Source of the DNA: Gemmatimonadaceae bacterium
GTDB lineage: Bacteria; Gemmatimonadota; Gemmatimonadetes; Gemmatimonadales; Gemmatimonadaceae
Direction: 5' to 3'
NCBI GenBank assembly: GCA_019694735.1
Contig: JAIBBJ010000148.1
Location: 1 to 57,232, forward strand
Length of the DNA: 57,232 nucleotides
Below are positions 1-57,232 of the stretch, piece after piece (position 1 is the stretch's first letter; each line of letters starts with the position of its first letter). The notes beneath the pieces are model-generated. The model was given only the letters and a program-made list of their open reading frames with translations. It was not told where the DNA came from and ran no database searches. The translations under genes and the position numbers were made by a program.

Positions 1-1
1 C

Positions 2-109
2 TTCACGCAGCGGCAGTTGGATGCCGTCGCCGACCGCCTCAACGGCCGGCCCCGGGAGACCCTCGACTGGCACACGCCCGCCGAGAGGATCCAGCAGGTG
101 TTGCGTTGA
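2..109 (+). pseudogene. IS30-family transposase, C-terminal end (cut by window edge)
   Basis: The frame open from base 2 encodes about 35 residues, including [19 protein letters not shown], and then stops at TGA 107-109. This arrangement (LN-RPR-TL-W-TP-E) is the typical C-terminal end of IS30-family DDE transposases. The rest of the gene lies outside the window, so I cannot tell whether the element is intact. It is the left-most sign of mobile DNA in the island. Confidence 0.8.
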
Positions 110-144
110 CTACCTGAATCCGCCCGACACCTAGAGGTTCGTGG

Positions 145-849
145 TTGAGCATAGTCACGGGAGTTGATGGGTGTCGAATTGGCTGGGTCGCCGCAACGCA
201 CAGACTTCAGTCTGACGAGTGCTCGATTGCGGTCTGCTCCACGTTCGCGGACCTCTTGGCGTCGACGAAGGATTCGGCGGTAATCGCGGTCGACATTCCG
301 ATTGGATTGAGCGAGAACGCGCCCCGCCCTACGGACCTCTCCGCACGCCGCTTCCTCGGCTCGCGTGCAAGCAGCGTATTCCCCGCTCCGTGTCGTGCTT
401 CGCTTGCTGGCACGAGCTATGAGTCGGCAAGTGCACTCTCGTTTGCGGCATCAGGGAAGAAGCTGAGCAAGCAGACCTACGCGATCATTTCCAAAATTCG
501 TGAGGTGGATATCGCGCTTCGTGCAGACATCGCGGCCCAGCAGCGAGTTGTCGAGGTGCATCCTGAAGTGTGCTTTGCGGCGCTTAACCACGATCAACCG
601 ATGGCGCACGTCAAGAAGCGGTCCGCTGGCGAGATTGAACGCCTTGCATTGCTTCCAGCGCAGTATCAAGCCGCATTTGCCACTGCCCGCCCGCGTTGGC
701 TGCATAAGCAAGTGGCAACGGATGACATCTTGGACGCGCTAGTTGCACTTTGGACCGCCTCCCGGGTGCTTTCCGGAAGCGCTCGCTCATTCCCGCCGCT
801 TCCAGTCGTGCGCGACTCCGTCGGGCTGCCGATGCGAATCCTAGCTTGA
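145..849 (+). CDS. DUF429 family protein
   Basis: A 234-residue protein that opens with VTGVDGCRIGWV, the usual start of DUF429 proteins. It carries the later motifs VDIPIGL, SSVFPAPCR and VEVHPEVCF, and ends with ATDDILDALVALW. DUF429 proteins are predicted RNase H-fold enzymes of unknown substrate. I chose the TTG start because AGAGG stands 7 bases before it. Twelve bases after the stop lies the left half of an attC-like site, so this gene has the layout of an integron cassette whose recombination site was later cut by IS3 debris. Confidence 0.85.
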   Translation: MSIVTGVDGCRIGWVAATHRLQSDECSIAVCSTFADLLASTKDSAVIAVDIPIGLSENAPRPTDLSARRFLGSRASSVFPAPCRASLAGTSYESASALSFAASGKKLSKQTYAIISKIREVDIALRADIAAQQRVVEVHPEVCFAALNHDQPMAHVKKRSAGEIERLALLPAQYQAAFATARPRWLHKQVATDDILDALVALWTASRVLSGSARSFPPLPVVRDSVGLPMRILA

Positions 850-860
850 TTCGCGCGCGC

Positions 861-886
861 GGCATAACGACGCTTGCTGCCGACGA
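861..886 (+). other. Left half of an integron attC-like site
   Basis: The bases starting GGCATAACGACGCTTGCTGC match the left arm of the two complete sites at 14798 and 31973 almost base for base. The R'' box is GCATAAC at 862-868. The match fades after about 886, and no right arm (GCAGCAGAAGC...GTTATGC) follows; sequence leading into an IS3-family remnant takes its place. I read it as a truncated site. Confidence 0.7.
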
Positions 887-921
887 GGGATCTTGCTCCA
901 GTTTAGTTGACACTTCCACCT

Positions 922-1094
922 ATGGAATCGTTCTTCCACTCTCTAACAGTCGAAGCCATTCACGGACATCACTTCGCCACGGACGCGGAGCTGCGGCGCG
1001 TGCTGCCGACTACATCTCGTACGACAATCGCACGCGCGCCCACTCAGCGCTCGGCTATCGCCCACCGATAGACTTCGAACGCGCTGCAGCGTAG
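922..1094 (+). pseudogene. IS3-family transposase, C-terminal remnant with frameshift
   Basis: From ATG 922 the frame gives [18 protein letters not shown] and then loses the family pattern. A second frame continues with [19 protein letters not shown] and stops at 1092-1094. Together these are the ESFF...YN..R.HSALGY.PP end of the IS3-family OrfB integrase. The catalytic D and D are missing and the frame is broken, so it cannot work. It separates the attC half site from queD. Confidence 0.85.
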
Positions 1095-1288
1095 AACCAA
1101 GGTGTCTACGGAAGTGGAGCAAGGGTCCATCGTCTGCGATTGCGAGGTATACTCGACGAATCGACGACCGGTCCCGTTTGAAATTCCTATCCCGGTCACA
1201 AGCACAATGCGTTCGCCACCGTTCTGTGGCAGCGCTCCTCGATCACGATTGCACCCGTTGCGTACTCCACAGCACGAAGAGGCAAATT

Positions 1289-1651
1289 TTGGAAATCTTC
1301 AGGGAATTCACGTTCGAAGCTGCCCACCGCCTCCCGAACGTCCCTGCGGGACACAAATGTGCTCGACTGCACGGCCACTCGTTCCATATCACGATTTTCG
1401 TGGAAGGAACAGTCACGGAACCGACTGGCTGGATCGTGGATTTTGCGGAAATTGAGTCGGCGTTTGCACCACTCGAGAAGACACTCGACCACAACTACCT
1501 GAATGAGATTGAAGGCCTGGAGAATCCGACGAGCGAGAACATCGCCACTTGGATTTGGACGCACCTCGCGCCACGGCTCACCGGACTCTCAAAGTTGATG
1601 CTTCGCGAAACTTGCACGTCGGGATGTGTTTACCGAGGACCGAGCGTGTGA
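1289..1651 (+). CDS. queD: 6-carboxytetrahydropterin synthase (QueD family)
   Basis: A 120-residue protein; E. coli QueD has 121. It would convert 7,8-dihydroneopterin triphosphate to 6-carboxy-5,6,7,8-tetrahydropterin in queuosine synthesis. Visible family marks are [12 protein letters not shown], the zinc-binding His pair in ARLHGHSF, the catalytic-loop Cys in [37 protein letters not shown] and [12 protein letters not shown] chose TTG 1289 because AAGAGG lies 6 bases upstream and the product then has family length; a longer reading from 1178 adds 37 unrelated residues. No other queuosine genes are nearby. Confidence 0.9.
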
Positions 1652-1729
1652 TACCAGGTCGCTCAGCCCGAGACGGACGAGAAACCATATCCGATGTATT
1701 CGCCTCCGACTGCCACTGGGCAACGCTTA

Positions 1730-1984
1730 TCAGTGTTGCACTTCAAGGTTGTGGAGCTTCTGCACCAGCACGCGCCACGTCTCGGGCCCGTCCTCGAGAT
1801 AGTCGAAACGGAAGGCGTCGTCGCCTCGTGTAGCCCGCAGCGTGTAATACATACATTTGGGATCGTGGTCGACTGTCAACTCGAGTGATTCGAGTTCTGC
1901 CAGTCTTTCGTACGCGCCCATAATGCACTCGAAGCGATCCTTCGGTTCCACGCCTCTAACGTCCAACTGGGTCCTCGCGCTCAT
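1730..1984 (-). CDS. DUF2249 domain protein, last gene of the NO-linked operon
   Basis: An 84-residue protein that starts MSARTQLDVRGVEPKDRF and contains LTVDHDPKCMYYTLRA and DGPETWRVLVQK. This is the single-domain DUF2249 layout (a TusA/SirA-like fold), with the D-H-D-P loop that many members have. The ATG has GAGGTGA upstream and overlaps the stop of the preceding gene (ATGA). DUF2249 genes commonly sit beside nitrite or NO genes; their biochemical role is not settled. It is close in sequence to the DUF2249 protein at 2724-2960. Confidence 0.75.
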   Translation of the reverse strand: MSARTQLDVRGVEPKDRFECIMGAYERLAELESLELTVDHDPKCMYYTLRATRGDDAFRFDYLEDGPETWRVLVQKLHNLEVQH

Positions 1985-2724
1985 ACAATCACCTCGATCC
2001 ATCGTTGAAGCGCTACGTTGATGGGTGCCGCGCTAGGCGCCTTGCTTCCACACCCGGTTCCGGCGCGCCGTTCCAGCCACGCCGACCACGCCACGTGGAA
2101 TCGGGGCGAACTGGGGGTGAGGATGACGGAGCCCGCAAACCCGTACAGGGCCAACCGTCCCATTAACTCGCCGATGCCGCGTCCCTCGTTCATAACGCTC
2201 TCGGGTCCGCCTCCCAGCAACCGCACGTGGTGCACGCTGGCTCCGTATTCAGCTAACAACACCGACGCGACCTCTCCGATGGGCGCCCGTTGAGCGTCGC
2301 ATTCCCACACCAGCGCGAGACCCTCACGCGCCGCGAGCCGGGCATCGTCCAGTACCGTATCGCCACGAACGACGAGAGCCACCTCGGCTCCCGCCGCGCG
2401 CAGTCGCTCCGCCTGGCCTATGCGCTCCGGTAGCGCCGCGTCAGCATCGACGAACACCGCGCTCCGGAGTGTGCCTGCCAGTGACGCAAGTGATGCGGCG
2501 TTCGTGTTCCCAGTATCGCAATATCCCACGACACCGATGCCCGCCGCCGTCAATTCCCGCACCAGCGCGGAGATCGTCTCCGCCGCCGATTCGGGCGACG
2601 TCGAGAACCCGTGCGCATCGCCGGCCCGCAACTCGAGCGCCGCTAACCCGTGGCGCAGTGCGCCCTGCACCAGCGTAGACAGGGTTGCGTTGGGCGAGGC
2701 CGCCGAGGACAGCGCGAGTTGCAT
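1981..2724 (-). CDS. TIM-barrel-like protein (xylose isomerase/AP endonuclease 2 superfamily, tentative)
   Basis: A 247-residue protein starting MQLALSSAASPNATLSTLV. It has repeated strand-helix units such as HGLAALELRAGDAHGF, GIGVVGYCDTGNT and GLALVWECDAQRAP, which suggest a TIM barrel of the sugar-isomerase-like kind. Conserved metal ligands of xylose isomerases are not obvious, so enzymatic activity is uncertain. The ATG at 2724 overlaps the stop of the DUF2249 gene before it by one base, so translation is probably coupled. Being embedded between DUF2249 genes suggests it works with them. Confidence 0.5.
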   Translation of the reverse strand: MQLALSSAASPNATLSTLVQGALRHGLAALELRAGDAHGFSTSPESAAETISALVRELTAAGIGVVGYCDTGNTNAASLASLAGTLRSAVFVDADAALPERIGQAERLRAAGAEVALVVRGDTVLDDARLAAREGLALVWECDAQRAPIGEVASVLLAEYGASVHHVRLLGGGPESVMNEGRGIGELMGRLALYGFAGSVILTPSSPRFHVAWSAWLERRAGTGCGSKAPSAAPINVALQRWIEVIV

Positions 2725-2960
2725 CACGCCGCAACCCGCGAGATCTCCACGCGCCAGACCGCGGGACCCTCTTCGAGATACGTCCATCCGAACTGCCCCG
2801 CATACTCGAACTCGAGTTGAAAACGCAGCGGCTTGGGGTCGTGATCATTGACGAGCACGAACGATTCGCCAGGCTTGAGGGCCGCGAACGTGCCGAAGAT
2901 CGTTGGATGCTTCTCGCGCGGCGGAATGACCCGTACGTCGAGTGTGCGTGACTCAGACAT
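2724..2960 (-). CDS. DUF2249 domain protein
   Basis: A 78-residue protein starting MSESRTLDVRVIPPREKH. It contains FVLVNDHDPKPLRFQLE and EEGPAVWRVEI, the single-domain DUF2249 pattern with the NDHDPKPL loop. It overlaps the gene before it (stop at 2953) by 8 bases and the gene after it by one base. The protein is very like the one at 1730-1984, so the two are likely paralogues. Confidence 0.8.
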   Translation of the reverse strand: MSESRTLDVRVIPPREKHPTIFGTFAALKPGESFVLVNDHDPKPLRFQLEFEYAGQFGWTYLEEGPAVWRVEISRVAA

Positions 2961-3489
2961 AATGTTGCTTCTCCAGGGTTGATGGGGGTGCTGCGGCCGC
3001 CGACGATGGTCGGCGGATAAATAGGTGGACGCGATCCGGCGCCACCTCGCGAATCTCGAAGGCGAAACCTCGCTCCTCGAGTTTGGGCAACAGGAACTGC
3101 GGGACACGCACGTTGACCTGCACGAGCGTGCGACCGTCAGCGAGTGTCTCGAGCGCCGCGAGCGTGTGCGCCAGCGGCTCGGGCGGCTCCATATCACGGA
3201 CGTCAAGGACCAATACATCGGGATAGAACCAGACGCGCCAGTCGTCGTCGGCCAGCCGTTCTGTGTGGTGGGCGAAGCCCTCCTTCGCCATCACCCTGTA
3301 GAGCGGAGCCGGCTCGAAGATTGCGCGCACCACGAGTGCGCCGTGCACCGGCACCTCGCCGCGGGCAGCCATAATGCGTGCGAAGGGTTCGCGCCCCGCG
3401 CGCAGGTCCTCGCGTACATCAGTCTCGATGATCTCGGCAGCATCCACCACCTGCAGCGCGAGTGGGGCGTCTGTCACGGGTGCAATCAT
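2953..3489 (-). CDS. Two-domain DUF2249 protein
   Basis: The 178-residue protein starts [18 protein letters not shown]. Residues about 95-165 form a recognisable DUF2249 domain (VLVLDVRDMEPPEPL...VNVRVPQFLLPKLEERGF). Residues about 10-90 have a similar strand-helix plan (VHGALVVRAIFEPAPLYRVMAKEGF) and are probably a second, diverged copy. The ATG overlaps the TAA stop of the DUF59 gene. Longer readings to 3621 only add low-complexity residues in the shadow of that gene. Confidence 0.75.
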   Translation of the reverse strand: MIAPVTDAPLALQVVDAAEIIETDVREDLRAGREPFARIMAARGEVPVHGALVVRAIFEPAPLYRVMAKEGFAHHTERLADDDWRVWFYPDVLVLDVRDMEPPEPLAHTLAALETLADGRTLVQVNVRVPQFLLPKLEERGFAFEIREVAPDRVHLFIRRPSSAAAAPPSTLEKQHYV

Positions 3490-3785
3490 TATCCTTGCTC
3501 CTTGATCATGCCGGGATGCCACGCGGGGTCCCAGACGAGGTTTGGCTGGACGTGCTCGATTCCGGGGACGAACGACAGCGCCTGGGTGATGCCGTTGGTG
3601 ATGTGCGCTTCCATCGGGCATCCGCGCGTCGTCAGTGTAAACGTGACGATGGCGGTGTCTCCGGCGACTTCAACGTCGTAGACCAGGCCGATAGTCACGA
3701 TATCGAGGCCAATCTCCGGATCGATCACCATACGCAGCGCATCGCGCAGCACGGCCTCGGATGGGGACGGCGACGGGTCACTCAA
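3489..3785 (-). CDS. MIP18/DUF59 family iron-sulfur assembly protein
   Basis: A 98-residue single-domain DUF59 protein: [34 protein letters not shown] with the conserved Cys, and [13 protein letters not shown]. Family members such as SufT and PaaD help deliver Fe-S clusters. The start is TTG, overlapping the TGA of the membrane-protein gene before it (TTGA). Together with the DUF59-Mrp gene at 5008-5562, it indicates that Fe-S maturation or repair is one purpose of the operon. Confidence 0.88.
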
Positions 3786-5011
3786 GGCCTCCTCCTGGCA
3801 ATACCAGTCATCTGCGCGGCCTCGATGGCAGCCCCGGTCGCAAACAGCACTCCGCCGATGCGTACGCCGATCTCAAGACCGCTGGCGACCGTGACGATCA
3901 GGGTAACCGCGCCCAACATCAGCAAGGCCGCCGCCGCATTCGCCATCGGCTGCGAGTAGAGATCCGCAACGCTCGGCAAGGAGCGAGTGCCGGCCAAAGG
4001 CCCGAAGTGCCGGTTCCAGATGAGGAACGGCACGATCTTGTAATAGTGGGCCGCGACGAAGAGAGAGCACGCGAGCACGAGAACCACCACGTAGGCTGTG
4101 CGCAACCGCAGCGAGGCAGGGTTGGTCAGGACGAAGGCCGCGAGCGGTACGCCAACGGCCAGCAGCCCGAGCGCGCCAGCCGCCAGCCGCAATCCGGCAT
4201 CGAGCTTCCGGCGGTGACGCTTCCGGTAGAACTCACGCGCCTGCAGGAGGAACGCGATGACGCCGGCGCCGATGAGCACGGCCGGCACCTCCCGGCCAAT
4301 GATCGCGACGTGGTGCAGCACCGCGAGCAGGCCGGCACCGCTGGCAATCAGTGCCACCGCATACCTCGCGAAGTACTCGCGTCCACCGTGGCTCAGGAGA
4401 AACATCGGCAGCAGGCGGTGCGACACGCCGACCATTACAAGTAACACCCACCCGGCGAGCGCGATGTGCAGGTGCGTACCCAACGCGAGCGGCTGCACGC
4501 CGCCGAGAAATCCCGTGCGCAGGTTGATGCCGAGCGCGGCACCGAGCACCATCGTCGCCCCGAGAAAGACCGCCGCACAGCAGATGGCCCACCACGTCAC
4601 GTCCCGACGCTCGGCGCGATGGAGCGTGACGCCCAGATTCGCGAGAAAACACGTGATGCCGACCGTCAGTGTCAACAGTGAGGCATACAGCACGATGCCG
4701 TTGCCGCGTACCAATGCCACCACGAGCATCGAGACGGCGCCCACGTGCAGCACAAACGTCGCGTGCGCCACGCGTTCCGATGCGATCGATTGCCCGAGCG
4801 CTACGGGCAGGAACTGGTACAGCGCGCCCATCAGCGACGTCGTGAGCCACCCAAGGGTGAACAGGTGCGTCACGCCGACCACCACCGGCGAAGCATACAC
4901 ACCCATCGCCAACGCGGGCGCGGCGTAGATGACACCGATCGCACCGATCAGGAGAAACAACGTGCCGGCGACGAAGTGTTCGCCGGGGAGCCTGAGCGGC
5001 GGACCGCTCAC
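3782..5011 (-). CDS. NnrS/heme-copper-oxidase subunit I-like membrane protein
   Basis: A 409-residue protein with about 12 hydrophobic segments. Conserved-looking histidines lie in membrane segments: [41 protein letters not shown] and [12 protein letters not shown]. This matches the family of NnrS-like or heme-copper-oxidase-like proteins that lack a full catalytic set and often travel with NO and nitrite genes. The GTG start overlaps the TGA of the shortened Mrp gene (GTGA). A role in handling NO or heme/copper in the membrane is inferred from context. Confidence 0.65.
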
Positions 5012-5562
5012 GCGGCCCCGAGGAAGAAGCCGAACGAGACGACCGACAGACCGTGCGCCTCAAGGGGAATGATCTGTTTCTGCTCCGTCATCCGTGCGCG
5101 CTTCGCGCCATCTTCCAGGCCCAGCAGCACGGGCACCGACGGTCCATAAATGTCGGCATCGAGCAGGCCGACTCGGTGGTCGCACTCTCTGAGCGCCAAT
5201 GCCAAATTCACCGCGACGGTGCTCTTCCCCACACCACCCTTGCCGGCTCCCACCGCGATGATTCGCCGTGCCCCTGCAAGCCGTCCCTGGCTCGCCCACG
5301 GATCCCGCTCGACCGGTCGGCGCTCGGGCGTGAGCAACTGGATCTCGGTTCTCGCCGCCCCAGCGCGCGCCAGCCTCTCGATGATCGCCTCGCGCAACAG
5401 ACCCGGCACCTCGTCGCGCTCGGTGGGAAGCGTAAGGGATACGTGCACCCGGTCGTTGCGCACCGCGACCGATCGCACCAGGCCGAGTGACACGATGTCG
5501 CGCCGCAGCCCAGGGAAAGACACCTCACCGAGCGCCGCGCGGACCGACGCCTCGTTCAACAT
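5008..5562 (-). CDS. Mrp/NBP35-type Fe-S carrier ATPase, C-terminally shortened
   Basis: A 184-residue protein; Mrp proteins usually have about 350. Residues 1-80 are a DUF59 domain. Residues about 100-184 are the start of the ParA/MinD-like ATPase, with the Walker A motif GAGKGGVGKST and LLDADIYGPSVPVLLG. The chain ends [11 protein letters not shown], just where intact Mrp proteins continue into the IWRGP segment, so the second half with the CxxC cluster ligands is absent. The stop overlaps the next start (GTGA), which argues against a sequencing artefact. Its function may be partial or lost. Confidence 0.8.
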   Translation of the reverse strand: MLNEASVRAALGEVSFPGLRRDIVSLGLVRSVAVRNDRVHVSLTLPTERDEVPGLLREAIIERLARAGAARTEIQLLTPERRPVERDPWASQGRLAGARRIIAVGAGKGGVGKSTVAVNLALALRECDHRVGLLDADIYGPSVPVLLGLEDGAKRARMTEQKQIIPLEAHGLSVVSFGFFLGAA

Positions 5563-6194
5563 CTTCCCGATCCGTCCGCTTCATACGTACAGCTCAAGTC
5601 GCCGTCGGGGAGGTAGCGCACGCGCAACGGGCGTTCGCCGAGCAACTCGCCGAGCAACGCGATCTCGGCCCCGCACGGGATCTTCGTGACGTCGACGAGA
5701 TCGCGCAGCGGGCAGTGACAGAGCCGCAGCCTGGTGGCATCGTCAACGCGTTCGACGATCGGCATAAAACCCAGTTCCGAGAAGATCCGCGCGACCTCCT
5801 CGACGCGTGCGTCTCCCTCGAGATGTGTCACGCGCGCCAACGCTGCTTCACGATGCTGACCGACAAATTGACCGAAAAAGTCGCGCAACAACTTCTCGTG
5901 ACCATTGCGCAGGAGATAGCTCCCGAGTTCCCGAAGGACCTCGCCTTCGCGTCGCGGAAAGAGCGTGTCCGCAGCGCCGGTCAGCGTGTACACGACTTCC
6001 GGGCGGCCTGGGCCACTGCCGACAACTCCGTCGCGGCGCACCAGTTCGCGAGACCCGAGCGTCTTGAGATGGTCCCGGATGGTCTCGATGTTCAGCCTGA
6101 GCTCCGCCGCCAGCTGCGGAACGCTGGCGCGCCCTCGCCGCTTGAGGGCGTCAAGCAGCGTTCGTTGGCTCGTGGTCACGGGTGCCACCTTCAA
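5556..6194 (-). CDS. SufR-like helix-turn-helix regulator with C-terminal cysteines
   Basis: A 212-residue regulator. Residues about 8-70 form a winged helix (TLLDALKRRGRASVPQLAAE, then IRDHLKTLGSRELV). The C terminus carries CHCPLRD, IPCGAEI and LSCTYEA, the cysteine spacing by which SufR-type repressors hold an Fe-S cluster. Such clusters react with NO, so it may sense NO or Fe-S status; that is inference. I chose TTG 6194 because AGGAGG lies 6 bases upstream. A longer reading to 6269 would start inside the shared palindrome. It heads the minus-strand operon and is divergent from folD. Confidence 0.75.
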   Translation of the reverse strand: MKVAPVTTSQRTLLDALKRRGRASVPQLAAELRLNIETIRDHLKTLGSRELVRRDGVVGSGPGRPEVVYTLTGAADTLFPRREGEVLRELGSYLLRNGHEKLLRDFFGQFVGQHREAALARVTHLEGDARVEEVARIFSELGFMPIVERVDDATRLRLCHCPLRDLVDVTKIPCGAEIALLGELLGERPLRVRYLPDGDLSCTYEADGSGRC

Positions 6195-6387
6195 TCTCTG
6201 CCTCCTCAGTGAGGTGCGCGCGGTACTGAGCGCTGCATCGATGATGACTGGTGCTTGAGGAATAGTCAAGGTATATTCCTTGACATCGGAGGTTCGGCAT
6301 GACGGAGCAGGTCTTCACGGTCGAATATTCTTCGGTGGACACGCTCATGGCGCGTCATCCTGCGACCATGGTGGCGTTCAATGCGTC
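6186..6387. repeat. Duplicated promoter and ScdA_N start, copy 1
   Basis: This stretch matches 8881-9086 over nearly its whole length with scattered substitutions. It covers the regulator's ribosome-binding region, the palindrome, and the first 29 or so codons of a ScdA_N gene (MTEQVFTVE...MARHPATM). The match ends at 6387, where copy 1 switches into folD. Confidence 0.85.
6265..6284. promoter_or_regulatory. Palindromic operator between regulator and folD
   Basis: GTCAAGG-TATATT-CCTTGAC is a perfect 7-base inverted repeat around a 6-base AT-rich centre. It stands 15 bases before the ATG at 6299, with GGAGG between. The same 20 bases recur unchanged at 8959-8978, although flanking bases differ. 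The centre resembles a -10 box, so a bound repressor would block transcription. The likely ligand is the neighbouring SufR-like protein or another NO-responsive factor. Confidence 0.7.
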
Positions 6388-7261
6388 CCGCGAATCCCCT
6401 ATCATGCCCGCATCCTCGGTGATCGTGCTCGATGGAGTCCGCTTGGCAGCCCAGCGACTGCCCAACCTCCTGGCACGTTCGAGGGCAGTGGTACAGAGGC
6501 GCGGCATGGCACCGCGCCTCGGCATCCTCGCATTCGCTGACGCCGACGGACGAGCGCCGCACGTGGCGGGCAAGGTGCGCGCCGGGGCCGCGGCCGGAGT
6601 GGAGGTCATCGTGCGCGTCGTGCCGTGGGCGGCCGACATCGACGAGGCGCGCCGGGTGCTCGAGACTCTCATGCGCGACGACGGCATGGACGGTATCTTC
6701 GTGCAGTTCCCGTATCCCGACGCGGCGTGGGCACCGCAGCTCGAAGCGATGATTCCTCCGGCGGTCGATGTGGACGTGATGTCGCCGGAACGCGTGACAG
6801 GCGTGCTCAACGGCGTCGAGCGACTCCCGCCGGTGACCGTCAGCGCCGCGCTTGCGCTGATCGATGCACACGACGTGCGCGTCGCTGGCCGTCGCGGGTT
6901 GGTGATCGCCGAGCCGAGTGACTTCGCGGCGATGTTCCGGCTCGCGTTCGTGCGGTGCGGAGTGCAGATGCTGCCCTTGATCCGACCAGCGGAGACGACA
7001 TTGCACGAGCGGTTGCGCGAGGTGACAGTCGTGATCGCGGCCGCCGGCATACCCGGGTCCGTGCGCGCGAATCAACTCGCGCCGGGCACCGTCGCCATTG
7101 ACGTCGGCTACTTCAATCCCGGCGGTCGCGGCGACATAGATATCAACGAGCGCATTGCTCATCTGGACGCCATCGCACCGGTGCCTGGGAGCATTGGGCC
7201 GATGACCGTGTCTTGCCTCGTGGAACGGACGATCCTGTTTGCCGAGCGACGGATCGCCTGA
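6299..7261 (+). CDS. FolD-like protein with fused ScdA_N N-terminal stub
   Basis: A 320-residue protein. Residues 1-29 ([20 protein letters not shown]...) copy the start of the ScdA_N protein at 8993 but stop before its CCG motif. Residues 36-320 follow the methylenetetrahydrofolate dehydrogenase/cyclohydrolase fold: a Lys in PHVAGKVRAG, GIFVQFPYP, VDVDVMSP, GTVAIDVGYFN and PVPGSIGPMT. Changes are notable. The usual Tyr before the Lys is His, PCTP has become PPVT, and the NADP-loop GRSxxVGxP has become AEPSDFAAM. An internal ATG at 6404 could give the FolD part alone. Dehydrogenase activity is doubtful, so I withhold the folD name. Confidence 0.75.
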   Translation: MTEQVFTVEYSSVDTLMARHPATMVAFNASRESPIMPASSVIVLDGVRLAAQRLPNLLARSRAVVQRRGMAPRLGILAFADADGRAPHVAGKVRAGAAAGVEVIVRVVPWAADIDEARRVLETLMRDDGMDGIFVQFPYPDAAWAPQLEAMIPPAVDVDVMSPERVTGVLNGVERLPPVTVSAALALIDAHDVRVAGRRGLVIAEPSDFAAMFRLAFVRCGVQMLPLIRPAETTLHERLREVTVVIAAAGIPGSVRANQLAPGTVAIDVGYFNPGGRGDIDINERIAHLDAIAPVPGSIGPMTVSCLVERTILFAERRIA

Positions 7262-7322
7262 CGGGCAACCGATCCTCTCCTTCACGAGGTCATGCCAAGG
7301 TATGCAACATGCGAAGGCGTAG

Positions 7323-8378
<1,056 letters not shown>

Positions 8379-8435
8379 CATACGCGAGACCCCACACGCC
8401 TTCGACTTCCCGCGCGGAGCACGACGATCGGGCAT

Positions 8436-8882
8436 TCACGTCAATCCATGCGACAGCCGCATGCGTTTCGTCGCGGTGACCATCGCTTCCAGTGTGGGCC
8501 GCACCTCCACCCAGCGTCGGGTCTTCAGGCCGCAGTCGGGGTCGACCCGGAGCTGAGCGGGGGAGAGCACAGCGAGCGCCTTGCTCAGGAGATGTTCGAT
8601 GTCTCCGGCCGCAGAAATGGCGGGAGCGTGCACGTCGTAGACACCCGGACCCGCGGCAGTGGGGTGACCGACGCGCCCGAACGTGGCGAGCAGCTCCATG
8701 TCGGAGCGCGACGTCTCGATCGAGTACATCGGCGTCCATTTCCGCCACCGCGGCGATGATGTCGTCGAACGCCGCGTAGCACATGTGCGTGTGCACCTGC
8801 GTTCCGTCACCGACGCCTGACGAGGCGAGCCGGAACGCACGCACCGCCCGGTGCAGATACGCGGGCCACTCGTCGGCACGGC
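8436..8882 (-). pseudogene. metE: Cobalamin-independent methionine synthase (metE), C-terminal remnant
   Basis: Two minus-strand frames together give [15 protein letters not shown]...[23 protein letters not shown], then [16 protein letters not shown]...[12 protein letters not shown]...[11 protein letters not shown], ending LSHGLT. These are the MetE C-terminal core, with the zinc ligands His and Cys of HTHMCY, Glu of IETS and Cys of PDCGLK still present. A frameshift near 8720 (two bases short) breaks it, and about 600 N-terminal residues are missing. The upstream break coincides with the start of the duplicated promoter segment. Confidence 0.85.
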
Positions 8883-9086
8883 CTTCGATCTCTGCCTCCT
8901 GGGCGAGGTGCGCGCGGTACTCAGCGCCGCATCGATCATGACTGGTGCTTGAGGAATAGTCAAGGTATATTCCTTGACAACGGAGGCTACATATGACGGA
9001 CCAGGTCTTTACGGTCGAGGATACGGTGGACACGCTGATGGCGCGCCATCCTGCGACGATGGCGGTATTCAATGCGTTCGGGGTGG
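8881..9086. repeat. Duplicated promoter and ScdA_N start, copy 2
   Basis: Partner of 6186-6387. In this copy the ScdA_N gene is complete, while the regulator that should read leftward has been replaced by the metE remnant. The junction with metE lies at about 8876-8884. Confidence 0.85.
8959..8978. promoter_or_regulatory. Palindromic operator in front of the ScdA_N gene
   Basis: The same 20-base palindrome (GTCAAGG-TATATT-CCTTGAC) as at 6265-6284, 14 bases before the ATG at 8993, with CGGAGG as ribosome-binding site. Confidence 0.7.
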
Positions 9087-9196
9087 ACACGTGTTGCGGC
9101 GCCCACAGCAGCGTGCGCGAAGCGAGCGCACGGGATGGTGTCGACGAGGCGGCGTTGGTGGCGGCGCTCGACCGCGCGATCGCGGAGGCTCGATGA
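8993..9196 (+). CDS. ScdA_N (DUF542) domain protein
   Basis: A 67-residue protein consisting of the ScdA N-terminal domain alone: [20 protein letters not shown] followed by [14 protein letters not shown] and [14 protein letters not shown]. In RIC/YtfE/ScdA proteins this domain precedes a diiron hemerythrin domain that repairs Fe-S centres damaged by NO or oxidants; the hemerythrin part is absent here. CGGAGG lies just upstream. The stop overlaps the start of the cupin gene (ATGA), so the two are likely made together. Confidence 0.88.
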
Positions 9197-9516
9197 AGGT
9201 CATCAACGTGCAGGCGGCAGCGGCGGCAGCGGTCTCCTCAAGCCCGATGCGTCCCGCGACCGCGGCAGTACACGACGTACCTGTCGTGCGCCTCGTCGTC
9301 TTTCGCATCGAGCCGGGCCAGCAGGTTGCGCCGCACACCAATCCGGGGACCGTGTTGCTGACGGTCCTCTCCGGGTGCGGGACGATCAGTGGCGACGGGG
9401 AGACGCATGAGGTTGGCGAGGGGAGTGTTGTGGCGTACTCGCCGGGCGAGCTGCACGCGATGCGCGCTGGCGATGAACCCTTCTGCCTGCTCGCAACGAT
9501 CATCCACCCAAGATGA
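9193..9516 (+). CDS. Cupin domain protein
   Basis: A 107-residue single-domain cupin: [27 protein letters not shown] (motif 1, with one His) and [21 protein letters not shown] (motif 2, with one His). The metal site looks reduced compared with the usual His-His-Glu plus His. It is translationally coupled to the ScdA_N gene. A second cupin protein lies at 10498. The function is unknown; a sensor or small metal enzyme for nitrosative stress is possible. Confidence 0.8.
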
Positions 9517-9518
9517 GC

Positions 9519-9609
9519 GGCGTCGGCACCGCAGCTCCGAGCAATGATTCCTGCGGCGGTCGACGTGGACGTGATGTCGCCGGAAGGGGCCGAACGACGG
9601 ATCGTCTGA
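9519..9609 (+). pseudogene. folD-like remnant
   Basis: The first part (GTCGGCACCGCAGCTC, then a GATTCCTGCGGCGGTCGACG stretch) matches the folD-like gene around 6728-6790. It is then joined directly to a copy of the end of that gene (matching 7241-7261), and its downstream spacer also matches. The roughly 450 bases between are deleted. It shows that the duplicated block once held a whole folD. Confidence 0.8.
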
Positions 9610-9819
<210 letters not shown>

Positions 9820-9867
9820 AACCGATGGCCGTAGAGTTGAAGTGAGCTCATCATCGTCGCCGGATCT

Positions 9868-10035
9868 CTATGATGTCTTGCCTCGGCGGCCGCGGAGCCA
9901 GATGCCGACACTGATCACACCAGCCGCAGCGGCGATGGCGATGATGTGTCCGAGTGTCATTTCCGCGCCGCGCCACCAAAGTACGACGGCTCCGACACCG
10001 GCAGATAGGATTGGGGCTATGACGTAGCTGGCCGC
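9868..10035 (-). pseudogene. Small membrane protein, 5' end lost at IS relic
   Basis: The minus-strand frame ends with SYVIAPILSAGVGAVVLWW, then two further hydrophobic stretches and RGRRGKTS before the stop. It looks like the last 53 or so residues of a small membrane protein. Its upstream part is replaced at about 10036 by a fragment of an IS481-type transposase, so no start is visible. Confidence 0.45.
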
Positions 10036-10037
10036 AG

Positions 10038-10294
10038 GCGACGGTGCGCGCGCAGCAGCGGGCCTTCGACCGCTTCCGGGACGAGTACAACGAGGTGCGT
10101 CCGCACGAAGCGCTCGGCATGGAGACGCCGGCGTCGCGCTATGCCGCATCCGCGCACCCGTATCCGTCGCGGATCCTCGCTTCCGAGTCTCCGGGGCACT
10201 TCACGGTGAAGGGCGTGACGACGGGTGGCACCTCGACTCCGGCGCCGTTCGGATTGCGACGCTGGACGAACGGGATTACATCATCCGGGAGTGA
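10038..10294 (+). pseudogene. IS481-family transposase, C-terminal relic
   Basis: One frame reads ATVRAQQRAFDRFRDEYNEV, then RPHEALGMETPASRY and GHFTVKGVTTGG. A second frame gives TLDERDYIIRE followed by TGA 10292-10294. Both parts match the C terminus of the complete transposase at 32414-33565 (SQQRAFDAFRAEYNE..., MDERNYIIRE), but with about 30 codons deleted and a frameshift. It belongs to a related but different member, since identity is only partial. Confidence 0.85.
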
Positions 10295-10497
10295 CTCGAC
10301 GAGTGCTCCGGTGGACACGCTGCCGTCGACAGCGTGCGCGCGATGCTGCTGCGAAGTGTGCGGCGGGTACTTCTGGCGGCCGGCGTGGCCTGGAGCAGCC
10401 GCGCCGCTGTCAGCAGCACATCGCGCGCGAAAGAGTAGCTTTCGGGAAGGCTGACGCGCCGTCATCAGTGCGCCGCCCTTCCCTTCCCGGAGATCGT

Positions 10498-10887
10498 ATG
10501 ACTGAAGAGGATCGCCTGCGCACGCACCCGCACGAGCGCCTGGCTGGCGACGCGCTGCACATCGACTTGGCGGCTGTGGCAGCGCAGTTGCGCGCCGAGC
10601 CCCACGCAGCGAAGAATGGACACCGTCAGGTCGCGCTCGCGCGGCACGGCGCACTCTCTCAGCTGCTGTTCGTGTTCGAGCCGGACGGTGAGCTCAAGGC
10701 GCACCGCACCGACGGCGAGGTCACCATTCACGCGCTTTCCGGAGAGCTCGTGGTGACACTGGAGGATGGTCCGCGCGCCGTCAGCGGTGGGCAACTGCTC
10801 TGTCTCGCAGGGAATGTCACACACTCCGTGCGTGCGACAAAGGCGAGCGAGATGCTGTTGACCATCTGTCACCATGTTCGCGCGTAG
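10498..10887 (+). CDS. Cupin domain protein
   Basis: A 129-residue protein starting MTEEDRLRTHPHERLAGDAL. The cupin core is VFEPDGELKAHRTDGEVTIHALSG, then VTLEDGPRAVSGGQLLCLAG and NVTHSVRATKASEMLLTI, so both cupin motifs carry a histidine. GGAG stands 7 bases before the ATG. It precedes the two membrane-protein genes by about 50 bases and may be transcribed with them. It differs from the cupin at 9193 beyond the fold. The role is unknown. Confidence 0.8.
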   Translation: MTEEDRLRTHPHERLAGDALHIDLAAVAAQLRAEPHAAKNGHRQVALARHGALSQLLFVFEPDGELKAHRTDGEVTIHALSGELVVTLEDGPRAVSGGQLLCLAGNVTHSVRATKASEMLLTICHHVRA

Positions 10888-10935
10888 CTTGGCACCATCA
10901 TTATTGACGTCGTCGAGCGCGAGCCGAGCGCCGTC

Positions 10936-11373
10936 ATGAGCCCACTGGTCCGGCGCTATCTCAAGACGGCCATCGCCTTCCTGCTGATCGGATTGGGTCT
11001 GGGCTTCTGGATGCTACTCGGCCGGGAGTTCGGTGTACCGGTGGCTTGGCGGTTGCGCAGCGCACACACACACGCGTTGCTGGTGGGATTCGTGCTGATG
11101 ATGATCGCCGGCGTCGCACTGTGGATGTTTCCGCGCCCTCGCGCCGGCGAGGCCAAGCATCAACCGCTGCTCGCCGAGATTGCCTGGTGGGGCATCGCGG
11201 GAGGCACCGGCGTACGCGTGCTGCTGGAGTCGTGGCCCGGAACACATCAGGGCTTAGCGTGGCGCGCGACCATCGTCGTGGCGGCGGCGCTGCAGGTTGC
11301 CGGACTCGGACTGTTCTTCGTGGCACTGTGGCCACGGATCCGGAGTTCCGGCGCGAAATCCGAGATGCGCTAG
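10936..11373 (+). CDS. Four-helix membrane protein, heme-copper-oxidase-like fragment family
   Basis: A 145-residue protein with four hydrophobic segments. The second carries RLRSAHTHALLVGFVLMMIA, a His-rich segment like the second helix of NnrS and oxidase subunit I relatives. The next gene starts directly after its stop (TAG then GTG), so the two membrane proteins are probably made together. Together they have the helix number of one NnrS-like protein, which suggests a split arrangement. Direct evidence of heme binding is lacking. Confidence 0.55.
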   Translation: MSPLVRRYLKTAIAFLLIGLGLGFWMLLGREFGVPVAWRLRSAHTHALLVGFVLMMIAGVALWMFPRPRAGEAKHQPLLAEIAWWGIAGGTGVRVLLESWPGTHQGLAWRATIVVAAALQVAGLGLFFVALWPRIRSSGAKSEMR

Positions 11374-12444
11374 GTGGACGTTGACGCGTCTGCCAGCACG
11401 CGCAGCTCGCACATCGGCGGCGGTTGGGTTGGGCTGCTCGGCACTGTGCTCATCGGCCTCTTCCTCCGCTGGTATCTCGCGGGCGTCAGTCTGTCCCTTC
11501 CTACGGGAACGACCGTCGCACATCTCCGGCACGCCCACTCGCACCTCGGCTACTACGCGGTGCTCGTGCCGCTTGTCTGGCTCGCGTGGGAGTCCGGCAG
11601 CGGGCGACGGGTTCTCCGACGTTGGGAACGGTGGCTGTATGGCACTGCCACGATCGTGGCGACCATCGGCTTTGTCCGAGCGGGCTACGGAGTGCTCGGC
11701 ATTGCCGGATCCACCATCGTCGGCACCGTCTGGATGGTGGCGGGCTGGCGCATCGCGCGGCACACGCGGGAAGCCGACCACCCACTGGTCGTCGTGTTCC
11801 CCGGCACGTTGCTGGCGCTCGCGTGCATCCCACTGATTGCCGGATCGCTGCGCACCGATCCGGCATTCGCGGCGGCCGCGGTCCAAAGCTTTCTCACGCT
11901 GATGCTGTTCTTGGTCGTGGCGCCCGGCGGGCTCGCGGCGCTCGGGGTGCGGCAGCGCTGGACGTGGGGCTCGCTCGTGACTGGCGCGTTGGCGGCACTG
12001 GCGCTCGGACTGTGGTCCAGTACTGCGTCGCGCATTGGGCTCGCGCTTCACGCAATCTTCTGGCTCGACGCGGCACGCAGGATGGCGGCACCGGTGTTCG
12101 CCCTGCCGTGGTGGGCCGCGGGACTTGGATTGCTCGCCGTCGCGGCCGGCGCGATTCCGCTCACCCACGATGTGGCAATTGGCGCGTTGCACTTCTTGAT
12201 TCTCGGTCCACTGTTGAGCGCGCTCGCTCGCGACCGATTCACACCCGCGCTTGCGCCCAATACGTGGTGGTGGCATCACGCCGCGGTGCTCCTGCTCTGC
12301 GCGCCCTTGCTATTGCGTGGAATAACCGCGACCGGCCGGTCGGCAGGCATCGCCTCGGCGATTGGGGGCACTGCGGTCGTGGCTTGGTGGCTGGCGGTGC
12401 TCGCGCGACGTCGCGCGGTCCCGCCAGCCCCAAACTCGGCCTAG
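11374..12444 (+). CDS. Polytopic membrane protein with conserved histidines
   Basis: A 356-residue protein with about 10 hydrophobic segments. The histidine cluster [17 protein letters not shown] near residue 50 recalls heme-ligand segments, and further histidines lie in [26 protein letters not shown] and [10 protein letters not shown] do not recognise a precise family; an oxidase-like or NO-related membrane protein is plausible because nirK is next door. The start is GTG with no spacer from the gene before it. Its end overlaps the end of nirK by four bases, on opposite strands. Confidence 0.55.
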
Positions 12445-13886
12445 TGTGCGTCCATATTCACGCGCCGCCCGCCAGCAGCACGAACCGTTTTGACCTGGTC
12501 GGGCGTGACACGCGTGCCGTTATTGCCCCACTGGCTATAGACGTAGGTCAGGACGTTGGCGACGTCTTCGTCACCGAGTGCCAGTGCTGGCATCAGGCTG
12601 TTGTACTGCGCACCATTGACCGTCACGGGGCCGGAGAGGCCGTGCAGCACCACACCGATGGCGCGCTTCACATCTGCATTCAGGTAGTCTGAGGCGGCGA
12701 GCGGCGGGAACGCCCCAGCCAGACCGGTGCCGGCTGGTTGATGGCAGGCGGCGCAATTCTGCGCGTAGACGCGCTCACCCATTGTGATCTGTTCCGCGCG
12801 GTTTCGTGCAGCGGCTGGCGCGGGCGAGTCGCTCGTCGGCATCCGTTGCATCGCACCACCCTCGGGCTGGTAGATGCCCTCGTACTGCCGGCCGGAGTAC
12901 ACGCCGCTGTCTGGCGTACCGCCCACCGTCAGCGTGCCGATGGCGCCCTTGTTGAAGGCGCGGAAGATGGAGTGGTCCACCAGGATGTAATTGCCCGTGG
13001 TCTCAAGCTTGAACTCCACGATGGCCGCTCCGCCCGCTGGAATCAGGGTGGTCTGCACATTCTCGTTGATGCTCTTGGTGCCTCCTTCCGTGTACACGCG
13101 ATCGAAGATTTCTCCGATCACGTGGAAGCTTGAGACGAGGTTCGGCCCACCATTTCCGACAAAGAGTCGCACGGTCTCCCCAACCTCGGCCGTGAGCGCC
13201 TTTTCGCCCATAAGGGCGCCGGCAGACCCATTGAACACAACGTAGGCGGGGTCCTCGTCGATGGCGCGTTGCATATCGAAGGGTTGGTGGCCCGTGACGC
13301 CGAAGTCCCCGCGTGTGTAGAACTCGCCTTGCTGCACGTAGTACTCGCGATCCACCGCAGGAAGCCCGCCCTTCGGCTCCACGAGGATGAGCCCATACAT
13401 ACCGTTCGCGATGTGCATACCCACCGGCGACGTCGCACAATGGTACACATACAACCCGGGATTCAGCGCCTCGAAGGTAAACGTCGCCGTCTGGCCGGGG
13501 ATCACCAGCGATGCCGATGCACCACCGCCGGGCCCGGTCACGGCGTGCAGGTCGATGTTGTGCGGATTCCTGCTGGAAGGATGATTGGCGAGGTGGAACT
13601 CCACGACGTCACCCTGCCGCACACGGATGAATGAACCCGGTACTGTCCCACCGAAGGTCCAGAACGTGTAGTCCACGCCGTCGGCAAGCCGAGACGTCTG
13701 CTCGTGTGCCTCGAGATTGACGATTACCTTGGTGGGATACTGTCGCGTGATCGGCGGCGGTACCTCAGGCGGCGAGGTGAGCACTGCCGTCTCCTCTCCG
13801 CGGAGTCGTTCGCCGCCACAGGCCGAGACCAAGGTGAGGAAGGTCAGAGCCAGTAACCGGCGCGCTTCGTGAGGAGCGTGGAGCAC
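12441..13886 (-). CDS. nirK: Copper-containing nitrite reductase fused to cytochrome c, lipoprotein
   Basis: A 481-residue protein that reduces nitrite to NO outside the cytoplasmic membrane. A lipobox (LTLVSACG) ends the signal peptide. Two cupredoxin domains follow. The type 1 copper ligands are His of PHNIDLH, Cys of YHCATSP, then His and Met of [11 protein letters not shown]. The type 2 site has the second His of HNIDLH, His of YHC and His of LVDHSIF; catalytic Asp is in HNIDLH and His in [11 protein letters not shown]. Residues about 375-470 are a cytochrome c domain with CAACH and a later Met in SLMPALAL as likely axial ligand. The GTG start has AGAGG 6 bases upstream. Confidence 0.95.
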
Positions 13887-13971
13887 CTGATACCTCTACG
13901 ATTTGGGGGATGAACCAATCTATAGGGAGTTCGCACTTCAAGCGGGAAACCGGACAACGCCTGTTACAAGG

Positions 13972-14052
13972 ATGAAGACATCACCGCGTGGCTCAATTCC
14001 TTTCAGGTGTGGGGACTTTACCGCAGTACTAATAGGAATGCGAGCGGTATAA
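13972..14052 (+). CDS. Possible 26-residue ORF ending inside the attC site
   Basis: ATG 13972 opens a frame (MKTSPRGSIPFRCGDFTAVL, then IGMRAV) whose TAA falls inside the R'' box of the attC-like site. That stop position is usual for cassette genes. There is only a weak ribosome-binding site and no similarity I recognise. It may be the tail end of a lost cassette gene. The rest of 13887-14046 shows the nirK leader and nothing else recognisable. Confidence 0.25.
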   Translation: MKTSPRGSIPFRCGDFTAVLIGMRAV

Positions 14053-14181
14053 CGAAGCTTGCTGCCGACGAGCGCAGGTGCGGTAGCGGTTGTGGGGCCA
14101 CTGCCCCACTATGTGGAAGGACTGCAGTGGCCCCACAACCGCATTTTATGGGAGCGCTCGCAGCAGAAGCAAACGTTATCC
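14047..14181 (+). other. Integron attC-like recombination site, site 1
   Basis: R'' is GTATAAC (14047-14053) and R' is GTTATCC (14175-14181). The arms carry GCTTGCTGC and GCAGCAGAAGC. Between them lies a perfect 19-base inverted repeat (GCGGTTGTGGGGCCACTGC at 14086-14104, its complement at 14124-14142), so the single strand folds into a long hairpin. The overall plan is shared with the sites at 14798 and 31973, while the inner stem has a different sequence. Confidence 0.8.
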
Positions 14182-14197
14182 GGAGTGAGACCCCTCG

Positions 14198-14803
14198 GTG
14201 AGTAACGAACATCTCGGAAGGCGCGCGCTGACGACGTTGCTCGCGCTGAACGGCACGATGTTCGTCGTCGAACTCGTCAGCGGCTGGCGAGCGGAGTCCA
14301 TGGGTCTCATCGCGGACGGCCTCGACATGGGCGCCGATGCGGCCGTCTACCTGCTCGCCCTGCTCGCCATCGGTGCCGCCGAGTCGCGCAAGCTGCGGGC
14401 CGCACGGTTCGCCGGCCGCGTGCAGCTCGCCTTGGCAGTCCTCGCCATGCTGGACCTTGCCCGGCGCGCCGTCATGGGCAGCACACCCGAGCCACCGACA
14501 ATGGTCGTCGTGTCGCTCGCCGCCCTCGCCGTAAACGTGTGGTGCCTCGTCCTCCTCCGCCGCCATCGGCACGGGGAGGTCCATCTCGAGGCCGCCTGGA
14601 TCTTCTCCGCCACCGACGTGCAGGCGAACCTCGGCGTCCTGCTGGCGGGCGCGCTCGTGGCCGCGTTCGACAGCGCGATTCCCGATCTCGTCGTCGGGCT
14701 GATCGTGTGCGGGCTCGTCCTCCGGGGCGCGATTCGCATCGGGCGGCGGGTCCGCGCCGCGGAGTTGGCCGCCGGCGCCGCGACATACGTGCGCCCCGGA
14801 TAA
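14198..14803 (+). CDS. Cation-diffusion-facilitator-like membrane protein, in a gene cassette
   Basis: A 201-residue protein with six hydrophobic segments. It starts LNGTMFVVELVSGWRAESMG and LIADGLDMGADAAVYLLAL, the start of CDF metal exporters, where the metal-site pattern (HxxxD in helix 2, HxxxD in helix 5) is here D-x-x-x-D (DGLDMGAD) and SATDVQAN. It lacks the cytoplasmic C-terminal domain. GTG 14198 lies 16 bases after attC site 1, and the TAA lies inside the R'' box of site 2, so the gene fills the cassette exactly. The substrate is unknown; divalent metal is likely. Confidence 0.75.
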   Translation: MSNEHLGRRALTTLLALNGTMFVVELVSGWRAESMGLIADGLDMGADAAVYLLALLAIGAAESRKLRAARFAGRVQLALAVLAMLDLARRAVMGSTPEPPTMVVVSLAALAVNVWCLVLLRRHRHGEVHLEAAWIFSATDVQANLGVLLAGALVAAFDSAIPDLVVGLIVCGLVLRGAIRIGRRVRAAELAAGAATYVRPG

Positions 14804-14892
14804 CGACGCTTGCTGCCGACGGCCACGCTATTGTAGCGCCTGCTGCGCAGGCGCATCTTATGGAGTGTCCGCAGCAGAAGCACACGTTATGC
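14798..14892 (+). other. Integron attC-like recombination site, site 2
   Basis: R'' is GGATAAC (14798-14804) and R' is GTTATGC (14886-14892), a 95-base site. The inner hairpin GCGCCTGC-TGC-GCAGGCGC is a perfect 8-base stem. The R'' box does not fully pair with its own R' but is the exact complement of the R' of site 1 (GTTATCC). Integron recombination between G and TT predicts this for a cassette running from 14176 to 14886. Confidence 0.85.
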
Positions 14893-15113
14893 CGATCCGA
14901 CTCGCCCCAAAGACTCGAAGTTCTTCTTGCTCCGCCGAGCGCCGGCATGCTGGAACGCGGTATCCACTCCACCATGCCGTCTACGCTGCTTCATCATCAA
15001 CAATCCCGTGAATATCGCGCGGCGCCCGCCGCCGCGTGCGCCGCGCACTTTGCTCGCTGGCGTAGCGCGCGGCTGAGCGCCACAGCCTGCGCACTCAGCC
15101 GCGGTCCTGCACT
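14893..15113. other. Intergenic stretch after attC site 2
   Basis: About 220 bases between the attC site and the end of the porin gene. I see no gene, no clear hairpin terminator and no repeat here. Confidence 0.6.
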
Positions 15114-16502
15114 TCAGAACCCCGTGACCGCCTCGAGCATGAAGCCTTTGAAGCGCCCGCCGTTCCGGATGTCCGTGCTCGCGAACCCGTCGTACGTCTG
15201 ATTCACGTACTCCGCCTTCGGCAGCAAGCTCGGTGTAATCCACCAGCCGCCACCGAAGTTCGTGCGCGTCACCTTGACGTCCGTGTTCGCGCCACCGAGG
15301 TCGCCAGTGACGCTGTTCCACCGTCCGCCGACGAACAGCTTCTCACCCGGCAGGAAGCGGTACACAAGCTCACCCATCAGCTGCGTGACGTCGCGCTCGG
15401 GTGGAGCCACTCCTGCCACCTCTTGGCCGCGTCCCGTCGCCGTCTCGTAGACGCCAAAGAACTCGAGTCCCCGGTACTTGATGAAGGGGTTGATCATGTA
15501 CGCCCGGACCGCGTCGCTGAATCCGGGGTTCAACATTCCGGACGAGGCATTCGCGGTCTCCGTCGCCACGTAGTTCTCGAGCACGAAGTAGTACCGCGAC
15601 CCGGCACGGTCTCCACTGTAGAAGGTGTTATTGATTGCACCCGTCTGCGTGCGGTACGAGCCCGAGAGGCGCACGCGCAGGTCGTTGTTCAACTGCCGAT
15701 CCACCCCGGCCTTGAACATCAATGCCGGCTCCCGGCTGTCCGGGCGCTGGATGTTCCCGCGGATCTCTCCGTTGGTCAGGGCGAGGACGCCGAACAGCCC
15801 TCCCTTCTGGACGATGGCCTCCGCCCCGACCTCGGTCGTGAAGGCATCAAGGATCAGGTTGCCGACGAACGGGTTGTACAGCGCCTGGCCGTTGTCGGTG
15901 CGGCGGAAGTGAAAGTCGCCGTAGTTGATCTCAAAGTGCCCGATCTTCAGCGTCGTGTATTTCATGATGCTGTTGAACAATGGCACGTCGATTGGGGACT
16001 CGTCGATCTGGAGGAAGCCGTCCTTCACCCACGTCTCGTTGTGGCGTCGCGCCGAGAGATAGCTGGTGAGCTGCACGCGTACCCCGGGCGCCAGCTGCGC
16101 GTGGAGATACATGTTCGCGGTCGCATTGTTGAAGCCGTTGCCGATCTCCATCAGCCGGTTGCGATTGGCGATGGCAGCGCTTCCCGCACTGCCGGGCGAC
16201 GGTGCCACGGCGGCCACAGCGACCGAGTCGGCGGAGTTCTCGTGCGACAGCGCCTGGAACTGCTGCGTAAACGCTGCGCCCCACTGCAGCGCAAAGCCGG
16301 TGTAGGCGGCTCCGGCCACCTTCGGCGTCTCGAACATATTCAGCCCTCTCTTGTCCTGCGGCCGCAGATACTGAATGACGTTCTGCGGCTGGAAGCGCGC
16401 CTGCGCGGTATCCACTGCCTGCGCGCCCGCAGTCGCCGGCACCGCGGTCGCGGCCGCGAGCGCGATGGCGCCGCTCCACGAATGAACCCTGTTGTAACGC
16501 AT
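15114..16502 (-). CDS. Outer-membrane porin-like beta-barrel protein
   Basis: A 462-residue protein starting MRYNRVHSWSGAIALAAATA with a signal peptide ending near AGA-QAVD. The body alternates polar and aromatic strands (KIGHFEINYGDFHFRRTD, ALMFKAGVDRQL, YFVLENYVA, KYRGLEFFGVYETATG) and the chain ends in phenylalanine, as outer-membrane barrels do. It follows the RND gene set at a distance of about 80 bases on the same strand, so it is likely the last gene of the copper efflux operon. The substrate is not predictable from sequence. Confidence 0.7.
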   Translation of the reverse strand: MRYNRVHSWSGAIALAAATAVPATAGAQAVDTAQARFQPQNVIQYLRPQDKRGLNMFETPKVAGAAYTGFALQWGAAFTQQFQALSHENSADSVAVAAVAPSPGSAGSAAIANRNRLMEIGNGFNNATANMYLHAQLAPGVRVQLTSYLSARRHNETWVKDGFLQIDESPIDVPLFNSIMKYTTLKIGHFEINYGDFHFRRTDNGQALYNPFVGNLILDAFTTEVGAEAIVQKGGLFGVLALTNGEIRGNIQRPDSREPALMFKAGVDRQLNNDLRVRLSGSYRTQTGAINNTFYSGDRAGSRYYFVLENYVATETANASSGMLNPGFSDAVRAYMINPFIKYRGLEFFGVYETATGRGQEVAGVAPPERDVTQLMGELVYRFLPGEKLFVGGRWNSVTGDLGGANTDVKVTRTNFGGGWWITPSLLPKAEYVNQTYDGFASTDIRNGGRFKGFMLEAVTGF

Positions 16503-16582
16503 TGTCTGCTCCGAGTTGAGGTTGCACCTGCCTGCCTGCACTTGTGTCGCACCAGTCCGTCCGTTGAATCAGGGCACAGAGC

Positions 16583-19500
16583 TCATTCTCCCTCCTGCAC
16601 GAGCAACCCGTGCGTTCCGCGAAATACGCCGCGCTCCTTCCAGAGTGAGTACACGGCTGGAATCACCAACAGCGTCAGGACCGTGCTCGACACCATCCCC
16701 CCGATCATCGGAGCCGCGATGCGACGCATCACGGTTCCGCCTGCGCCGGTACCCCACAGCAGCGGCAGGAGGCCGCCCATGATCGCTGTCACGGTCATCA
16801 GCTTTGGGCGCACGCGCTCGACCGCGCCCTCGATCACCGCGTCGTAGAGGTCGGCGAGTGTGGCCCGTCGACCCTCTGCCGTGCGCGCTGCCCACGCGTG
16901 GTCGAGGTAGATGAGCATCACCACGCCAGTCTCCGCCGCCACACCGGCGAGCGCGATGAATCCGATGGCCACCGCGACTGACCAGTTGTAGCCGAGGAGC
17001 CAGAGGAACCAGAGGCCGCCGACCAGTGCGAAGGGGAGCGAGAGCATCACGATCAGCGACTCGCCGACGTTCCCGAAGTTCAGGTAGAGGAGCAGGAAGA
17101 TCAGCGCAAGCGTCGCGGGGATCACGACCTTCATTCGTTCCTTGGCGCGCTCCATATACTCGTACTGTCCGCTCCACACCACCGAGTAGCCCGTCGGTAC
17201 GGTGACTTGCGCCGCGACAGCGCGTTGCGCCTCCGCGACGTAGCTCCCGATATCACGGTCCACGACGTCCACGTACACCCACGCCGTGGGCATCGCCCCC
17301 TCAGTCCGGACGACCATCGGCCCCGCGACCGGCGAGATGCGCGCGAGTTGACCGAGCGGTACTTGCGCTGGACCGCCGGAAGCGCCGACAGCAATGCTGC
17401 CCATTCCCGGCATCGCCCCTGCGCCCGCGGCGGCGGACGACCCGTGCGCGACCGGCACCAGCACGGCGGCCAGGCGCTCCGGCGAGTCGCGAAGTTCTTG
17501 CGGGTACCGCACCCGCACTCCGAACCGTTGGCGTCCCTCGACGGTCTGTGTAATGGTCATCCCGCCGATCGCCGTGGCAATCACCGCCTGCACGTCACCG
17601 ACGTTGAGTCCGTGTCGCGCGGCGGCCTCGCGGTCGATCTCGATGTCGAGGTAGTAGCCACTCACCGCACGCTCAGCGAACGCCGTGCGCGTCCCCGGCA
17701 CCATCCGTACGGCTTGCTCGATCTCCTTGCCGAGCCGCTCCAGTTCCCTCAAGTCAGGCCCGAACACCTTGACGCCGACCGGCGTGCGAATCCCGGTCGC
17801 GAGCATATCGTTGCGCCCCTTGATGGGCATCGTCCACGCGTTCGTCACGCCCGGCAAACGCACCGCCGAGTCCATCTCGGCGACGAGACGGTCGTAGGTC
17901 ATTCCCTCGCGCCACTGGTCGCGAGGCCGCAGAGAGATGGTGGTCTCGATCATATCCAGGCCCGCAGGGTCGGTCGCCGTGTTGGCGCGTCCGGCCTTGC
18001 CCCACACGTGCTCGACCTCGGGGAAGCCACGGAGAATCCCATCCTGCAGCCGGAGCAGCTCGCGCGCCCTCGCAACACTCACGCCGGGCAAGGTCGTCGG
18101 CATATACAGGATGGTGCCCTCCTCGAGCGTCGGCATGAACTCGCTGCCGATGCGTGCCCAGGGGATCCACGTCAGGATCACGGTCGCCGCAGACGCCACG
18201 ACGACAGGCCAGCGATGCCGCAGGACGAACGTGATCAACGGATGATAGGCCCGCATCAGCCAACGGTTGACCGGGTTCGCGGCCTCACGGTAGATGCGCC
18301 CGCGGACGAACAGACCCATGGCCACCGGAACCAGCGTGACGGAGAGCAGACTCGCGGCGGCCATCGCGAACGTCTTCGTGTACGCCAGCGGCCGGAACAA
18401 GCGACCCTCCTGACCCTCCAGCGTGAACACGGGCAGGAACGACACGGTAATGATCAACAGCGAGAAGAACAGCGCGGGCCCGACCTCCTTCGCCGAGTCT
18501 ATGACCACCTGCCATCGCTCGGCACGCGTGAGGCGGCCAGTGTCCAGCCAGCGCGACTGAGCATTCGGCTCCTTTGCCAGCACCGCCCGCTCGAGATGCT
18601 TGTGCAGGTTCTCGATCATCACGATCGCGGCGTCGATCATCGCGCCGATGGCGATGGCGATGCCGCCGAGCGACATAATGTCCGCACCGACACCGACATA
18701 TCGCATCGCGATGAATGCCATGAGGATTCCCACCGGAAGCGTGATGATCGCGACGAGCGCCGACCGCGCGTGCAGCAGGAACACGATGCAGACCAGCGCG
18801 ACGACGAGACTCTCCTCGAAGAGCTTGAACCGGAGGTTGCTGATGGCGCGCTGGATGAGGTCACTGCGGTCGTAGACCGGTCGGATGACCACGCCCGCCG
18901 GAAGACCCGGCGTCAATTGCGCGATGCGCGCCTTCACGCGCTCGATGGTGGTCAGGGCATTCTCCCCGAATCGCATCACGACGATCGCACCCACGGCATC
19001 GCCACGGCCGTCGAGCTCTGCCACGCCGCGCCGAATGGCCGGCCCGACCGACACGCGCCCCACCTCGGCTACGCGGATCGGCGTGCCGCGATCGGTCGCG
19101 CCTACCACGACGTTTTCGATGTCGCGCAGCGACTTCAGGTAACCGAGTCCGCGTACCATATACTCCCGCTCCGAGAGCTCGACGACCATCGCCCCGATAT
19201 CGGCGTTCGACGCCTGGATGGCCTGCATCACGCGGGTCACCGGAATGCGGTAGGCCAACAGCTTCGCCGGGTCCAGATCCACCTGATACTGCTTCTCGTA
19301 GCCGCCGACCGTCGCAACCTCCGACACACCGGGAACCGCCGTCAGCTCGTAGCGCAGGTACCAGTCCTGGAGCGCGCGCAGTTCCGCCAGGTCGAGGCGA
19401 CCGGTCGTGTCCTCAAGGGCGTACTGGTACACCCAGCCCAGCCCCGTCGCGTCGGGTCCGAGGGCAGGCGAGACGGACGCGGGGAGACGGCCCTTCAGGC

Positions 19501-19846
19501 CGTTCAGATACTCAAGCACACGGCTGCGCGCCCAGTAGAGGTCCGTGTCGTCGTCAAAGATGATGTATACGAACGAGACCCCGAAGAACGAGTAGCCGCG
19601 GACCACCTCAGCGCCCGGGACCTTGAGCATCTCGGCGGCGATCGGATACGTGACCTGGTCCTCGACGATCTGCGGCGCCTGCTCGCTGTACTCGGTCTGA
19701 ATGATCACCTGCACGTCGCTAAGGTCCGGCAGCGCCTCCAGCGGCGTCCGCTGGAGCGCGAGGATGCCGCCCCCGACCGCGGCAATCGTCGCCAGCGCCA
19801 CGAGGAAGATGTTGCGGACCGACCACTCGATGATTCGCTTCAGCAT
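16583..19846 (-). CDS. cusA: Heavy-metal efflux RND permease, CusA/CzcA family
   Basis: A 1087-residue inner-membrane pump. It starts MLKRIIEWSVRNIFLVALAT and has EALPDLSDVQVII, QVTYPIAAEMLKVPGAEVVR, the membrane motif GGIAIAIGAMIDAAIVMIEN, EEGTILYMPTTLPG and LAGVAAETGVVMLIYLDHAW. The E-M-x-V segment and the AxxGAMIDA helix favour the heavy-metal branch. The neighbours are adaptor and outer-membrane genes in the order C-B-A. Copper or silver as substrate is inferred from the surrounding copper genes and the shared operator. Confidence 0.93.
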   Translation of the reverse strand: MLKRIIEWSVRNIFLVALATIAAVGGGILALQRTPLEALPDLSDVQVIIQTEYSEQAPQIVEDQVTYPIAAEMLKVPGAEVVRGYSFFGVSFVYIIFDDDTDLYWARSRVLEYLNGLKGRLPASVSPALGPDATGLGWVYQYALEDTTGRLDLAELRALQDWYLRYELTAVPGVSEVATVGGYEKQYQVDLDPAKLLAYRIPVTRVMQAIQASNADIGAMVVELSEREYMVRGLGYLKSLRDIENVVVGATDRGTPIRVAEVGRVSVGPAIRRGVAELDGRGDAVGAIVVMRFGENALTTIERVKARIAQLTPGLPAGVVIRPVYDRSDLIQRAISNLRFKLFEESLVVALVCIVFLLHARSALVAIITLPVGILMAFIAMRYVGVGADIMSLGGIAIAIGAMIDAAIVMIENLHKHLERAVLAKEPNAQSRWLDTGRLTRAERWQVVIDSAKEVGPALFFSLLIITVSFLPVFTLEGQEGRLFRPLAYTKTFAMAAASLLSVTLVPVAMGLFVRGRIYREAANPVNRWLMRAYHPLITFVLRHRWPVVVASAATVILTWIPWARIGSEFMPTLEEGTILYMPTTLPGVSVARARELLRLQDGILRGFPEVEHVWGKAGRANTATDPAGLDMIETTISLRPRDQWREGMTYDRLVAEMDSAVRLPGVTNAWTMPIKGRNDMLATGIRTPVGVKVFGPDLRELERLGKEIEQAVRMVPGTRTAFAERAVSGYYLDIEIDREAAARHGLNVGDVQAVIATAIGGMTITQTVEGRQRFGVRVRYPQELRDSPERLAAVLVPVAHGSSAAAGAGAMPGMGSIAVGASGGPAQVPLGQLARISPVAGPMVVRTEGAMPTAWVYVDVVDRDIGSYVAEAQRAVAAQVTVPTGYSVVWSGQYEYMERAKERMKVVIPATLALIFLLLYLNFGNVGESLIVMLSLPFALVGGLWFLWLLGYNWSVAVAIGFIALAGVAAETGVVMLIYLDHAWAARTAEGRRATLADLYDAVIEGAVERVRPKLMTVTAIMGGLLPLLWGTGAGGTVMRRIAAPMIGGMVSSTVLTLLVIPAVYSLWKERGVFRGTHGLLVQEGE

Positions 19847-19857
19847 CGTTGGCGACC

Positions 19858-21096
19858 TCAGTGGTCGTGGGTGGTCGGCGGCGCAGTCGGCGGCGGTGCT
19901 ACCTTCGGCGGCGGCGCCATTCCGGGCATCTCAGCCATTCCGCCGAGCGCTGACCCCAGGTTGGATTCGGCATCCACCAGGAAAGTCGCGGACGAGACCA
20001 CCCACTCGCCGACGGCGAGTCCGGACCGGATCTCGATGCGGTCGTCCGACGCGAGCCCGAGCACGACTTCACGCGGCTCGAGCATCCCGTCATCCAGCCG
20101 GACAAACACGATGTTCCGTCGTCCCGTGGACAACACCGCGGAACGAGGCACGAGCACCGCCGCCGCCGACGCCGTTGCCCGCAGCCGGATCGTCGCGTAC
20201 ATCCCTGGGCGCAGTTGGCGGTCCGAGTTGTCGAGCTCGACGCGCACGCGCAACGTCCGTGTCTGCGGATCCACGACGGGTTGCAGGAAAACGATGGGCC
20301 CGCTGCGCGGGCGCCCCGGGAACGCGTCGAGCTCCACCGTGACGCGCTGACCAAGCCGAACGAGTGCGAGGTCGCGCTCGAAGATCTCAGCGTCCACCCA
20401 GACGCGTCGCAGGTCCGCGATGCGCAGGAGCGGATCGCCCGCCATCACCCGCTGGCCCTCGAAGACGAGCTTCTCGACCACCACCCCGTCGTACGGGGCG
20501 CGGATCTCGAGCGTCCGGCGGCTCTCGCCGCTGGCCTCGACGCGCGCGATCTCTTCGCCGAGTAAATCCCAATTGCGCAACCGTGTCCGTGCGCCGACCA
20601 AGAGGCGCTCCGCGCCCGCACGGGTGGCACTGTCCGCATTCTGCACGTCGCGGACGAGACGACCGGCGAGCACCAACTCATCCTCTGCGCTCGCCAGCAT
20701 CGGCGAGTAGGTGGTCAGCAGGGGTTCCCCGGCGCGCACGTCGCGTCCGGTGAAGTCCACGAAGAGCCGCTCCACCCACCCATCGAACTTGAGGCTTACG
20801 GTGCGCACCCGTGTCTCGTCGTAGGTCACTTGCCCCACGCTACGCACAGCGAGCTGTAGCGCGCCTTGCTCGGCCCGCGCGTACGTCACGCCGATACGCG
20901 TGGCCTGCGCGGAGTCGAGCATCACGGGAGTTGACGTACCGCCGGCCGATGACGCGCCGTGCGCGTGGCCAGCCGCCGCCTCCGGTGCGCTCGAGTCGCG
21001 TGTCGCCCACCACGCCACGCCGCCCGCCACCGCCAGCACGAGCGTGCCCAGCGCGATGCCACGCCACCCGATGCGCGTGCCTGTCTCGTTCATCAT
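19858..21096 (-). CDS. cusB: RND efflux periplasmic adaptor, CusB family
   Basis: A 412-residue membrane-fusion protein: one N-terminal membrane segment (GIALGTLVLAVAGGVAWWAT), a histidine-bearing segment (GHAHGASSAGG), then VTYDETRVRTVSLKFDGWVERLFVDFTG and IRAPYDGVVVEKLVFEGQRV of the lipoyl/barrel parts, and a C-terminal tail ending TTHDH. It links the pump at 16583 to the outer-membrane channel at 21093. The start overlaps the stop of the channel gene (ATGA). Confidence 0.92.
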   Translation of the reverse strand: MMNETGTRIGWRGIALGTLVLAVAGGVAWWATRDSSAPEAAAGHAHGASSAGGTSTPVMLDSAQATRIGVTYARAEQGALQLAVRSVGQVTYDETRVRTVSLKFDGWVERLFVDFTGRDVRAGEPLLTTYSPMLASAEDELVLAGRLVRDVQNADSATRAGAERLLVGARTRLRNWDLLGEEIARVEASGESRRTLEIRAPYDGVVVEKLVFEGQRVMAGDPLLRIADLRRVWVDAEIFERDLALVRLGQRVTVELDAFPGRPRSGPIVFLQPVVDPQTRTLRVRVELDNSDRQLRPGMYATIRLRATASAAAVLVPRSAVLSTGRRNIVFVRLDDGMLEPREVVLGLASDDRIEIRSGLAVGEWVVSSATFLVDAESNLGSALGGMAEMPGMAPPPKVAPPPTAPPTTHDH

Positions 21097-22457
21097 CGAT
21101 CCCCCGGCGTTTCGCGTCCGCCTGCTGCGTCAAAGAGTTCACGTCCCATCAACATCTCCAGTTCTGCCAGCGCCACGCCTTCCATTGCCTCAATCGCCGC
21201 CAACTCTTGCTCATAGCGATTCACCGTGACCTGATTGTCGAGCAGTGTCATCAGGTTGACGCCGCCGACGCGATAGGAAGCGAGCGCCGCCTCTACGGCA
21301 GCACGCGCCTGCGGCAGCACCGTGCTCCGATACAGCGTTTGGAGATTTCGCGCACGCTGCCACTCGGCATACGCCGCTCCGATGCGCGCGCGGGTCTCGG
21401 CGCGCATCGCCGTGAGATCGGCCACTGCCATCGCCCGCATCGCTTCTGCCTCGGCGCGCATCGGCAGTTGGCGTTGGCGCGCGAAGATGGGGACGGAAGT
21501 CCCGAGCATCAGGCTTCCCATTCGCTCAGGGCCAGTCGCACCGGCGCGCTGGCCATACTGGAGCCCTAGCTCCACGTCAGGAATGAGCTCCCGATACGCG
21601 AGCCTGCGTGCGGCCTCCGCCGCCGCGACCTCCGCGTCACCAGCCAACAGCATCGGGCGGCCCTGCAGGGCGATGTCCTCCAGTTCGGGCTGCGTTGGCA
21701 GGGATGTGGGGAACGTCGGCAGCGCCGCCGGCGGCGTCGAGTCTCCAAGCGAACGGTCCAATAGCCCGCCGAGGCGAGCGAGCGCGACGCGCCGCATCGC
21801 CTCCATCACCGTGATCTCCTCCGTCATTCGGGCCACTTCGACCCGCGCCTTCAACACGTCAGCCTGTGGAGCCTCGCCGACGCGATACATCGCGTCGGCG
21901 ACGGCCGAGACGTTCTCCAGAAGGAGACGCGTCTCGCGAGCGATCGAGACGGCCCGCTCGACGCGATACAGCTCGTAGAACGCCGCCGCCACTGCGGCCC
22001 GCACTTCCCACCGCAGGTCGCGCGCACGGAAGGCCTCGGCCGTCGCACGCGTTCGGGCAACGGTGGCCGACAGTCCCAGTTTGCCGGCCGTGGGCAGCAT
22101 CTGCATCACCTGCAGTTGCGTCATCCCCAGGGGATCCATCTGCGCGAGTCCGGGCAACTCCCGATTCATCAAGCCGAGTTGGACGCGCGGATCGGGCGGC
22201 CGCGTCGCGGTGACGGCCTGCGCGGCAACGGCGTCCGCGCGAGCTGCCGCTGCTCGAAGTCGCGGGTTCACGCTGTCTGCCGCCGCGTAGAGCTGCGAAA
22301 GCGACAGGCTCGGAGCCTGCGGTCCGCGCGCCGCCGCGGCGCTCGCTTGGGCACGCACCGCCTCAAGGGGCGTCAGCTGCGCCAGCGCTCCCAGAATCGA
22401 GAACTGGATGAGCCTCCCAATCATCCGTCGCTGCACTGGTCTGAACCCTCGGCTCAC
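21093..22457 (-). CDS. cusC: Outer-membrane efflux channel, TolC/CusC family
   Basis: A 454-residue protein with a signal peptide (FSILGALAQLTPLEAVRAQA). It has the paired helical repeats of TolC proteins (LSLSQLYAAADSVNPRLRAAAARAD and AALASYRVGGVNLMTLLDNQ). I chose GTG 22457 because AAGGAG stands 6 bases before it; a reading to 22514 lacks such a site. It is the first gene of the efflux operon, about 105 bases behind a TTTAC-N5-GTAAA operator. Confidence 0.88.
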   Translation of the reverse strand: MSRGFRPVQRRMIGRLIQFSILGALAQLTPLEAVRAQASAAAARGPQAPSLSLSQLYAAADSVNPRLRAAAARADAVAAQAVTATRPPDPRVQLGLMNRELPGLAQMDPLGMTQLQVMQMLPTAGKLGLSATVARTRATAEAFRARDLRWEVRAAVAAAFYELYRVERAVSIARETRLLLENVSAVADAMYRVGEAPQADVLKARVEVARMTEEITVMEAMRRVALARLGGLLDRSLGDSTPPAALPTFPTSLPTQPELEDIALQGRPMLLAGDAEVAAAEAARRLAYRELIPDVELGLQYGQRAGATGPERMGSLMLGTSVPIFARQRQLPMRAEAEAMRAMAVADLTAMRAETRARIGAAYAEWQRARNLQTLYRSTVLPQARAAVEAALASYRVGGVNLMTLLDNQVTVNRYEQELAAIEAMEGVALAELEMLMGRELFDAAGGRETPGDR

Positions 22458-22561
22458 GTGTCTCTCCTTCGTGGTGGGTGGCCCTGCCCCGATGGCACGG
22501 GCACGACGGTTCACGAAGCTTCGCCGGATGCCAGTGGCCGGGCTGTCGCCGATGTCCCTAT

Positions 22562-22576
22562 TTTACGTACGGTAAA
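22562..22576. promoter_or_regulatory. CopY/BlaI-type operator before cusCBA
   Basis: TTTAC-GTACG-GTAAA, a perfect 5-5-5 inverted repeat. It lies upstream of the cusC start on the minus strand. The same arms recur at 28296 and 30554, and with one mismatch at 28358. Confidence 0.75.
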
Positions 22577-22702
22577 TTCCCACGACTACGTTTCACCCTC
22601 AGCGGCCCCGCCAACGTGGCCGCGTCGTCACACCGGACTCGGTGCGGCAATCGCGCCACAGCTGGATGCATTCGCTCGGCGTGATTGCACTGCGTCAGTG
22701 GT

Positions 22703-23437
22703 CTATTGTGCGCCCGTGCTTGGCGGGAGGGCGATGCCGAGCGCCTGGCAAAGCGTCGCGTGACAGTGCGCCACGCGCGCAACGACCTCGAGCGGATCGT
22801 CCGTGACCGTCAGGCCCGCAACGTCCTCTGGCGTGATTGTGCCGCCGGGAACCGCCGTGTCGCGCAACCACGCGACGAGCCCCAGCCAGTACTCCGCGCC
22901 GACGAGGATCACGGGGAACGATTCCAGTCGGTTCGTTCGACGGAGATTCAGCGCCTCGAACAGCTCGTCGAGCGTACCGACTCCCCCCGGCAGGAGCACG
23001 AACGCGCAACTGTGGCGCACCAGCGCGAGCTTCCGCAGGAAGAAGTAGTGGAACGGCACTCGGAGCGTGAGATGGACATTGGGCGGCTCGTCGTGCGGCA
23101 ACTCGATGGTGAGGCCAACTGACGCGGCGCCCGCGCCGCGAGCGCCGCGGTTCGCCGCTGCCATCAGCCCTGGACCACCGCCAGTGATCACCGTGAAGCC
23201 GGCGGCAGCCAGTTGCGCGGCCACCTCCTCGGCCAGTGCGCCCCAGCGCGTTTCCGCCGCCGCCTGAGCCGATCCGAAGATCGTGACGCCGTTCCGGACC
23301 TGGGCCATCGTGGTGAAGGAAGCAGCGGCCTCCGCTGCGATTCTTTGGACGCGCTGCTGGTCTTCGATGCTGTTCGCGCCGACGAGCGCGGCCACGCGCA
23401 GGTCCGCCAACACGTCGAAGGACGTCGGCATCGTCAT
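22703..23437 (-). CDS. LOG-family nucleotide 5'-monophosphate phosphoribohydrolase-like protein
   Basis: A 244-residue Rossmann-fold protein with TIFGSAQAAAETRWGALAEEVA, FTVITGGGPGLMAAANRGA and the signature LLPGGVGTLDELFEALNLRR (PGGxGTxxE). LOG proteins cleave nucleoside 5'-monophosphates at the N-glycosidic bond. It starts directly behind the copper ATPase gene, with no gap, and ends the minus-strand copper operon. Why it travels with copper genes is unclear. Confidence 0.85.
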   Translation of the reverse strand: MTMPTSFDVLADLRVAALVGANSIEDQQRVQRIAAEAAASFTTMAQVRNGVTIFGSAQAAAETRWGALAEEVAAQLAAAGFTVITGGGPGLMAAANRGARGAGAASVGLTIELPHDEPPNVHLTLRVPFHYFFLRKLALVRHSCAFVLLPGGVGTLDELFEALNLRRTNRLESFPVILVGAEYWLGLVAWLRDTAVPGGTITPEDVAGLTVTDDPLEVVARVAHCHATLCQALGIALPPSTGAQ

Positions 23438-23438
23438 A

Positions 23439-25550
23439 TCACAACCTCACGCGCCGTAGCAGCTGCGCATTGATCGCGACCACGACCGTGCTCGCCGACA
23501 TCAGGACCGCGCCGACGGCAGGCGTCAGCAGGATGCCCCACGCCGACAGTACGCCCGCCGCGAGCGGAATCGCGACGATGTTGTAGCCTGCGGCCCACCA
23601 GAGGTTCTGGATCATCTTCCGGTATGTGGCGCGCGACAGCGTCACGATGCGAGGGATGTCCCGCGGATCGGAACGCACCAACACGATGTGGCCCGCCTCG
23701 ACCGCCACGTCCGTGCCGGCGCCGATCGCGATGCCGATGTCGGCGGTGGCGAGCGCCGGCGCATCGTTGACGCCGTCGCCCACCATCGCGACCTTCTTTC
23801 CCTGCGCCTGAAGGGCCCGCATCCGAGACGCCTTATCCTCCGGGAGCACTCGGGCGAATACCGTGTCGATGCCGAGGTCCGCGGCCACCGCCTTCGCCAC
23901 GGGTTCCGCGTCGCCCGTGAGCATCGCGACCTCGATGCCTGCTGCGTGCAGCGCGTCGATGGCTGCACGACTCTCCTCCCGGATCGCATCGGCCACGACG
24001 AACACGGCGATTGCCGCCCTCTCGTGCAACAGGTAGATGGCCGCCTGCCCCCGCGCCGCAGCATGTTCCGCGACGCTGCGGAGCGATTCGGTCACATCGG
24101 CGGCCACCTGCTCCAGCAAGGCGGGGCCGCCGATGCGGTACGTCGCTCCGTTCACCGTCGCCTCCACGCCACGGCCTGGAATGGCCCTAAAGCCTACGAC
24201 GCCCGGCAGCGCCAGCGTGCGCTCGACGGCCGTCTTCACGATGCCGCGGGCGATCGGGTGCTCGGACTCGGTCTCGATCGCGGCCGCGATGGCCAGCGCG
24301 TCATCCGGCGCTGTCCCTTCGCGGACCCCGAGATCCACGACGCGGAACTCTCCGAGCGTGAGCGTGCCGGTCTTGTCGAAGATGACCGTATCGAGGAGCC
24401 GCGCCTCCTCCAATCCGCGACGATCACGCACGAGAAGGCCGCCGTGTACGCCGAGCGTCGTCGAGATGGCGACGACGAGCGGCACCGCTAGCCCCAGCGC
24501 GTGCGGGCAGGAGATGACCAAGACCGTCACCAGGCGCGTCATCGCGAAGTCGATCGGCGCGCCAAGCAACTGCCACGCCACGAAGGTCGCGGCTCCGGCG
24601 ACGATGGCGACGACGGTCAGGACCTGCGCGGCCCGGTCCGCGAGGTGCTGGACACGCGACTTGGATCGCTGCGCATCGGACACCAGCCGCATGATGCCCG
24701 AGAGCTTGGTCGTGTCGCCGGTGCCGGTCACCTCGATGCGCAGCGACCCCGTGCCGTTGATCGTCCCGGCGATCGCCTCTGCGCCCTCGTTCTTGGTGAC
24801 CGGACGCGACTCGCCGGTGATCATCGATTCGTTGACGTCGCTTCGTCCTTTCCGGACGATTCCGTCCGCCGGGATGTTCTCGCCCGGCCGGACGATCAGC
24901 ACGTCGCCCGAACGCAGCGCGCCGACCGCGACGTCCTCCTCGCCGCTCTCGATCACTCGATGCGCCATATCGGGAATCAGCTTCGCCAGCTCCTGCAGGG
25001 CGCCGCTGGCCTCGGAGATCGATCGCATCTCGATCCAGTGGCCCAGGAGCATGATCGTGATGAGCGTTGCCGACTCCCACCATAACGCCTCGGCCTCGAC
25101 GAACCCGAGCTCAACGACCGCCGAGAAGACGAACGCCACGGTGATGGCGAGGGAGATGAGCGTCATCATTCCCGGTAGCCGGCTGCGCAGTTCTCCCCAG
25201 GCGCCGCGGAGGAAGACCAGTCCGCCGTAGAAGAAGACGGCGGTGCCGAGCACCGCCGGTAGTCGGTGCGACCACGGAAATGAAGGCGCCGTGTAGCCGA
25301 CCAGTGACTGGATGTGTTCCGCCCACACGACGACGGGGATCGTCAGGAGCAGCGAAAGCCAGAACTTCTGGCGGAACATCGCGGGGCTGTGGCCGGCGTG
25401 GCGGTCGTGGCCGGCGTGGTGAGAGTGCTGGGCGTGTCGGGCCTCAGACTCGTGTGCGACACCTGCTGCGCGCTCAGCGCGCCCGGCAGCGATCGTTGTA
25501 TGACGGCGCGGTTCGTGCGCCGAATGTTTCCGCTCATCTGGGTGATGCAT
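23439..25550 (-). CDS. copB-ATPase: Copper-translocating P1B-type ATPase, CopB type
   Basis: A 703-residue membrane pump. A His-rich N terminus (MHHPDERKHSAHEPRRH, then HSHHAGHDRHAGHSPAMF) replaces the usual CxxC metal domains. Motifs in order are MITGES of the actuator domain, the metal-site helix VISCPHALGLAVP (CPH), the phosphorylated Asp in IFDKTGTLT, the nucleotide-binding HP in SEHPIARG and GDGVNDAPAL. The CPH motif marks the CopB/P1B-3 group, which exports copper or silver. I chose ATG 25550, with GGAGG just upstream and 14 bases behind the CopB gene. Confidence 0.93.
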   Translation of the reverse strand: MHHPDERKHSAHEPRRHTTIAAGRAERAAGVAHESEARHAQHSHHAGHDRHAGHSPAMFRQKFWLSLLLTIPVVVWAEHIQSLVGYTAPSFPWSHRLPAVLGTAVFFYGGLVFLRGAWGELRSRLPGMMTLISLAITVAFVFSAVVELGFVEAEALWWESATLITIMLLGHWIEMRSISEASGALQELAKLIPDMAHRVIESGEEDVAVGALRSGDVLIVRPGENIPADGIVRKGRSDVNESMITGESRPVTKNEGAEAIAGTINGTGSLRIEVTGTGDTTKLSGIMRLVSDAQRSKSRVQHLADRAAQVLTVVAIVAGAATFVAWQLLGAPIDFAMTRLVTVLVISCPHALGLAVPLVVAISTTLGVHGGLLVRDRRGLEEARLLDTVIFDKTGTLTLGEFRVVDLGVREGTAPDDALAIAAAIETESEHPIARGIVKTAVERTLALPGVVGFRAIPGRGVEATVNGATYRIGGPALLEQVAADVTESLRSVAEHAAARGQAAIYLLHERAAIAVFVVADAIREESRAAIDALHAAGIEVAMLTGDAEPVAKAVAADLGIDTVFARVLPEDKASRMRALQAQGKKVAMVGDGVNDAPALATADIGIAIGAGTDVAVEAGHIVLVRSDPRDIPRIVTLSRATYRKMIQNLWWAAGYNIVAIPLAAGVLSAWGILLTPAVGAVLMSASTVVVAINAQLLRRVRL

Positions 25551-25563
25551 CACTCCTCCCGCG

Positions 25564-26340
25564 CTACCTCCACAACCGTAGGCCTGCAACCAAGAGGGAG
25601 TTTCCGGCGGACTCACCAGCCAGCCGCGCCAATTCCGCACTGCGTCCGTAACCGCGCTCCCACACCACACCCACGTATGGTGCAAACTCCCGACGGATCT
25701 CGAATCGCGTCCGCAACGCGAATGACGTGCTGCTCAATCCGCGTCCGATGCCGAACGCTTCGTCGTCCTTCAGCGCCACGGTGGACTCTAGGCGCGGCTG
25801 CAGTACCACGCGCTGCGTGAGGAACAGATCGTACGAAGCCGTCAGGTCGAACGACAGGTTCCCCCCTGACGTCACGAAGAGTGACGGTTCCAGCTCGAAC
25901 CAGCCAGGCGCGAGGCCTTGGAGGCCGACCACGGCACCCGCCCGCGTCGCGTTCGCGCCTGGCGCGGTACGCAGGTCCGCGCGCGCGCCGAGCTGTAGGT
26001 CCCACCACGGGCTCAACATCCGGCCGTACAGCAGCTGATACTCGCCGTGCGTCGCGCGCTCCACCGTGGCCGCGCTTCCATCCGCCTTGAACCACAGGCG
26101 ACGGCTCGCGCCGCCGGTCCAGGCAAGCACGTCGAACAGCATCGGACGCTCGCCACCCGATGGATCGTACTCGAGCACTTCCGTCAGCACGAAGGTCTCG
26201 CGACCCCAACCCATTCCGTGCGTCCCCGCGTGCGGCACGCTGTCGCGTACCTGAGCGGACGCGGCGCGTCCCGCGCCACAGAGCGCGATCGCAAGATGAA
26301 GGGCGATGACGGCACGTTTCACCCCGCGCTCACGCGGCAT
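25564..26340 (-). CDS. copB: Outer-membrane copper resistance protein B
   Basis: A 258-residue protein with a signal peptide (VIALHLAIALCGAGRAASAQ) and the CopB core: WTGGASRRLWFKADGSA, YQLLYGRMLSPWWDLQLGARAD, GLAPGWFELEPSLFV and IRREFAPYVGVVWERGYG, ending in RLWR. CopB is an outer-membrane barrel of periplasmic copper-resistance systems. The long Met/His N-terminal repeats of Pseudomonas CopB are missing. The ATG at 26340 overlaps the end of the multicopper oxidase gene. Confidence 0.9.
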   Translation of the reverse strand: MPRERGVKRAVIALHLAIALCGAGRAASAQVRDSVPHAGTHGMGWGRETFVLTEVLEYDPSGGERPMLFDVLAWTGGASRRLWFKADGSAATVERATHGEYQLLYGRMLSPWWDLQLGARADLRTAPGANATRAGAVVGLQGLAPGWFELEPSLFVTSGGNLSFDLTASYDLFLTQRVVLQPRLESTVALKDDEAFGIGRGLSSTSFALRTRFEIRREFAPYVGVVWERGYGRSAELARLAGESAGNSLLVAGLRLWR

Positions 26341-28204
26341 CGTGATGCCCCTCGTGACCCGTTGGCGCACTCACGCGTACCTCGCGAAACATTCCCACCT
26401 CCATATGGTAGAGCACGTGGCAGTGGAACGCCCAACGGCCGGGTGCATCCGCCGTGACCAGCAACGACACGCGCTCCGCGGGCTTCACGTTGATCGTGTG
26501 GATGCGTGGACTGCGATCGCCCTGTCCGTTCTCGAGTTCCATCCACATCCCGTGGAGGTGCATCGGGTGATTCATCATCGTGTCGTTCACCATCGTGAGG
26601 CGAACGCGCTCGCCGAACGTGAGGTCGATCGGTGCCGCCCGATCGTATGGGACGCCATCGATCGCCCACGTGAAGCGTTCCATATTGCCCGTCAGGTGAA
26701 CCTCGATCTCACGAGTCGGTGCACGAAACTCGGGGTACGGGGCGACCGAGCGCAGCTGCGAGTAGAGCAGGACTCGCCGTCCGTCTTCGCCGAGGCCAAC
26801 CCCCGGTTCTGCGAGTCGACTCTTCGTGCTCACCGGGACCATCGCGTTCCCCACGCCGTGGGTGTCCGGACCGTGCGCGGTCTCGGTCGGCAGCGAACCC
26901 GGCGCACGACGCGACGACGCGAGATCCATCGCGCCCATGTCGTGACCTGCGTGTTCGTCAGTCGCGGCGGTCGATGGCACTCGGCCCGACGGCGCGCTGG
27001 GCGGCGTCTCGTGCCCCATCGACGAGTGATCCATCCCCTCCCCACCCATCGCGGAGTGGTCCATCCCCATATCCGCCATCGTCAGGAGTGGACGCTTCCG
27101 GCGTGGCGGCAAGTTGGCGACCATCCCCGGCTGCGGCGCCAGCGTCGCGGCGGTGAACCCGCTGCGATCCATCGCCTCAGCGTACACGGCGTAGGCGCGA
27201 CCGTCGGGAACCTGCACGATCACATCATAGGTCTCGGCGATGGCGATGCGAAACTCGTCGGTCTCGATCGGCTCCACTGGCTGGCCGCTGACCTGCACGA
27301 CGGTCATCGGCAACCCGGGCACGCGCACGTCGAAGTACGAGCCGGCCGCCGCATTGATGATCCGCAGCAGCACACGCTCCCCCGGCGCGAACTGCGCCAC
27401 CCACGGCGCCTCGGCGACCTGGCCGTTGAGCAAGTAGCAGTAGGTCGCGCCCGTGACGTCGGCGATGTCCGTGGGGTTCATTCGCATCCCGGCCCACATC
27501 CAGCGGTCACCGACGGTGGCACCGAGACCGTCGCGCGCCACGTCGCGGAAAAAGTCGGCGACCGTGCGACGCTGATAGTTGTACGCGTCGGGCTGCTTCT
27601 TGAGCTGAGAGAGCACGCGATACGGGTTCTCGAAGGTCCAGTCGGAGAGTACGAGGACGTGCTCGCGGTCGCAGGCGGGTCCGGAGCGCTCGGCGGGCTC
27701 AATGATCAGGGCCCCGTAATGCCCGAGCTGCTCTTGCAGGCCGGAGTGGCTGTGATACCAATACGTGCCCGCCTGATTCACCGAGAAGCGGTACTCGAAG
27801 GTCTCGCCGGGTCGAATGCCGGGAAAGCTCAGTCCGGGCACCCCATCCATTTCGGGCGGCAAAATGATGCCGTGCCAGTGGATGGACGTGTCCTCCGAGA
27901 GCGTGTTGTGCACGCGGATGACGGCTTGTTCCCCCTCGCGGAATCGGAGGATGGGGCCGGGCAGGGTGCCATTGATCGTGGTCGCGCGCGCGTTACGACC
28001 GTCCAGACGGAGAGTTGTCTCCGCGATCGTCAGATCGTACTCTCGAACGCCATTCGGCGATGGCGGAAGTGGTCCGAGGCCCGCATCGAGATTGGAAGCG
28101 TCCGGCGCCATTGCGAGCAGCCGCGGGGGCAACGCAGAGGCGGCGCCCAGCAGTGTGGTGGCACCGAGAAAGTGTCGGCGGGAAACTGTCATCGGAACGG
28201 TCAC
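26330..28204 (-). CDS. copA: Multicopper oxidase, CopA/PcoA family
   Basis: A 624-residue periplasmic oxidase exported by the Tat system (SRRHFLGATTLLGAAS). Copper sites are visible in order: SIHWHGIILP, TYWYHSHSGLQEQLG, NHPMHLHGMWME and FHCHVLYHMEVGM. A Met/His stretch near residues 375-430 (MGMDHSAMGGEGMDHSSMGH) probably binds extra copper. The start is GTG 28204; ATG 28192 in the same frame would also give a full Tat signal. It is the first gene behind the operator at 28296 and is followed by copB. Confidence 0.93.
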   Translation of the reverse strand: MTVPMTVSRRHFLGATTLLGAASALPPRLLAMAPDASNLDAGLGPLPPSPNGVREYDLTIAETTLRLDGRNARATTINGTLPGPILRFREGEQAVIRVHNTLSEDTSIHWHGIILPPEMDGVPGLSFPGIRPGETFEYRFSVNQAGTYWYHSHSGLQEQLGHYGALIIEPAERSGPACDREHVLVLSDWTFENPYRVLSQLKKQPDAYNYQRRTVADFFRDVARDGLGATVGDRWMWAGMRMNPTDIADVTGATYCYLLNGQVAEAPWVAQFAPGERVLLRIINAAAGSYFDVRVPGLPMTVVQVSGQPVEPIETDEFRIAIAETYDVIVQVPDGRAYAVYAEAMDRSGFTAATLAPQPGMVANLPPRRKRPLLTMADMGMDHSAMGGEGMDHSSMGHETPPSAPSGRVPSTAATDEHAGHDMGAMDLASSRRAPGSLPTETAHGPDTHGVGNAMVPVSTKSRLAEPGVGLGEDGRRVLLYSQLRSVAPYPEFRAPTREIEVHLTGNMERFTWAIDGVPYDRAAPIDLTFGERVRLTMVNDTMMNHPMHLHGMWMELENGQGDRSPRIHTINVKPAERVSLLVTADAPGRWAFHCHVLYHMEVGMFREVRVSAPTGHEGHHDAA

Positions 28205-28295
28205 GGGGAATCGAACATCGCTCGTGGGGTCGGGTGGTGAGCCATCGGCCCTTCGCAGAGCGACGGCACACCGCCGTCTTTAATGTAGCAGCAGT

Positions 28296-28310
28296 TTTAC
28301 GAGCAGTAAA
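28296..28310. promoter_or_regulatory. CopY/BlaI-type operator, divergent region, oxidase side
   Basis: TTTAC-GAGCA-GTAAA, perfect inverted arms, about 92 bases before the multicopper oxidase start. It probably controls the oxidase-copB-ATPase-LOG operon. Confidence 0.75.
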
Positions 28311-28357
28311 GCCGCCTGGGCTGGACATCCGCCGGGACGGGCACTTGCCGCTGGCAC

Positions 28358-28372
28358 ATTACGCAGAGTAAA
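28358..28372. promoter_or_regulatory. CopY/BlaI-type operator, divergent region, regulator side
   Basis: ATTAC-GCAGA-GTAAA, the same motif with one mismatch in the left arm, 50 bases before the gene at 28422. This unit contains the regulator itself, so the site suggests autoregulation. Confidence 0.65.
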
Positions 28373-28421
28373 CTCCCTGCGGTACTGTTCGTTCCCACCG
28401 TCGCCCCCAACCCCGCGTCCA

Positions 28422-28937
28422 ATGCCCCTCGCCCTACGTCGTCTCGCAATTGTCGCCGCATTGTCTTTTGCGGTGACCGGTCGCGCCGCAGCGCAGGACC
28501 ACTCCGGCCACGCGGGCCACGCCCCGTCTTCCGACGCGCAGGCTGCGGTTGTCCAGACCATCAGGGCGCTCTTCGCCGCCGCGGAACGCGGCGACTTGGC
28601 GGCGCTCGACTCCATCTACGCCGGCGACAGTCTGCTGGTCATCGAAGGGGCCGGCATCAATCGTGGCTGGGCCGACTATCGTGACAATCATCTCGCGCCT
28701 GAGCTCAAGGAGTTCAGCAACTTTCGATACCGGCCATTCGAGATCGAGGCTCGCGTGTCCGGCGATCTAGCGTGGGCGACGTTTCGGTACGCATTGACTG
28801 CGGACCTGCCGAACGGCAAGGCAGATGTTGTAGGCCGCGGTACGGCAGTTCTCGAGCGGCGCGGAGCCCGATGGATCGTTCGGCTGACCCAGACTGCGAG
28901 CCGACCACGCCGCCCCAGCGATCCACCGATGCCGTGA
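28422..28937 (+). CDS. Secreted DUF4440/SnoaL-like protein
   Basis: A 171-residue protein with a signal peptide (LAIVAALSFAVTGRAAAQ) and a short HSGHAGH stretch that could bind metal. The NTF2-like body reads AVVQTIRALFAAAERGDLAA, then LVIEGAGINRGWADYRDN, LAWATFRYAL and GTAVLERRGARWIVRLTQT, as in DUF4440 proteins. It leads the unit with the BlaI/CopY-type regulator, 47 bases upstream of it. Its role in copper handling is unknown. Confidence 0.75.
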   Translation: MPLALRRLAIVAALSFAVTGRAAAQDHSGHAGHAPSSDAQAAVVQTIRALFAAAERGDLAALDSIYAGDSLLVIEGAGINRGWADYRDNHLAPELKEFSNFRYRPFEIEARVSGDLAWATFRYALTADLPNGKADVVGRGTAVLERRGARWIVRLTQTASRPRRPSDPPMP

Positions 28938-28983
28938 GCATTGGCCGCTGCCCTGAGCACCTCAATCCCGGTATGTTCAAGGT

Positions 28984-29448
28984 ATGACTCCACGAAAGCG
29001 CCGTATTCATTCTCCGAAGACACCCCGCCTCCCCGAGACGATGAAGTTCTCCGGCAGTGGCGTGGGAACCGTGCTTGGTGAGCTTGAGTCTCGGTTGATG
29101 CGCCTGTGCTGGGACTCGGGGCGTCCGCTGAGCGCGCGCGAGATTCACGAGCGTCTGCGCGACGAGCATCCCGTTTCACCCTTGACGAGCACTACGGTGC
29201 TCAATCGGCTGGTTGCGAAAGGGTATCTCTCGCGTGCCCGGGTGGACGGGCTGCTGCATTTCAGTCCGCGTGTCGACGAGTCGTCCTTCGTCACGCAGGC
29301 CTCGCGTCGCGCGGTCGAAGGCCTTCTCTCGCTCGGCGCGGAGGCTGTCACTGCCTCGATCGTGGATGTGCTCGCCGAGCGTGACCCCGAACAACTCGAG
29401 GAGTTGGGACGGCTGATCCGCCGGAGACTGCGCGAGCAGGGTGGCTGA
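28984..29448 (+). CDS. BlaI/MecI/CopY family repressor
   Basis: A 154-residue winged-helix regulator: LGELESRLMRLCWDSGRPLS, then AREIHERLRDEHP, STTVLNRLVAKGYLSR and FSPRVDESSF, followed by a helical dimerisation region. CopY-type CxCxxxxCxC metal ligands are absent, so it is more BlaI-like and may be released by proteolysis through the partner at 29441, whose start it overlaps by 8 bases. Its likely targets are the TTTAC-N5-GTAAA sites around the copper genes. Confidence 0.88.
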   Translation: MTPRKRRIHSPKTPRLPETMKFSGSGVGTVLGELESRLMRLCWDSGRPLSAREIHERLRDEHPVSPLTSTTVLNRLVAKGYLSRARVDGLLHFSPRVDESSFVTQASRRAVEGLLSLGAEAVTASIVDVLAERDPEQLEELGRLIRRRLREQGG

Positions 29449-30496
29449 AAACGTGGCGGCGCGCAGTGTCGGTGTCCGGCCACCAGTCATCCGCCGCGAA
29501 GAGAGAAGGCGTCGGCTCCTGCTCCTTGCCATCGCCGGGCTGTTGCTGCTCGGCATCACGCCGGTCGTCGGGCATCACGTGCTCGGTGCCGTGCCGTGGC
29601 TGTCCGCCGAGCAGCATCACTTGGCGATGCTGTGCCTCGTCGCCTTGCATCAGTTGCTCGAACCGGTCCACGATGTCGCGCACTGGGTGCTCTACGCGGG
29701 CGTCGGCTTCGCCTTCTTGGAACGGGGACGCGTGCTGTGGAGACATTGGGGCGTCATGCGCCGTCTGCCGAAGGCACGAGTCGGGGCGGACACCGCTGTT
29801 GGCCGCGCGGCGATGGCGGCCGGGCTGAACACGGAGCAGGTGCGAACGGTGCGCGGCTTGCCCACGCCGGCGTTCACAAGTGGGTGGGTGACACCGCAGG
29901 TCATCATCGCGGCGGATCTGCCCGCACGCCTTTCGCTTGACGAACTCACCGCCGTACTCGCACACGAGGCCGCCCACCTGCGGCGGCGCGATCCGCTGCG
30001 ACTCTTTGCACTGCGGACCCTTGCGTCGCTCTTGTTCTGGCTACCCGTACTCCGGCGAGTGGCGACGGACCTGGAAGACGAAGTAGAGATCACCGCAGAC
30101 GATGAGGTGTCGCCTCGATTGGCGCTCCCATTGGCTTCCGCCGTGCTCAAGCTCGGCAGCAACGCGCCTGCGGTCGAAGCGGGCGTGGGTTTCCAGCGAG
30201 CGGACTTGCTGCCGCGGCGCATCCGTCGGCTCGCCGGCGAGGATGTCGCAGCCGTCTCGCACACGTCGACCGGCTCGTTGCTCTCGGCGACAGTCGCGTT
30301 GCTGTTCGCCTGGAGTTCCGGCGTGATGGTACTGCATCCACTGAGCGATCCCGGCCTGCACGCCGAACACGGCCCGGCGCACTGCGACCATCCGGGAGAG
30401 AATCCGCTCACGCATCTGTTCTGCAGGGGGTGGGTGGTCCTTAGCGCCGAGGGCACGGGGTGTCCTCACGAGATCAGTCGCCGCACAAGCCGCTAG
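29441..30496 (+). CDS. M56 (BlaR1-like) membrane metalloprotease
   Basis: A 351-residue protein with several membrane segments (LLLLAIAGLLLLGITPVVGHHVL; LHQLLEPVHDVAHWVLYAGVG; SLLSATVALLFAWSSGVMVL) and the zinc-protease motif HEAAH in LAHEAAHLRRRDPL. A Glu in DLEDEVEITAD may complete the site. BlaR1 proteases cut BlaI repressors. The penicillin-binding sensor domain is missing; instead a short His/Cys tail follows the last helix (HAEHGPAHCDH ... LFCRGW), which could sense periplasmic copper. The GTG start overlaps the repressor gene. Confidence 0.85.
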   Translation: MAENVAARSVGVRPPVIRREERRRRLLLLAIAGLLLLGITPVVGHHVLGAVPWLSAEQHHLAMLCLVALHQLLEPVHDVAHWVLYAGVGFAFLERGRVLWRHWGVMRRLPKARVGADTAVGRAAMAAGLNTEQVRTVRGLPTPAFTSGWVTPQVIIAADLPARLSLDELTAVLAHEAAHLRRRDPLRLFALRTLASLLFWLPVLRRVATDLEDEVEITADDEVSPRLALPLASAVLKLGSNAPAVEAGVGFQRADLLPRRIRRLAGEDVAAVSHTSTGSLLSATVALLFAWSSGVMVLHPLSDPGLHAEHGPAHCDHPGENPLTHLFCRGWVVLSAEGTGCPHEISRRTSR

Positions 30497-30553
30497 TTCC
30501 GGGAGGATGGAACAACGCCCGCCCTTGCGCAGCGCGGGCCTGATCTCGTATGC

Positions 30554-30568
30554 TTTACACAGCGTAAA
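30554..30568. promoter_or_regulatory. CopY/BlaI-type operator before copCD
   Basis: TTTAC-ACAGC-GTAAA, perfect inverted arms, 25 bases before the copC start, and overlapping a TATGCT sequence (30549-30554) that could serve as a -10 box. Confidence 0.75.
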
Positions 30569-30593
30569 CGACTCACTTTCTCCCGCCCCCGCA

Positions 30594-30998
30594 ATGAACC
30601 TCCGCACACCTTTCGTGGTCCTTGGCGCCGCGCTTGTACTCGTCGCGCCGCTCAGCGCTGCCAGCGCACATCCGCGACTTCTCAAGTCAACCCCGGCAGC
30701 GGACGGCCGGACGAACTCGCCACCGCAGCAGGTGACGCTGAGCTTTAATGAAGCGCTTGACCTCGCGCTCACCCGCGTCTCCTTGCATCACGGCGAGATG
30801 GCAGTGCGACTGGACTCACTCAGACTCGTCGCCGGCGACGACAAGTCCGTCACTGCCACCATCGTCGGTACCCTCGCGCCCGGTCGCTACACCGTGCGGT
30901 GGCAAGTCACGGGTGACGACGGACATCCGGTGCGCGGAGCGTTCAGTTTCGAAGTGCTTGCGGCGGCTCCTGGTGCAAGCCGTCCCGAGCGCCGCTAA
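30594..30998 (+). CDS. copC: Copper resistance protein CopC
   Basis: A 134-residue periplasmic copper-binding protein. The signal peptide ends ...LSAASA, exposing HPRLLKSTPAADG with the N-terminal His that CopC uses as a copper ligand. TLSFNEALDL, LHHGEM and VTGDDGHPVRGAFSFEV complete the fold and supply further His and Asp ligands. I chose ATG 30594 to place the signal peptide; longer readings have none. copD follows after 9 bases. Confidence 0.92.
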   Translation: MNLRTPFVVLGAALVLVAPLSAASAHPRLLKSTPAADGRTNSPPQQVTLSFNEALDLALTRVSLHHGEMAVRLDSLRLVAGDDKSVTATIVGTLAPGRYTVRWQVTGDDGHPVRGAFSFEVLAAAPGASRPERR

Positions 30999-31007
30999 GG
31001 CGGTCGG

Positions 31008-31955
31008 ATGCCAGTCGCTTCCGAGTTCGGCGTCGAGTCGCTCGCGTATGTCGGCATTCGCGCGGTGCTCTCGCTCTGTAGCGTTCTGCTGCTCGGGGCG
31101 CTCGCATTGCGGTTCGTCGTGCTGCGGCGGTACGCGGGGCCTGATGCCGATGTACTTCGCGCAGCATCGGATGTTCAGCTTGCGCGATGGATCGACGGAT
31201 TGGGAGTCGTGGCGGTCGTCGCCACATTCGCGCGACTCGGCGCGCAGCACGCCGCCGTGTTCGGTGCGGACGTCAAGCCGTCCGCGGAGTCGCTTTCGAC
31301 GCTCCTTTTCCGCGCCGGTTGGGGGCGGAGCTGGTGGGTCGCGATCGCGAGCGCCGCAACCGTCACTTGGCTGGCACCACGTCTTCGAAGTGCCACTCCG
31401 AGTCATTGGGCGGCTGCCTCGGCTGCAGTCCTTGTCTTCGCCGCCACTCAACCTTGGTCCGGTCACCCCGCTGCCGCCGCGATGCCGTTGCTGGCGATCG
31501 CCGCGCAGCTCGTTCACATCATTGGCGCCGGCGGGTGGATCGGGAGCCTCGCCCTGCTCACTTTCGTCTCTGTTCCGGCCGCCATTCGCATCGGTTCCGA
31601 CGGAGGAGGCGATCCTGACTTACGCGTCGCAGCACTACTGCGCGCCTTCAGCCCCACCGCGCTGTTGTTCGCGGCCTTTCTCGGCGTCACCGGACTCGCC
31701 ACCGCCTGGGTCAATCTCGGAGGCGTCGCGGCTCTCTGGCAGAGCCCTTACGGGCGTACGCTGCTCGTCAAGCTGTCGTTGCTGGCGATCGTGGCGGGAA
31801 CGGGCTTGTACAACTGGCGGCGCGTGTTGCCTTCGCTCGGAGCGCCGTCAGGCAGCGCCGCTCTGCGTCGATCGTCGCTCGTCGAGCTTGGCGCGGGGTT
31901 GCTCGTTCTACTCGTAAGCTCGATGTTGGTCGCCACGCCGATGCCGAGTGAATAG
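31008..31955 (+). CDS. copD: Copper resistance membrane protein CopD
   Basis: A 315-residue inner-membrane protein with about eight hydrophobic segments, of the CopD/PcoD domain family: GWGRSWWVAIASAATVTWLA, ATQPWSGHPAAAAMPLLAIA, LVHIIGAGGWIGSLALLT, LAFSPTALLFAAFLGVTGL-type segments, and LLVKLSLLAIVAGTGLYNWRRV. The conserved histidines of SGHPA and LVHIIGAG are likely metal ligands. It pairs with CopC for copper import or transfer. The stop lies 17 bases before attC site 3. Confidence 0.9.
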   Translation: MPVASEFGVESLAYVGIRAVLSLCSVLLLGALALRFVVLRRYAGPDADVLRAASDVQLARWIDGLGVVAVVATFARLGAQHAAVFGADVKPSAESLSTLLFRAGWGRSWWVAIASAATVTWLAPRLRSATPSHWAAASAAVLVFAATQPWSGHPAAAAMPLLAIAAQLVHIIGAGGWIGSLALLTFVSVPAAIRIGSDGGGDPDLRVAALLRAFSPTALLFAAFLGVTGLATAWVNLGGVAALWQSPYGRTLLVKLSLLAIVAGTGLYNWRRVLPSLGAPSGSAALRRSSLVELGAGLLVLLVSSMLVATPMPSE

Positions 31956-31972
31956 CGCCTCGGAAGGGGACG

Positions 31973-32067
31973 GCATAACGAAGCTTGCTGCTGTCAGCCA
32001 CGCTATTGTAGCGACCGCTACGCGGTCGCATCTTATGGAGTGTCTGCAGCAGAAGCAAACGTTATGC
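31973..32067 (+). other. Integron attC-like recombination site, site 3
   Basis: R'' is GCATAAC (31973-31979) and R' is GTTATGC (32061-32067), exact complements, 95 bases apart end to end as in site 2. The arms are GCTTGCTGC and GCAGCAGAAGC. The inner stem GCGACCGC-TAC-GCGGTCGC is perfect and differs from that of site 2 by paired changes, which supports a selected folded form. Confidence 0.85.
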
Positions 32068-32086
32068 CTACGAACGAGGTTACGAG

Positions 32087-32368
32087 ATGTCCCCATTGCT
32101 AGGGTTGCTGTTCATTCTCGTCGCCGCGACGGCATCCGTCGCCCTCCTGTTCTGGCTCGAGCGCAAGCTGCGCCAACCTGGGCTGGCGTTCCTCCTCTTC
32201 GCCATCGCCCTGCTGGCCGCGTCCGCGTTCGGGTTCCGCGCCGGCCAGCGCTTGATCCCAGCGCTCTTCTGCTTCCAAGCGGTTGGCTTTCTCTTCTCCG
32301 CCCGCTGGCGTCGTCACCAAGCCCGTGCCGCGAGTCTCGGTGCCGTGAACAGCCGGGGAGATAGGTAA
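32087..32368 (+). CDS. Small membrane protein behind attC site 3, 3' end altered by the IS
   Basis: A 93-residue protein with three hydrophobic segments (LLGLLFILVAATASVALLFW; AFLLFAIALLAASAFGF; LIPALFCFQAVGFLFSARW). It starts 19 bases after the attC site, as cassette genes do. The last codons and the TAA belong to the end of the inserted IS481-type element, so the native C terminus is unknown. I recognise no family. Confidence 0.6.
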   Translation: MSPLLGLLFILVAATASVALLFWLERKLRQPGLAFLLFAIALLAASAFGFRAGQRLIPALFCFQAVGFLFSARWRRHQARAASLGAVNSRGDR

Positions 32369-33641
32369 CACTTCAAACCGGGGACATGGGTAACACTTGG
32401 TGAGGGTGCCCGGTCATTCCCGGATGATGTAGTTCCGTTCGTCCATCTTCGCCAGCAGGATCTCGCCGAGGTAGATCGACCACACGCCGTCGGCCTCTTC
32501 GGTGAAGCCGAGGTGATAGCCGCGGAGCGCGTTCGCGATGAAGATCACCTTGGTGTTGAAGCGGAAGGTCCCCACCGTCGTGACGCGCTTCACGATGTAG
32601 TGCCCGGGGTTCTCGAGCGCCGGCAGCCGTGACGGGTACTCGCGCGGCGAGGCGTCGTACTGCGAGCCTGGCGGCTTCCCGCCGTGATGCGTGTGCGGCC
32701 ACTCTTCATTGTACTCCGCGCGGAACGCGTCGAAGGCGCGCTGCTGCGACCGCATCGTCGCGCGCGGTGGCCGAATGGCTTCGCGCTTCAAGGTGCGATG
32801 CATCCGCTCGTGCGCCCCGTTCTCTTGCGGCGACGCGGGCCGGATGCGCTGGTGCTGGATCCCGAGGCGCATCCACCACACGTTCAGGTGCGAGAGCCCG
32901 CAGATCGAGCGCGTCACGAACGGCGCCCCGTTATCGGTGCGAATCGCGCGCGGCAGCCCGTACTCCCGGAACGTGCGCTCGAAGATCGGCCGGGCGTCCT
33001 TCCCCTTCACGGACTTGAGGCCGTGGCACGTCAGCAGGAAGCGCGTGTGCTGGTCCGCGATCGTGAGCGGATAGCAGTACACGTGGTCCTGCGTGCGGAA
33101 CTGCCCCTTGAAGTCGGCGGTCCACAGATCGTTCGGAACCGCGGTGACCGGATCGACCACGCCAGGATGCGTGCGCGGCGATCGCTTGCGCCGCGGCTGC
33201 ACCAGGCCCTCGCGCTTCAGGATCGCGCCCGCGGTGCTCACGGCCGGCCAGTCGCGGATCGCCCGGTGCCGCGGCGCGAGCCAGTCGAGCAGCATCGCCG
33301 GGCCCCAGTTGGGATGCTTCCGCTTCGCGTCGATAAGCAGCGCCGCGATATGGTCCGGCGTCCGGTTCGGGCTCGTGTGCGGCCGCCGGCTCTGCGGCTG
33401 CAGGCCCGCCAGGCCGAGCTCGTCGACGCGCCGCACGAGCGCGTAGCCCGTCTTCCGGCTGATCTCGTACCGCTCGGCCAGCTCCGTCATCGTGTACAGC
33501 CCGCGCCGGTACTCGCGCACGAACTCCTTCCGCTGGTCCATAGGTCTCGTCTCCCGCCACGGCATCGCAACCTCCCCGGTTACGTGCCACGTTAGCAGTG
33601 TTACCTATGTCCCCGGTTTCGAGTGTTACCTATGTCCCCGG
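32353..33641 (-). mobile_element. IS481-family insertion sequence with doubled ends
   Basis: The left end carries CCGGGGA.ATGGGTAACACTT-type sequence twice, at 32353-32373 and 32378-32398. The right end carries its inverted form twice, at 33597-33616 and 33622-33641, with the same 25-base offset. Between them lies one transposase gene on the minus strand. The element is 1239 bases by inner ends and 1289 by outer ends. I see no convincing target duplication. It interrupts the cassette gene at its left and a beta-propeller-like gene at its right. Confidence 0.85.
32414..33565 (-). CDS. IS481-family DDE transposase
   Basis: A 383-residue transposase. A helix-turn-helix part comes first (FVREYRRGLYTMTELAERYE, then ISRKTGYALVRRVDELG). 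The DDE core has Asp in WTADFKGQF, Asp in RTDNGAPF and Glu in ASPQENGAHERMHRTLKRE. The C terminus (MDERNYIIRE) is shared with the relic at 10038-10294. The start may be the inner ATG (MDQRKEFVREY, about 33541) instead of 33565. It appears intact. Confidence 0.93.
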   Translation of the reverse strand: MPWRETRPMDQRKEFVREYRRGLYTMTELAERYEISRKTGYALVRRVDELGLAGLQPQSRRPHTSPNRTPDHIAALLIDAKRKHPNWGPAMLLDWLAPRHRAIRDWPAVSTAGAILKREGLVQPRRKRSPRTHPGVVDPVTAVPNDLWTADFKGQFRTQDHVYCYPLTIADQHTRFLLTCHGLKSVKGKDARPIFERTFREYGLPRAIRTDNGAPFVTRSICGLSHLNVWWMRLGIQHQRIRPASPQENGAHERMHRTLKREAIRPPRATMRSQQRAFDAFRAEYNEEWPHTHHGGKPPGSQYDASPREYPSRLPALENPGHYIVKRVTTVGTFRFNTKVIFIANALRGYHLGFTEEADGVWSIYLGEILLAKMDERNYIIRE

Positions 33642-33644
33642 TTT

Positions 33645-33841
33645 GTACCCGGCGTCGGCCTACCGGGTATGGTTCGCGTCTGTACGTGGTGGACCTGGAC
33701 CCGGCCACCGGACTGCTGTCGCTGGATTCCCGGTTTCGCACACCGGGTGATGCCAAGCCGGGCGTGGCGATGCGCGGCCAGCGCTGGCCGCACGGGTACG
33801 CGGGGACGGCGGTGCCGCACGGGACGGTGTTCTCGCGCTGA
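33645..33841 (+). pseudogene. C-terminal end of a beta-propeller-like protein, cut by the IS
   Basis: The frame entering from the IS end reads GYGSRLYVVDLDPATGLLSL, then DSRFRTPGDAKPG, RWPHGYAGTAVPHGTVFSR and stop. LYVVDLD...RFRTPG is a blade of a YVTN- or selenium-binding-like propeller, and WPHG..G.A.PHG resembles the last strand of such proteins. The 5' part is missing, most likely removed with the IS insertion or a linked deletion. Confidence 0.5.
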
Positions 33842-33847
33842 AGCGCG

Positions 33848-36271
33848 CTAGAACTTCCGGCTGTATCCCACGCGAATCACCTGGGTCTCCAGGTAGTCCA
33901 CGCTCGTCAGTCGAAAGCCGGTCCCCCGGATCGTCCGCCGCACCTGCATCGTGTTGAACAGGTCGGTGGCGTTGAAGATGATCTCCCCCTTGCCGCGCTG
34001 GACGCTGCGTCGGACACCGACATCGAGGGCGTAGCGGTCGCCGATCCGTCCCTGCGGCAGCAGGTCAGGCGCCAGCCACATTCCCGAAAGTCGCGTCTCC
34101 CAGCCTCGCTGGGACGTGATGTTCGCGTTGAGCTTCACGTTCCCCGAGATCAGCCGCTCGTTTGGCGCCGCATAGTTCACCGGCACCGGGTACCGGTTCA
34201 CCACGGAGAACGCGTCGAAGCGGTTCTCGTACACGCTCGCGTTGGCGCTCACGCGCACCTGGTCAGAGATCCCCTGCTGCCAGACCACCTCCGAGCCGGT
34301 GTTCCGGCTGCGCCCCGCGTTCTGGAAGACGTTGTACAGCAGGCGGCTCCCCGGGGCCTGGGTGGCGATGCGCGTGATGGTCCCGTCCACGAGGCGATGG
34401 AAGACGGCGAGGTAGAGGCTTCCCTGGCGCCAGCTGGCCTTGTAGCCGGCGTCGACCGAGGTCGTGAACTGGGGACGCAGCGCCGGATTGCCCACCTTGA
34501 TGAGCTCGGGCTCGTCGTACTTGGGGAAGATGCGGATGTCCACCTCGTTGGGACGGTCCACGCGCTGGCTGAAGAACAGCGACAGCTTGTTGCTGTCGTC
34601 GAGCTTCCACGCCGCGCGCACGTTGGGGAACAGCCGGTCGTAGCGGTAGCCGTCGCTGCGGTAGGTGTTGTGGTCCGGGTTGACCTCGTAGTCCACGTGC
34701 ACGGACTCGAAGCGCAGTCCGCCCTCCAGCTCGAGCGACGGGCCCTCGTACACGTAGTTCGCGTACAGGGCGGGGATCGTCTCGCGATAGTCCGCCCACC
34801 CTCCGGCGCCCGGGTCGATGACCGACGCCACCCCGGGCCTGAAGCGCATGTTCACCGGGATGGACCGCCGGCGTCCCTTGAACCCCGCCTCGACGCGCCC
34901 CTGCCGCAGCGGACGCGTGTAGTCCAGGTTGAGGTCCACCACGTGCTCGTCGGACAGCAGCTTGAACGCGTCGGTCCCCGTCAGCGTGGGCAGCGTGTTG
35001 GTGAAGTCGTACCGCTCGTCCTCGCGATGGAACGAGTAGTTCCCCGTCACCAGCAGCTTGTGGCCCGGCTGCAGGAAGGCGTGGGTGAGCACCGCCGTCC
35101 CGAAGGCCGTGTACTTCACCTCGTCCTCGAGGAACTGCCAGAGCCGATCGCGGGAGGCGGGCGTCGCGGTCCCGTTGAAGTACGGGTTGTCACCCCAGTC
35201 GAGGATCTTCTCCCGGTTGAACAGGCCGGAGACGGTGAGCGTGTTCCGGCCATCGATGGCGTGGTCCACCCCGACATTGAGCGTGGCATAGTCGGTGCGG
35301 CGGTTGCGCTTGACCTGCTGGAGCACCACCGAGCCGTCGTCATACGTCCGCGTGGCGAACTCGTTCCGGTTCAGCGTCGGGGCATACAGCCAGTCGGCCT
35401 GCAGGAAGGCGTTGTTGGCGCCCTTGCGCCGATTGAGTGCGAGCGACGGGTTGACCTTGGGGGTCCGCTGGAACTGCGGGCGGATGGTGGGGAGGTTCTC
35501 GCGCCGCACCCACAACGCCCCGGCGCCCCCGACCAGGCCGACCTTGCCGTTCACCCCCTCCTGGTCCTGCTTGCGCAGGACGAGGTTGATGACCCCCGCG
35601 CTGGCGTTCGCGTCGTACCGGGCGCCCGGGTTGCTGATGATCTCGATGCGCTCGATGGCCGAGGCCGGGAGGTTCTCGAGCCCCGCCTGTGAGCCGTAGC
35701 CGGTGAGCGCCGTCTGCTTGCCGTCGATGAGCACCGCGACCTTGTCGCTGCCCCGCAGCTGCACGCGGCCGTCCTGCCCCAGGGTCACCCCGGGCAGGGC
35801 GGCCATGGCCTGCAGGGCCGAGCCGCCGACCTGGCTGACGTTGTCGGCCACCGAGTACGACTTCCGGTCCATCGCGGACGCGACCTCATCGGCGCGGGCC
35901 AAGACGGCCACGGCCCCCAGGGCCTGCGTGACCGGATCCAGGGCGAGCACGCCCAGGTCGAGGAAGGGACTCAGTTCGCCCACGAGGACCCGCTGCCGAA
36001 GCGGCCGAAAGCCGATGCGGCGTGCCTCGAGCAGGTACGTCCCCTTGGTCAGCCCCGAGAACGAGAAGGCTCCGGTGGCGTCGGTCAGCCGCCCGCCCAC
36101 CAGCGCACTGTCGCGCTCGGTGCGGAGTTGGACGACGAGGAAGGGAATGGCCGCCTTGCTCTGCGCGTCCTGCACCCGGCCGGAGATGGTGACCGCGACC
36201 GCCTGTCCCAGGAGCCGATGGGGCGGCAACAGCAGGGCGAGCAGAAGGAGAGATGCGAGGCGCGAAGGCAA
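33848..36271 (-). CDS. TonB-dependent outer-membrane receptor
   Basis: An 807-residue protein: a signal peptide (SLLLLALLLPPHRLLGQA), a carboxypeptidase-regulatory-like domain (VTISGRVQDAQSKAAIPFLV; GTYLLEARRIGFRPLRQRVL), a plug domain (GVTLGQDGRVQLRGSDKVAV; ENLPASAIERIEIISNPGARYD) and a long barrel ending VIRVGYSRKF with a terminal Phe. The layout fits the CirA/OMP_b-brl_3 type of receptor. I chose TTG 36271 to begin at the signal peptide; the frame stays open to 36493 but the extra residues look random. The substrate is unknown. Confidence 0.85.
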   Translation of the reverse strand: MPSRLASLLLLALLLPPHRLLGQAVAVTISGRVQDAQSKAAIPFLVVQLRTERDSALVGGRLTDATGAFSFSGLTKGTYLLEARRIGFRPLRQRVLVGELSPFLDLGVLALDPVTQALGAVAVLARADEVASAMDRKSYSVADNVSQVGGSALQAMAALPGVTLGQDGRVQLRGSDKVAVLIDGKQTALTGYGSQAGLENLPASAIERIEIISNPGARYDANASAGVINLVLRKQDQEGVNGKVGLVGGAGALWVRRENLPTIRPQFQRTPKVNPSLALNRRKGANNAFLQADWLYAPTLNRNEFATRTYDDGSVVLQQVKRNRRTDYATLNVGVDHAIDGRNTLTVSGLFNREKILDWGDNPYFNGTATPASRDRLWQFLEDEVKYTAFGTAVLTHAFLQPGHKLLVTGNYSFHREDERYDFTNTLPTLTGTDAFKLLSDEHVVDLNLDYTRPLRQGRVEAGFKGRRRSIPVNMRFRPGVASVIDPGAGGWADYRETIPALYANYVYEGPSLELEGGLRFESVHVDYEVNPDHNTYRSDGYRYDRLFPNVRAAWKLDDSNKLSLFFSQRVDRPNEVDIRIFPKYDEPELIKVGNPALRPQFTTSVDAGYKASWRQGSLYLAVFHRLVDGTITRIATQAPGSRLLYNVFQNAGRSRNTGSEVVWQQGISDQVRVSANASVYENRFDAFSVVNRYPVPVNYAAPNERLISGNVKLNANITSQRGWETRLSGMWLAPDLLPQGRIGDRYALDVGVRRSVQRGKGEIIFNATDLFNTMQVRRTIRGTGFRLTSVDYLETQVIRVGYSRKF

Positions 36272-36527
36272 GGTGGTCTCGGCTGAGGGGGTCGCGCGCG
36301 CCGGTCGCGCGCGCCGCTGCACCGCGTACGCAGGGCGGACGAAATCTGCTGTGTGCAGCGCGCGCCGAGCGAACGAGACAGTTGGTGCACATGGCCGGTC
36401 AGGGTGGCGGGTTAGCGGCCCCGACCTCATCGTAGTTGAGGGTCGGCCGGGTCGCGGCGTTTTGCGTGTCCCCTCATGGCGCGGCACATCCATGAAGCAG
36501 TAGCCCGTCCGTCAATCGGAGGCTCAA

Positions 36528-37133
36528 GTGAACCGCGCGTCCATTGCGTTCCTCCTGATCCCTATCGTCTGCGCGGCGTCCTGCGCTCGCGGGCGCGCGT
36601 TGCGGGACGCGAGTGACGTCACCGTTCCGCGCCTCCGCATGGTCGGCACCGACCTCGCGATGCGATCCGGGCCCGAGCTGCGGGGGCTGCCGCCGGACCA
36701 GCGCTTTCGATTCATCTCGCCTGATTCCCTCGTGACGGGCGTTGCCGCAGCAGACATAGCGTCAATCGAGGAGCCGCATGTCGCGGAGTTGCGGAAGACA
36801 TTTGCCACGGTGATGGGGAACGGACGGTGGGTGGAGTCGGACGACTCGGCGCAGTTCGACGTGACGATCTTCACGACGTCGCGCACGAAGATGCAGCCCG
36901 CGAGCCGCACGCGACTGGAGCAGGAGCTTTCGACATGCGGCGACCGTTCGACGGGACCGGTCTTGATCTGGTGCCCCGACGCCTCCCTCCACTACACGGA
37001 GTCCTGGCTCACGGTGGTCACCACGTTCCACATCATTCGGCGTCGCTCCGACGGCGCGGTGCGAGTGTGGCGGGGCTCGTCTCGGGTCGATGCCGAACTG
37101 CTCGAGATGCTCCGCACAGGCCAGGGCAGATGA
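36528..37133 (+). CDS. Putative lipoprotein
   Basis: A 201-residue protein starting MNRASIAFLLIPIVCAASCA, with a lipobox-like end at Cys 19. The body has SAQFDVTIFTTSRTKMQPA and HYTESWLTVVTTFHIIRRRS, then VRVWRGSSRVD, similar in plan to DUF4136-type lipoproteins but too weak to name. The GTG start has GGAGG 5 bases upstream. Two cysteines in STCGDRSTGPVLIWCPD may form a disulfide. The next gene overlaps it (ATGA). Confidence 0.6.
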   Translation: MNRASIAFLLIPIVCAASCARGRALRDASDVTVPRLRMVGTDLAMRSGPELRGLPPDQRFRFISPDSLVTGVAAADIASIEEPHVAELRKTFATVMGNGRWVESDDSAQFDVTIFTTSRTKMQPASRTRLEQELSTCGDRSTGPVLIWCPDASLHYTESWLTVVTTFHIIRRRSDGAVRVWRGSSRVDAELLEMLRTGQGR

Positions 37134-37603
37134 GCGGCGAGCGGGCTGCCTGGGGGGCCGGTGCGAGCAGCCGCAACGTGCCCGTCAGCACGGCGCCGCG
37201 GAAGCGCGTGCGCGTCAGCTGGACGCCCCTGGCCTGCACCGCGGCACTCGTTGCGGCCTGCGCGTCCGAGCACCGCCCTCGGGTCACGCTCGAGGTCGGC
37301 GCGCGCACGCCTGCCCCCAGCTTCATCATCGATGCCCCCGTCGCGCCGCACTTCATCGACGTCGAGCGAGCATCGGGACGACCTGGTCGCGCGGGAGACA
37401 CCTCGTTCTGGCGCCTCGTGCGACGCGCCGACACGACGGTGACGCCACCCATCCACCTCGTGTACGGCACGGTGCCGCCCGGATACCGGTCCGTCGCACC
37501 GGCCGCCATGCTGTTCCCGGCGGAGTACCGGGTGCGGGTGAGGTACGTGCATGACATCAGCACCCTCACGTTCTCGGTGCACGCCGACGGCTCCGTCCGC
37601 TGA
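37130..37603 (+). CDS. Hypothetical secreted protein
   Basis: A 157-residue protein with a membrane-targeting stretch near residues 32-46 (TPLACTAALVAACASEH; possible lipobox AACAS). It contains FIIDAPVAPHFIDVERASG, IHLVYGTVPPGYRSVAPAAM and LFPAEYRVRVRYVHDISTLT. I do not recognise the family. It overlaps the lipoprotein gene before it by 4 bases, so the two are probably co-expressed. Confidence 0.6.
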   Translation: MSGERAAWGAGASSRNVPVSTAPRKRVRVSWTPLACTAALVAACASEHRPRVTLEVGARTPAPSFIIDAPVAPHFIDVERASGRPGRAGDTSFWRLVRRADTTVTPPIHLVYGTVPPGYRSVAPAAMLFPAEYRVRVRYVHDISTLTFSVHADGSVR

Positions 37604-37773
37604 ACCCGCTGCGCGCCGCGCCCCACCTCCACTCCGCATCCGCCGATGGCCGCCGCCCCTGACCACCATCCCGCTCGGCCCCGAGGCGACTTCCTCCCTG
37701 GCGAGGCGCGGCTCGTGCGGATCGTCCGCGAGCCTGATTCGACGCCACCGGTGCCCGCAACGACGCGCGCGAC

Positions 37774-38358
37774 ATGACGACGCCGTCGCCCACCGACGCC
37801 GGCATCCGCACCGGATCCGAGATCCGGTCCGCCCTCCGGGCGCTGCACGACGAGAGTGCGGCGTACTGGGGGTCGCTCGACACCCGGACGTTCCTCGCGC
37901 CGGTCGGCGCCGCGTGGTCGCCCGCGGACAACGTCCGGCACCTGACCAAGTCGGTCCGCGCCGTGACGCAGGCGCTGCGGTTGCCGCGCCTCGTCCTGTG
38001 GATCGCGTTCGGCCGGGCCGGCGCGCCGTCGCGGTCGTACGACGCGGTGCGGGAGGACTACCGGGCCCGCCTCGTTCGCGGCGCGAGCGCGGGGCGATTC
38101 GCGCCGCGCCCCCAGGCGGCGGCGCCCGCCCCGGAGGCGGCCCGCGCGCGCATCATGGCGTCGCACGCCGCTGCCATCGAGGCGTTGTGCGCCGCCATCG
38201 CGCGGTGGCCTGAACCGGCGCTCGATGCGCACCGACTGCCGCATCCCCTGATCGGCCGACTGACCGTCCGCGAGATGCTGCTCTTCACCGTCTATCACAA
38301 CCGGCATCATCTCGCGAACGTGCAGCGGCGCTTCGCGGGCGCCGCCGTTCGCGCCTGA
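37774..38358 (+). CDS. DinB-superfamily protein
   Basis: A 194-residue four-helix protein: SALRALHDESAAYWGSLDTR, WSPADNVRHLTKSVRAVTQA with the first metal His, and LTVREMLLFTVYHNRHHLAN with the later His pair. DinB/DUF664-type proteins bind a metal with three histidines, and some are thiol-dependent transferases. There is no operon partner; about 170 bases without a gene lie upstream. Confidence 0.75.
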   Translation: MTTPSPTDAGIRTGSEIRSALRALHDESAAYWGSLDTRTFLAPVGAAWSPADNVRHLTKSVRAVTQALRLPRLVLWIAFGRAGAPSRSYDAVREDYRARLVRGASAGRFAPRPQAAAPAPEAARARIMASHAAAIEALCAAIARWPEPALDAHRLPHPLIGRLTVREMLLFTVYHNRHHLANVQRRFAGAAVRA

Positions 38359-38503
38359 CGGACGGTAGCGACCGCTGGCGCCTGGACGGTGGCGCGGCAC
38401 CGGTCCAGGGCTCATCGTACTGTCCGCCCGCCCACACCGGCCCCGGAAGACCCGCGTGCAGTCCACTCCCCCCGCCGGCGTGCTCGACGCCGGAACGCGC
38501 CCC

Positions 38504-39706
38504 ATGCCTCGCCCTCTCCGCCTCTTCGTGCTCACGCGCTCGCTCACGCGCGCACTCACGCTCTTGCTCCCCCTCAGCGCCTGCGCGCCCCGCCCCGCCG
38601 CCCCCGCCGCCCCCCGCATCCCCACCGCCGCTCAGGTGGACAGCACCGCACGCGCCCTGATGCAGCGCGAGCACGTGCAGGGCCTCGCGCTCGCCGTCAT
38701 CGACACCGGGGCCGTCATGCACGTCGCCGCGTACGGCGTGCGGAACGCCGCCGGCGATCCGCTCACACCCCGGACCGTGATGTACGGCGCGTCCCTCACC
38801 AAGACCGCGTTCGCCTACCTCGTGCTGCAACTCGTGGACGAGGGCCGGCTCGACCTCGACGCTTCCATCGCCACTCTGCTCCCGCGGCCGCTGCCGGAGT
38901 ACGAGGACTATCGCGACCTCGCCGGCGATCCCCGCTGGAAGGCCCTCACCATGCGGATCCTGCTCACGCACACCACGGGGTTCGCCAACTTCCGCTGGCT
39001 CGAGTCGGACGGGAGACTCCGCTTCCACTCGGACCCCGGCACGCGGTACGGCTACTCCGGCGAGGGACTCTACATCGCGCAGCTCGTGCTCGAGGAGGGG
39101 CTGCGGCTCGATGTCGGGCGCGAGATGCAGCAGCGCCTCTTCGACCGCTTCGGCATGACGCGGACCGCGATGCAGTGGCGCCCCGACTTCCGCCCGGACC
39201 TCGCGGACGGCTTCAAGGCGGACGGGACGCCGGAGCCGCACGACGAGCGGTCGAGCGTGAGCGCCGCCGGGTCGATGGACACCGACATCGCCGACCAGGC
39301 GCGGCTCTGGGCCGCGATCGTGCGCGGCGACGGCCTCAGCCGCGCCGCGCGCGCCGAGCTCGTGCGCCCGCAGGCGCCGATCACCTCGGCGCATCAGTTC
39401 CCGACGCTGGCACCGGAGACGGACCCCGCGAATGCCGCCATCGGCCTCGCGGCCGGGCTGGGCCTCGTGACCTTCCGCGGCCCGCGCGGCGCGGCGTGGT
39501 TCAAGGGCGGGCACAACGACTGGACCGGCAACATGGTCGTCTGCGTCGAGCAGGAACGCCGCTGCCTGGTGATGCTCTCGAACGACGTGCGCGCCGAGCG
39601 CCTGTATCCGGACCTGGTCCGCGCCGTGCTCGGCGACGTCGGGATGCCGTGGCGGTGGGAGTACGAGTGGTTCACGCAGGACAGCACGGCGGACCACGCG
39701 CCGTAG
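38504..39706 (+). CDS. Beta-lactamase-family serine hydrolase, lipoprotein
   Basis: A 400-residue protein with a lipoprotein signal (LTLLLPLSACAP). The class C beta-lactamase/esterase core has catalytic Ser and Lys in YGASLTKTAFAYLVLQL, Tyr in TRYGYSGEGLYIAQL, and WFKGGHNDW near the third motif. LLTHTTGFANF is also typical. Such proteins are usually esterases or peptidases rather than drug-resistance enzymes. I chose ATG 38504 so that the signal peptide is at the N terminus; a GTG at 38456 adds 16 residues. Confidence 0.88.
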   Translation: MPRPLRLFVLTRSLTRALTLLLPLSACAPRPAAPAAPRIPTAAQVDSTARALMQREHVQGLALAVIDTGAVMHVAAYGVRNAAGDPLTPRTVMYGASLTKTAFAYLVLQLVDEGRLDLDASIATLLPRPLPEYEDYRDLAGDPRWKALTMRILLTHTTGFANFRWLESDGRLRFHSDPGTRYGYSGEGLYIAQLVLEEGLRLDVGREMQQRLFDRFGMTRTAMQWRPDFRPDLADGFKADGTPEPHDERSSVSAAGSMDTDIADQARLWAAIVRGDGLSRAARAELVRPQAPITSAHQFPTLAPETDPANAAIGLAAGLGLVTFRGPRGAAWFKGGHNDWTGNMVVCVEQERRCLVMLSNDVRAERLYPDLVRAVLGDVGMPWRWEYEWFTQDSTADHAP

Positions 39707-39797
39707 CCGGGGAGAGCGGCGGCGCGCCCGGGTGGCGACCACCCGGTCCCGCGCGCATCGTACCGCACCCTGCTCCGCTCCCCGTCGCCCGTCCGCC

Positions 39798-40256
39798 ATG
39801 AGCCCCGCCGCCCCGAAGGTGACCCACACCCTCCGCCTGCACCTCCGCGTCGTCGGTTCCCCCGCTGGCGTGCGCTGGGCCGTGCAGCTCGGCAAGGACG
39901 GCCTCCTCGCGCCCACCGCGCAGCGCTCGACCGAGGCGGAATTCGAGATCCCGCTCGAGCTCGTCTCCGTGCCGGGCGGCGAGGCGAAGCTCCGCGGCCC
40001 GGCGATGCAGGGGCCGCGCGGCGGCCGCTTCGTCTATCTCACCGTCGGCAGCCGCGCCGGCGATCCCGCGTCGCCGTGGAACCGGCGCGCGAAGGTCTCG
40101 CTGGAGCACCTCCCGCTCGACGCCATCCTCGCGCGCCCGGCGGACACGCCCGTGGCGCTGGTGGGCGAGATCGGCGGCACCGCGAAGGACGGCGGGCCCG
40201 CCTGCGCCTCGGTGCCGCTGCTCGGCGGGACGTGGGTGCTGGCGGACCGCCGCTGA
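39798..40256 (+). CDS. DUF5990-like protein
   Basis: A 152-residue protein: HTLRLHLRVVGSPAGVRWAV, LGKDGLLAPTAQRS, FEIPLELVSVPGGEAKLRGP, RFVYLTVGSRAGDPASPWNR and RAKVSLEHLPLDAIL. This is the pattern of DUF5990 proteins, whose function is unknown. It is the last plus-strand gene before the 21-base repeat array. Confidence 0.65.
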   Translation: MSPAAPKVTHTLRLHLRVVGSPAGVRWAVQLGKDGLLAPTAQRSTEAEFEIPLELVSVPGGEAKLRGPAMQGPRGGRFVYLTVGSRAGDPASPWNRRAKVSLEHLPLDAILARPADTPVALVGEIGGTAKDGGPACASVPLLGGTWVLADRR

Positions 40257-40419
40257 TCCGGCGGCGTCGCGGGCGGGCCGCATGAACGACCGTGCCACGC
40301 ACGGGGTACGGCCGCCGCGCATCGGCCTTCCCGGACGAAGGCCTGTGGTGCCGCCCCCACATTCTCATCCGTGCGGCCCGCGGAAGGGCGTTCCCGCCGA
40401 CTTGAGTCGCGCGCTCGCT

Positions 40420-41364
40420 TGCGGCACTCGCGCGATCGTGTGCGGCACTCGCGCGTCGGCGAGCGGGAATCGCGCATCAGCGAGCGCGAGTCGCGCGTGC
40501 GGTCGCGGCACTCGCGCGTCCGGTGGCGAGCGTGCGTGTCCGCCCGCTGCGGTCGCGCGTCAGCGAGCGCGGGTCGCGCGTGATCTCGCGGCGGTCGCGT
40601 GAACGGTCGCGGGAATTCCGCGTCCGATTGCGGGAGCGGGCGGATCGGCCGCTCAAGTCGCGCGTCGGCGTTCCGAAGTGCCTCGAACGGTCGCGCGGGT
40701 CGCGTCGCGGTCCGTTCAGGTCGCTCGATCGCGTGTGTGAGCGGGTTCGTCGGACGCGCGGGTCACGTGAACGGTCGCGGCGCTCGGTCGGCGCGTTGTT
40801 CGGGCAGGTCGGCGCGAAGTTCGTTGAGAATGAACGGCTTCTCGTTCGACGCGAGAGCGAGCGAGACCTCCGCGTCAGCGCGCGGCACCTGCGCGACCGC
40901 GAGCGGCATCTCCGTGATCGCGCGCGAGACCTGAGTGTCAGCGCGCGAGACCTCCACGACCGCGTGCGGCGAGGACGTGACCGCTCCGAACGCCGCGTGT
41001 CCGCGCGCGGGAGGCACGCGTAGGTGCGCGGGAAGCGCGCGTCCGCCCGCGCATTCGACGTGGCGGTTCGCTTCGCCCAGCTGGAACGGCGCGCGTCGAG
41101 GGTGGCGGGCGTCTCGCATGTGTCGGCCGGTGCGAATCGGAGGTTGGCCGGTCGCTACGGGAGGTCGGCGATCGTCAACGAGAGGTCGGCTGGCCGCATC
41201 AGGAGCTTGACCGGCCGAACCACTAGGTCGGCGCGACTCCACTGGAGGTCGGCGCGCGTGAACGGGAGGTTGGCCCGCGCGAACGGGAGGTTGGCCGGCG
41301 CGAACGGGAGGTTGGCTGACGCGAACGGGAGGTTGGCCGGCGCGAACGGGAGGTTGGCCGCGCG
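40420..41364. repeat. Degenerate 21-base repeat array, 45 units in constant register
   Basis: Units of 21 bases can be laid end to end from 40420 to 41364 without a phase shift. Early units resemble TGCGGCACTCGCGCGTCGGC, middle units GCGAGACCTCCGCGTCAGCG and late units GAACGGGAGGTTGGCCGGCG (each one base short of full). The distance between anchor units at 40420 and 41134 is 714, exactly 34 x 21. Units at about 40987-41133 are hard to recognise. Because 21 is three codons times seven, several frames stay open; one plus-strand frame from 40523 to 41536 has a single TAG at 41021. I see no convincing gene here. The array fills the space between two convergent genes. Confidence 0.8.
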
Positions 41365-41384
41365 CTCGCCGACCCTCCCTTCAT

Positions 41385-41975
41385 TCAATTGCCGCGCCGA
41401 TACACCACGCGGTAGCGCAGCGGATCCGGCAGCTGCGGGCTCCGCACCTCGACCGCCACGGTCAGCGTGCGCCCGTCGGCGGAGAGCGTCCACGTGTTGG
41501 TGCGCGACCCATCGCCCGGCTGGTACGTCTCGCTGAACTCGGGTCCGGCGGCACCGGCGCGTGCCGACGCGCGATAGCTCATGTCCTCGCCGCGGCGGTC
41601 GCGGTAGGGCGCGGGCGGGCCGCCGAGCCGGGCGCGCGCGGGCGGACCGCCGGCCCAGACCGTCTCCACCGTGTCCTGCCTGAGCCGCAGCTCCACGACG
41701 GGCGCGGCGCGATTCACGGTCCGCAGGCGTGAGCGCGCGATGGGGCGCGTGACGAAGTTCATCGGCGCGACGGTCCGCTCGATCGCTGCCGGGATGTCGT
41801 CGCTCGCGGCGCTGTCGAGCACCCATCGGCCGGCGAGCCGCTCGACCGGTGCGCTGCCGGTCGCCTGCCTCCACGGCGCCGGCGGCCGCGGCGTCGCCGG
41901 CGCCACGGGTGGCGTGGACGTGGCCGCGAGGAGCGAGAGGCCGAGGGCGAACGGGACAAAGGACGCGAGGGACAC
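41385..41975 (-). CDS. Hypothetical secreted protein
   Basis: A 196-residue protein with a signal peptide (SLASFVPFALGLSLLAATS). The mature part has LAGRWVLDSAASDDIPAAIE, VVELRLRQDTVETVWAGG and NTWTLSADGRTLTVAVEVRS, a beta-rich fold of the kind that reads 'weight/colour-response' in lipocalin-like proteins; no firm family. I chose GTG 41975, with GAGG 5 bases upstream. Its 3' end lies 20 bases from the repeat array. Confidence 0.6.
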   Translation of the reverse strand: MSLASFVPFALGLSLLAATSTPPVAPATPRPPAPWRQATGSAPVERLAGRWVLDSAASDDIPAAIERTVAPMNFVTRPIARSRLRTVNRAAPVVELRLRQDTVETVWAGGPPARARLGGPPAPYRDRRGEDMSYRASARAGAAGPEFSETYQPGDGSRTNTWTLSADGRTLTVAVEVRSPQLPDPLRYRVVYRRGN

Positions 41976-42170
41976 GGGAACCTCGATGGGGTTGGCCTGC
42001 GGGGACGAGCGCCGGGCGCCGCTCGGGGGTTCCCGCCATCGAGCGTCGCCGATCGCGGCGCGAGCCATGGCGGCCCGGCAGCCCCGGCCTCAAGTTGCGA
42101 GGGCGACCGGCCCTCACGCGAGGCGTATCCGCTGACCTTCTCCCTGACCTCCCGTAACGCCTCCAACTGG

Positions 42171-42575
42171 GTGGACCGCGGCGCACCCGCGCTGCCGGTC
42201 CTGCAGCGGATGCTCGCGTACTTCTTCGAGCGCCATGAGCCGGCCGACGCGGCGTGGCTCTCGGCGGCGGCGGCCGACGTGTTCGGGATGGTGGCCGCCG
42301 ACGCGACCGACATCCAGATCGCGGGCTACCTCAAGAGCATCGCGCGCACGCAGGGGATCCCGTTCCCGCCGAAGGCGCGGCTCACGAGCATCGCGCTCTG
42401 GCACATCGCGAAGGCCGCCCTCGTGCGCGACACCGCGACGCGCCTGCTCAACGCCGACCTCTCCGCCCACGTCCGGGAGGCGCCGTCGCTCGACCGATGG
42501 CTCGCCTCGCGCCTGCTCACACCCGAAGAGCTCGCCGAGTTCGAGCGTGAGGCGCCGGACCTCGGGGACGCGTAG
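42171..42575 (+). CDS. Hypothetical protein
   Basis: A 134-residue, mostly helical protein: LPVLQRMLAYFFERHEPADA, DIQIAGYLKSIARTQGIPFP and WLASRLLTPEELAEFEREAP. I do not recognise it. GTG 42171 is the first usable start seen, but the frame is open upstream (LTFSLTSRNASNWV), so the true start may be earlier with a rarer codon. Confidence 0.5.
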   Translation: MDRGAPALPVLQRMLAYFFERHEPADAAWLSAAAADVFGMVAADATDIQIAGYLKSIARTQGIPFPPKARLTSIALWHIAKAALVRDTATRLLNADLSAHVREAPSLDRWLASRLLTPEELAEFEREAPDLGDA

Positions 42576-42682
42576 CGCGACGCGCGGCGCACGGGACTGG
42601 CGGATGGCCGGTCCCTCCCGCATCGTAGGCCGTCGTAGGCGCGACGCCCCTGTCGCGCTTCCGTCGGGTGGAGGAGATCCGG

Positions 42683-42904
42683 ATGACCGAGCAGGAGATC
42701 CGTCGCGCGGAACTCGCGCCGCAACGCTACGGCGGCCTGATGCTGACCGCCCTGTTCGTGGTCGGCGCGGTCAGCGTCGCCCGCGAGGAGGGCTCCGTGC
42801 TGGCGGCGGCCCAGGAGCTCGCGTTCGCGGCGATCGCCTTCGCGTGGTCCTGGCGCGGCTGGCGACGCTCGCTCGCGTCACCGGACCCGGCAGCGGGCCG
42901 CTGA
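42683..42904 (+). CDS. Small membrane protein
   Basis: A 73-residue protein starting MTEQEIRRAELAPQRYGGLM with one or two hydrophobic segments (LTALFVVGAVSVA; ELAFAAIAFAWSWRGWRRSL). ATG 42683 has GGAGGAG 7 bases upstream. Family unknown. Confidence 0.5.
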   Translation: MTEQEIRRAELAPQRYGGLMLTALFVVGAVSVAREEGSVLAAAQELAFAAIAFAWSWRGWRRSLASPDPAAGR

Positions 42905-43024
42905 CCGGCGCCGTGCACGTCCACCCGTCCTGGCGAGGACCGGAGCCGCTTCTCGTGATGTGCCCGAGCGCTCCGCCACCGCATTGACGCCGCGCCGCCC
43001 AGCGAGGTAGCCTCCAAGGAGCCC

Positions 43025-43354
43025 ATGATGACCCTGCGCCTACGCCTCCTGCTCGCCGCGGCCGTCCTCGCGGCCGCCTGCGGAGACTCCGTCGGCCCGA
43101 TCGCGGACGCGCCGATCCCGGAGGTGGTCCTGGCGGGCGGCATCGACGGCACGGTGCGCTGGAACGGCATCGAGGGCGGCTTCTGGGCCGTGCAGACGCG
43201 GGACGGGACGTGGCTCGATCCGCACGCGTCCCTGCCCGCCGAGTTCCGCGTGGACGGCCTCGCCGTGCGACTGCGCGCGCGCACGCTCACGGGCGTGGGA
43301 TGCTTCCACATGGTCGGCCCGATCGTGGAGATCACCGCGATCCGCAGGCGGTAG
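43025..43354 (+). CDS. Small putative lipoprotein
   Basis: A 109-residue protein with a lipoprotein signal (LRLLLAAAVLAAACGDS; Cys 20). The mature part has GIDGTVRWNGIEGGFWAVQT and LRARTLTGVGCFHMVGPIVE. AGGAG precedes the ATG. The style is common for Gemmatimonadota lipoproteins; function unknown. Confidence 0.65.
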   Translation: MMTLRLRLLLAAAVLAAACGDSVGPIADAPIPEVVLAGGIDGTVRWNGIEGGFWAVQTRDGTWLDPHASLPAEFRVDGLAVRLRARTLTGVGCFHMVGPIVEITAIRRR

Positions 43355-43424
43355 CGCAGGCCGGGGCGCCAGCGCCCGGCACACGCTATCATCAGGGAGC
43401 ACCGCCACCCCGCCGGAGGCGACC

Positions 43425-43601
43425 ATGGTCGAGACCCGCACCCAGCCCGCGATCCCGCTCGCCGTCATCCGCCGGCGCGCCAGCATGGGCGAGCTCCCGC
43501 GCCTCGTGCCCGATCTCTGCGGGCGCGTCTGGGACGCGCTCCGCGCGCAGGGCGTGCGCGGCGGGCGGCACGTCGCCGTGTACTGGCTCGCCCCCTCATG
43601 A
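43425..43601 (+). CDS. GyrI-like effector-binding domain, N-terminal part only
   Basis: A 58-residue protein: AIPLAVIRRRASMGELPRLV, then PDLCGRVWDALRAQGVRGG and RHVAVYWLAPS. The pattern (AVxRRR...ELxxxxPxxCGxVWxxxRxxGxxxGRHVAVY) is the first half of the GyrI-like small-molecule-binding domain. The family is normally about 150 residues, so the second half is missing. CGGAGG precedes the ATG, and the stop overlaps the next start (ATGA), so it may still be translated. Confidence 0.6.
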   Translation: MVETRTQPAIPLAVIRRRASMGELPRLVPDLCGRVWDALRAQGVRGGRHVAVYWLAPS

Positions 43602-43810
43602 GCACCGATCGCCCGCCGGCCCGCCGCTCCTTCGCGCGCATCCTCGTCACCGCCGCCCTCGGCAGCGCCGCGATCACGCTGCTCCTGCGCTGGGCGACGC
43701 CGATCCCCGACGAACTGATCGCGATCGTCGCCGGCCTCGGCGCGGGGCTGTTCGCCGGCATCGCCTACTGGCGCGCGATGCCGGTGGACGACCCGCCCGC
43801 GCGTGGCTGA
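43598..43810 (+). CDS. Small membrane protein
   Basis: A 70-residue protein with two hydrophobic segments (FARILVTAALGSAAITLLLR; ELIAIVAGLGAGLFAGIAYW) joined by a short proline loop. It is coupled by ATGA to the shortened GyrI-like gene. Family unknown. Confidence 0.55.
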   Translation: MSTDRPPARRSFARILVTAALGSAAITLLLRWATPIPDELIAIVAGLGAGLFAGIAYWRAMPVDDPPARG

Positions 43811-43837
43811 CGCGCGCCACCTCCCGCCACGATCCCG

Positions 43838-44074
43838 ATGGGCACCCGACTCCAGACGTATGAGGCCCCCGGCATCACCGTGACGTTCGACCCCACGGTG
43901 TGCATCCACTCCGCCGTCTGCGTGCGCGGCCTGCCGCGCGTGTTCGACGTGAAGCGGAAGCGCTGGATCCAGCTCGAGCACGACACCGCGGAGCGCATCG
44001 CCGAGCAGGTCGCGCGCTGCCCGTCGGGCGCGTTGCAGGTGGTGCCGCCGGCGGTTCGCCGCGACACGCCCTGA
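43838..44074 (+). CDS. (4Fe-4S) mono-cluster protein, YjdI family
   Basis: A 78-residue protein: YEAPGITVTFDPTVCIHSAV, CVRGLPRVFDVKRKRWIQL and VARCPSGALQ. Cysteines at CIHSAVC and RCPSGAL, with the surrounding pattern, are those of YjdI proteins, small ferredoxin-like proteins of unknown role. Only three cysteines are visible, so one ligand may be another residue. Confidence 0.8.
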   Translation: MGTRLQTYEAPGITVTFDPTVCIHSAVCVRGLPRVFDVKRKRWIQLEHDTAERIAEQVARCPSGALQVVPPAVRRDTP

Positions 44075-44116
44075 TCGCGTACATTGGGGGCGTCCTCCCC
44101 TGCCCCCGGAGCGCCG

Positions 44117-44281
44117 ATGACGAAGCTGCTCGTGATGGCCGGCACGACCCTCGGCAGCGCGATCGGGTGGTGGCTCGGCGCCTACGTCGGGATCTTCACC
44201 GCGTTCACGCTCAGCATGGTGGGCTTCGGCGTCGGCATGTGGGGTGGGCGCCGGCTGGCGCGGCAGTGGGGCGTCGAGTGA
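44117..44281 (+). CDS. Small membrane protein
   Basis: A 54-residue protein with glycine-rich hydrophobic segments (MAGTTLGSAIGWWLGAYVGI; FTLSMVGFGVGMWGGRRLAR). It overlaps the next gene by GTGA. Family unknown. Confidence 0.55.
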   Translation: MTKLLVMAGTTLGSAIGWWLGAYVGIFTAFTLSMVGFGVGMWGGRRLARQWGVE

Positions 44282-44625
44282 CCGCGCTCCCCACGCGCGT
44301 GCGCGGCGTGCTGATCCTCGCGATGGGGCTCGCCCTCGGCTGGTGGCAGGTGTACCGGCCGCTCACCGCGCTCGCCCGCGGCGAGACCGAGGTCACCATC
44401 TCCAACGCGCTGATCGGCTTCGCCGCGGTGTTCACCGTGCTCGGCACGCTCTTCATCCTCATCGGCCCGCCGTTCGAGCGGCTGATGCACGAGGCGAAGC
44501 CGGTGGACGGCCGCTACCGCCCGCGCGCGGTGCTCTTCTTCTACGCGCCGATCGTGCTGCTCACCATCGGCTCGTTCCTGTTCGTGAAGATGCGGCTGGC
44601 GGCGATGGGGTTCACCGAGCGCTGA
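44278..44625 (+). CDS. Membrane protein with three hydrophobic segments
   Basis: A 115-residue protein: VRGVLILAMGLALGWWQVYR, ISNALIGFAAVFTVLGTLFI and AVLFFYAPIVLLTIGSFLFV. The GTG start overlaps the stop of the 54-residue membrane protein, so the two probably form a pair. Family unknown. Confidence 0.6.
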   Translation: MTALPTRVRGVLILAMGLALGWWQVYRPLTALARGETEVTISNALIGFAAVFTVLGTLFILIGPPFERLMHEAKPVDGRYRPRAVLFFYAPIVLLTIGSFLFVKMRLAAMGFTER

Positions 44626-44720
44626 GCGGCGCGCGGGGTGGTGTGCGGGCCGTCGCCCGCGCCGCGGTCCGCGGTGTATCGTACGGGAGCACCCTGTCCA
44701 CCCGTCCGAGGATCCGCCCG

Positions 44721-44951
44721 ATGGTGAAGCCGACCGACCGCAACGACACGCATCCCAACGCCGACCGCTTCCCCGCCGGGATGTCTGGCCCGGCGCTGCG
44801 CGCGCTCTCGCGCGCCGGCATCCGCACGATGTCGGAGCTCGCCAAGCGCACGCGCGCCGAGCTCGCCGCGCTGCACGGGATGGGGCCGAAGGGGATCCGC
44901 ACGCTCGAGACCGGGCTCGCCAAGATCGGCAAGCATCTCGCCACCGACTGA
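44721..44951 (+). CDS. Small helix-hairpin-helix protein
   Basis: A 76-residue protein. GMSGPALRALSRAGIRTMSE, then LAKRTRAELAALHGMGPKGI and RTLETGLAKIG, form a pair of helix-hairpin-helix motifs like the C-terminal domain of RNA polymerase alpha. Such small proteins bind DNA non-specifically or act in repair. It stands alone, 3 bases before the next start. Confidence 0.75.
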   Translation: MVKPTDRNDTHPNADRFPAGMSGPALRALSRAGIRTMSELAKRTRAELAALHGMGPKGIRTLETGLAKIGKHLATD

Positions 44952-44954
44952 CCG

Positions 44955-45485
44955 ATGACCGCGGACCCGCGCAGCCGCGCGCTGCTCCGGCATTTCCTCG
45001 GCGCGCTCGCGTACCGCCTGCAGAAATCGCTCCGCGGCGCGCCGCCGGCGTTCGGCGACTTCCGCGCGGCGCCGCTCGTGCGCACGCCGCACGAGCTCGC
45101 GTGGCACCTCACCGGCCTCATCGGCTACGCCCGCACCTTCTTCCATGGCGGCCACTACGCGCCGCCGCCGGTCGCGACGCTCGAGGAGGAGGTCGCGCGG
45201 TTCCACGCGCAGCTCGCGCTCCTCTCGTCCGACCTCGACGACCCGGCGCTCGCGTGCACGCTCACGGACGAGCAGCTGCTGCAGGGTCCGCTCGCCGACG
45301 CGATGACGCACGTGGGCCAGGTGGCGATGCTGCGGCGACTGGCGGGCGCGCCGGTTCCGTCGGAGAATTTCATCCACGCCCGCGTGGACGCGGCGAACGT
45401 CGGGCCGGCGCAGGCCGACCCGGCCGCGCCCGACAGGTGGTGGCGGCCCGACCAGGGGCCGCTGCCGCCGGGCCCGATCACCTGA
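44955..45485 (+). CDS. DinB-like protein
   Basis: A 176-residue protein: RHFLGALAYRLQKSLRGAPP, VRTPHELAWHLTGLIGYART with a His in helix 2, and ADAMTHVGQVAMLRRLAGAP with a His in helix 4. The helix plan and histidine positions are those of the DinB superfamily (DUF1569/DUF664-like). It is the second such gene in the window; the two share little sequence. Confidence 0.65.
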   Translation: MTADPRSRALLRHFLGALAYRLQKSLRGAPPAFGDFRAAPLVRTPHELAWHLTGLIGYARTFFHGGHYAPPPVATLEEEVARFHAQLALLSSDLDDPALACTLTDEQLLQGPLADAMTHVGQVAMLRRLAGAPVPSENFIHARVDAANVGPAQADPAAPDRWWRPDQGPLPPGPIT

Positions 45486-45523
45486 CGCGTCCTGCCGTCC
45501 TCCCGCCCGCCCCGGACCACCCG

Positions 45524-46045
45524 ATGCGACTCGCCTCCGTGCTGCGCCGCGCCCTCGTCCCGCTGCTCCTCGCCGCCGCGGCGTGCGGCACCGTCGAGAC
45601 CATCAAGGACCTGCAGTCCCTCGTCGGTGCGCTGCAGGAGCGGTTCGGCGAATCGGTGAGCGTGAACCTCTCCAACGGCCGCCTGCTCACGCTCACCTTC
45701 GTGAACAGCCGCATCGCCGACCTCCCGGGCGAGGAGCGCACGCGCATCGCGCGCGAGGCGGCGGTGTTCGCGCTCGCGCGCTTCCCCGGCGCGGCGGCGG
45801 TGGACCGCGTGGAGGTCGCGTTCCAGTCCATGCGCGGAGGTGCCGGCGTCACGGTCTCGCGCACCGAGACGCCGATGTCGTTCCGCGCGGCGGAGCTGCG
45901 CGCCGCGGTGGATTCGCTCCGTGCGGCGACCGATACCACGCGCGCCACCGGCGCGCCGGCATCCGCCATGCCCGCCCCCGCCGCCCCGGCGCCGGCCGAC
46001 TCCGCGCCGCCGGGCGGCGGTGCCGCACCGCCGCCCGCGCCCTGA
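45524..46045 (+). CDS. Putative lipoprotein
   Basis: A 173-residue protein with a lipoprotein signal (ALVPLLLAAAACGTVE; Cys 22), a body of LQSLVGALQERFGESVSVNL and TLTFVNSRIADLPGEERTRI, and a proline-alanine tail. It is unlike any family I can name. The next gene starts at the last base of its stop. Confidence 0.6.
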   Translation: MRLASVLRRALVPLLLAAAACGTVETIKDLQSLVGALQERFGESVSVNLSNGRLLTLTFVNSRIADLPGEERTRIAREAAVFALARFPGAAAVDRVEVAFQSMRGGAGVTVSRTETPMSFRAAELRAAVDSLRAATDTTRATGAPASAMPAPAAPAPADSAPPGGGAAPPPAP

Positions 46046-46506
46046 TGTCCGCCGCGCACGGTGCCGCCTGTGCCGACTGCGGCGCACGCTACGCGCACGC
46101 CGACGACTCCTGCACGGTGCGCTTCGACACCCTCCTCGCGCTCGACCACTCCCACCGTGAGCCGTGGGGGAGCCGCCACGGGCTCGCCTTCGCCGTCTTC
46201 GCGCTGCAGCACCCGTCGCGCTACGACGCGCGCACGCAGGCCCGGTCGCATGAACTGCTCTCGCGCGTGCTCGTGGCGCAGGAGCCGCTCGACGCGGTGG
46301 TGCGCGACTTCCGCGCGCGCGACCGGCGCACGCGACGCGCCCCGGTCGCGCTCGCCGCGCCGGCGGCCGCCCCGCGCCGCTACGCCGTCACCATCGCCGA
46401 CCTCGACGACTTCGGGGCCGACCGCTATCCCGCCGACCTCGACCGCTGGGGCCGCGCGACGCTCGACGCGCTCGGGCCGCTGCCGCACGACCCCGACCTC
46501 ACCTGA
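46045..46506 (+). CDS. DUF5946-like protein
   Basis: A 153-residue protein with a zinc-like pair near the start (CADCGARYAHADDSC), then FDTLLALDHSHREPWGSRHG and LAFAVFALQHPSRYDARTQA. This is the pattern of DUF5946 proteins; function unknown. One base overlaps the preceding stop (TGATG). Confidence 0.6.
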   Translation: MSAAHGAACADCGARYAHADDSCTVRFDTLLALDHSHREPWGSRHGLAFAVFALQHPSRYDARTQARSHELLSRVLVAQEPLDAVVRDFRARDRRTRRAPVALAAPAAAPRRYAVTIADLDDFGADRYPADLDRWGRATLDALGPLPHDPDLT

Positions 46507-46557
46507 CCGCCCGCCGCGCTTGACGGCGCCCGTCCCCGCCCCCAACTCATAGGCACC

Positions 46558-47016
46558 ATGCTCGGCTTCCTCGGCTCCGATCCGTTCCAGCACCCGACCC
46601 TCGGCACCTTCGAGCGGAAGGGCGGCCAGTGGCGCGGCACCGGCACGCTGCTCGGCGCGCGCGCCGAGCTTCGGCTCGCCGGCGACCGCAAGGCACCGAG
46701 CCCGGCCGCGCTCGCGATCGCCGAGCAGCTGGGGGCGTGGGTGAGCGCGTCACGCGACACGCTCGCGCGCGAGCTCTTCGCGCACTACGAGCCGATGCGC
46801 GAGGCGCACACGGAGGGCGGGTTCGAGGGCGAGCTCCCGGCGATCGAGGCCGCCGGCGGCGTCTGGCCGCACGTGACGGTCGTGCACGCGGTGGTGGATC
46901 CCGCGCAGCGCGGCTTCTCGGTGGAGATCCACCTCGGCGTCGCCTGGGACGACGACCACACGCTCGGCGCGCGCTACCTCGACGGCGTGCTCGTGGAGCT
47001 CAACGGGAGCGTATGA
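46558..47016 (+). CDS. Hypothetical protein
   Basis: A 152-residue protein: FQHPTLGTFERKGGQWRGTG, LARELFAHYEPMREAHTEGG and VWPHVTVVHAVVDPAQRGFS, then LGVAWDDDHTLGARYLDGVL. The arrangement resembles DUF6985/DUF2004-type immunity-like proteins, but I do not assign it. It overlaps the next gene (ATGA). Confidence 0.55.
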   Translation: MLGFLGSDPFQHPTLGTFERKGGQWRGTGTLLGARAELRLAGDRKAPSPAALAIAEQLGAWVSASRDTLARELFAHYEPMREAHTEGGFEGELPAIEAAGGVWPHVTVVHAVVDPAQRGFSVEIHLGVAWDDDHTLGARYLDGVLVELNGSV

Positions 47017-47306
47017 GCGACGTCGTGTTCGCCGCCGAGCCGACGCCCGAGGAGCGCGGGCGCGCCCTGGAGGCCGCGTGCCGCGAGATCGAGCGCGCCC
47101 ATCGGCGCGACCTCGTGGCGACGATGCTGCTCCTCGCGCTGTACTGCGTGGTGGGGCTCGCCGGGATGAGCTGGGCGGTGGCGTCCACCGACCCGCGGCT
47201 CGCGCCGGTCGTGTTCTGGGGTGCGCTCTGCTTCGCGAACGCGGGGATCCTGCTCACGCTGCTCGAGGCCTACCGCCGCCACGTCGCGCGCGAGCGCGAC
47301 GGCTGA
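47013..47306 (+). CDS. Two-helix membrane protein
   Basis: A 97-residue protein with a charged N-terminal helix (ERGRALEAACREIERAHRRD) and two membrane segments (MLLLALYCVVGLAGMSWAVA; VVFWGALCFANAGILLTLLE). It is ATGA-coupled to the gene before it. Family unknown. Confidence 0.6.
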   Translation: MSDVVFAAEPTPEERGRALEAACREIERAHRRDLVATMLLLALYCVVGLAGMSWAVASTDPRLAPVVFWGALCFANAGILLTLLEAYRRHVARERDG

Positions 47307-47358
47307 ACGCGCGGCATGCGCCTCGCGCGCCTCGCGCGCCTCGCGCGTGGCGCGGGGT

Positions 47359-47877
47359 TCAGCGCACGCCGCAGCGCCAAGCCGCCTCGACCGTCGCGTA
47401 GCCGATCCGCGGGAGCAGCTGCTCCGCCGCGAGGACGATCCCCCAGAAGACGACGAGCAGCGACACCGCGTGCGCCACCGCGACGCGGACCTTCCACGCG
47501 GTCCAGCTCGCCCAGAAGCCGGAGATGAGCACCGCGGCGACGACGCCGAGGTAGGCGTGGAGCATCCAGCCGCAGCTGTTGGCGTACGGCCAATAGACCG
47601 TCGCGACGCCGAGTCCCGCGGCGGCGCTGACGCGGAGCCAGACGCCGGCGAGGGCCATCCGACGCTCGGCGGCTGCGGTCTCCCCGGGGGAGCGCGTCGG
47701 CAGGGCCGGGCTGCGGAAGGCCTGCGACGGCCGCGCCGGCGGGCCGGCCGCCGCGAAGGACGCCGGCTCCGGGTCGCCCTGGAGCTTGGGGTCCGCGCCC
47801 GGCAGCTGCCGGATGAGGCGGTCGATCTCGTGGCCGAACGAATCGGTGAAGCTGCGGATGCGCTCCCTGGTGCCCAT
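47359..47877 (-). CDS. Membrane protein with four hydrophobic segments
   Basis: A 172-residue protein: MGTRERIRSFTDSFGHEIDR, a proline-rich linker, then LAGVWLRVSAAAGLGVATVY, MLHAYLGVVAAVLISGFWAS and VAHAVSLLVVFWGIVLAAEQ. I chose ATG 47877, with GGAGG 6 bases upstream. It is convergent with the gene at 47013. Family unknown. Confidence 0.65.
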   Translation of the reverse strand: MGTRERIRSFTDSFGHEIDRLIRQLPGADPKLQGDPEPASFAAAGPPARPSQAFRSPALPTRSPGETAAAERRMALAGVWLRVSAAAGLGVATVYWPYANSCGWMLHAYLGVVAAVLISGFWASWTAWKVRVAVAHAVSLLVVFWGIVLAAEQLLPRIGYATVEAAWRCGVR

Positions 47878-47937
47878 CGGTCCTCCCTCCGTGCGCGGTG
47901 CGACGGGGAAGCGACGCGCGAGGCCGGGATGACGAAA

Positions 47938-47964
47938 GGGCACCGTCACGCTGTGACGGTGCCC
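47938..47964 (-). terminator. Hairpin terminator behind the outer-membrane protein gene
   Basis: A perfect 12-base stem (GGGCACCGTCAC and its complement) around a 3-base loop. Read on the minus strand, it is followed by TTTCGT and lies 22 bases past the stop of the gene at 47987, so it fits a rho-independent terminator for that gene. Confidence 0.75.
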
Positions 47965-47986
47965 CTCAAGTCGTATGGAAGGGCGC

Positions 47987-48610
47987 TCAGCGCCGCTTGC
48001 TCGGCACCCAGCGGAACATGATGCCGATCGCGCCGGCGTCGAACTCGGTGTCGGTCTCGTCGGTGTAGGTCATCGCCGTGTAGGTGGCATAGATCCACTT
48101 GTAGCCGAGCTCGAGGGTGAGTCCGGGGCTCGCGGTGAGGTCGGCGTCGGGGAAGAAGCCGTCGCCCTTCACGCGCACCGCGGTGTGCTGGGTGACGCCG
48201 GCACCGGCCCACCACTTCTCGTCGAGCATCCAGCGCGCGACGACCTCGACCGGCACGCGCGTGATGCCGATGTCGGCGTTCTCGGAGGCGTTGGTGACGA
48301 ACTTGAGGCCGATGGTGCCGGTGATCGAGAGGCGCGGCTGCGCGGGGAGGCGGTACTGGAGGCCGGCGGCGATGGTGCCGCCCTGGCCGGTGGTCAGGTT
48401 CTGCGTCGAGCCGTCGGTGAAGGTGAGCTCGATGATGCGCGCGCCACCGAACTCGAAGCCGCCCTCGACGACGAATGCCGCGCCCGGGGCGGGCGTGCGG
48501 AACGGCGCGCCGGACGCGCCGGCGGCGGCGCCCGCGCCGGACTTCGACTGGGCGGCGAGGGTGGCGGGGAGCGCGAGCACGAGCAGGGTGCGGGCGGCGG
48601 GACGGAGCAT
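47987..48610 (-). CDS. Small outer-membrane beta-barrel protein
   Basis: A 207-residue protein with a signal peptide (RTLLVLALPATLAAQ) and an eight-strand-like barrel: AAFVVEGGFEFGGARIIELT, IAAGLQYRLPAQPRLSITGT, IGLKFVTNASENA, VVARWMLDEKWWAGAGVTQH and LELGYKWIYATYTAMTYTDE. Function unknown. A terminator hairpin follows. Confidence 0.75.
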   Translation of the reverse strand: MLRPAARTLLVLALPATLAAQSKSGAGAAAGASGAPFRTPAPGAAFVVEGGFEFGGARIIELTFTDGSTQNLTTGQGGTIAAGLQYRLPAQPRLSITGTIGLKFVTNASENADIGITRVPVEVVARWMLDEKWWAGAGVTQHTAVRVKGDGFFPDADLTASPGLTLELGYKWIYATYTAMTYTDETDTEFDAGAIGIMFRWVPSKRR

Positions 48611-48739
48611 CGTCGTGGGCAGGGCTGGAGGTGGCGGGCCGGGTGGCCGGAACGCGAGGGAAGGTAATGGGGGGACCGCGCCCGGGCGGAGCCCCGCACC
48701 GCGGCCGCGGCCCCGCCGGCGCGACTATCTTTCCCCGCG

Positions 48740-49720
48740 ATGTCGCTCTCCGTCCGCTTCCTCGGCACCTCGGCGTCGCGCCCCACCGTGGAGCGCGGGC
48801 TCTCCTCGATCGCGGTCACCCGCGAGGGGGAGACGATGCTGTTCGACTGCGGCGAGGGGACGCAGCGCCAGATGATGCGCTGGCAGGTCGGCTTCACCTT
48901 CGGCGACCTCTTCTTCACGCACTTCCACACCGACCACTTCCTCGGCGCGCTCGGGCTGCTGAAGACGCTCGCGCTGCAGGCGCGGACCGAGCCGCTGCGC
49001 GTGTGGGGCCCCAAGGGCGCGATCGCGCTGTTCAAGCGCGCCGAGGGGCTCGGCAACGAGAAGCTCACCTTCCCGCTGCAGGTGGCGGAGGTGGAGCCGG
49101 GGACGCCGATCGCGCGCAAGGACTACGAGATCCGCCCGTTCAGCGTGGAGCACCGCAACGGGGCCGCGGTGGGGTACGCGCTCGTCGAGCACGAGCGCCG
49201 CGGCCGGTTCGACCCCGACCTCGCGCGCGCGCTCGGGATCCCCGAGGGCCCGCTCTGGGGCCGGATCCACAAGGGCGAGACGATCACGCTCGACGACGGC
49301 CGCCGCATCGCGCCCTCGACGCTGGTGGGCCCGACGCGGCCCGGCCGCACGCTCGTCATCACCGGCGACACGCGTCCCTGCGCGGCGACGATCCAGCATG
49401 CGCAGGACGCGGACCTGCTCGTGCACGAGGCGACGTTCGGCGACGAGGAGCAGGCGCGCGCGGCGGAGACGATGCACAGCACGGCGCGCGAGGCGGCGAC
49501 GGTGGCGCGGATGGCGAACGTGCGCACGCTCGCGCTGACGCACTTCTCGGCGCGCTACTCGCGCGACCCGTCGGACCTGCAGCGCGAGGCGCGCGAGGCG
49601 TTCGCGGGGACGCTGGTGATGGCGAAGGACGGCCTCGAGCTCGAGGTGCCGTACCGCGATGCGGTCCCCGCGGGCGATGCGGGCGGCGCAGGCGGCGCGG
49701 GCGACACCGCCGCGGGTTGA
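48740..49720 (+). CDS. rnz: Ribonuclease Z
   Basis: A 326-residue metallo-beta-lactamase-fold nuclease that trims tRNA 3' ends. It starts VRFLGTSASRPTVERGLSSI and has MLFDCGEGTQRQMM, the metal-binding motif THFHTDHFLGALGLL, PFSVEHRNGAAVGYALVEHE, VITGDTRPCAATIQHAQDAD, HEATF and ALTHFSARYS. All expected histidines and aspartates are present. The C terminus has an extra Gly/Ala tail. No partner genes are evident. Confidence 0.95.
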   Translation: MSLSVRFLGTSASRPTVERGLSSIAVTREGETMLFDCGEGTQRQMMRWQVGFTFGDLFFTHFHTDHFLGALGLLKTLALQARTEPLRVWGPKGAIALFKRAEGLGNEKLTFPLQVAEVEPGTPIARKDYEIRPFSVEHRNGAAVGYALVEHERRGRFDPDLARALGIPEGPLWGRIHKGETITLDDGRRIAPSTLVGPTRPGRTLVITGDTRPCAATIQHAQDADLLVHEATFGDEEQARAAETMHSTAREAATVARMANVRTLALTHFSARYSRDPSDLQREAREAFAGTLVMAKDGLELEVPYRDAVPAGDAGGAGGAGDTAAG

Positions 49721-49760
49721 CCGTACCGCGCCGCGCCACGCCGCGCGGCGCGCGGCGTGG

Positions 49761-50177
49761 CTAGGGCGTCACGACCGGTTCGGGGACCAGCGGCTGCCGC
49801 CCGGCGAAGCCGGCGTCGAGCTCGTGCCAGTGCGTGACCGCGGGCTCGCCGCGCAGCCAGCAGAGGTACACCGCGCGGCCCTCGCGCTCGGCCGGGAAGT
49901 CGAACAGGCCGCGGTCCATCGCCTTGCACTCGACGCCGAGCTGGTCGAGCTCCTTCACGAAGCCCTCGATCTCGGCGGCGGCGCGCTGGATGCCGCGCTG
50001 CAGCAGCTCGAGCTCGGGGTCGGGGCGCGCCGGCGTCGCGTTGGCGCTGCGCAGCTCGAAGCGGTCCATCAGCCCGCGCCACTCCCCGTAGGTGCGGACG
50101 AGGTCCTCGGCGATGCGGCGCAGCAGCGGGAGCGCGCGGTTGGCGCGCTCGACGGTCCAGGGCTGGTTCGGATGCAT
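49761..50177 (-). CDS. DUF2203 family protein
   Basis: A 138-residue protein: WTVERANRALPLLRRIAEDL, LQRGIQRAAAEIEGFVKELD, QLGVECKAMDRGLFDFPAER and VYLCWLRGEPAVTHWHELDA. These are DUF2203 hallmarks (GVExKxxxxGLxDFP...CWxxGE...WHExxxGFxGRQP). Function unknown. The ATG overlaps the stop of the thioesterase gene by one base. Confidence 0.9.
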   Translation of the reverse strand: MHPNQPWTVERANRALPLLRRIAEDLVRTYGEWRGLMDRFELRSANATPARPDPELELLQRGIQRAAAEIEGFVKELDQLGVECKAMDRGLFDFPAEREGRAVYLCWLRGEPAVTHWHELDAGFAGRQPLVPEPVVTP

Positions 50178-50680
50178 CAGGCGTCCCCCGTGATGAGGCC
50201 GGCCTCGGCGTCGCGCTCGGCGAGGCGGCGCTGGCGGCGCGCGGCCGCGGCGGCTTCGCGCCGCTGCTGCTCCGGCGTCTCGGCGACGAGCGTCGGGACC
50301 GTCGCCGGCGTGCCGTCGGCGCCGATCGCGACGAAAGTGAGGTAGCAGGAGTTGGTGTGGCGGCGCTCGCCGGTGCGGAGGTCCTCGGCCTCGACGCGCA
50401 CGCCGACCTCCATCGAGGTGCGGTGGGCGAGGTTCACGCTCGCCTTGAGGATGACGAGCTCGCCGACCTGGATCGGCTCGCGGAACTCGACGCGGTCCAC
50501 CGAGACGGTGACGCACTGGTGGCGCGCGTGGCGCATCGCGCAGACGACGGCGGTCTTGTCCACGAGGGCCAGCACGACGCCGCCGAAGACATGGCCGAGG
50601 GTGTTGGCGTCCTCGGGCATCATCAGGGCGGTGGACTCGTGCTGCGAGGCGCGCACGGGCAGCGAGGCGCGGACGGTCAC
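50177..50680 (-). CDS. Acyl-CoA thioesterase, hotdog fold (YciA/ACOT type)
   Basis: A 167-residue thioesterase: TALMMPEDANTLGHVFGGVV with the N-x-x-G-x-x-x-GG active-site pattern and the catalytic Asp in ALVDKTAVVCAMRHA. VSVDRVEFREPIQVGELVIL and NSCYLTFVAIGADG complete it. It hydrolyses acyl-CoA; the chain length is not predictable. The GTG start overlaps the stop of the preceding gene (GTGA). Confidence 0.92.
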   Translation of the reverse strand: MTVRASLPVRASQHESTALMMPEDANTLGHVFGGVVLALVDKTAVVCAMRHARHQCVTVSVDRVEFREPIQVGELVILKASVNLAHRTSMEVGVRVEAEDLRTGERRHTNSCYLTFVAIGADGTPATVPTLVAETPEQQRREAAAAARRQRRLAERDAEAGLITGDA

Positions 50681-51942
50681 GTGCCACTCCGGGAACGGTG
50701 GGTCGGGGCCGCGCGGCGGGGTGCCGCGGGCGGGAGGCGGCGCGGCGTCACCGCCGCGGGATGGAGGCGCGCCGCGGGGCGCACGGCGGGGCGCAGGGCG
50801 GCCCCGGGGATCGGGCCGCGGGGCTCGTGCCGGACGATGCGGTTCTCGCCCGAGTAGAACGAGGCCTCGTTGAACGCCTTGGTCAGCGCCGCGCGCGTGC
50901 CCGGCGCCTCGGTGCTGTCCTCGAGCCACATCACGCGCAGCACCGGCGCGGGCACCGAACCGAGCCGCCATTCGGTGCCGTCGCGGCCGCGGAGCGCGAG
51001 CGCGACGCGGGCGCGCGGCGCGTCGGCCGGCCGCCCGACGAGGGTGAACGCGTCGCGCGGCCAGGTGCGCTCCTCGATGCGCTCGTCGATCGGGTACTCG
51101 CCGCGCAGCGCCTCGAACCACGCCGGCGGCTCCACCGGCGCCGGGTCGAGCTCCAGCACCGTGGCCTCCTCCTCCGCGTTCGCCTGCGTCACCGCGAAGC
51201 GCACCTGCAGCGCGCGGTCGAGCACGGCGAGCGAGAAGGAGCGCGGGTCGAACGCGTAGCGGTCGGCGGTGGGGACGGGGGCCACGGCGGAGTCGGCCGC
51301 GAGCACGAGCGAGTCGTGCATCGCGGTCCAGCGGTCGCGGGCGGCGGCGATCGCGCGCCGGGCCGGCGCCGCGCCGATGATCGCGTCGAGCGGCGCCGGG
51401 CTCGCGGTGCGCAGGTCGATCACGCCGCGCCGCGCGCCGTGCGCCGACGTCCCGCCGATCACGTCCACGTCGGTGCGGTACTCGAACGAGAGCCAGGGGC
51501 CGTGCACGTCGAGCACGAGCAGGTCCGCGGTCGCGACGGTGCGCGGGTCCTCGGTGCCGTGCTCGTCGGCCTCGAGCGGGCGCTCGTCGGGGTTCGCCGC
51601 CGCGTAGGCGCGCGCGAGCAGCGGCATCAGCGTGTCGGCGACGAGCTGCACCGAGTCGCCGCTGATGAGGTCGCGCTTGAAGAGGCGCTGGCCGATGAAG
51701 ACCGCGTCGTAGAACGAGTAGTCGTCGTCGGCGGCGTAGATCTCGCTGAACCGGCCGCCGACCTGCGCGAGCACCATCGGCGCGCCGCGGACGCGGATGC
51801 CGTCGGCCTCGGAGCGGATCCAGAAGACCGAGTCCGCCGCCGCGACGATGAACTCCGCCACCGGCGCCGGCACCGGCTCCGGCGCCCGCTCGCACCCGGC
51901 GAGGAGCGCAAGGACGAGCGGGAGGGCGGCGGCGCGGCGCAT
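50677..51942 (-). CDS. Putative lipoprotein, hypothetical
   Basis: A 421-residue protein with a lipoprotein signal (AAALPLVLALLAGCERAPE; Cys 17). The body has DSVFWIRSEADGIRVRGAPM, LISGDSVQLVADTLMPLLAR and ASFYSGENRIVRHEPRGPIP. The C-terminal 50 residues are a low-complexity Arg/Pro/Ala run that may be over-read. Family unknown. Confidence 0.65.
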   Translation of the reverse strand: MRRAAALPLVLALLAGCERAPEPVPAPVAEFIVAAADSVFWIRSEADGIRVRGAPMVLAQVGGRFSEIYAADDDYSFYDAVFIGQRLFKRDLISGDSVQLVADTLMPLLARAYAAANPDERPLEADEHGTEDPRTVATADLLVLDVHGPWLSFEYRTDVDVIGGTSAHGARRGVIDLRTASPAPLDAIIGAAPARRAIAAARDRWTAMHDSLVLAADSAVAPVPTADRYAFDPRSFSLAVLDRALQVRFAVTQANAEEEATVLELDPAPVEPPAWFEALRGEYPIDERIEERTWPRDAFTLVGRPADAPRARVALALRGRDGTEWRLGSVPAPVLRVMWLEDSTEAPGTRAALTKAFNEASFYSGENRIVRHEPRGPIPGAALRPAVRPAARLHPAAVTPRRLPPAAPRRAAPTHRSRSGT

Positions 51943-51979
51943 GGGTTCAAATATAGAGGCCGCGCCGCGCCGCGCCGCC

Positions 51980-53191
51980 TCAGCGCCCCGCGAGTTCGCG
52001 CACGCCCGCCACCAGCCGGTCCATCTCCTCGGCGGTCGTGTAGCAGGCCGCGCCGGCGCGGACGAGCCCTGCCGCGGCGAGCCCGAGCCGCTCGACGATG
52101 GTCTGCGCGTAGAAGTCGCCGTGCGAGGTGAAGACGCCCCGGGTGACGAGATGCCGCGTCACGGCATCGGCGTCGTGCCCGCGCACGGTGAAGGCCAGCG
52201 TCGGCGTGCGCGGCCGGTCGGGGCCGGGGCCGTAGAGCGTCACCCCGGGGATCGCCCGGAGTCCGTCCCACCCTTGCCGGAAGAGCGCGTGGCCGTGCGC
52301 GTGGAGCCGCGCGTACGCGTCCACGAGCCGCGCGCGCCGCGTGGCGCCGGTGCCGAGGGACGCGAGGAACTCCACGGCCGCCCCGGTGCCGACGATCCCC
52401 TCGTGGTTCTGGGTGCCGGTCTCGAGCCGCTCCGGCGCCTCGTCGGGCGCGGGATCGAGCTTGGGCACGTCGAGCCGCTCGAGCAGCGCCTGCCGGACGT
52501 AGAGCACGCCGGCGTGCGGGCCGTAGAACTTGTAGGCGGAGCAGCCGAGGAGGTCGCAGTCCATCGCGCGCACGTCCACGAGCGCGTGCGGCGCGTAGTG
52601 CACCGCGTCCACGTACACGAGCGCGCCCACGGCGTGCGCGAGGCGCCCCGCCTCGGCGACGTCGGTGATGGTGCCGAGCGCGTTGGAACCGGCGCCGATG
52701 GCGAGGAGCCTGGTGCGGGGCCCGAGCGCGGCGCGGAGGGAATCGAACTCGAGCTCGCCGCGCGCGGCATCCACCCGCACGGTGCGGATGGTGATGCCGC
52801 GCTCGCGCTCCAGCGCGCGCCAGGGCGCGACGTTCGCGTGGTGGTCGAGCTCGGTGATGACCACCTCGTCGCCGGGGCCCCAGCCGCGGCCGAGCGCGCG
52901 CGCGACGTGGAAGGTCCCGGTGCTCATGTTGTTGTGGAACGTCACCTCGCGGACGGACGCGTGGAGCAGGTCGGCGACCGCCTCGCGCGCGGCGAGGAGC
53001 AGCGCGTCGGTCTCGTTGGAGGTGGGGTAGGCCCAGTGGGTGTTGGCGTTGTGGTGCAGCAGGTAGTCGGCCATCGCGTCCACGACGCGCTGGGGGACCT
53101 GCGTGCCGCCGGGGCCGTCGAAGTAGGCGACGGGACGCCCGGCGTGGGTGCGGCGGAGGGCCGGGAACTGCGCGCGGATGGCGTCGAGCAT
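51980..53191 (-). CDS. Cysteine desulfurase-like class V aminotransferase (TIGR01976 type)
   Basis: A 403-residue PLP enzyme: VAYFDGPGGTQVPQRVVDAM, YLLHHNANTHWAYPTSNETD, VVITELDHHANVAPWRALER, VYVDAVHYAPHALVDVRAMD and the PLP lysine in LLGCSAYKFYGPHAGVLYV. The QNHEG segment is typical of this branch. It lacks a clear catalytic Cys loop of SufS, so the substrate is open. Its start overlaps the end of the upstream dehydrogenase gene by one base (TGATG). Confidence 0.88.
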   Translation of the reverse strand: MLDAIRAQFPALRRTHAGRPVAYFDGPGGTQVPQRVVDAMADYLLHHNANTHWAYPTSNETDALLLAAREAVADLLHASVREVTFHNNMSTGTFHVARALGRGWGPGDEVVITELDHHANVAPWRALERERGITIRTVRVDAARGELEFDSLRAALGPRTRLLAIGAGSNALGTITDVAEAGRLAHAVGALVYVDAVHYAPHALVDVRAMDCDLLGCSAYKFYGPHAGVLYVRQALLERLDVPKLDPAPDEAPERLETGTQNHEGIVGTGAAVEFLASLGTGATRRARLVDAYARLHAHGHALFRQGWDGLRAIPGVTLYGPGPDRPRTPTLAFTVRGHDADAVTRHLVTRGVFTSHGDFYAQTIVERLGLAAAGLVRAGAACYTTAEEMDRLVAGVRELAGR

Positions 53192-54081
53192 CAGCCGATC
53201 CTCGCGCCGGCGAGCTGCTCCACGTACTTCACGACCTCGACGTGGTCGGCCTCCTCGCCCATCGCGACGTGCGCGGCGCGGAAGAGGTCGGCGGTGAGCT
53301 GCAGCAGCGGCGCGGCGACCTTCTGCTCGCGCGCCACCTGCGCCGCGATCCCGATGTCCTTGTCGAGCAGCGCGAGCCGGAAGGTGCGCGGGAAGGCGCG
53401 CGTGAGCACCCGCTCGGGGAAGAGGTTCATCGAGGCGTTGGAGCGGCCGGAGCTGGCGTTGATCACGTCGAGCGCGACCTCGGGCGCGACCCCCGCCTGC
53501 CGCAGCGCCACGAGCCCCTCGGCGGCCGACCAGAGATGGATCGCGAGGAGGGCGTTGTTCACCGCCTTCACCGCGTCGCCGGCGCCGATGGCGCCGCAGT
53601 GCACGATGCGCTTGCCGAAGACCTCGAGCACGGGGCGCACGGCCTCGAGCGTCGCCGCGTCGCCGCCCACCATCACCGTGAGCTCGCCCTTCTCCGCGCC
53701 GGCGACGCCGCCCGAGACGGGGCAGTCGAGGAAGCGGACGCCGCGGGCGGCGCACTGCGCCGCGATCCGCTGCGAGGTGGCGGGGTCGCCGCTCGTGCAG
53801 TCCACGAGCGTCGCGCCGGCGGCGAGGCCGGCGAGGAGCCCGTCGGGGCCATCGAGCAGGGCGGCGACGTCGCCCGAGACGGGGAAGCAGGTGATGATGA
53901 CGTCGGCGCCGGCCGCCGCCGCGCGGGGCGTGGCGGCGTGGGTGGCGCCGTGCGCGGCGGCGAAGGCCGCGGCCTTCGCGGCGGTGCGGTTCCAGACGCG
54001 CAGCCCGAGGTCGCGGGCGGCGAGGTGACGGGCCATCGGCGTGCCGATCGCGCCGAGTCCGAGGAAGGCGACGGTGGTCAT
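53191..54081 (-). CDS. NAD(P)-dependent 3-hydroxyisobutyrate dehydrogenase-family oxidoreductase
   Basis: A 296-residue beta-hydroxyacid dehydrogenase: VAFLGLGAIGTPMARHLAAR (Rossmann GxGxxG), WNRTAAKAAA (NRT favours NADP), VDCTSGDPATSQRIA, FLDCPVSGGVAGAEKGELTV (substrate site), and the catalytic Lys in GAGDAVKAVNNALLAIHLWS. Such enzymes oxidise or reduce short hydroxyacids. It is co-transcribed with the desulfurase-like gene, so the two may share a small-molecule pathway. Confidence 0.92.
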   Translation of the reverse strand: MTTVAFLGLGAIGTPMARHLAARDLGLRVWNRTAAKAAAFAAAHGATHAATPRAAAAGADVIITCFPVSGDVAALLDGPDGLLAGLAAGATLVDCTSGDPATSQRIAAQCAARGVRFLDCPVSGGVAGAEKGELTVMVGGDAATLEAVRPVLEVFGKRIVHCGAIGAGDAVKAVNNALLAIHLWSAAEGLVALRQAGVAPEVALDVINASSGRSNASMNLFPERVLTRAFPRTFRLALLDKDIGIAAQVAREQKVAAPLLQLTADLFRAAHVAMGEEADHVEVVKYVEQLAGARIG

Positions 54082-54133
54082 GCTGGAAGCTCGCCCGGAC
54101 CGCGCGGGCACCGCCAGTGGGTAGATTGCCGCG

Positions 54134-54364
54134 ATGCGCTTCGAGGTGCTCATCGACGGGATGCTCGCCGTGCACGCGCGGCACGCGGTGTTCACCGCGC
54201 TCGCGGCCGTGGAGGGGCTGCTGCACGCCGAGGTGGAGCTGGGGCGCGCCGAGGTGACGCACGACGGGCGCACGACCGCGGCGGCGCTGCGCTCGGCGGT
54301 CGAGGCGGCGGGCTTCACCGTGCGCCAGGTGCGGCCGCTGCCGCGGCAGCTGCCGCTGGCCTGA
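54134..54364 (+). CDS. Heavy-metal-associated (HMA) domain-like protein without CxxC
   Basis: A 76-residue protein with the HMA beta-alpha-beta plan: MRFEVLIDGMLAVHARHAVF, TALAAVEGLLHAEVELGRAE and LRSAVEAAGFTVRQVRPLPR. The metal loop GMxCxxC is replaced by GMLAVHARH, so copper binding by cysteines is not possible; the histidines may or may not substitute. It is far from the copper operon. Confidence 0.65.
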   Translation: MRFEVLIDGMLAVHARHAVFTALAAVEGLLHAEVELGRAEVTHDGRTTAAALRSAVEAAGFTVRQVRPLPRQLPLA

Positions 54365-54371
54365 AATCGAC

Positions 54372-54406
54372 GCGCCGGTGGATGCCCCCACGGCACCCAC
54401 CGGCGC
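54372..54406 (+). terminator. Hairpin behind the HMA-like gene
   Basis: GCGCCGGTGG at 54372-54381 pairs perfectly with CCACCGGCGC at 54397-54406 across a 15-base loop, 7 bases after the stop codon. There is no T-run, so it may stop transcription weakly or only protect the mRNA end. From here to 54645 I see no gene. Confidence 0.5.
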
Positions 54407-54645
54407 ATCGGCCCTTGGTCCTTCGATTGTCGGTCGTGCCTTCGACGAGAGTGGACAGGGGGCCGGCCGGCCCCCCACCAGCACCGACCCGCACCCACCT
54501 GCCGACTCTGCGTCGAACCCTTCACTTCCTTGGACACGGCCTACGCGCGGAGGGTTTACGCGGTTTCACGCGGATCCCCGGTGGCCGTGGTGCCGGGCGC
54601 GGGAACCGGCGCGCCCCTGCCGGGTAGCGCGCCGCCCGCGCCGCG

Positions 54646-57210
54646 TCAGATGGAGAACCAGTACGAGCCCTTGATCAGGAACGTGTTGTCGGAGCGGCTG
54701 CGGAAGAGGTCGCCGAAGTCGCGCCCGAGGCGGAAGTCGCCCGGGTTGCGGTCGAACTGCCCGCGGCCCTGCTGCCAGACGAGGAAGAGCACCGAGCCGG
54801 GGCGGTACTCCCAGCGGAGCACGGTGTTGGAGCGGAACTGCTTCACGTTGAAGTCGTCGGCGGTGCCGGCGAACGGCTGGAAGCGGTCGCGGTAGCGGCG
54901 GGCGCGCGGGTCGGCGAGCTCGCGCACGTCGGAGAAGGCGCCCGCGGTGATGAACGGCTGCGCGTACACCTGGAGCGAGAGCCGGGGCGTGAGCGTGTAG
55001 TCCACGCGGGCGGTGACCGAGCTGGTGGTCTGCTGCATCCGCGCGAAGGTGTAGTGCGTGCCGCCGGCGTCGGTCACGTTGCCGACCCATTGCGCGTCGT
55101 AGTCGCCGGCGCCGTAGCTCAGGCCGATCTCCGACTGCAGCCGGCTCGCGATGCGGAAGCTCACCGCGGGGTCCACGCCCCACTCGGTGGTGCCCGCGAC
55201 GTCCGGGAAGACGTAGTAGCCCTGCAGCACGAGGTTCACCGGCTTCCGCTCGTCGGTCTGGACGCCGAACCAGGTGTTCCGGCGGACGGTGCGGCGGAGC
55301 GCCGGTCCGCCGCGCGCCGCGCGGTCGTCGAACGACGTGCCGAGCCCGTTCACGTTGAACCCCGTCCAGAACCACCACTGGTTGGGGAGCTCGCCGTTGA
55401 GGTTGACGTTGCCGCCGGAGTTGAGGTGCAGCCCGTCGGTGGTGTACTCGTTCCACTGGTTCAGGTTGATGAACAGCCGGCGGTAGTACCGCGTCGGCTG
55501 CTGCAGCTGCCAGCCGAACCAGTTCCCGTTGCTGGTGATGTCGGCGCGGGTGAGGAAGCCGGCGTCGTTGATCTCGTAGCCCGCCGAGGTGCGCGAGACG
55601 CCGGTGCTGAAGCGGGTGACGCCGCCGCCGGTCTTGCCGATGTTGAACGACGCGCGCGTGCCGCCGAGCGACGTGCGGGTGGAGTCCACCTCGAGCGGCG
55701 AGTCGGGGCGCTGGAAGAGGTGCACGGTGGAGCGCTGGGTGGCGAGGATCGCGGACGGGGTGCCGCGGACGCGGCTCGCGACGAAGGTGCCGCTCACCTG
55801 GTAGTTGTTCCGCCAGAACCGGTGCCGCGCGTCCACGCCGAGGGCGTAGGCGCGCTCGCGCAGGAAGTCGCGCGAGTCGTCGTCGAGGCGGCGGTCGGTG
55901 GCGGTGAGCATCACGCCGATGCCCGAGTTGCCGTCGCGCAGGTCCTGCTGGAGGCGCGTGACGAGGAAGTTGGTCGCCGGCTCGATGGTCCGGCCGCCGG
56001 CGCCGACCTCGCGCTGCGTCACGGCGTCGAGGAAGCCGACGTTCAGCCCGCCGGCGGTGCGCCCGGTGAGCTTGGCGGCGCCGAGGATGGTGCTGTTGAC
56101 CGGGTTGTCCTGGTCGTAGTAGAGCCCGCCGAGCGCCGGCGCGCGGCCGATGCGCCGCGAGTAGAAGAGCGTGTTGGAGACGTTGCCGTTGTTCGCCGAC
56201 TGGTTGGCGAAGTTGAAGATCCCCGCGCCCTCGAGGAAGAACGGGCGGCGCTCCTCGAAGAACTGCTCGAACGCCGAGAGGTTGAGCACCGCCGGGTCGG
56301 CCTCGACCTGCCCGAAGTCGGGGTTCACCGTCGCGTCGAGCGTGAGGTTGGAGGTGACGCCGTACTTGAGGTCGGCGCCGACGGCGAGCGACTGGTGGCG
56401 CGCGAAGGCCGTCCCCACCGCGCGCGGCGCGTCGGTCGCGACGGTGTACGGCAGCACCTCGAGCCGCTTCGACGGCGCGACGCCCTCGAACCCCGACACG
56501 TCGCCCCACTGCGAGACGAAGCCGGTGCGGCTGCGGCGGTAGAGCGGCCAGCTGATCCGCTCGTTCACCCGCGCGATGTCGCGCCAGATGGCGAAGCCGA
56601 AGGTGTGCGCGTCCCCGGGCGGGAAGCGCAGCTGGCTGAACGGGATGCGGTACTCGGCGGTCCAGCCGAGCGAGTCCACGGCGGTCGCGACGTCCCAGAC
56701 GGCGTCCCACGAGGCGTCCTCGTTGGCGTCGCCCGAGATGTAGATGTCGCGCTTCACGCCGAGCGGGTTGGTGGTGAAGCGGAAGCCGGTGCGGCGGTCG
56801 TGGTACGAGTCCACCATCAGGTGGATGTAGTCGCTCTGCGTGCGCGCGTCGCGCCGCGAGAGGAACGCCATGATCGAGTCCGGCGCGGGGTCGTAGGCGC
56901 GGACGAAGACGTAGAGGTACTTCGCGTCGTAGCCGACCTTGGCCTCGGTGCGGTAGCGCGGGTCGCCGTCCTCCACCGGGTCGTGCTGGCGGAACTGCGT
57001 GATGGCGGGGGCGACGAGCCAGAGGCGGTCGTCGTCCTTGCCGTCGAGCACGGGCGCGCTGGTGGCGCGGGCGGCGGTGGCGGTGGTGGCCGTGGGCGCG
57101 GGGATGCGGCGCTCGTCGCCGCGGCCGACGGCGGGGCCGACGGCGGGGCGCACGAAGGCCGGGCCCAGGGCCACGATGGCCTGGAGCGCGAGCGCGATCG
57201 GAAACAGCAT
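54646..57210 (-). CDS. DUF5916 outer-membrane protein with CBM9-like N-terminal domain
   Basis: An 854-residue protein with a signal peptide (LFPIALALQAIVALGPAFV). Residues about 45-235 form a CBM9-like sugar-binding-fold domain (VLDGKDDDRLWLVAPAITQF; KVGYDAKYLYVFVRAYDPAP; WTAEYRIPFSQLRF). The rest is the DUF5916 barrel (DATVNPDFGQVEADPAVLNL; FFEERRPFFLEGAGIFNFAN; LFYSRRIGRAP) ending YWFSI. This layout is frequent in Gemmatimonadota and Bacteroidota. The function is unknown; uptake or processing of an outer-membrane substrate is likely. Confidence 0.88.
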   Translation of the reverse strand: MLFPIALALQAIVALGPAFVRPAVGPAVGRGDERRIPAPTATTATAARATSAPVLDGKDDDRLWLVAPAITQFRQHDPVEDGDPRYRTEAKVGYDAKYLYVFVRAYDPAPDSIMAFLSRRDARTQSDYIHLMVDSYHDRRTGFRFTTNPLGVKRDIYISGDANEDASWDAVWDVATAVDSLGWTAEYRIPFSQLRFPPGDAHTFGFAIWRDIARVNERISWPLYRRSRTGFVSQWGDVSGFEGVAPSKRLEVLPYTVATDAPRAVGTAFARHQSLAVGADLKYGVTSNLTLDATVNPDFGQVEADPAVLNLSAFEQFFEERRPFFLEGAGIFNFANQSANNGNVSNTLFYSRRIGRAPALGGLYYDQDNPVNSTILGAAKLTGRTAGGLNVGFLDAVTQREVGAGGRTIEPATNFLVTRLQQDLRDGNSGIGVMLTATDRRLDDDSRDFLRERAYALGVDARHRFWRNNYQVSGTFVASRVRGTPSAILATQRSTVHLFQRPDSPLEVDSTRTSLGGTRASFNIGKTGGGVTRFSTGVSRTSAGYEINDAGFLTRADITSNGNWFGWQLQQPTRYYRRLFINLNQWNEYTTDGLHLNSGGNVNLNGELPNQWWFWTGFNVNGLGTSFDDRAARGGPALRRTVRRNTWFGVQTDERKPVNLVLQGYYVFPDVAGTTEWGVDPAVSFRIASRLQSEIGLSYGAGDYDAQWVGNVTDAGGTHYTFARMQQTTSSVTARVDYTLTPRLSLQVYAQPFITAGAFSDVRELADPRARRYRDRFQPFAGTADDFNVKQFRSNTVLRWEYRPGSVLFLVWQQGRGQFDRNPGDFRLGRDFGDLFRSRSDNTFLIKGSYWFSI

Positions 57211-57232
57211 GAGGAGGTCCGAGTCGGGGTCA

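Follow-up and report, generated by a model that had tools for sequence, protein, structure and literature searches.

The window analysed here is a stretch of 57,232 nucleotides (contig JAIBBJ010000148.1 of assembly GCA_019694735.1), in which a CDF-type cation transporter gene lies between two attC sites, all on the plus strand. Site 1 (14047..14181) is about 135 nt long and belongs to the long-arm class, with the R' box GTTATCC at 14175-14181; site 2 (14798..14892) belongs to the 97-nt class, with the R'' box GGATAAC and the R' box GTTATGC. The gene (14198..14803) begins with a GTG codon 16 nt past the R' box of site 1 and ends with a TAA codon within the R'' box of site 2. It encodes a short protein of 201 amino acids that carries the domain of a cation diffusion facilitator (PF01545, the Cation_efflux membrane domain; E = 5.7e-18), lacks the usual C-terminal domain and scores 77 bits against TIGR01297, under the 82-bit cut-off of that family. 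Bounded by the predicted cuts between G and TT (written G/TT, with the slash marking the cut), the gene cassette comprises 711 bp (14176..14886) and is flanked at either end by an attC that has R'' and R' boxes and imperfect arms. A preliminary description of this locus had given the same positions and bases for both sites, the gene and the 711-bp segment, all of which are correct in the sequence, as are its positions for the stop and start codons. It had also noted that the R'' box of site 2 pairs incompletely with its own R' box and is the exact complement of that of site 1, which was confirmed, and had argued that a free circle of the cassette would carry a perfectly matched site. Indeed, the circle form of the site folds at -31.4 kcal/mol with fully paired R boxes, compared with -27.4 kcal/mol for the linear site 2. 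The scope of that description ended at position 14892, so that the neighbouring 17.2-kb unit was missed; it was also without a third complete site at 31973-32067 and a half site at 862-885.

The identity of the sites was assessed using a two-arm profile trained on 90 attC sites, all from other genomes, with a lowest training score of 68 bits. The three complete sites of the window score 78-84 bits (83 bits for site 1), in the range of the attC sites of relatives and far over the background; the profile found no further match in the window, and 40 shuffled sequences gave no match at all. Three copies of the conserved right arm, each in plus orientation, are present in the window, where shuffling predicts 0.04, and the rest of the 3.5-Mb assembly has no copy. 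The bottom strands of the window sites, including that of site 1, fold to the canonical hairpin, and unpaired bases are present in the hairpin of the CDF unit. Rfam gave no useful match to the window sites. Neither the contig nor the assembly of the window, which is incomplete and could hide one, gave an integron integrase (TIGR02249) over the cut-off, and no attI-like motif was found in the window. Two tyrosine recombinases were considered as integron integrases and rejected: that on contig C93 sits among housekeeping genes, is below the cut-off and was read as XerD, and that on contig C191 is XerC/D-like and also below the integron-integrase cut-off. An intI gene and an attI site adjoining the array, as in a complete integron, were thus not found in this assembly, and sites 1 and 2 form a cluster of at least two attC sites less than 4 kb apart with no integrase (CALIN). 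Judged by these sites, the window holds part of an integron cassette array, a remnant that, on the evidence of this assembly, lacks an integrase. Arrays of relatives from the same genus, with 118 sites counted in genome G058 and 93 in G100, were used for comparison. An integron integrase over the curated cut-off is present in 13 of the 16 relatives screened, and in G100 and G058 the order is integrase, attI-like site (...AATCCACG/TTA) and cassette array, in one direction throughout.

Integron integrases cut at G/TT, so that the six bases past the cut come from the next cassette and each R'' box pairs with the R' box of the preceding site on its left; this is established integron biology. Of 77 adjacent pairs in the arrays of the genus, drawn from a few related genomes, 73 have an R'' box whose four outer bases match the preceding R' box, whereas only 12 of 93 sites match their own R' box in these bases. 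Permutation of the pairs gave a mean of 5.4 matches and a maximum of 15 in 10,000 permutations. The two-arm profile is genus-specific and too insensitive for the rule to be followed in G010 and G036, both outside the genus. In an initial count of gaps, several large ones lacked matched ends; counting with the arms scored separately, by which sites split by insertion sequences (IS) become readable, resolved most of them, and at least one unmatched large gap proved to be an attC split by an IS110-family element. With separate arms, R' and R'' match in 155 of 158 gaps shorter than 1 kb and in all six gaps longer than 6 kb (four distinct cassettes, two of which occur in two genomes each), where the chance of an end match is approximately 0.07 per pair. 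End matching is a general rule of the arrays of this genus.

Copies of the CDF gene were found in G058 (four), G001 (two) and G096 (one), and the related loci come from Gemmatimonadetes/Gemmatimonadaceae metagenome assemblies, in line with the earlier suggestion of a Gemmatimonadota genome. In alignments with all four G058 copies, homology extends from the predicted cut, G/TTATCCGGAGTGAGA, to the R'' box, and each copy has different sequence outside the cassette. One of them is the first cassette directly behind an attI-like site (L087, about 4300-4340; G058:C1:2537.3 kb), with a peptidase-like gene upstream and no integrase gene beside it. The four copies (L085, L086 and L087) are closed by three different attC sequences, which indicates that gene and attC sometimes part company. 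At least one G001 copy lies in an array, and the G096 copy has a decayed attC (L041). Chromosomal copies without attC (L040 and the second G001 copy, L089, which adjoins cusA) were weighed as candidate sources of the cassette, with transfer in either direction conceivable. The attC scores, the several contexts and the edges at the predicted cut support the claim of the preliminary description that the 711-bp segment is a real cassette, and an ordinary one, for which recombination by an integrase is predicted. Its biology is textbook integron biology and is not new, although the array offers a clean natural example of the last attC bases belonging to the next cassette.

Site 1 closes a cassette that carries nirK (12441..13886, minus strand), a copper nitrite reductase/cytochrome c fusion (TIGR02376, 349 bits) with 96.5% identity to an array cassette of G001:C3, and is itself 89.7% identical to the attC behind the nirK cassette of G001. 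This cassette (window 10345-13967, compared with L096 6403-9377) is a 91-96% match to the 3-kb G001 cassette, relative to which it has approximately 960 extra bases (11464-12424) and has lost its left end. Near the start of the window, a half attC (862..885, plus strand) that consists of R'' and L'' only closes a cassette with a DUF429 gene (145-849) as cargo and is cut off by an insertion remnant; homologues of this unit are present in G251 and G136. Past site 3, the stretch 32087-33600 holds the start of a small membrane-protein cassette followed by an IS481-like transposase gene, and a near copy of it (95%) is present in G100.

Between sites 2 and 3 lies a unit of 17,175 bp (14887..32061) with the 13 genes of a copper-resistance island on both strands. 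The minus strand encodes a porin, cusA, cusB, cusC, a LOG-like protein, the copper P-type ATPase copA, copB and a copper-resistance multicopper oxidase, and the plus strand encodes a SnoaL-like protein, blaI, an M56 peptidase, copC and copD. Site 3 (31973..32067, plus strand, 97-nt class) follows approximately 17 nt past the copD stop codon and is the single attC of the unit: neither the profile nor the separate arms revealed an attC-like arm inside the 17 kb. No transposase or recombinase family was recognized among the 13 genes. The closing R'' box, GGCATAAC, complements the R' box at the left end, GTTATGCC. By the end rule, the whole island would be one giant cassette with a single 97-nt attC after copD, and the junction of its circle is predicted to read ...ACG/TTATGCCGATCC.

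A BLAST comparison of the window with the arrays of relatives gave one long match, from 14858 to 32066, to G058:C1 (17.2 kb, 98.4%), which stops at the attC sites at either end. The left attC differs, with 97 nt in the window and 138 nt in G058, and both continue as ...ACG/TTATGCCGATCCGAC; the body of the right attC is common to the two up to ...AAACG/TTATG, and the sequences diverge beyond the G/TT cut. The unit in G058 has other neighbours, with a different flanking attC and a different downstream cassette, and the succession of matched ends there includes its 17 kb without a break. The two copies are approximately 99.9% identical over 16.65-32.06 kb of the window (15.4 kb), whereas the first 1.7 kb is only 75-93% identical. 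Since core regions of the two genomes are 75-77% identical and pyrG is 86% identical, the 15.4-kb DNA itself must have moved recently, and recent transfer of copper-unit DNA between species is well supported by these identities; the divergent first 1.7 kb indicates that homologous recombination also acted there. Chromosomal homologues of the copper island without attC occur in G001, G250 and G100, and plasmid records gave only short 72% matches.

Four distinct giant cassettes of 6.7-17.2 kb with matched ends were found in total, several of which carry Cus or Czc efflux operons. In addition to the copper cassette of approximately 17.1-17.2 kb in G058 and the window, these are a 9.8-kb cassette with czc efflux genes and a P-type ATPase (G100 and G058), a 10.7-kb cassette with a second CusA/CzcA-type efflux operon and a P-type ATPase (G100) and a 6.7-kb cassette (L129 4713-11441; G100:C1:2375.2-2381.9 kb) with an IS, a HATPase-domain protein and a 733-residue protein that fits no known family. 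Between G100 and G058, the 9.8-kb czc cassette shares 99.3% identity, compared with approximately 80% for core regions. Its identity starts at G/TTATGCC and ends at ACG/TTA, which are the cut sites, and its predicted circle junction is ...ACG/TTATGCCGACCG. No attC-like arms were found inside the 9.8- and 10.7-kb units of G100, and only weak single-arm scores inside the 6.7-kb unit. Each of the four giants is closed by an attC of the 97-nt class, to which 43 of 156 matched sites belong, a coincidence that is not pressed given the small number. A further block of 6.8 kb with copper genes and an attC (L174 8964-15751 in G132:C26; L122 4834-11622 in G100) is 98.1% identical between G100 and G132, which belongs to a different genus, and diverges at the attC cut. 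At L139, about 8598-10062 (G058:C1:2561098-2562562), a 1.46-kb IS110-family element (Transposase_20, DEDD_Tnp_IS110) splits the attC that closes this 9.8-kb czc cassette. The element has many further copies in the G058 and G100 arrays, and automatic array calls break at such a split. IS elements that target attC are known, the IS1111-attC group being cited in PMC11187229.

Taken together, these data suggest, with a probability of about 0.85, that the window carries an integrase-less array in which the CDF unit is an ordinary cassette and the 17.2-kb copper island is one giant cassette, and that the genus trades such giants. According to this proposal, an integron integrase, acting from elsewhere or in an ancestor, would recombine the folded bottom strand of attC at G/TT; the six bases past each cut would be those of the next cassette, so that each R'' box would pair with the R' box to its left. 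The genus would then possess a set of island-size cassettes (6.7-17.2 kb) that pass between species, and we infer that the integrase excised and inserted the giants as whole circles.

Several other explanations of these observations were considered. That the sites are unrelated repeats, such as REP-like elements, which merely resemble integron sites is barely credible: it accords with the lack of an integrase over the cut-off in the assembly, but not with the integrases of 13 of the 16 relatives, with matching arrays that begin right behind an integrase and an attI-like site in G100 and G058, or with the 73 matched ends among 77 pairs. An assembly or binning artefact, in which a copper block of another species was joined to this contig, might be suspected in an assembly of 226 contigs. 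However, the first 1.7 kb of the unit departs from the G058 copy, the flanks differ, the flank at 33-57 kb is only approximately 73-81% identical to members of the genus, and the second shared giant cassette sits in genomes of one and three contigs, all of which makes a chimera highly improbable.

The remaining alternatives concern how the island came to lie between attC sites. It may have arisen in place, by chromosomal insertion or by the loss of internal attC sites, with only the small neighbours moving and mimicking cassette edges. Neighbours do turn over, and if the block itself stayed where it was, their exchange would likewise leave sharp edges; furthermore, the unit is more divergent, and older, in its left 1.7 kb than elsewhere, and chromosomal homologues without attC exist. 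A stationary origin nevertheless seems distinctly unlikely, given 15.4 kb of 99.9% identity between species with such divergent cores and a 9.8-kb czc unit that two species share almost unchanged between its cuts. Movement of the island by natural uptake and homologous recombination, by a transposon or by an integrative element, rather than by an integrase, would fit an identity tract that starts inside the unit, away from the left cut, and the abundance of IS elements in these arrays. This route is also considered unlikely, because the 13 genes gave no match to a transposase or recombinase family and because the czc unit has both its ends at the attC cut, as two copper blocks have their downstream ends. 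Neighbour turnover or transfer by homologous recombination could still yield part of the giant-cassette pattern.

Under the giant-cassette reading, what appears to be new is the combination of size and content, in that whole metal-resistance loci would behave as single cassettes; that they confer metal resistance is presumed from their genes. Whether integrases mobilize intact metal-resistance cassettes of at least 7-17 kb between species as single circles, as a hidden layer of cargo, is a broader proposition to which we would give even odds. Integrons are viewed as elements that collect single small genes. If efflux-operon cassettes of 7-17 kb move likewise, whole multi-gene traits would be transferable by integrons in one step, and other genomes could be re-screened with a simple end-matching test. 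Gemmatimonadota are among the integron-bearing phyla, and cassettes usually contain one open reading frame, with two or none also observed (PMC8618304). One cassette finder has a length limit of 1860 bp, the longest cassette in its database (PMC3087341). Surveys group attC sites into clusters only when they are less than 4 kb apart (PMC9668308), and such surveys would miss giant cassettes. The open-access literature yielded no description of cassettes of comparable size, most subscription journals being outside this search.

In comparison with known systems, the CDF cassette shows no difference from the classical integron cassette with its attC site (59-base element): it shares the R''-L''-L'-R' layout, the bottom-strand hairpin, the G/TT cut, the bases of the next cassette in R' and the single gene that ends in R''. 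Its copper neighbour differs with its 17.2 kb and 13 genes. The window resembles a CALIN in its two attC sites 0.6 kb apart and in having no integrase gene over the cut-off; however, its array extends beyond a 17-kb gap, at which the usual spacing limit of less than 4 kb would end the cluster. An integrase oriented in the direction of the cassettes is known from Treponema (PMC3607928), and in G100 and G058 intI likewise reads towards attI and the cassettes, although the phylum is another and the cassettes here include metal-efflux operons. Finally, the gene content and order are those of CusCBA/CopABCD and Czc resistance loci, as in the chromosomal copper islands of relatives, whereas here the loci are closed by attC and lie inside a cassette array.
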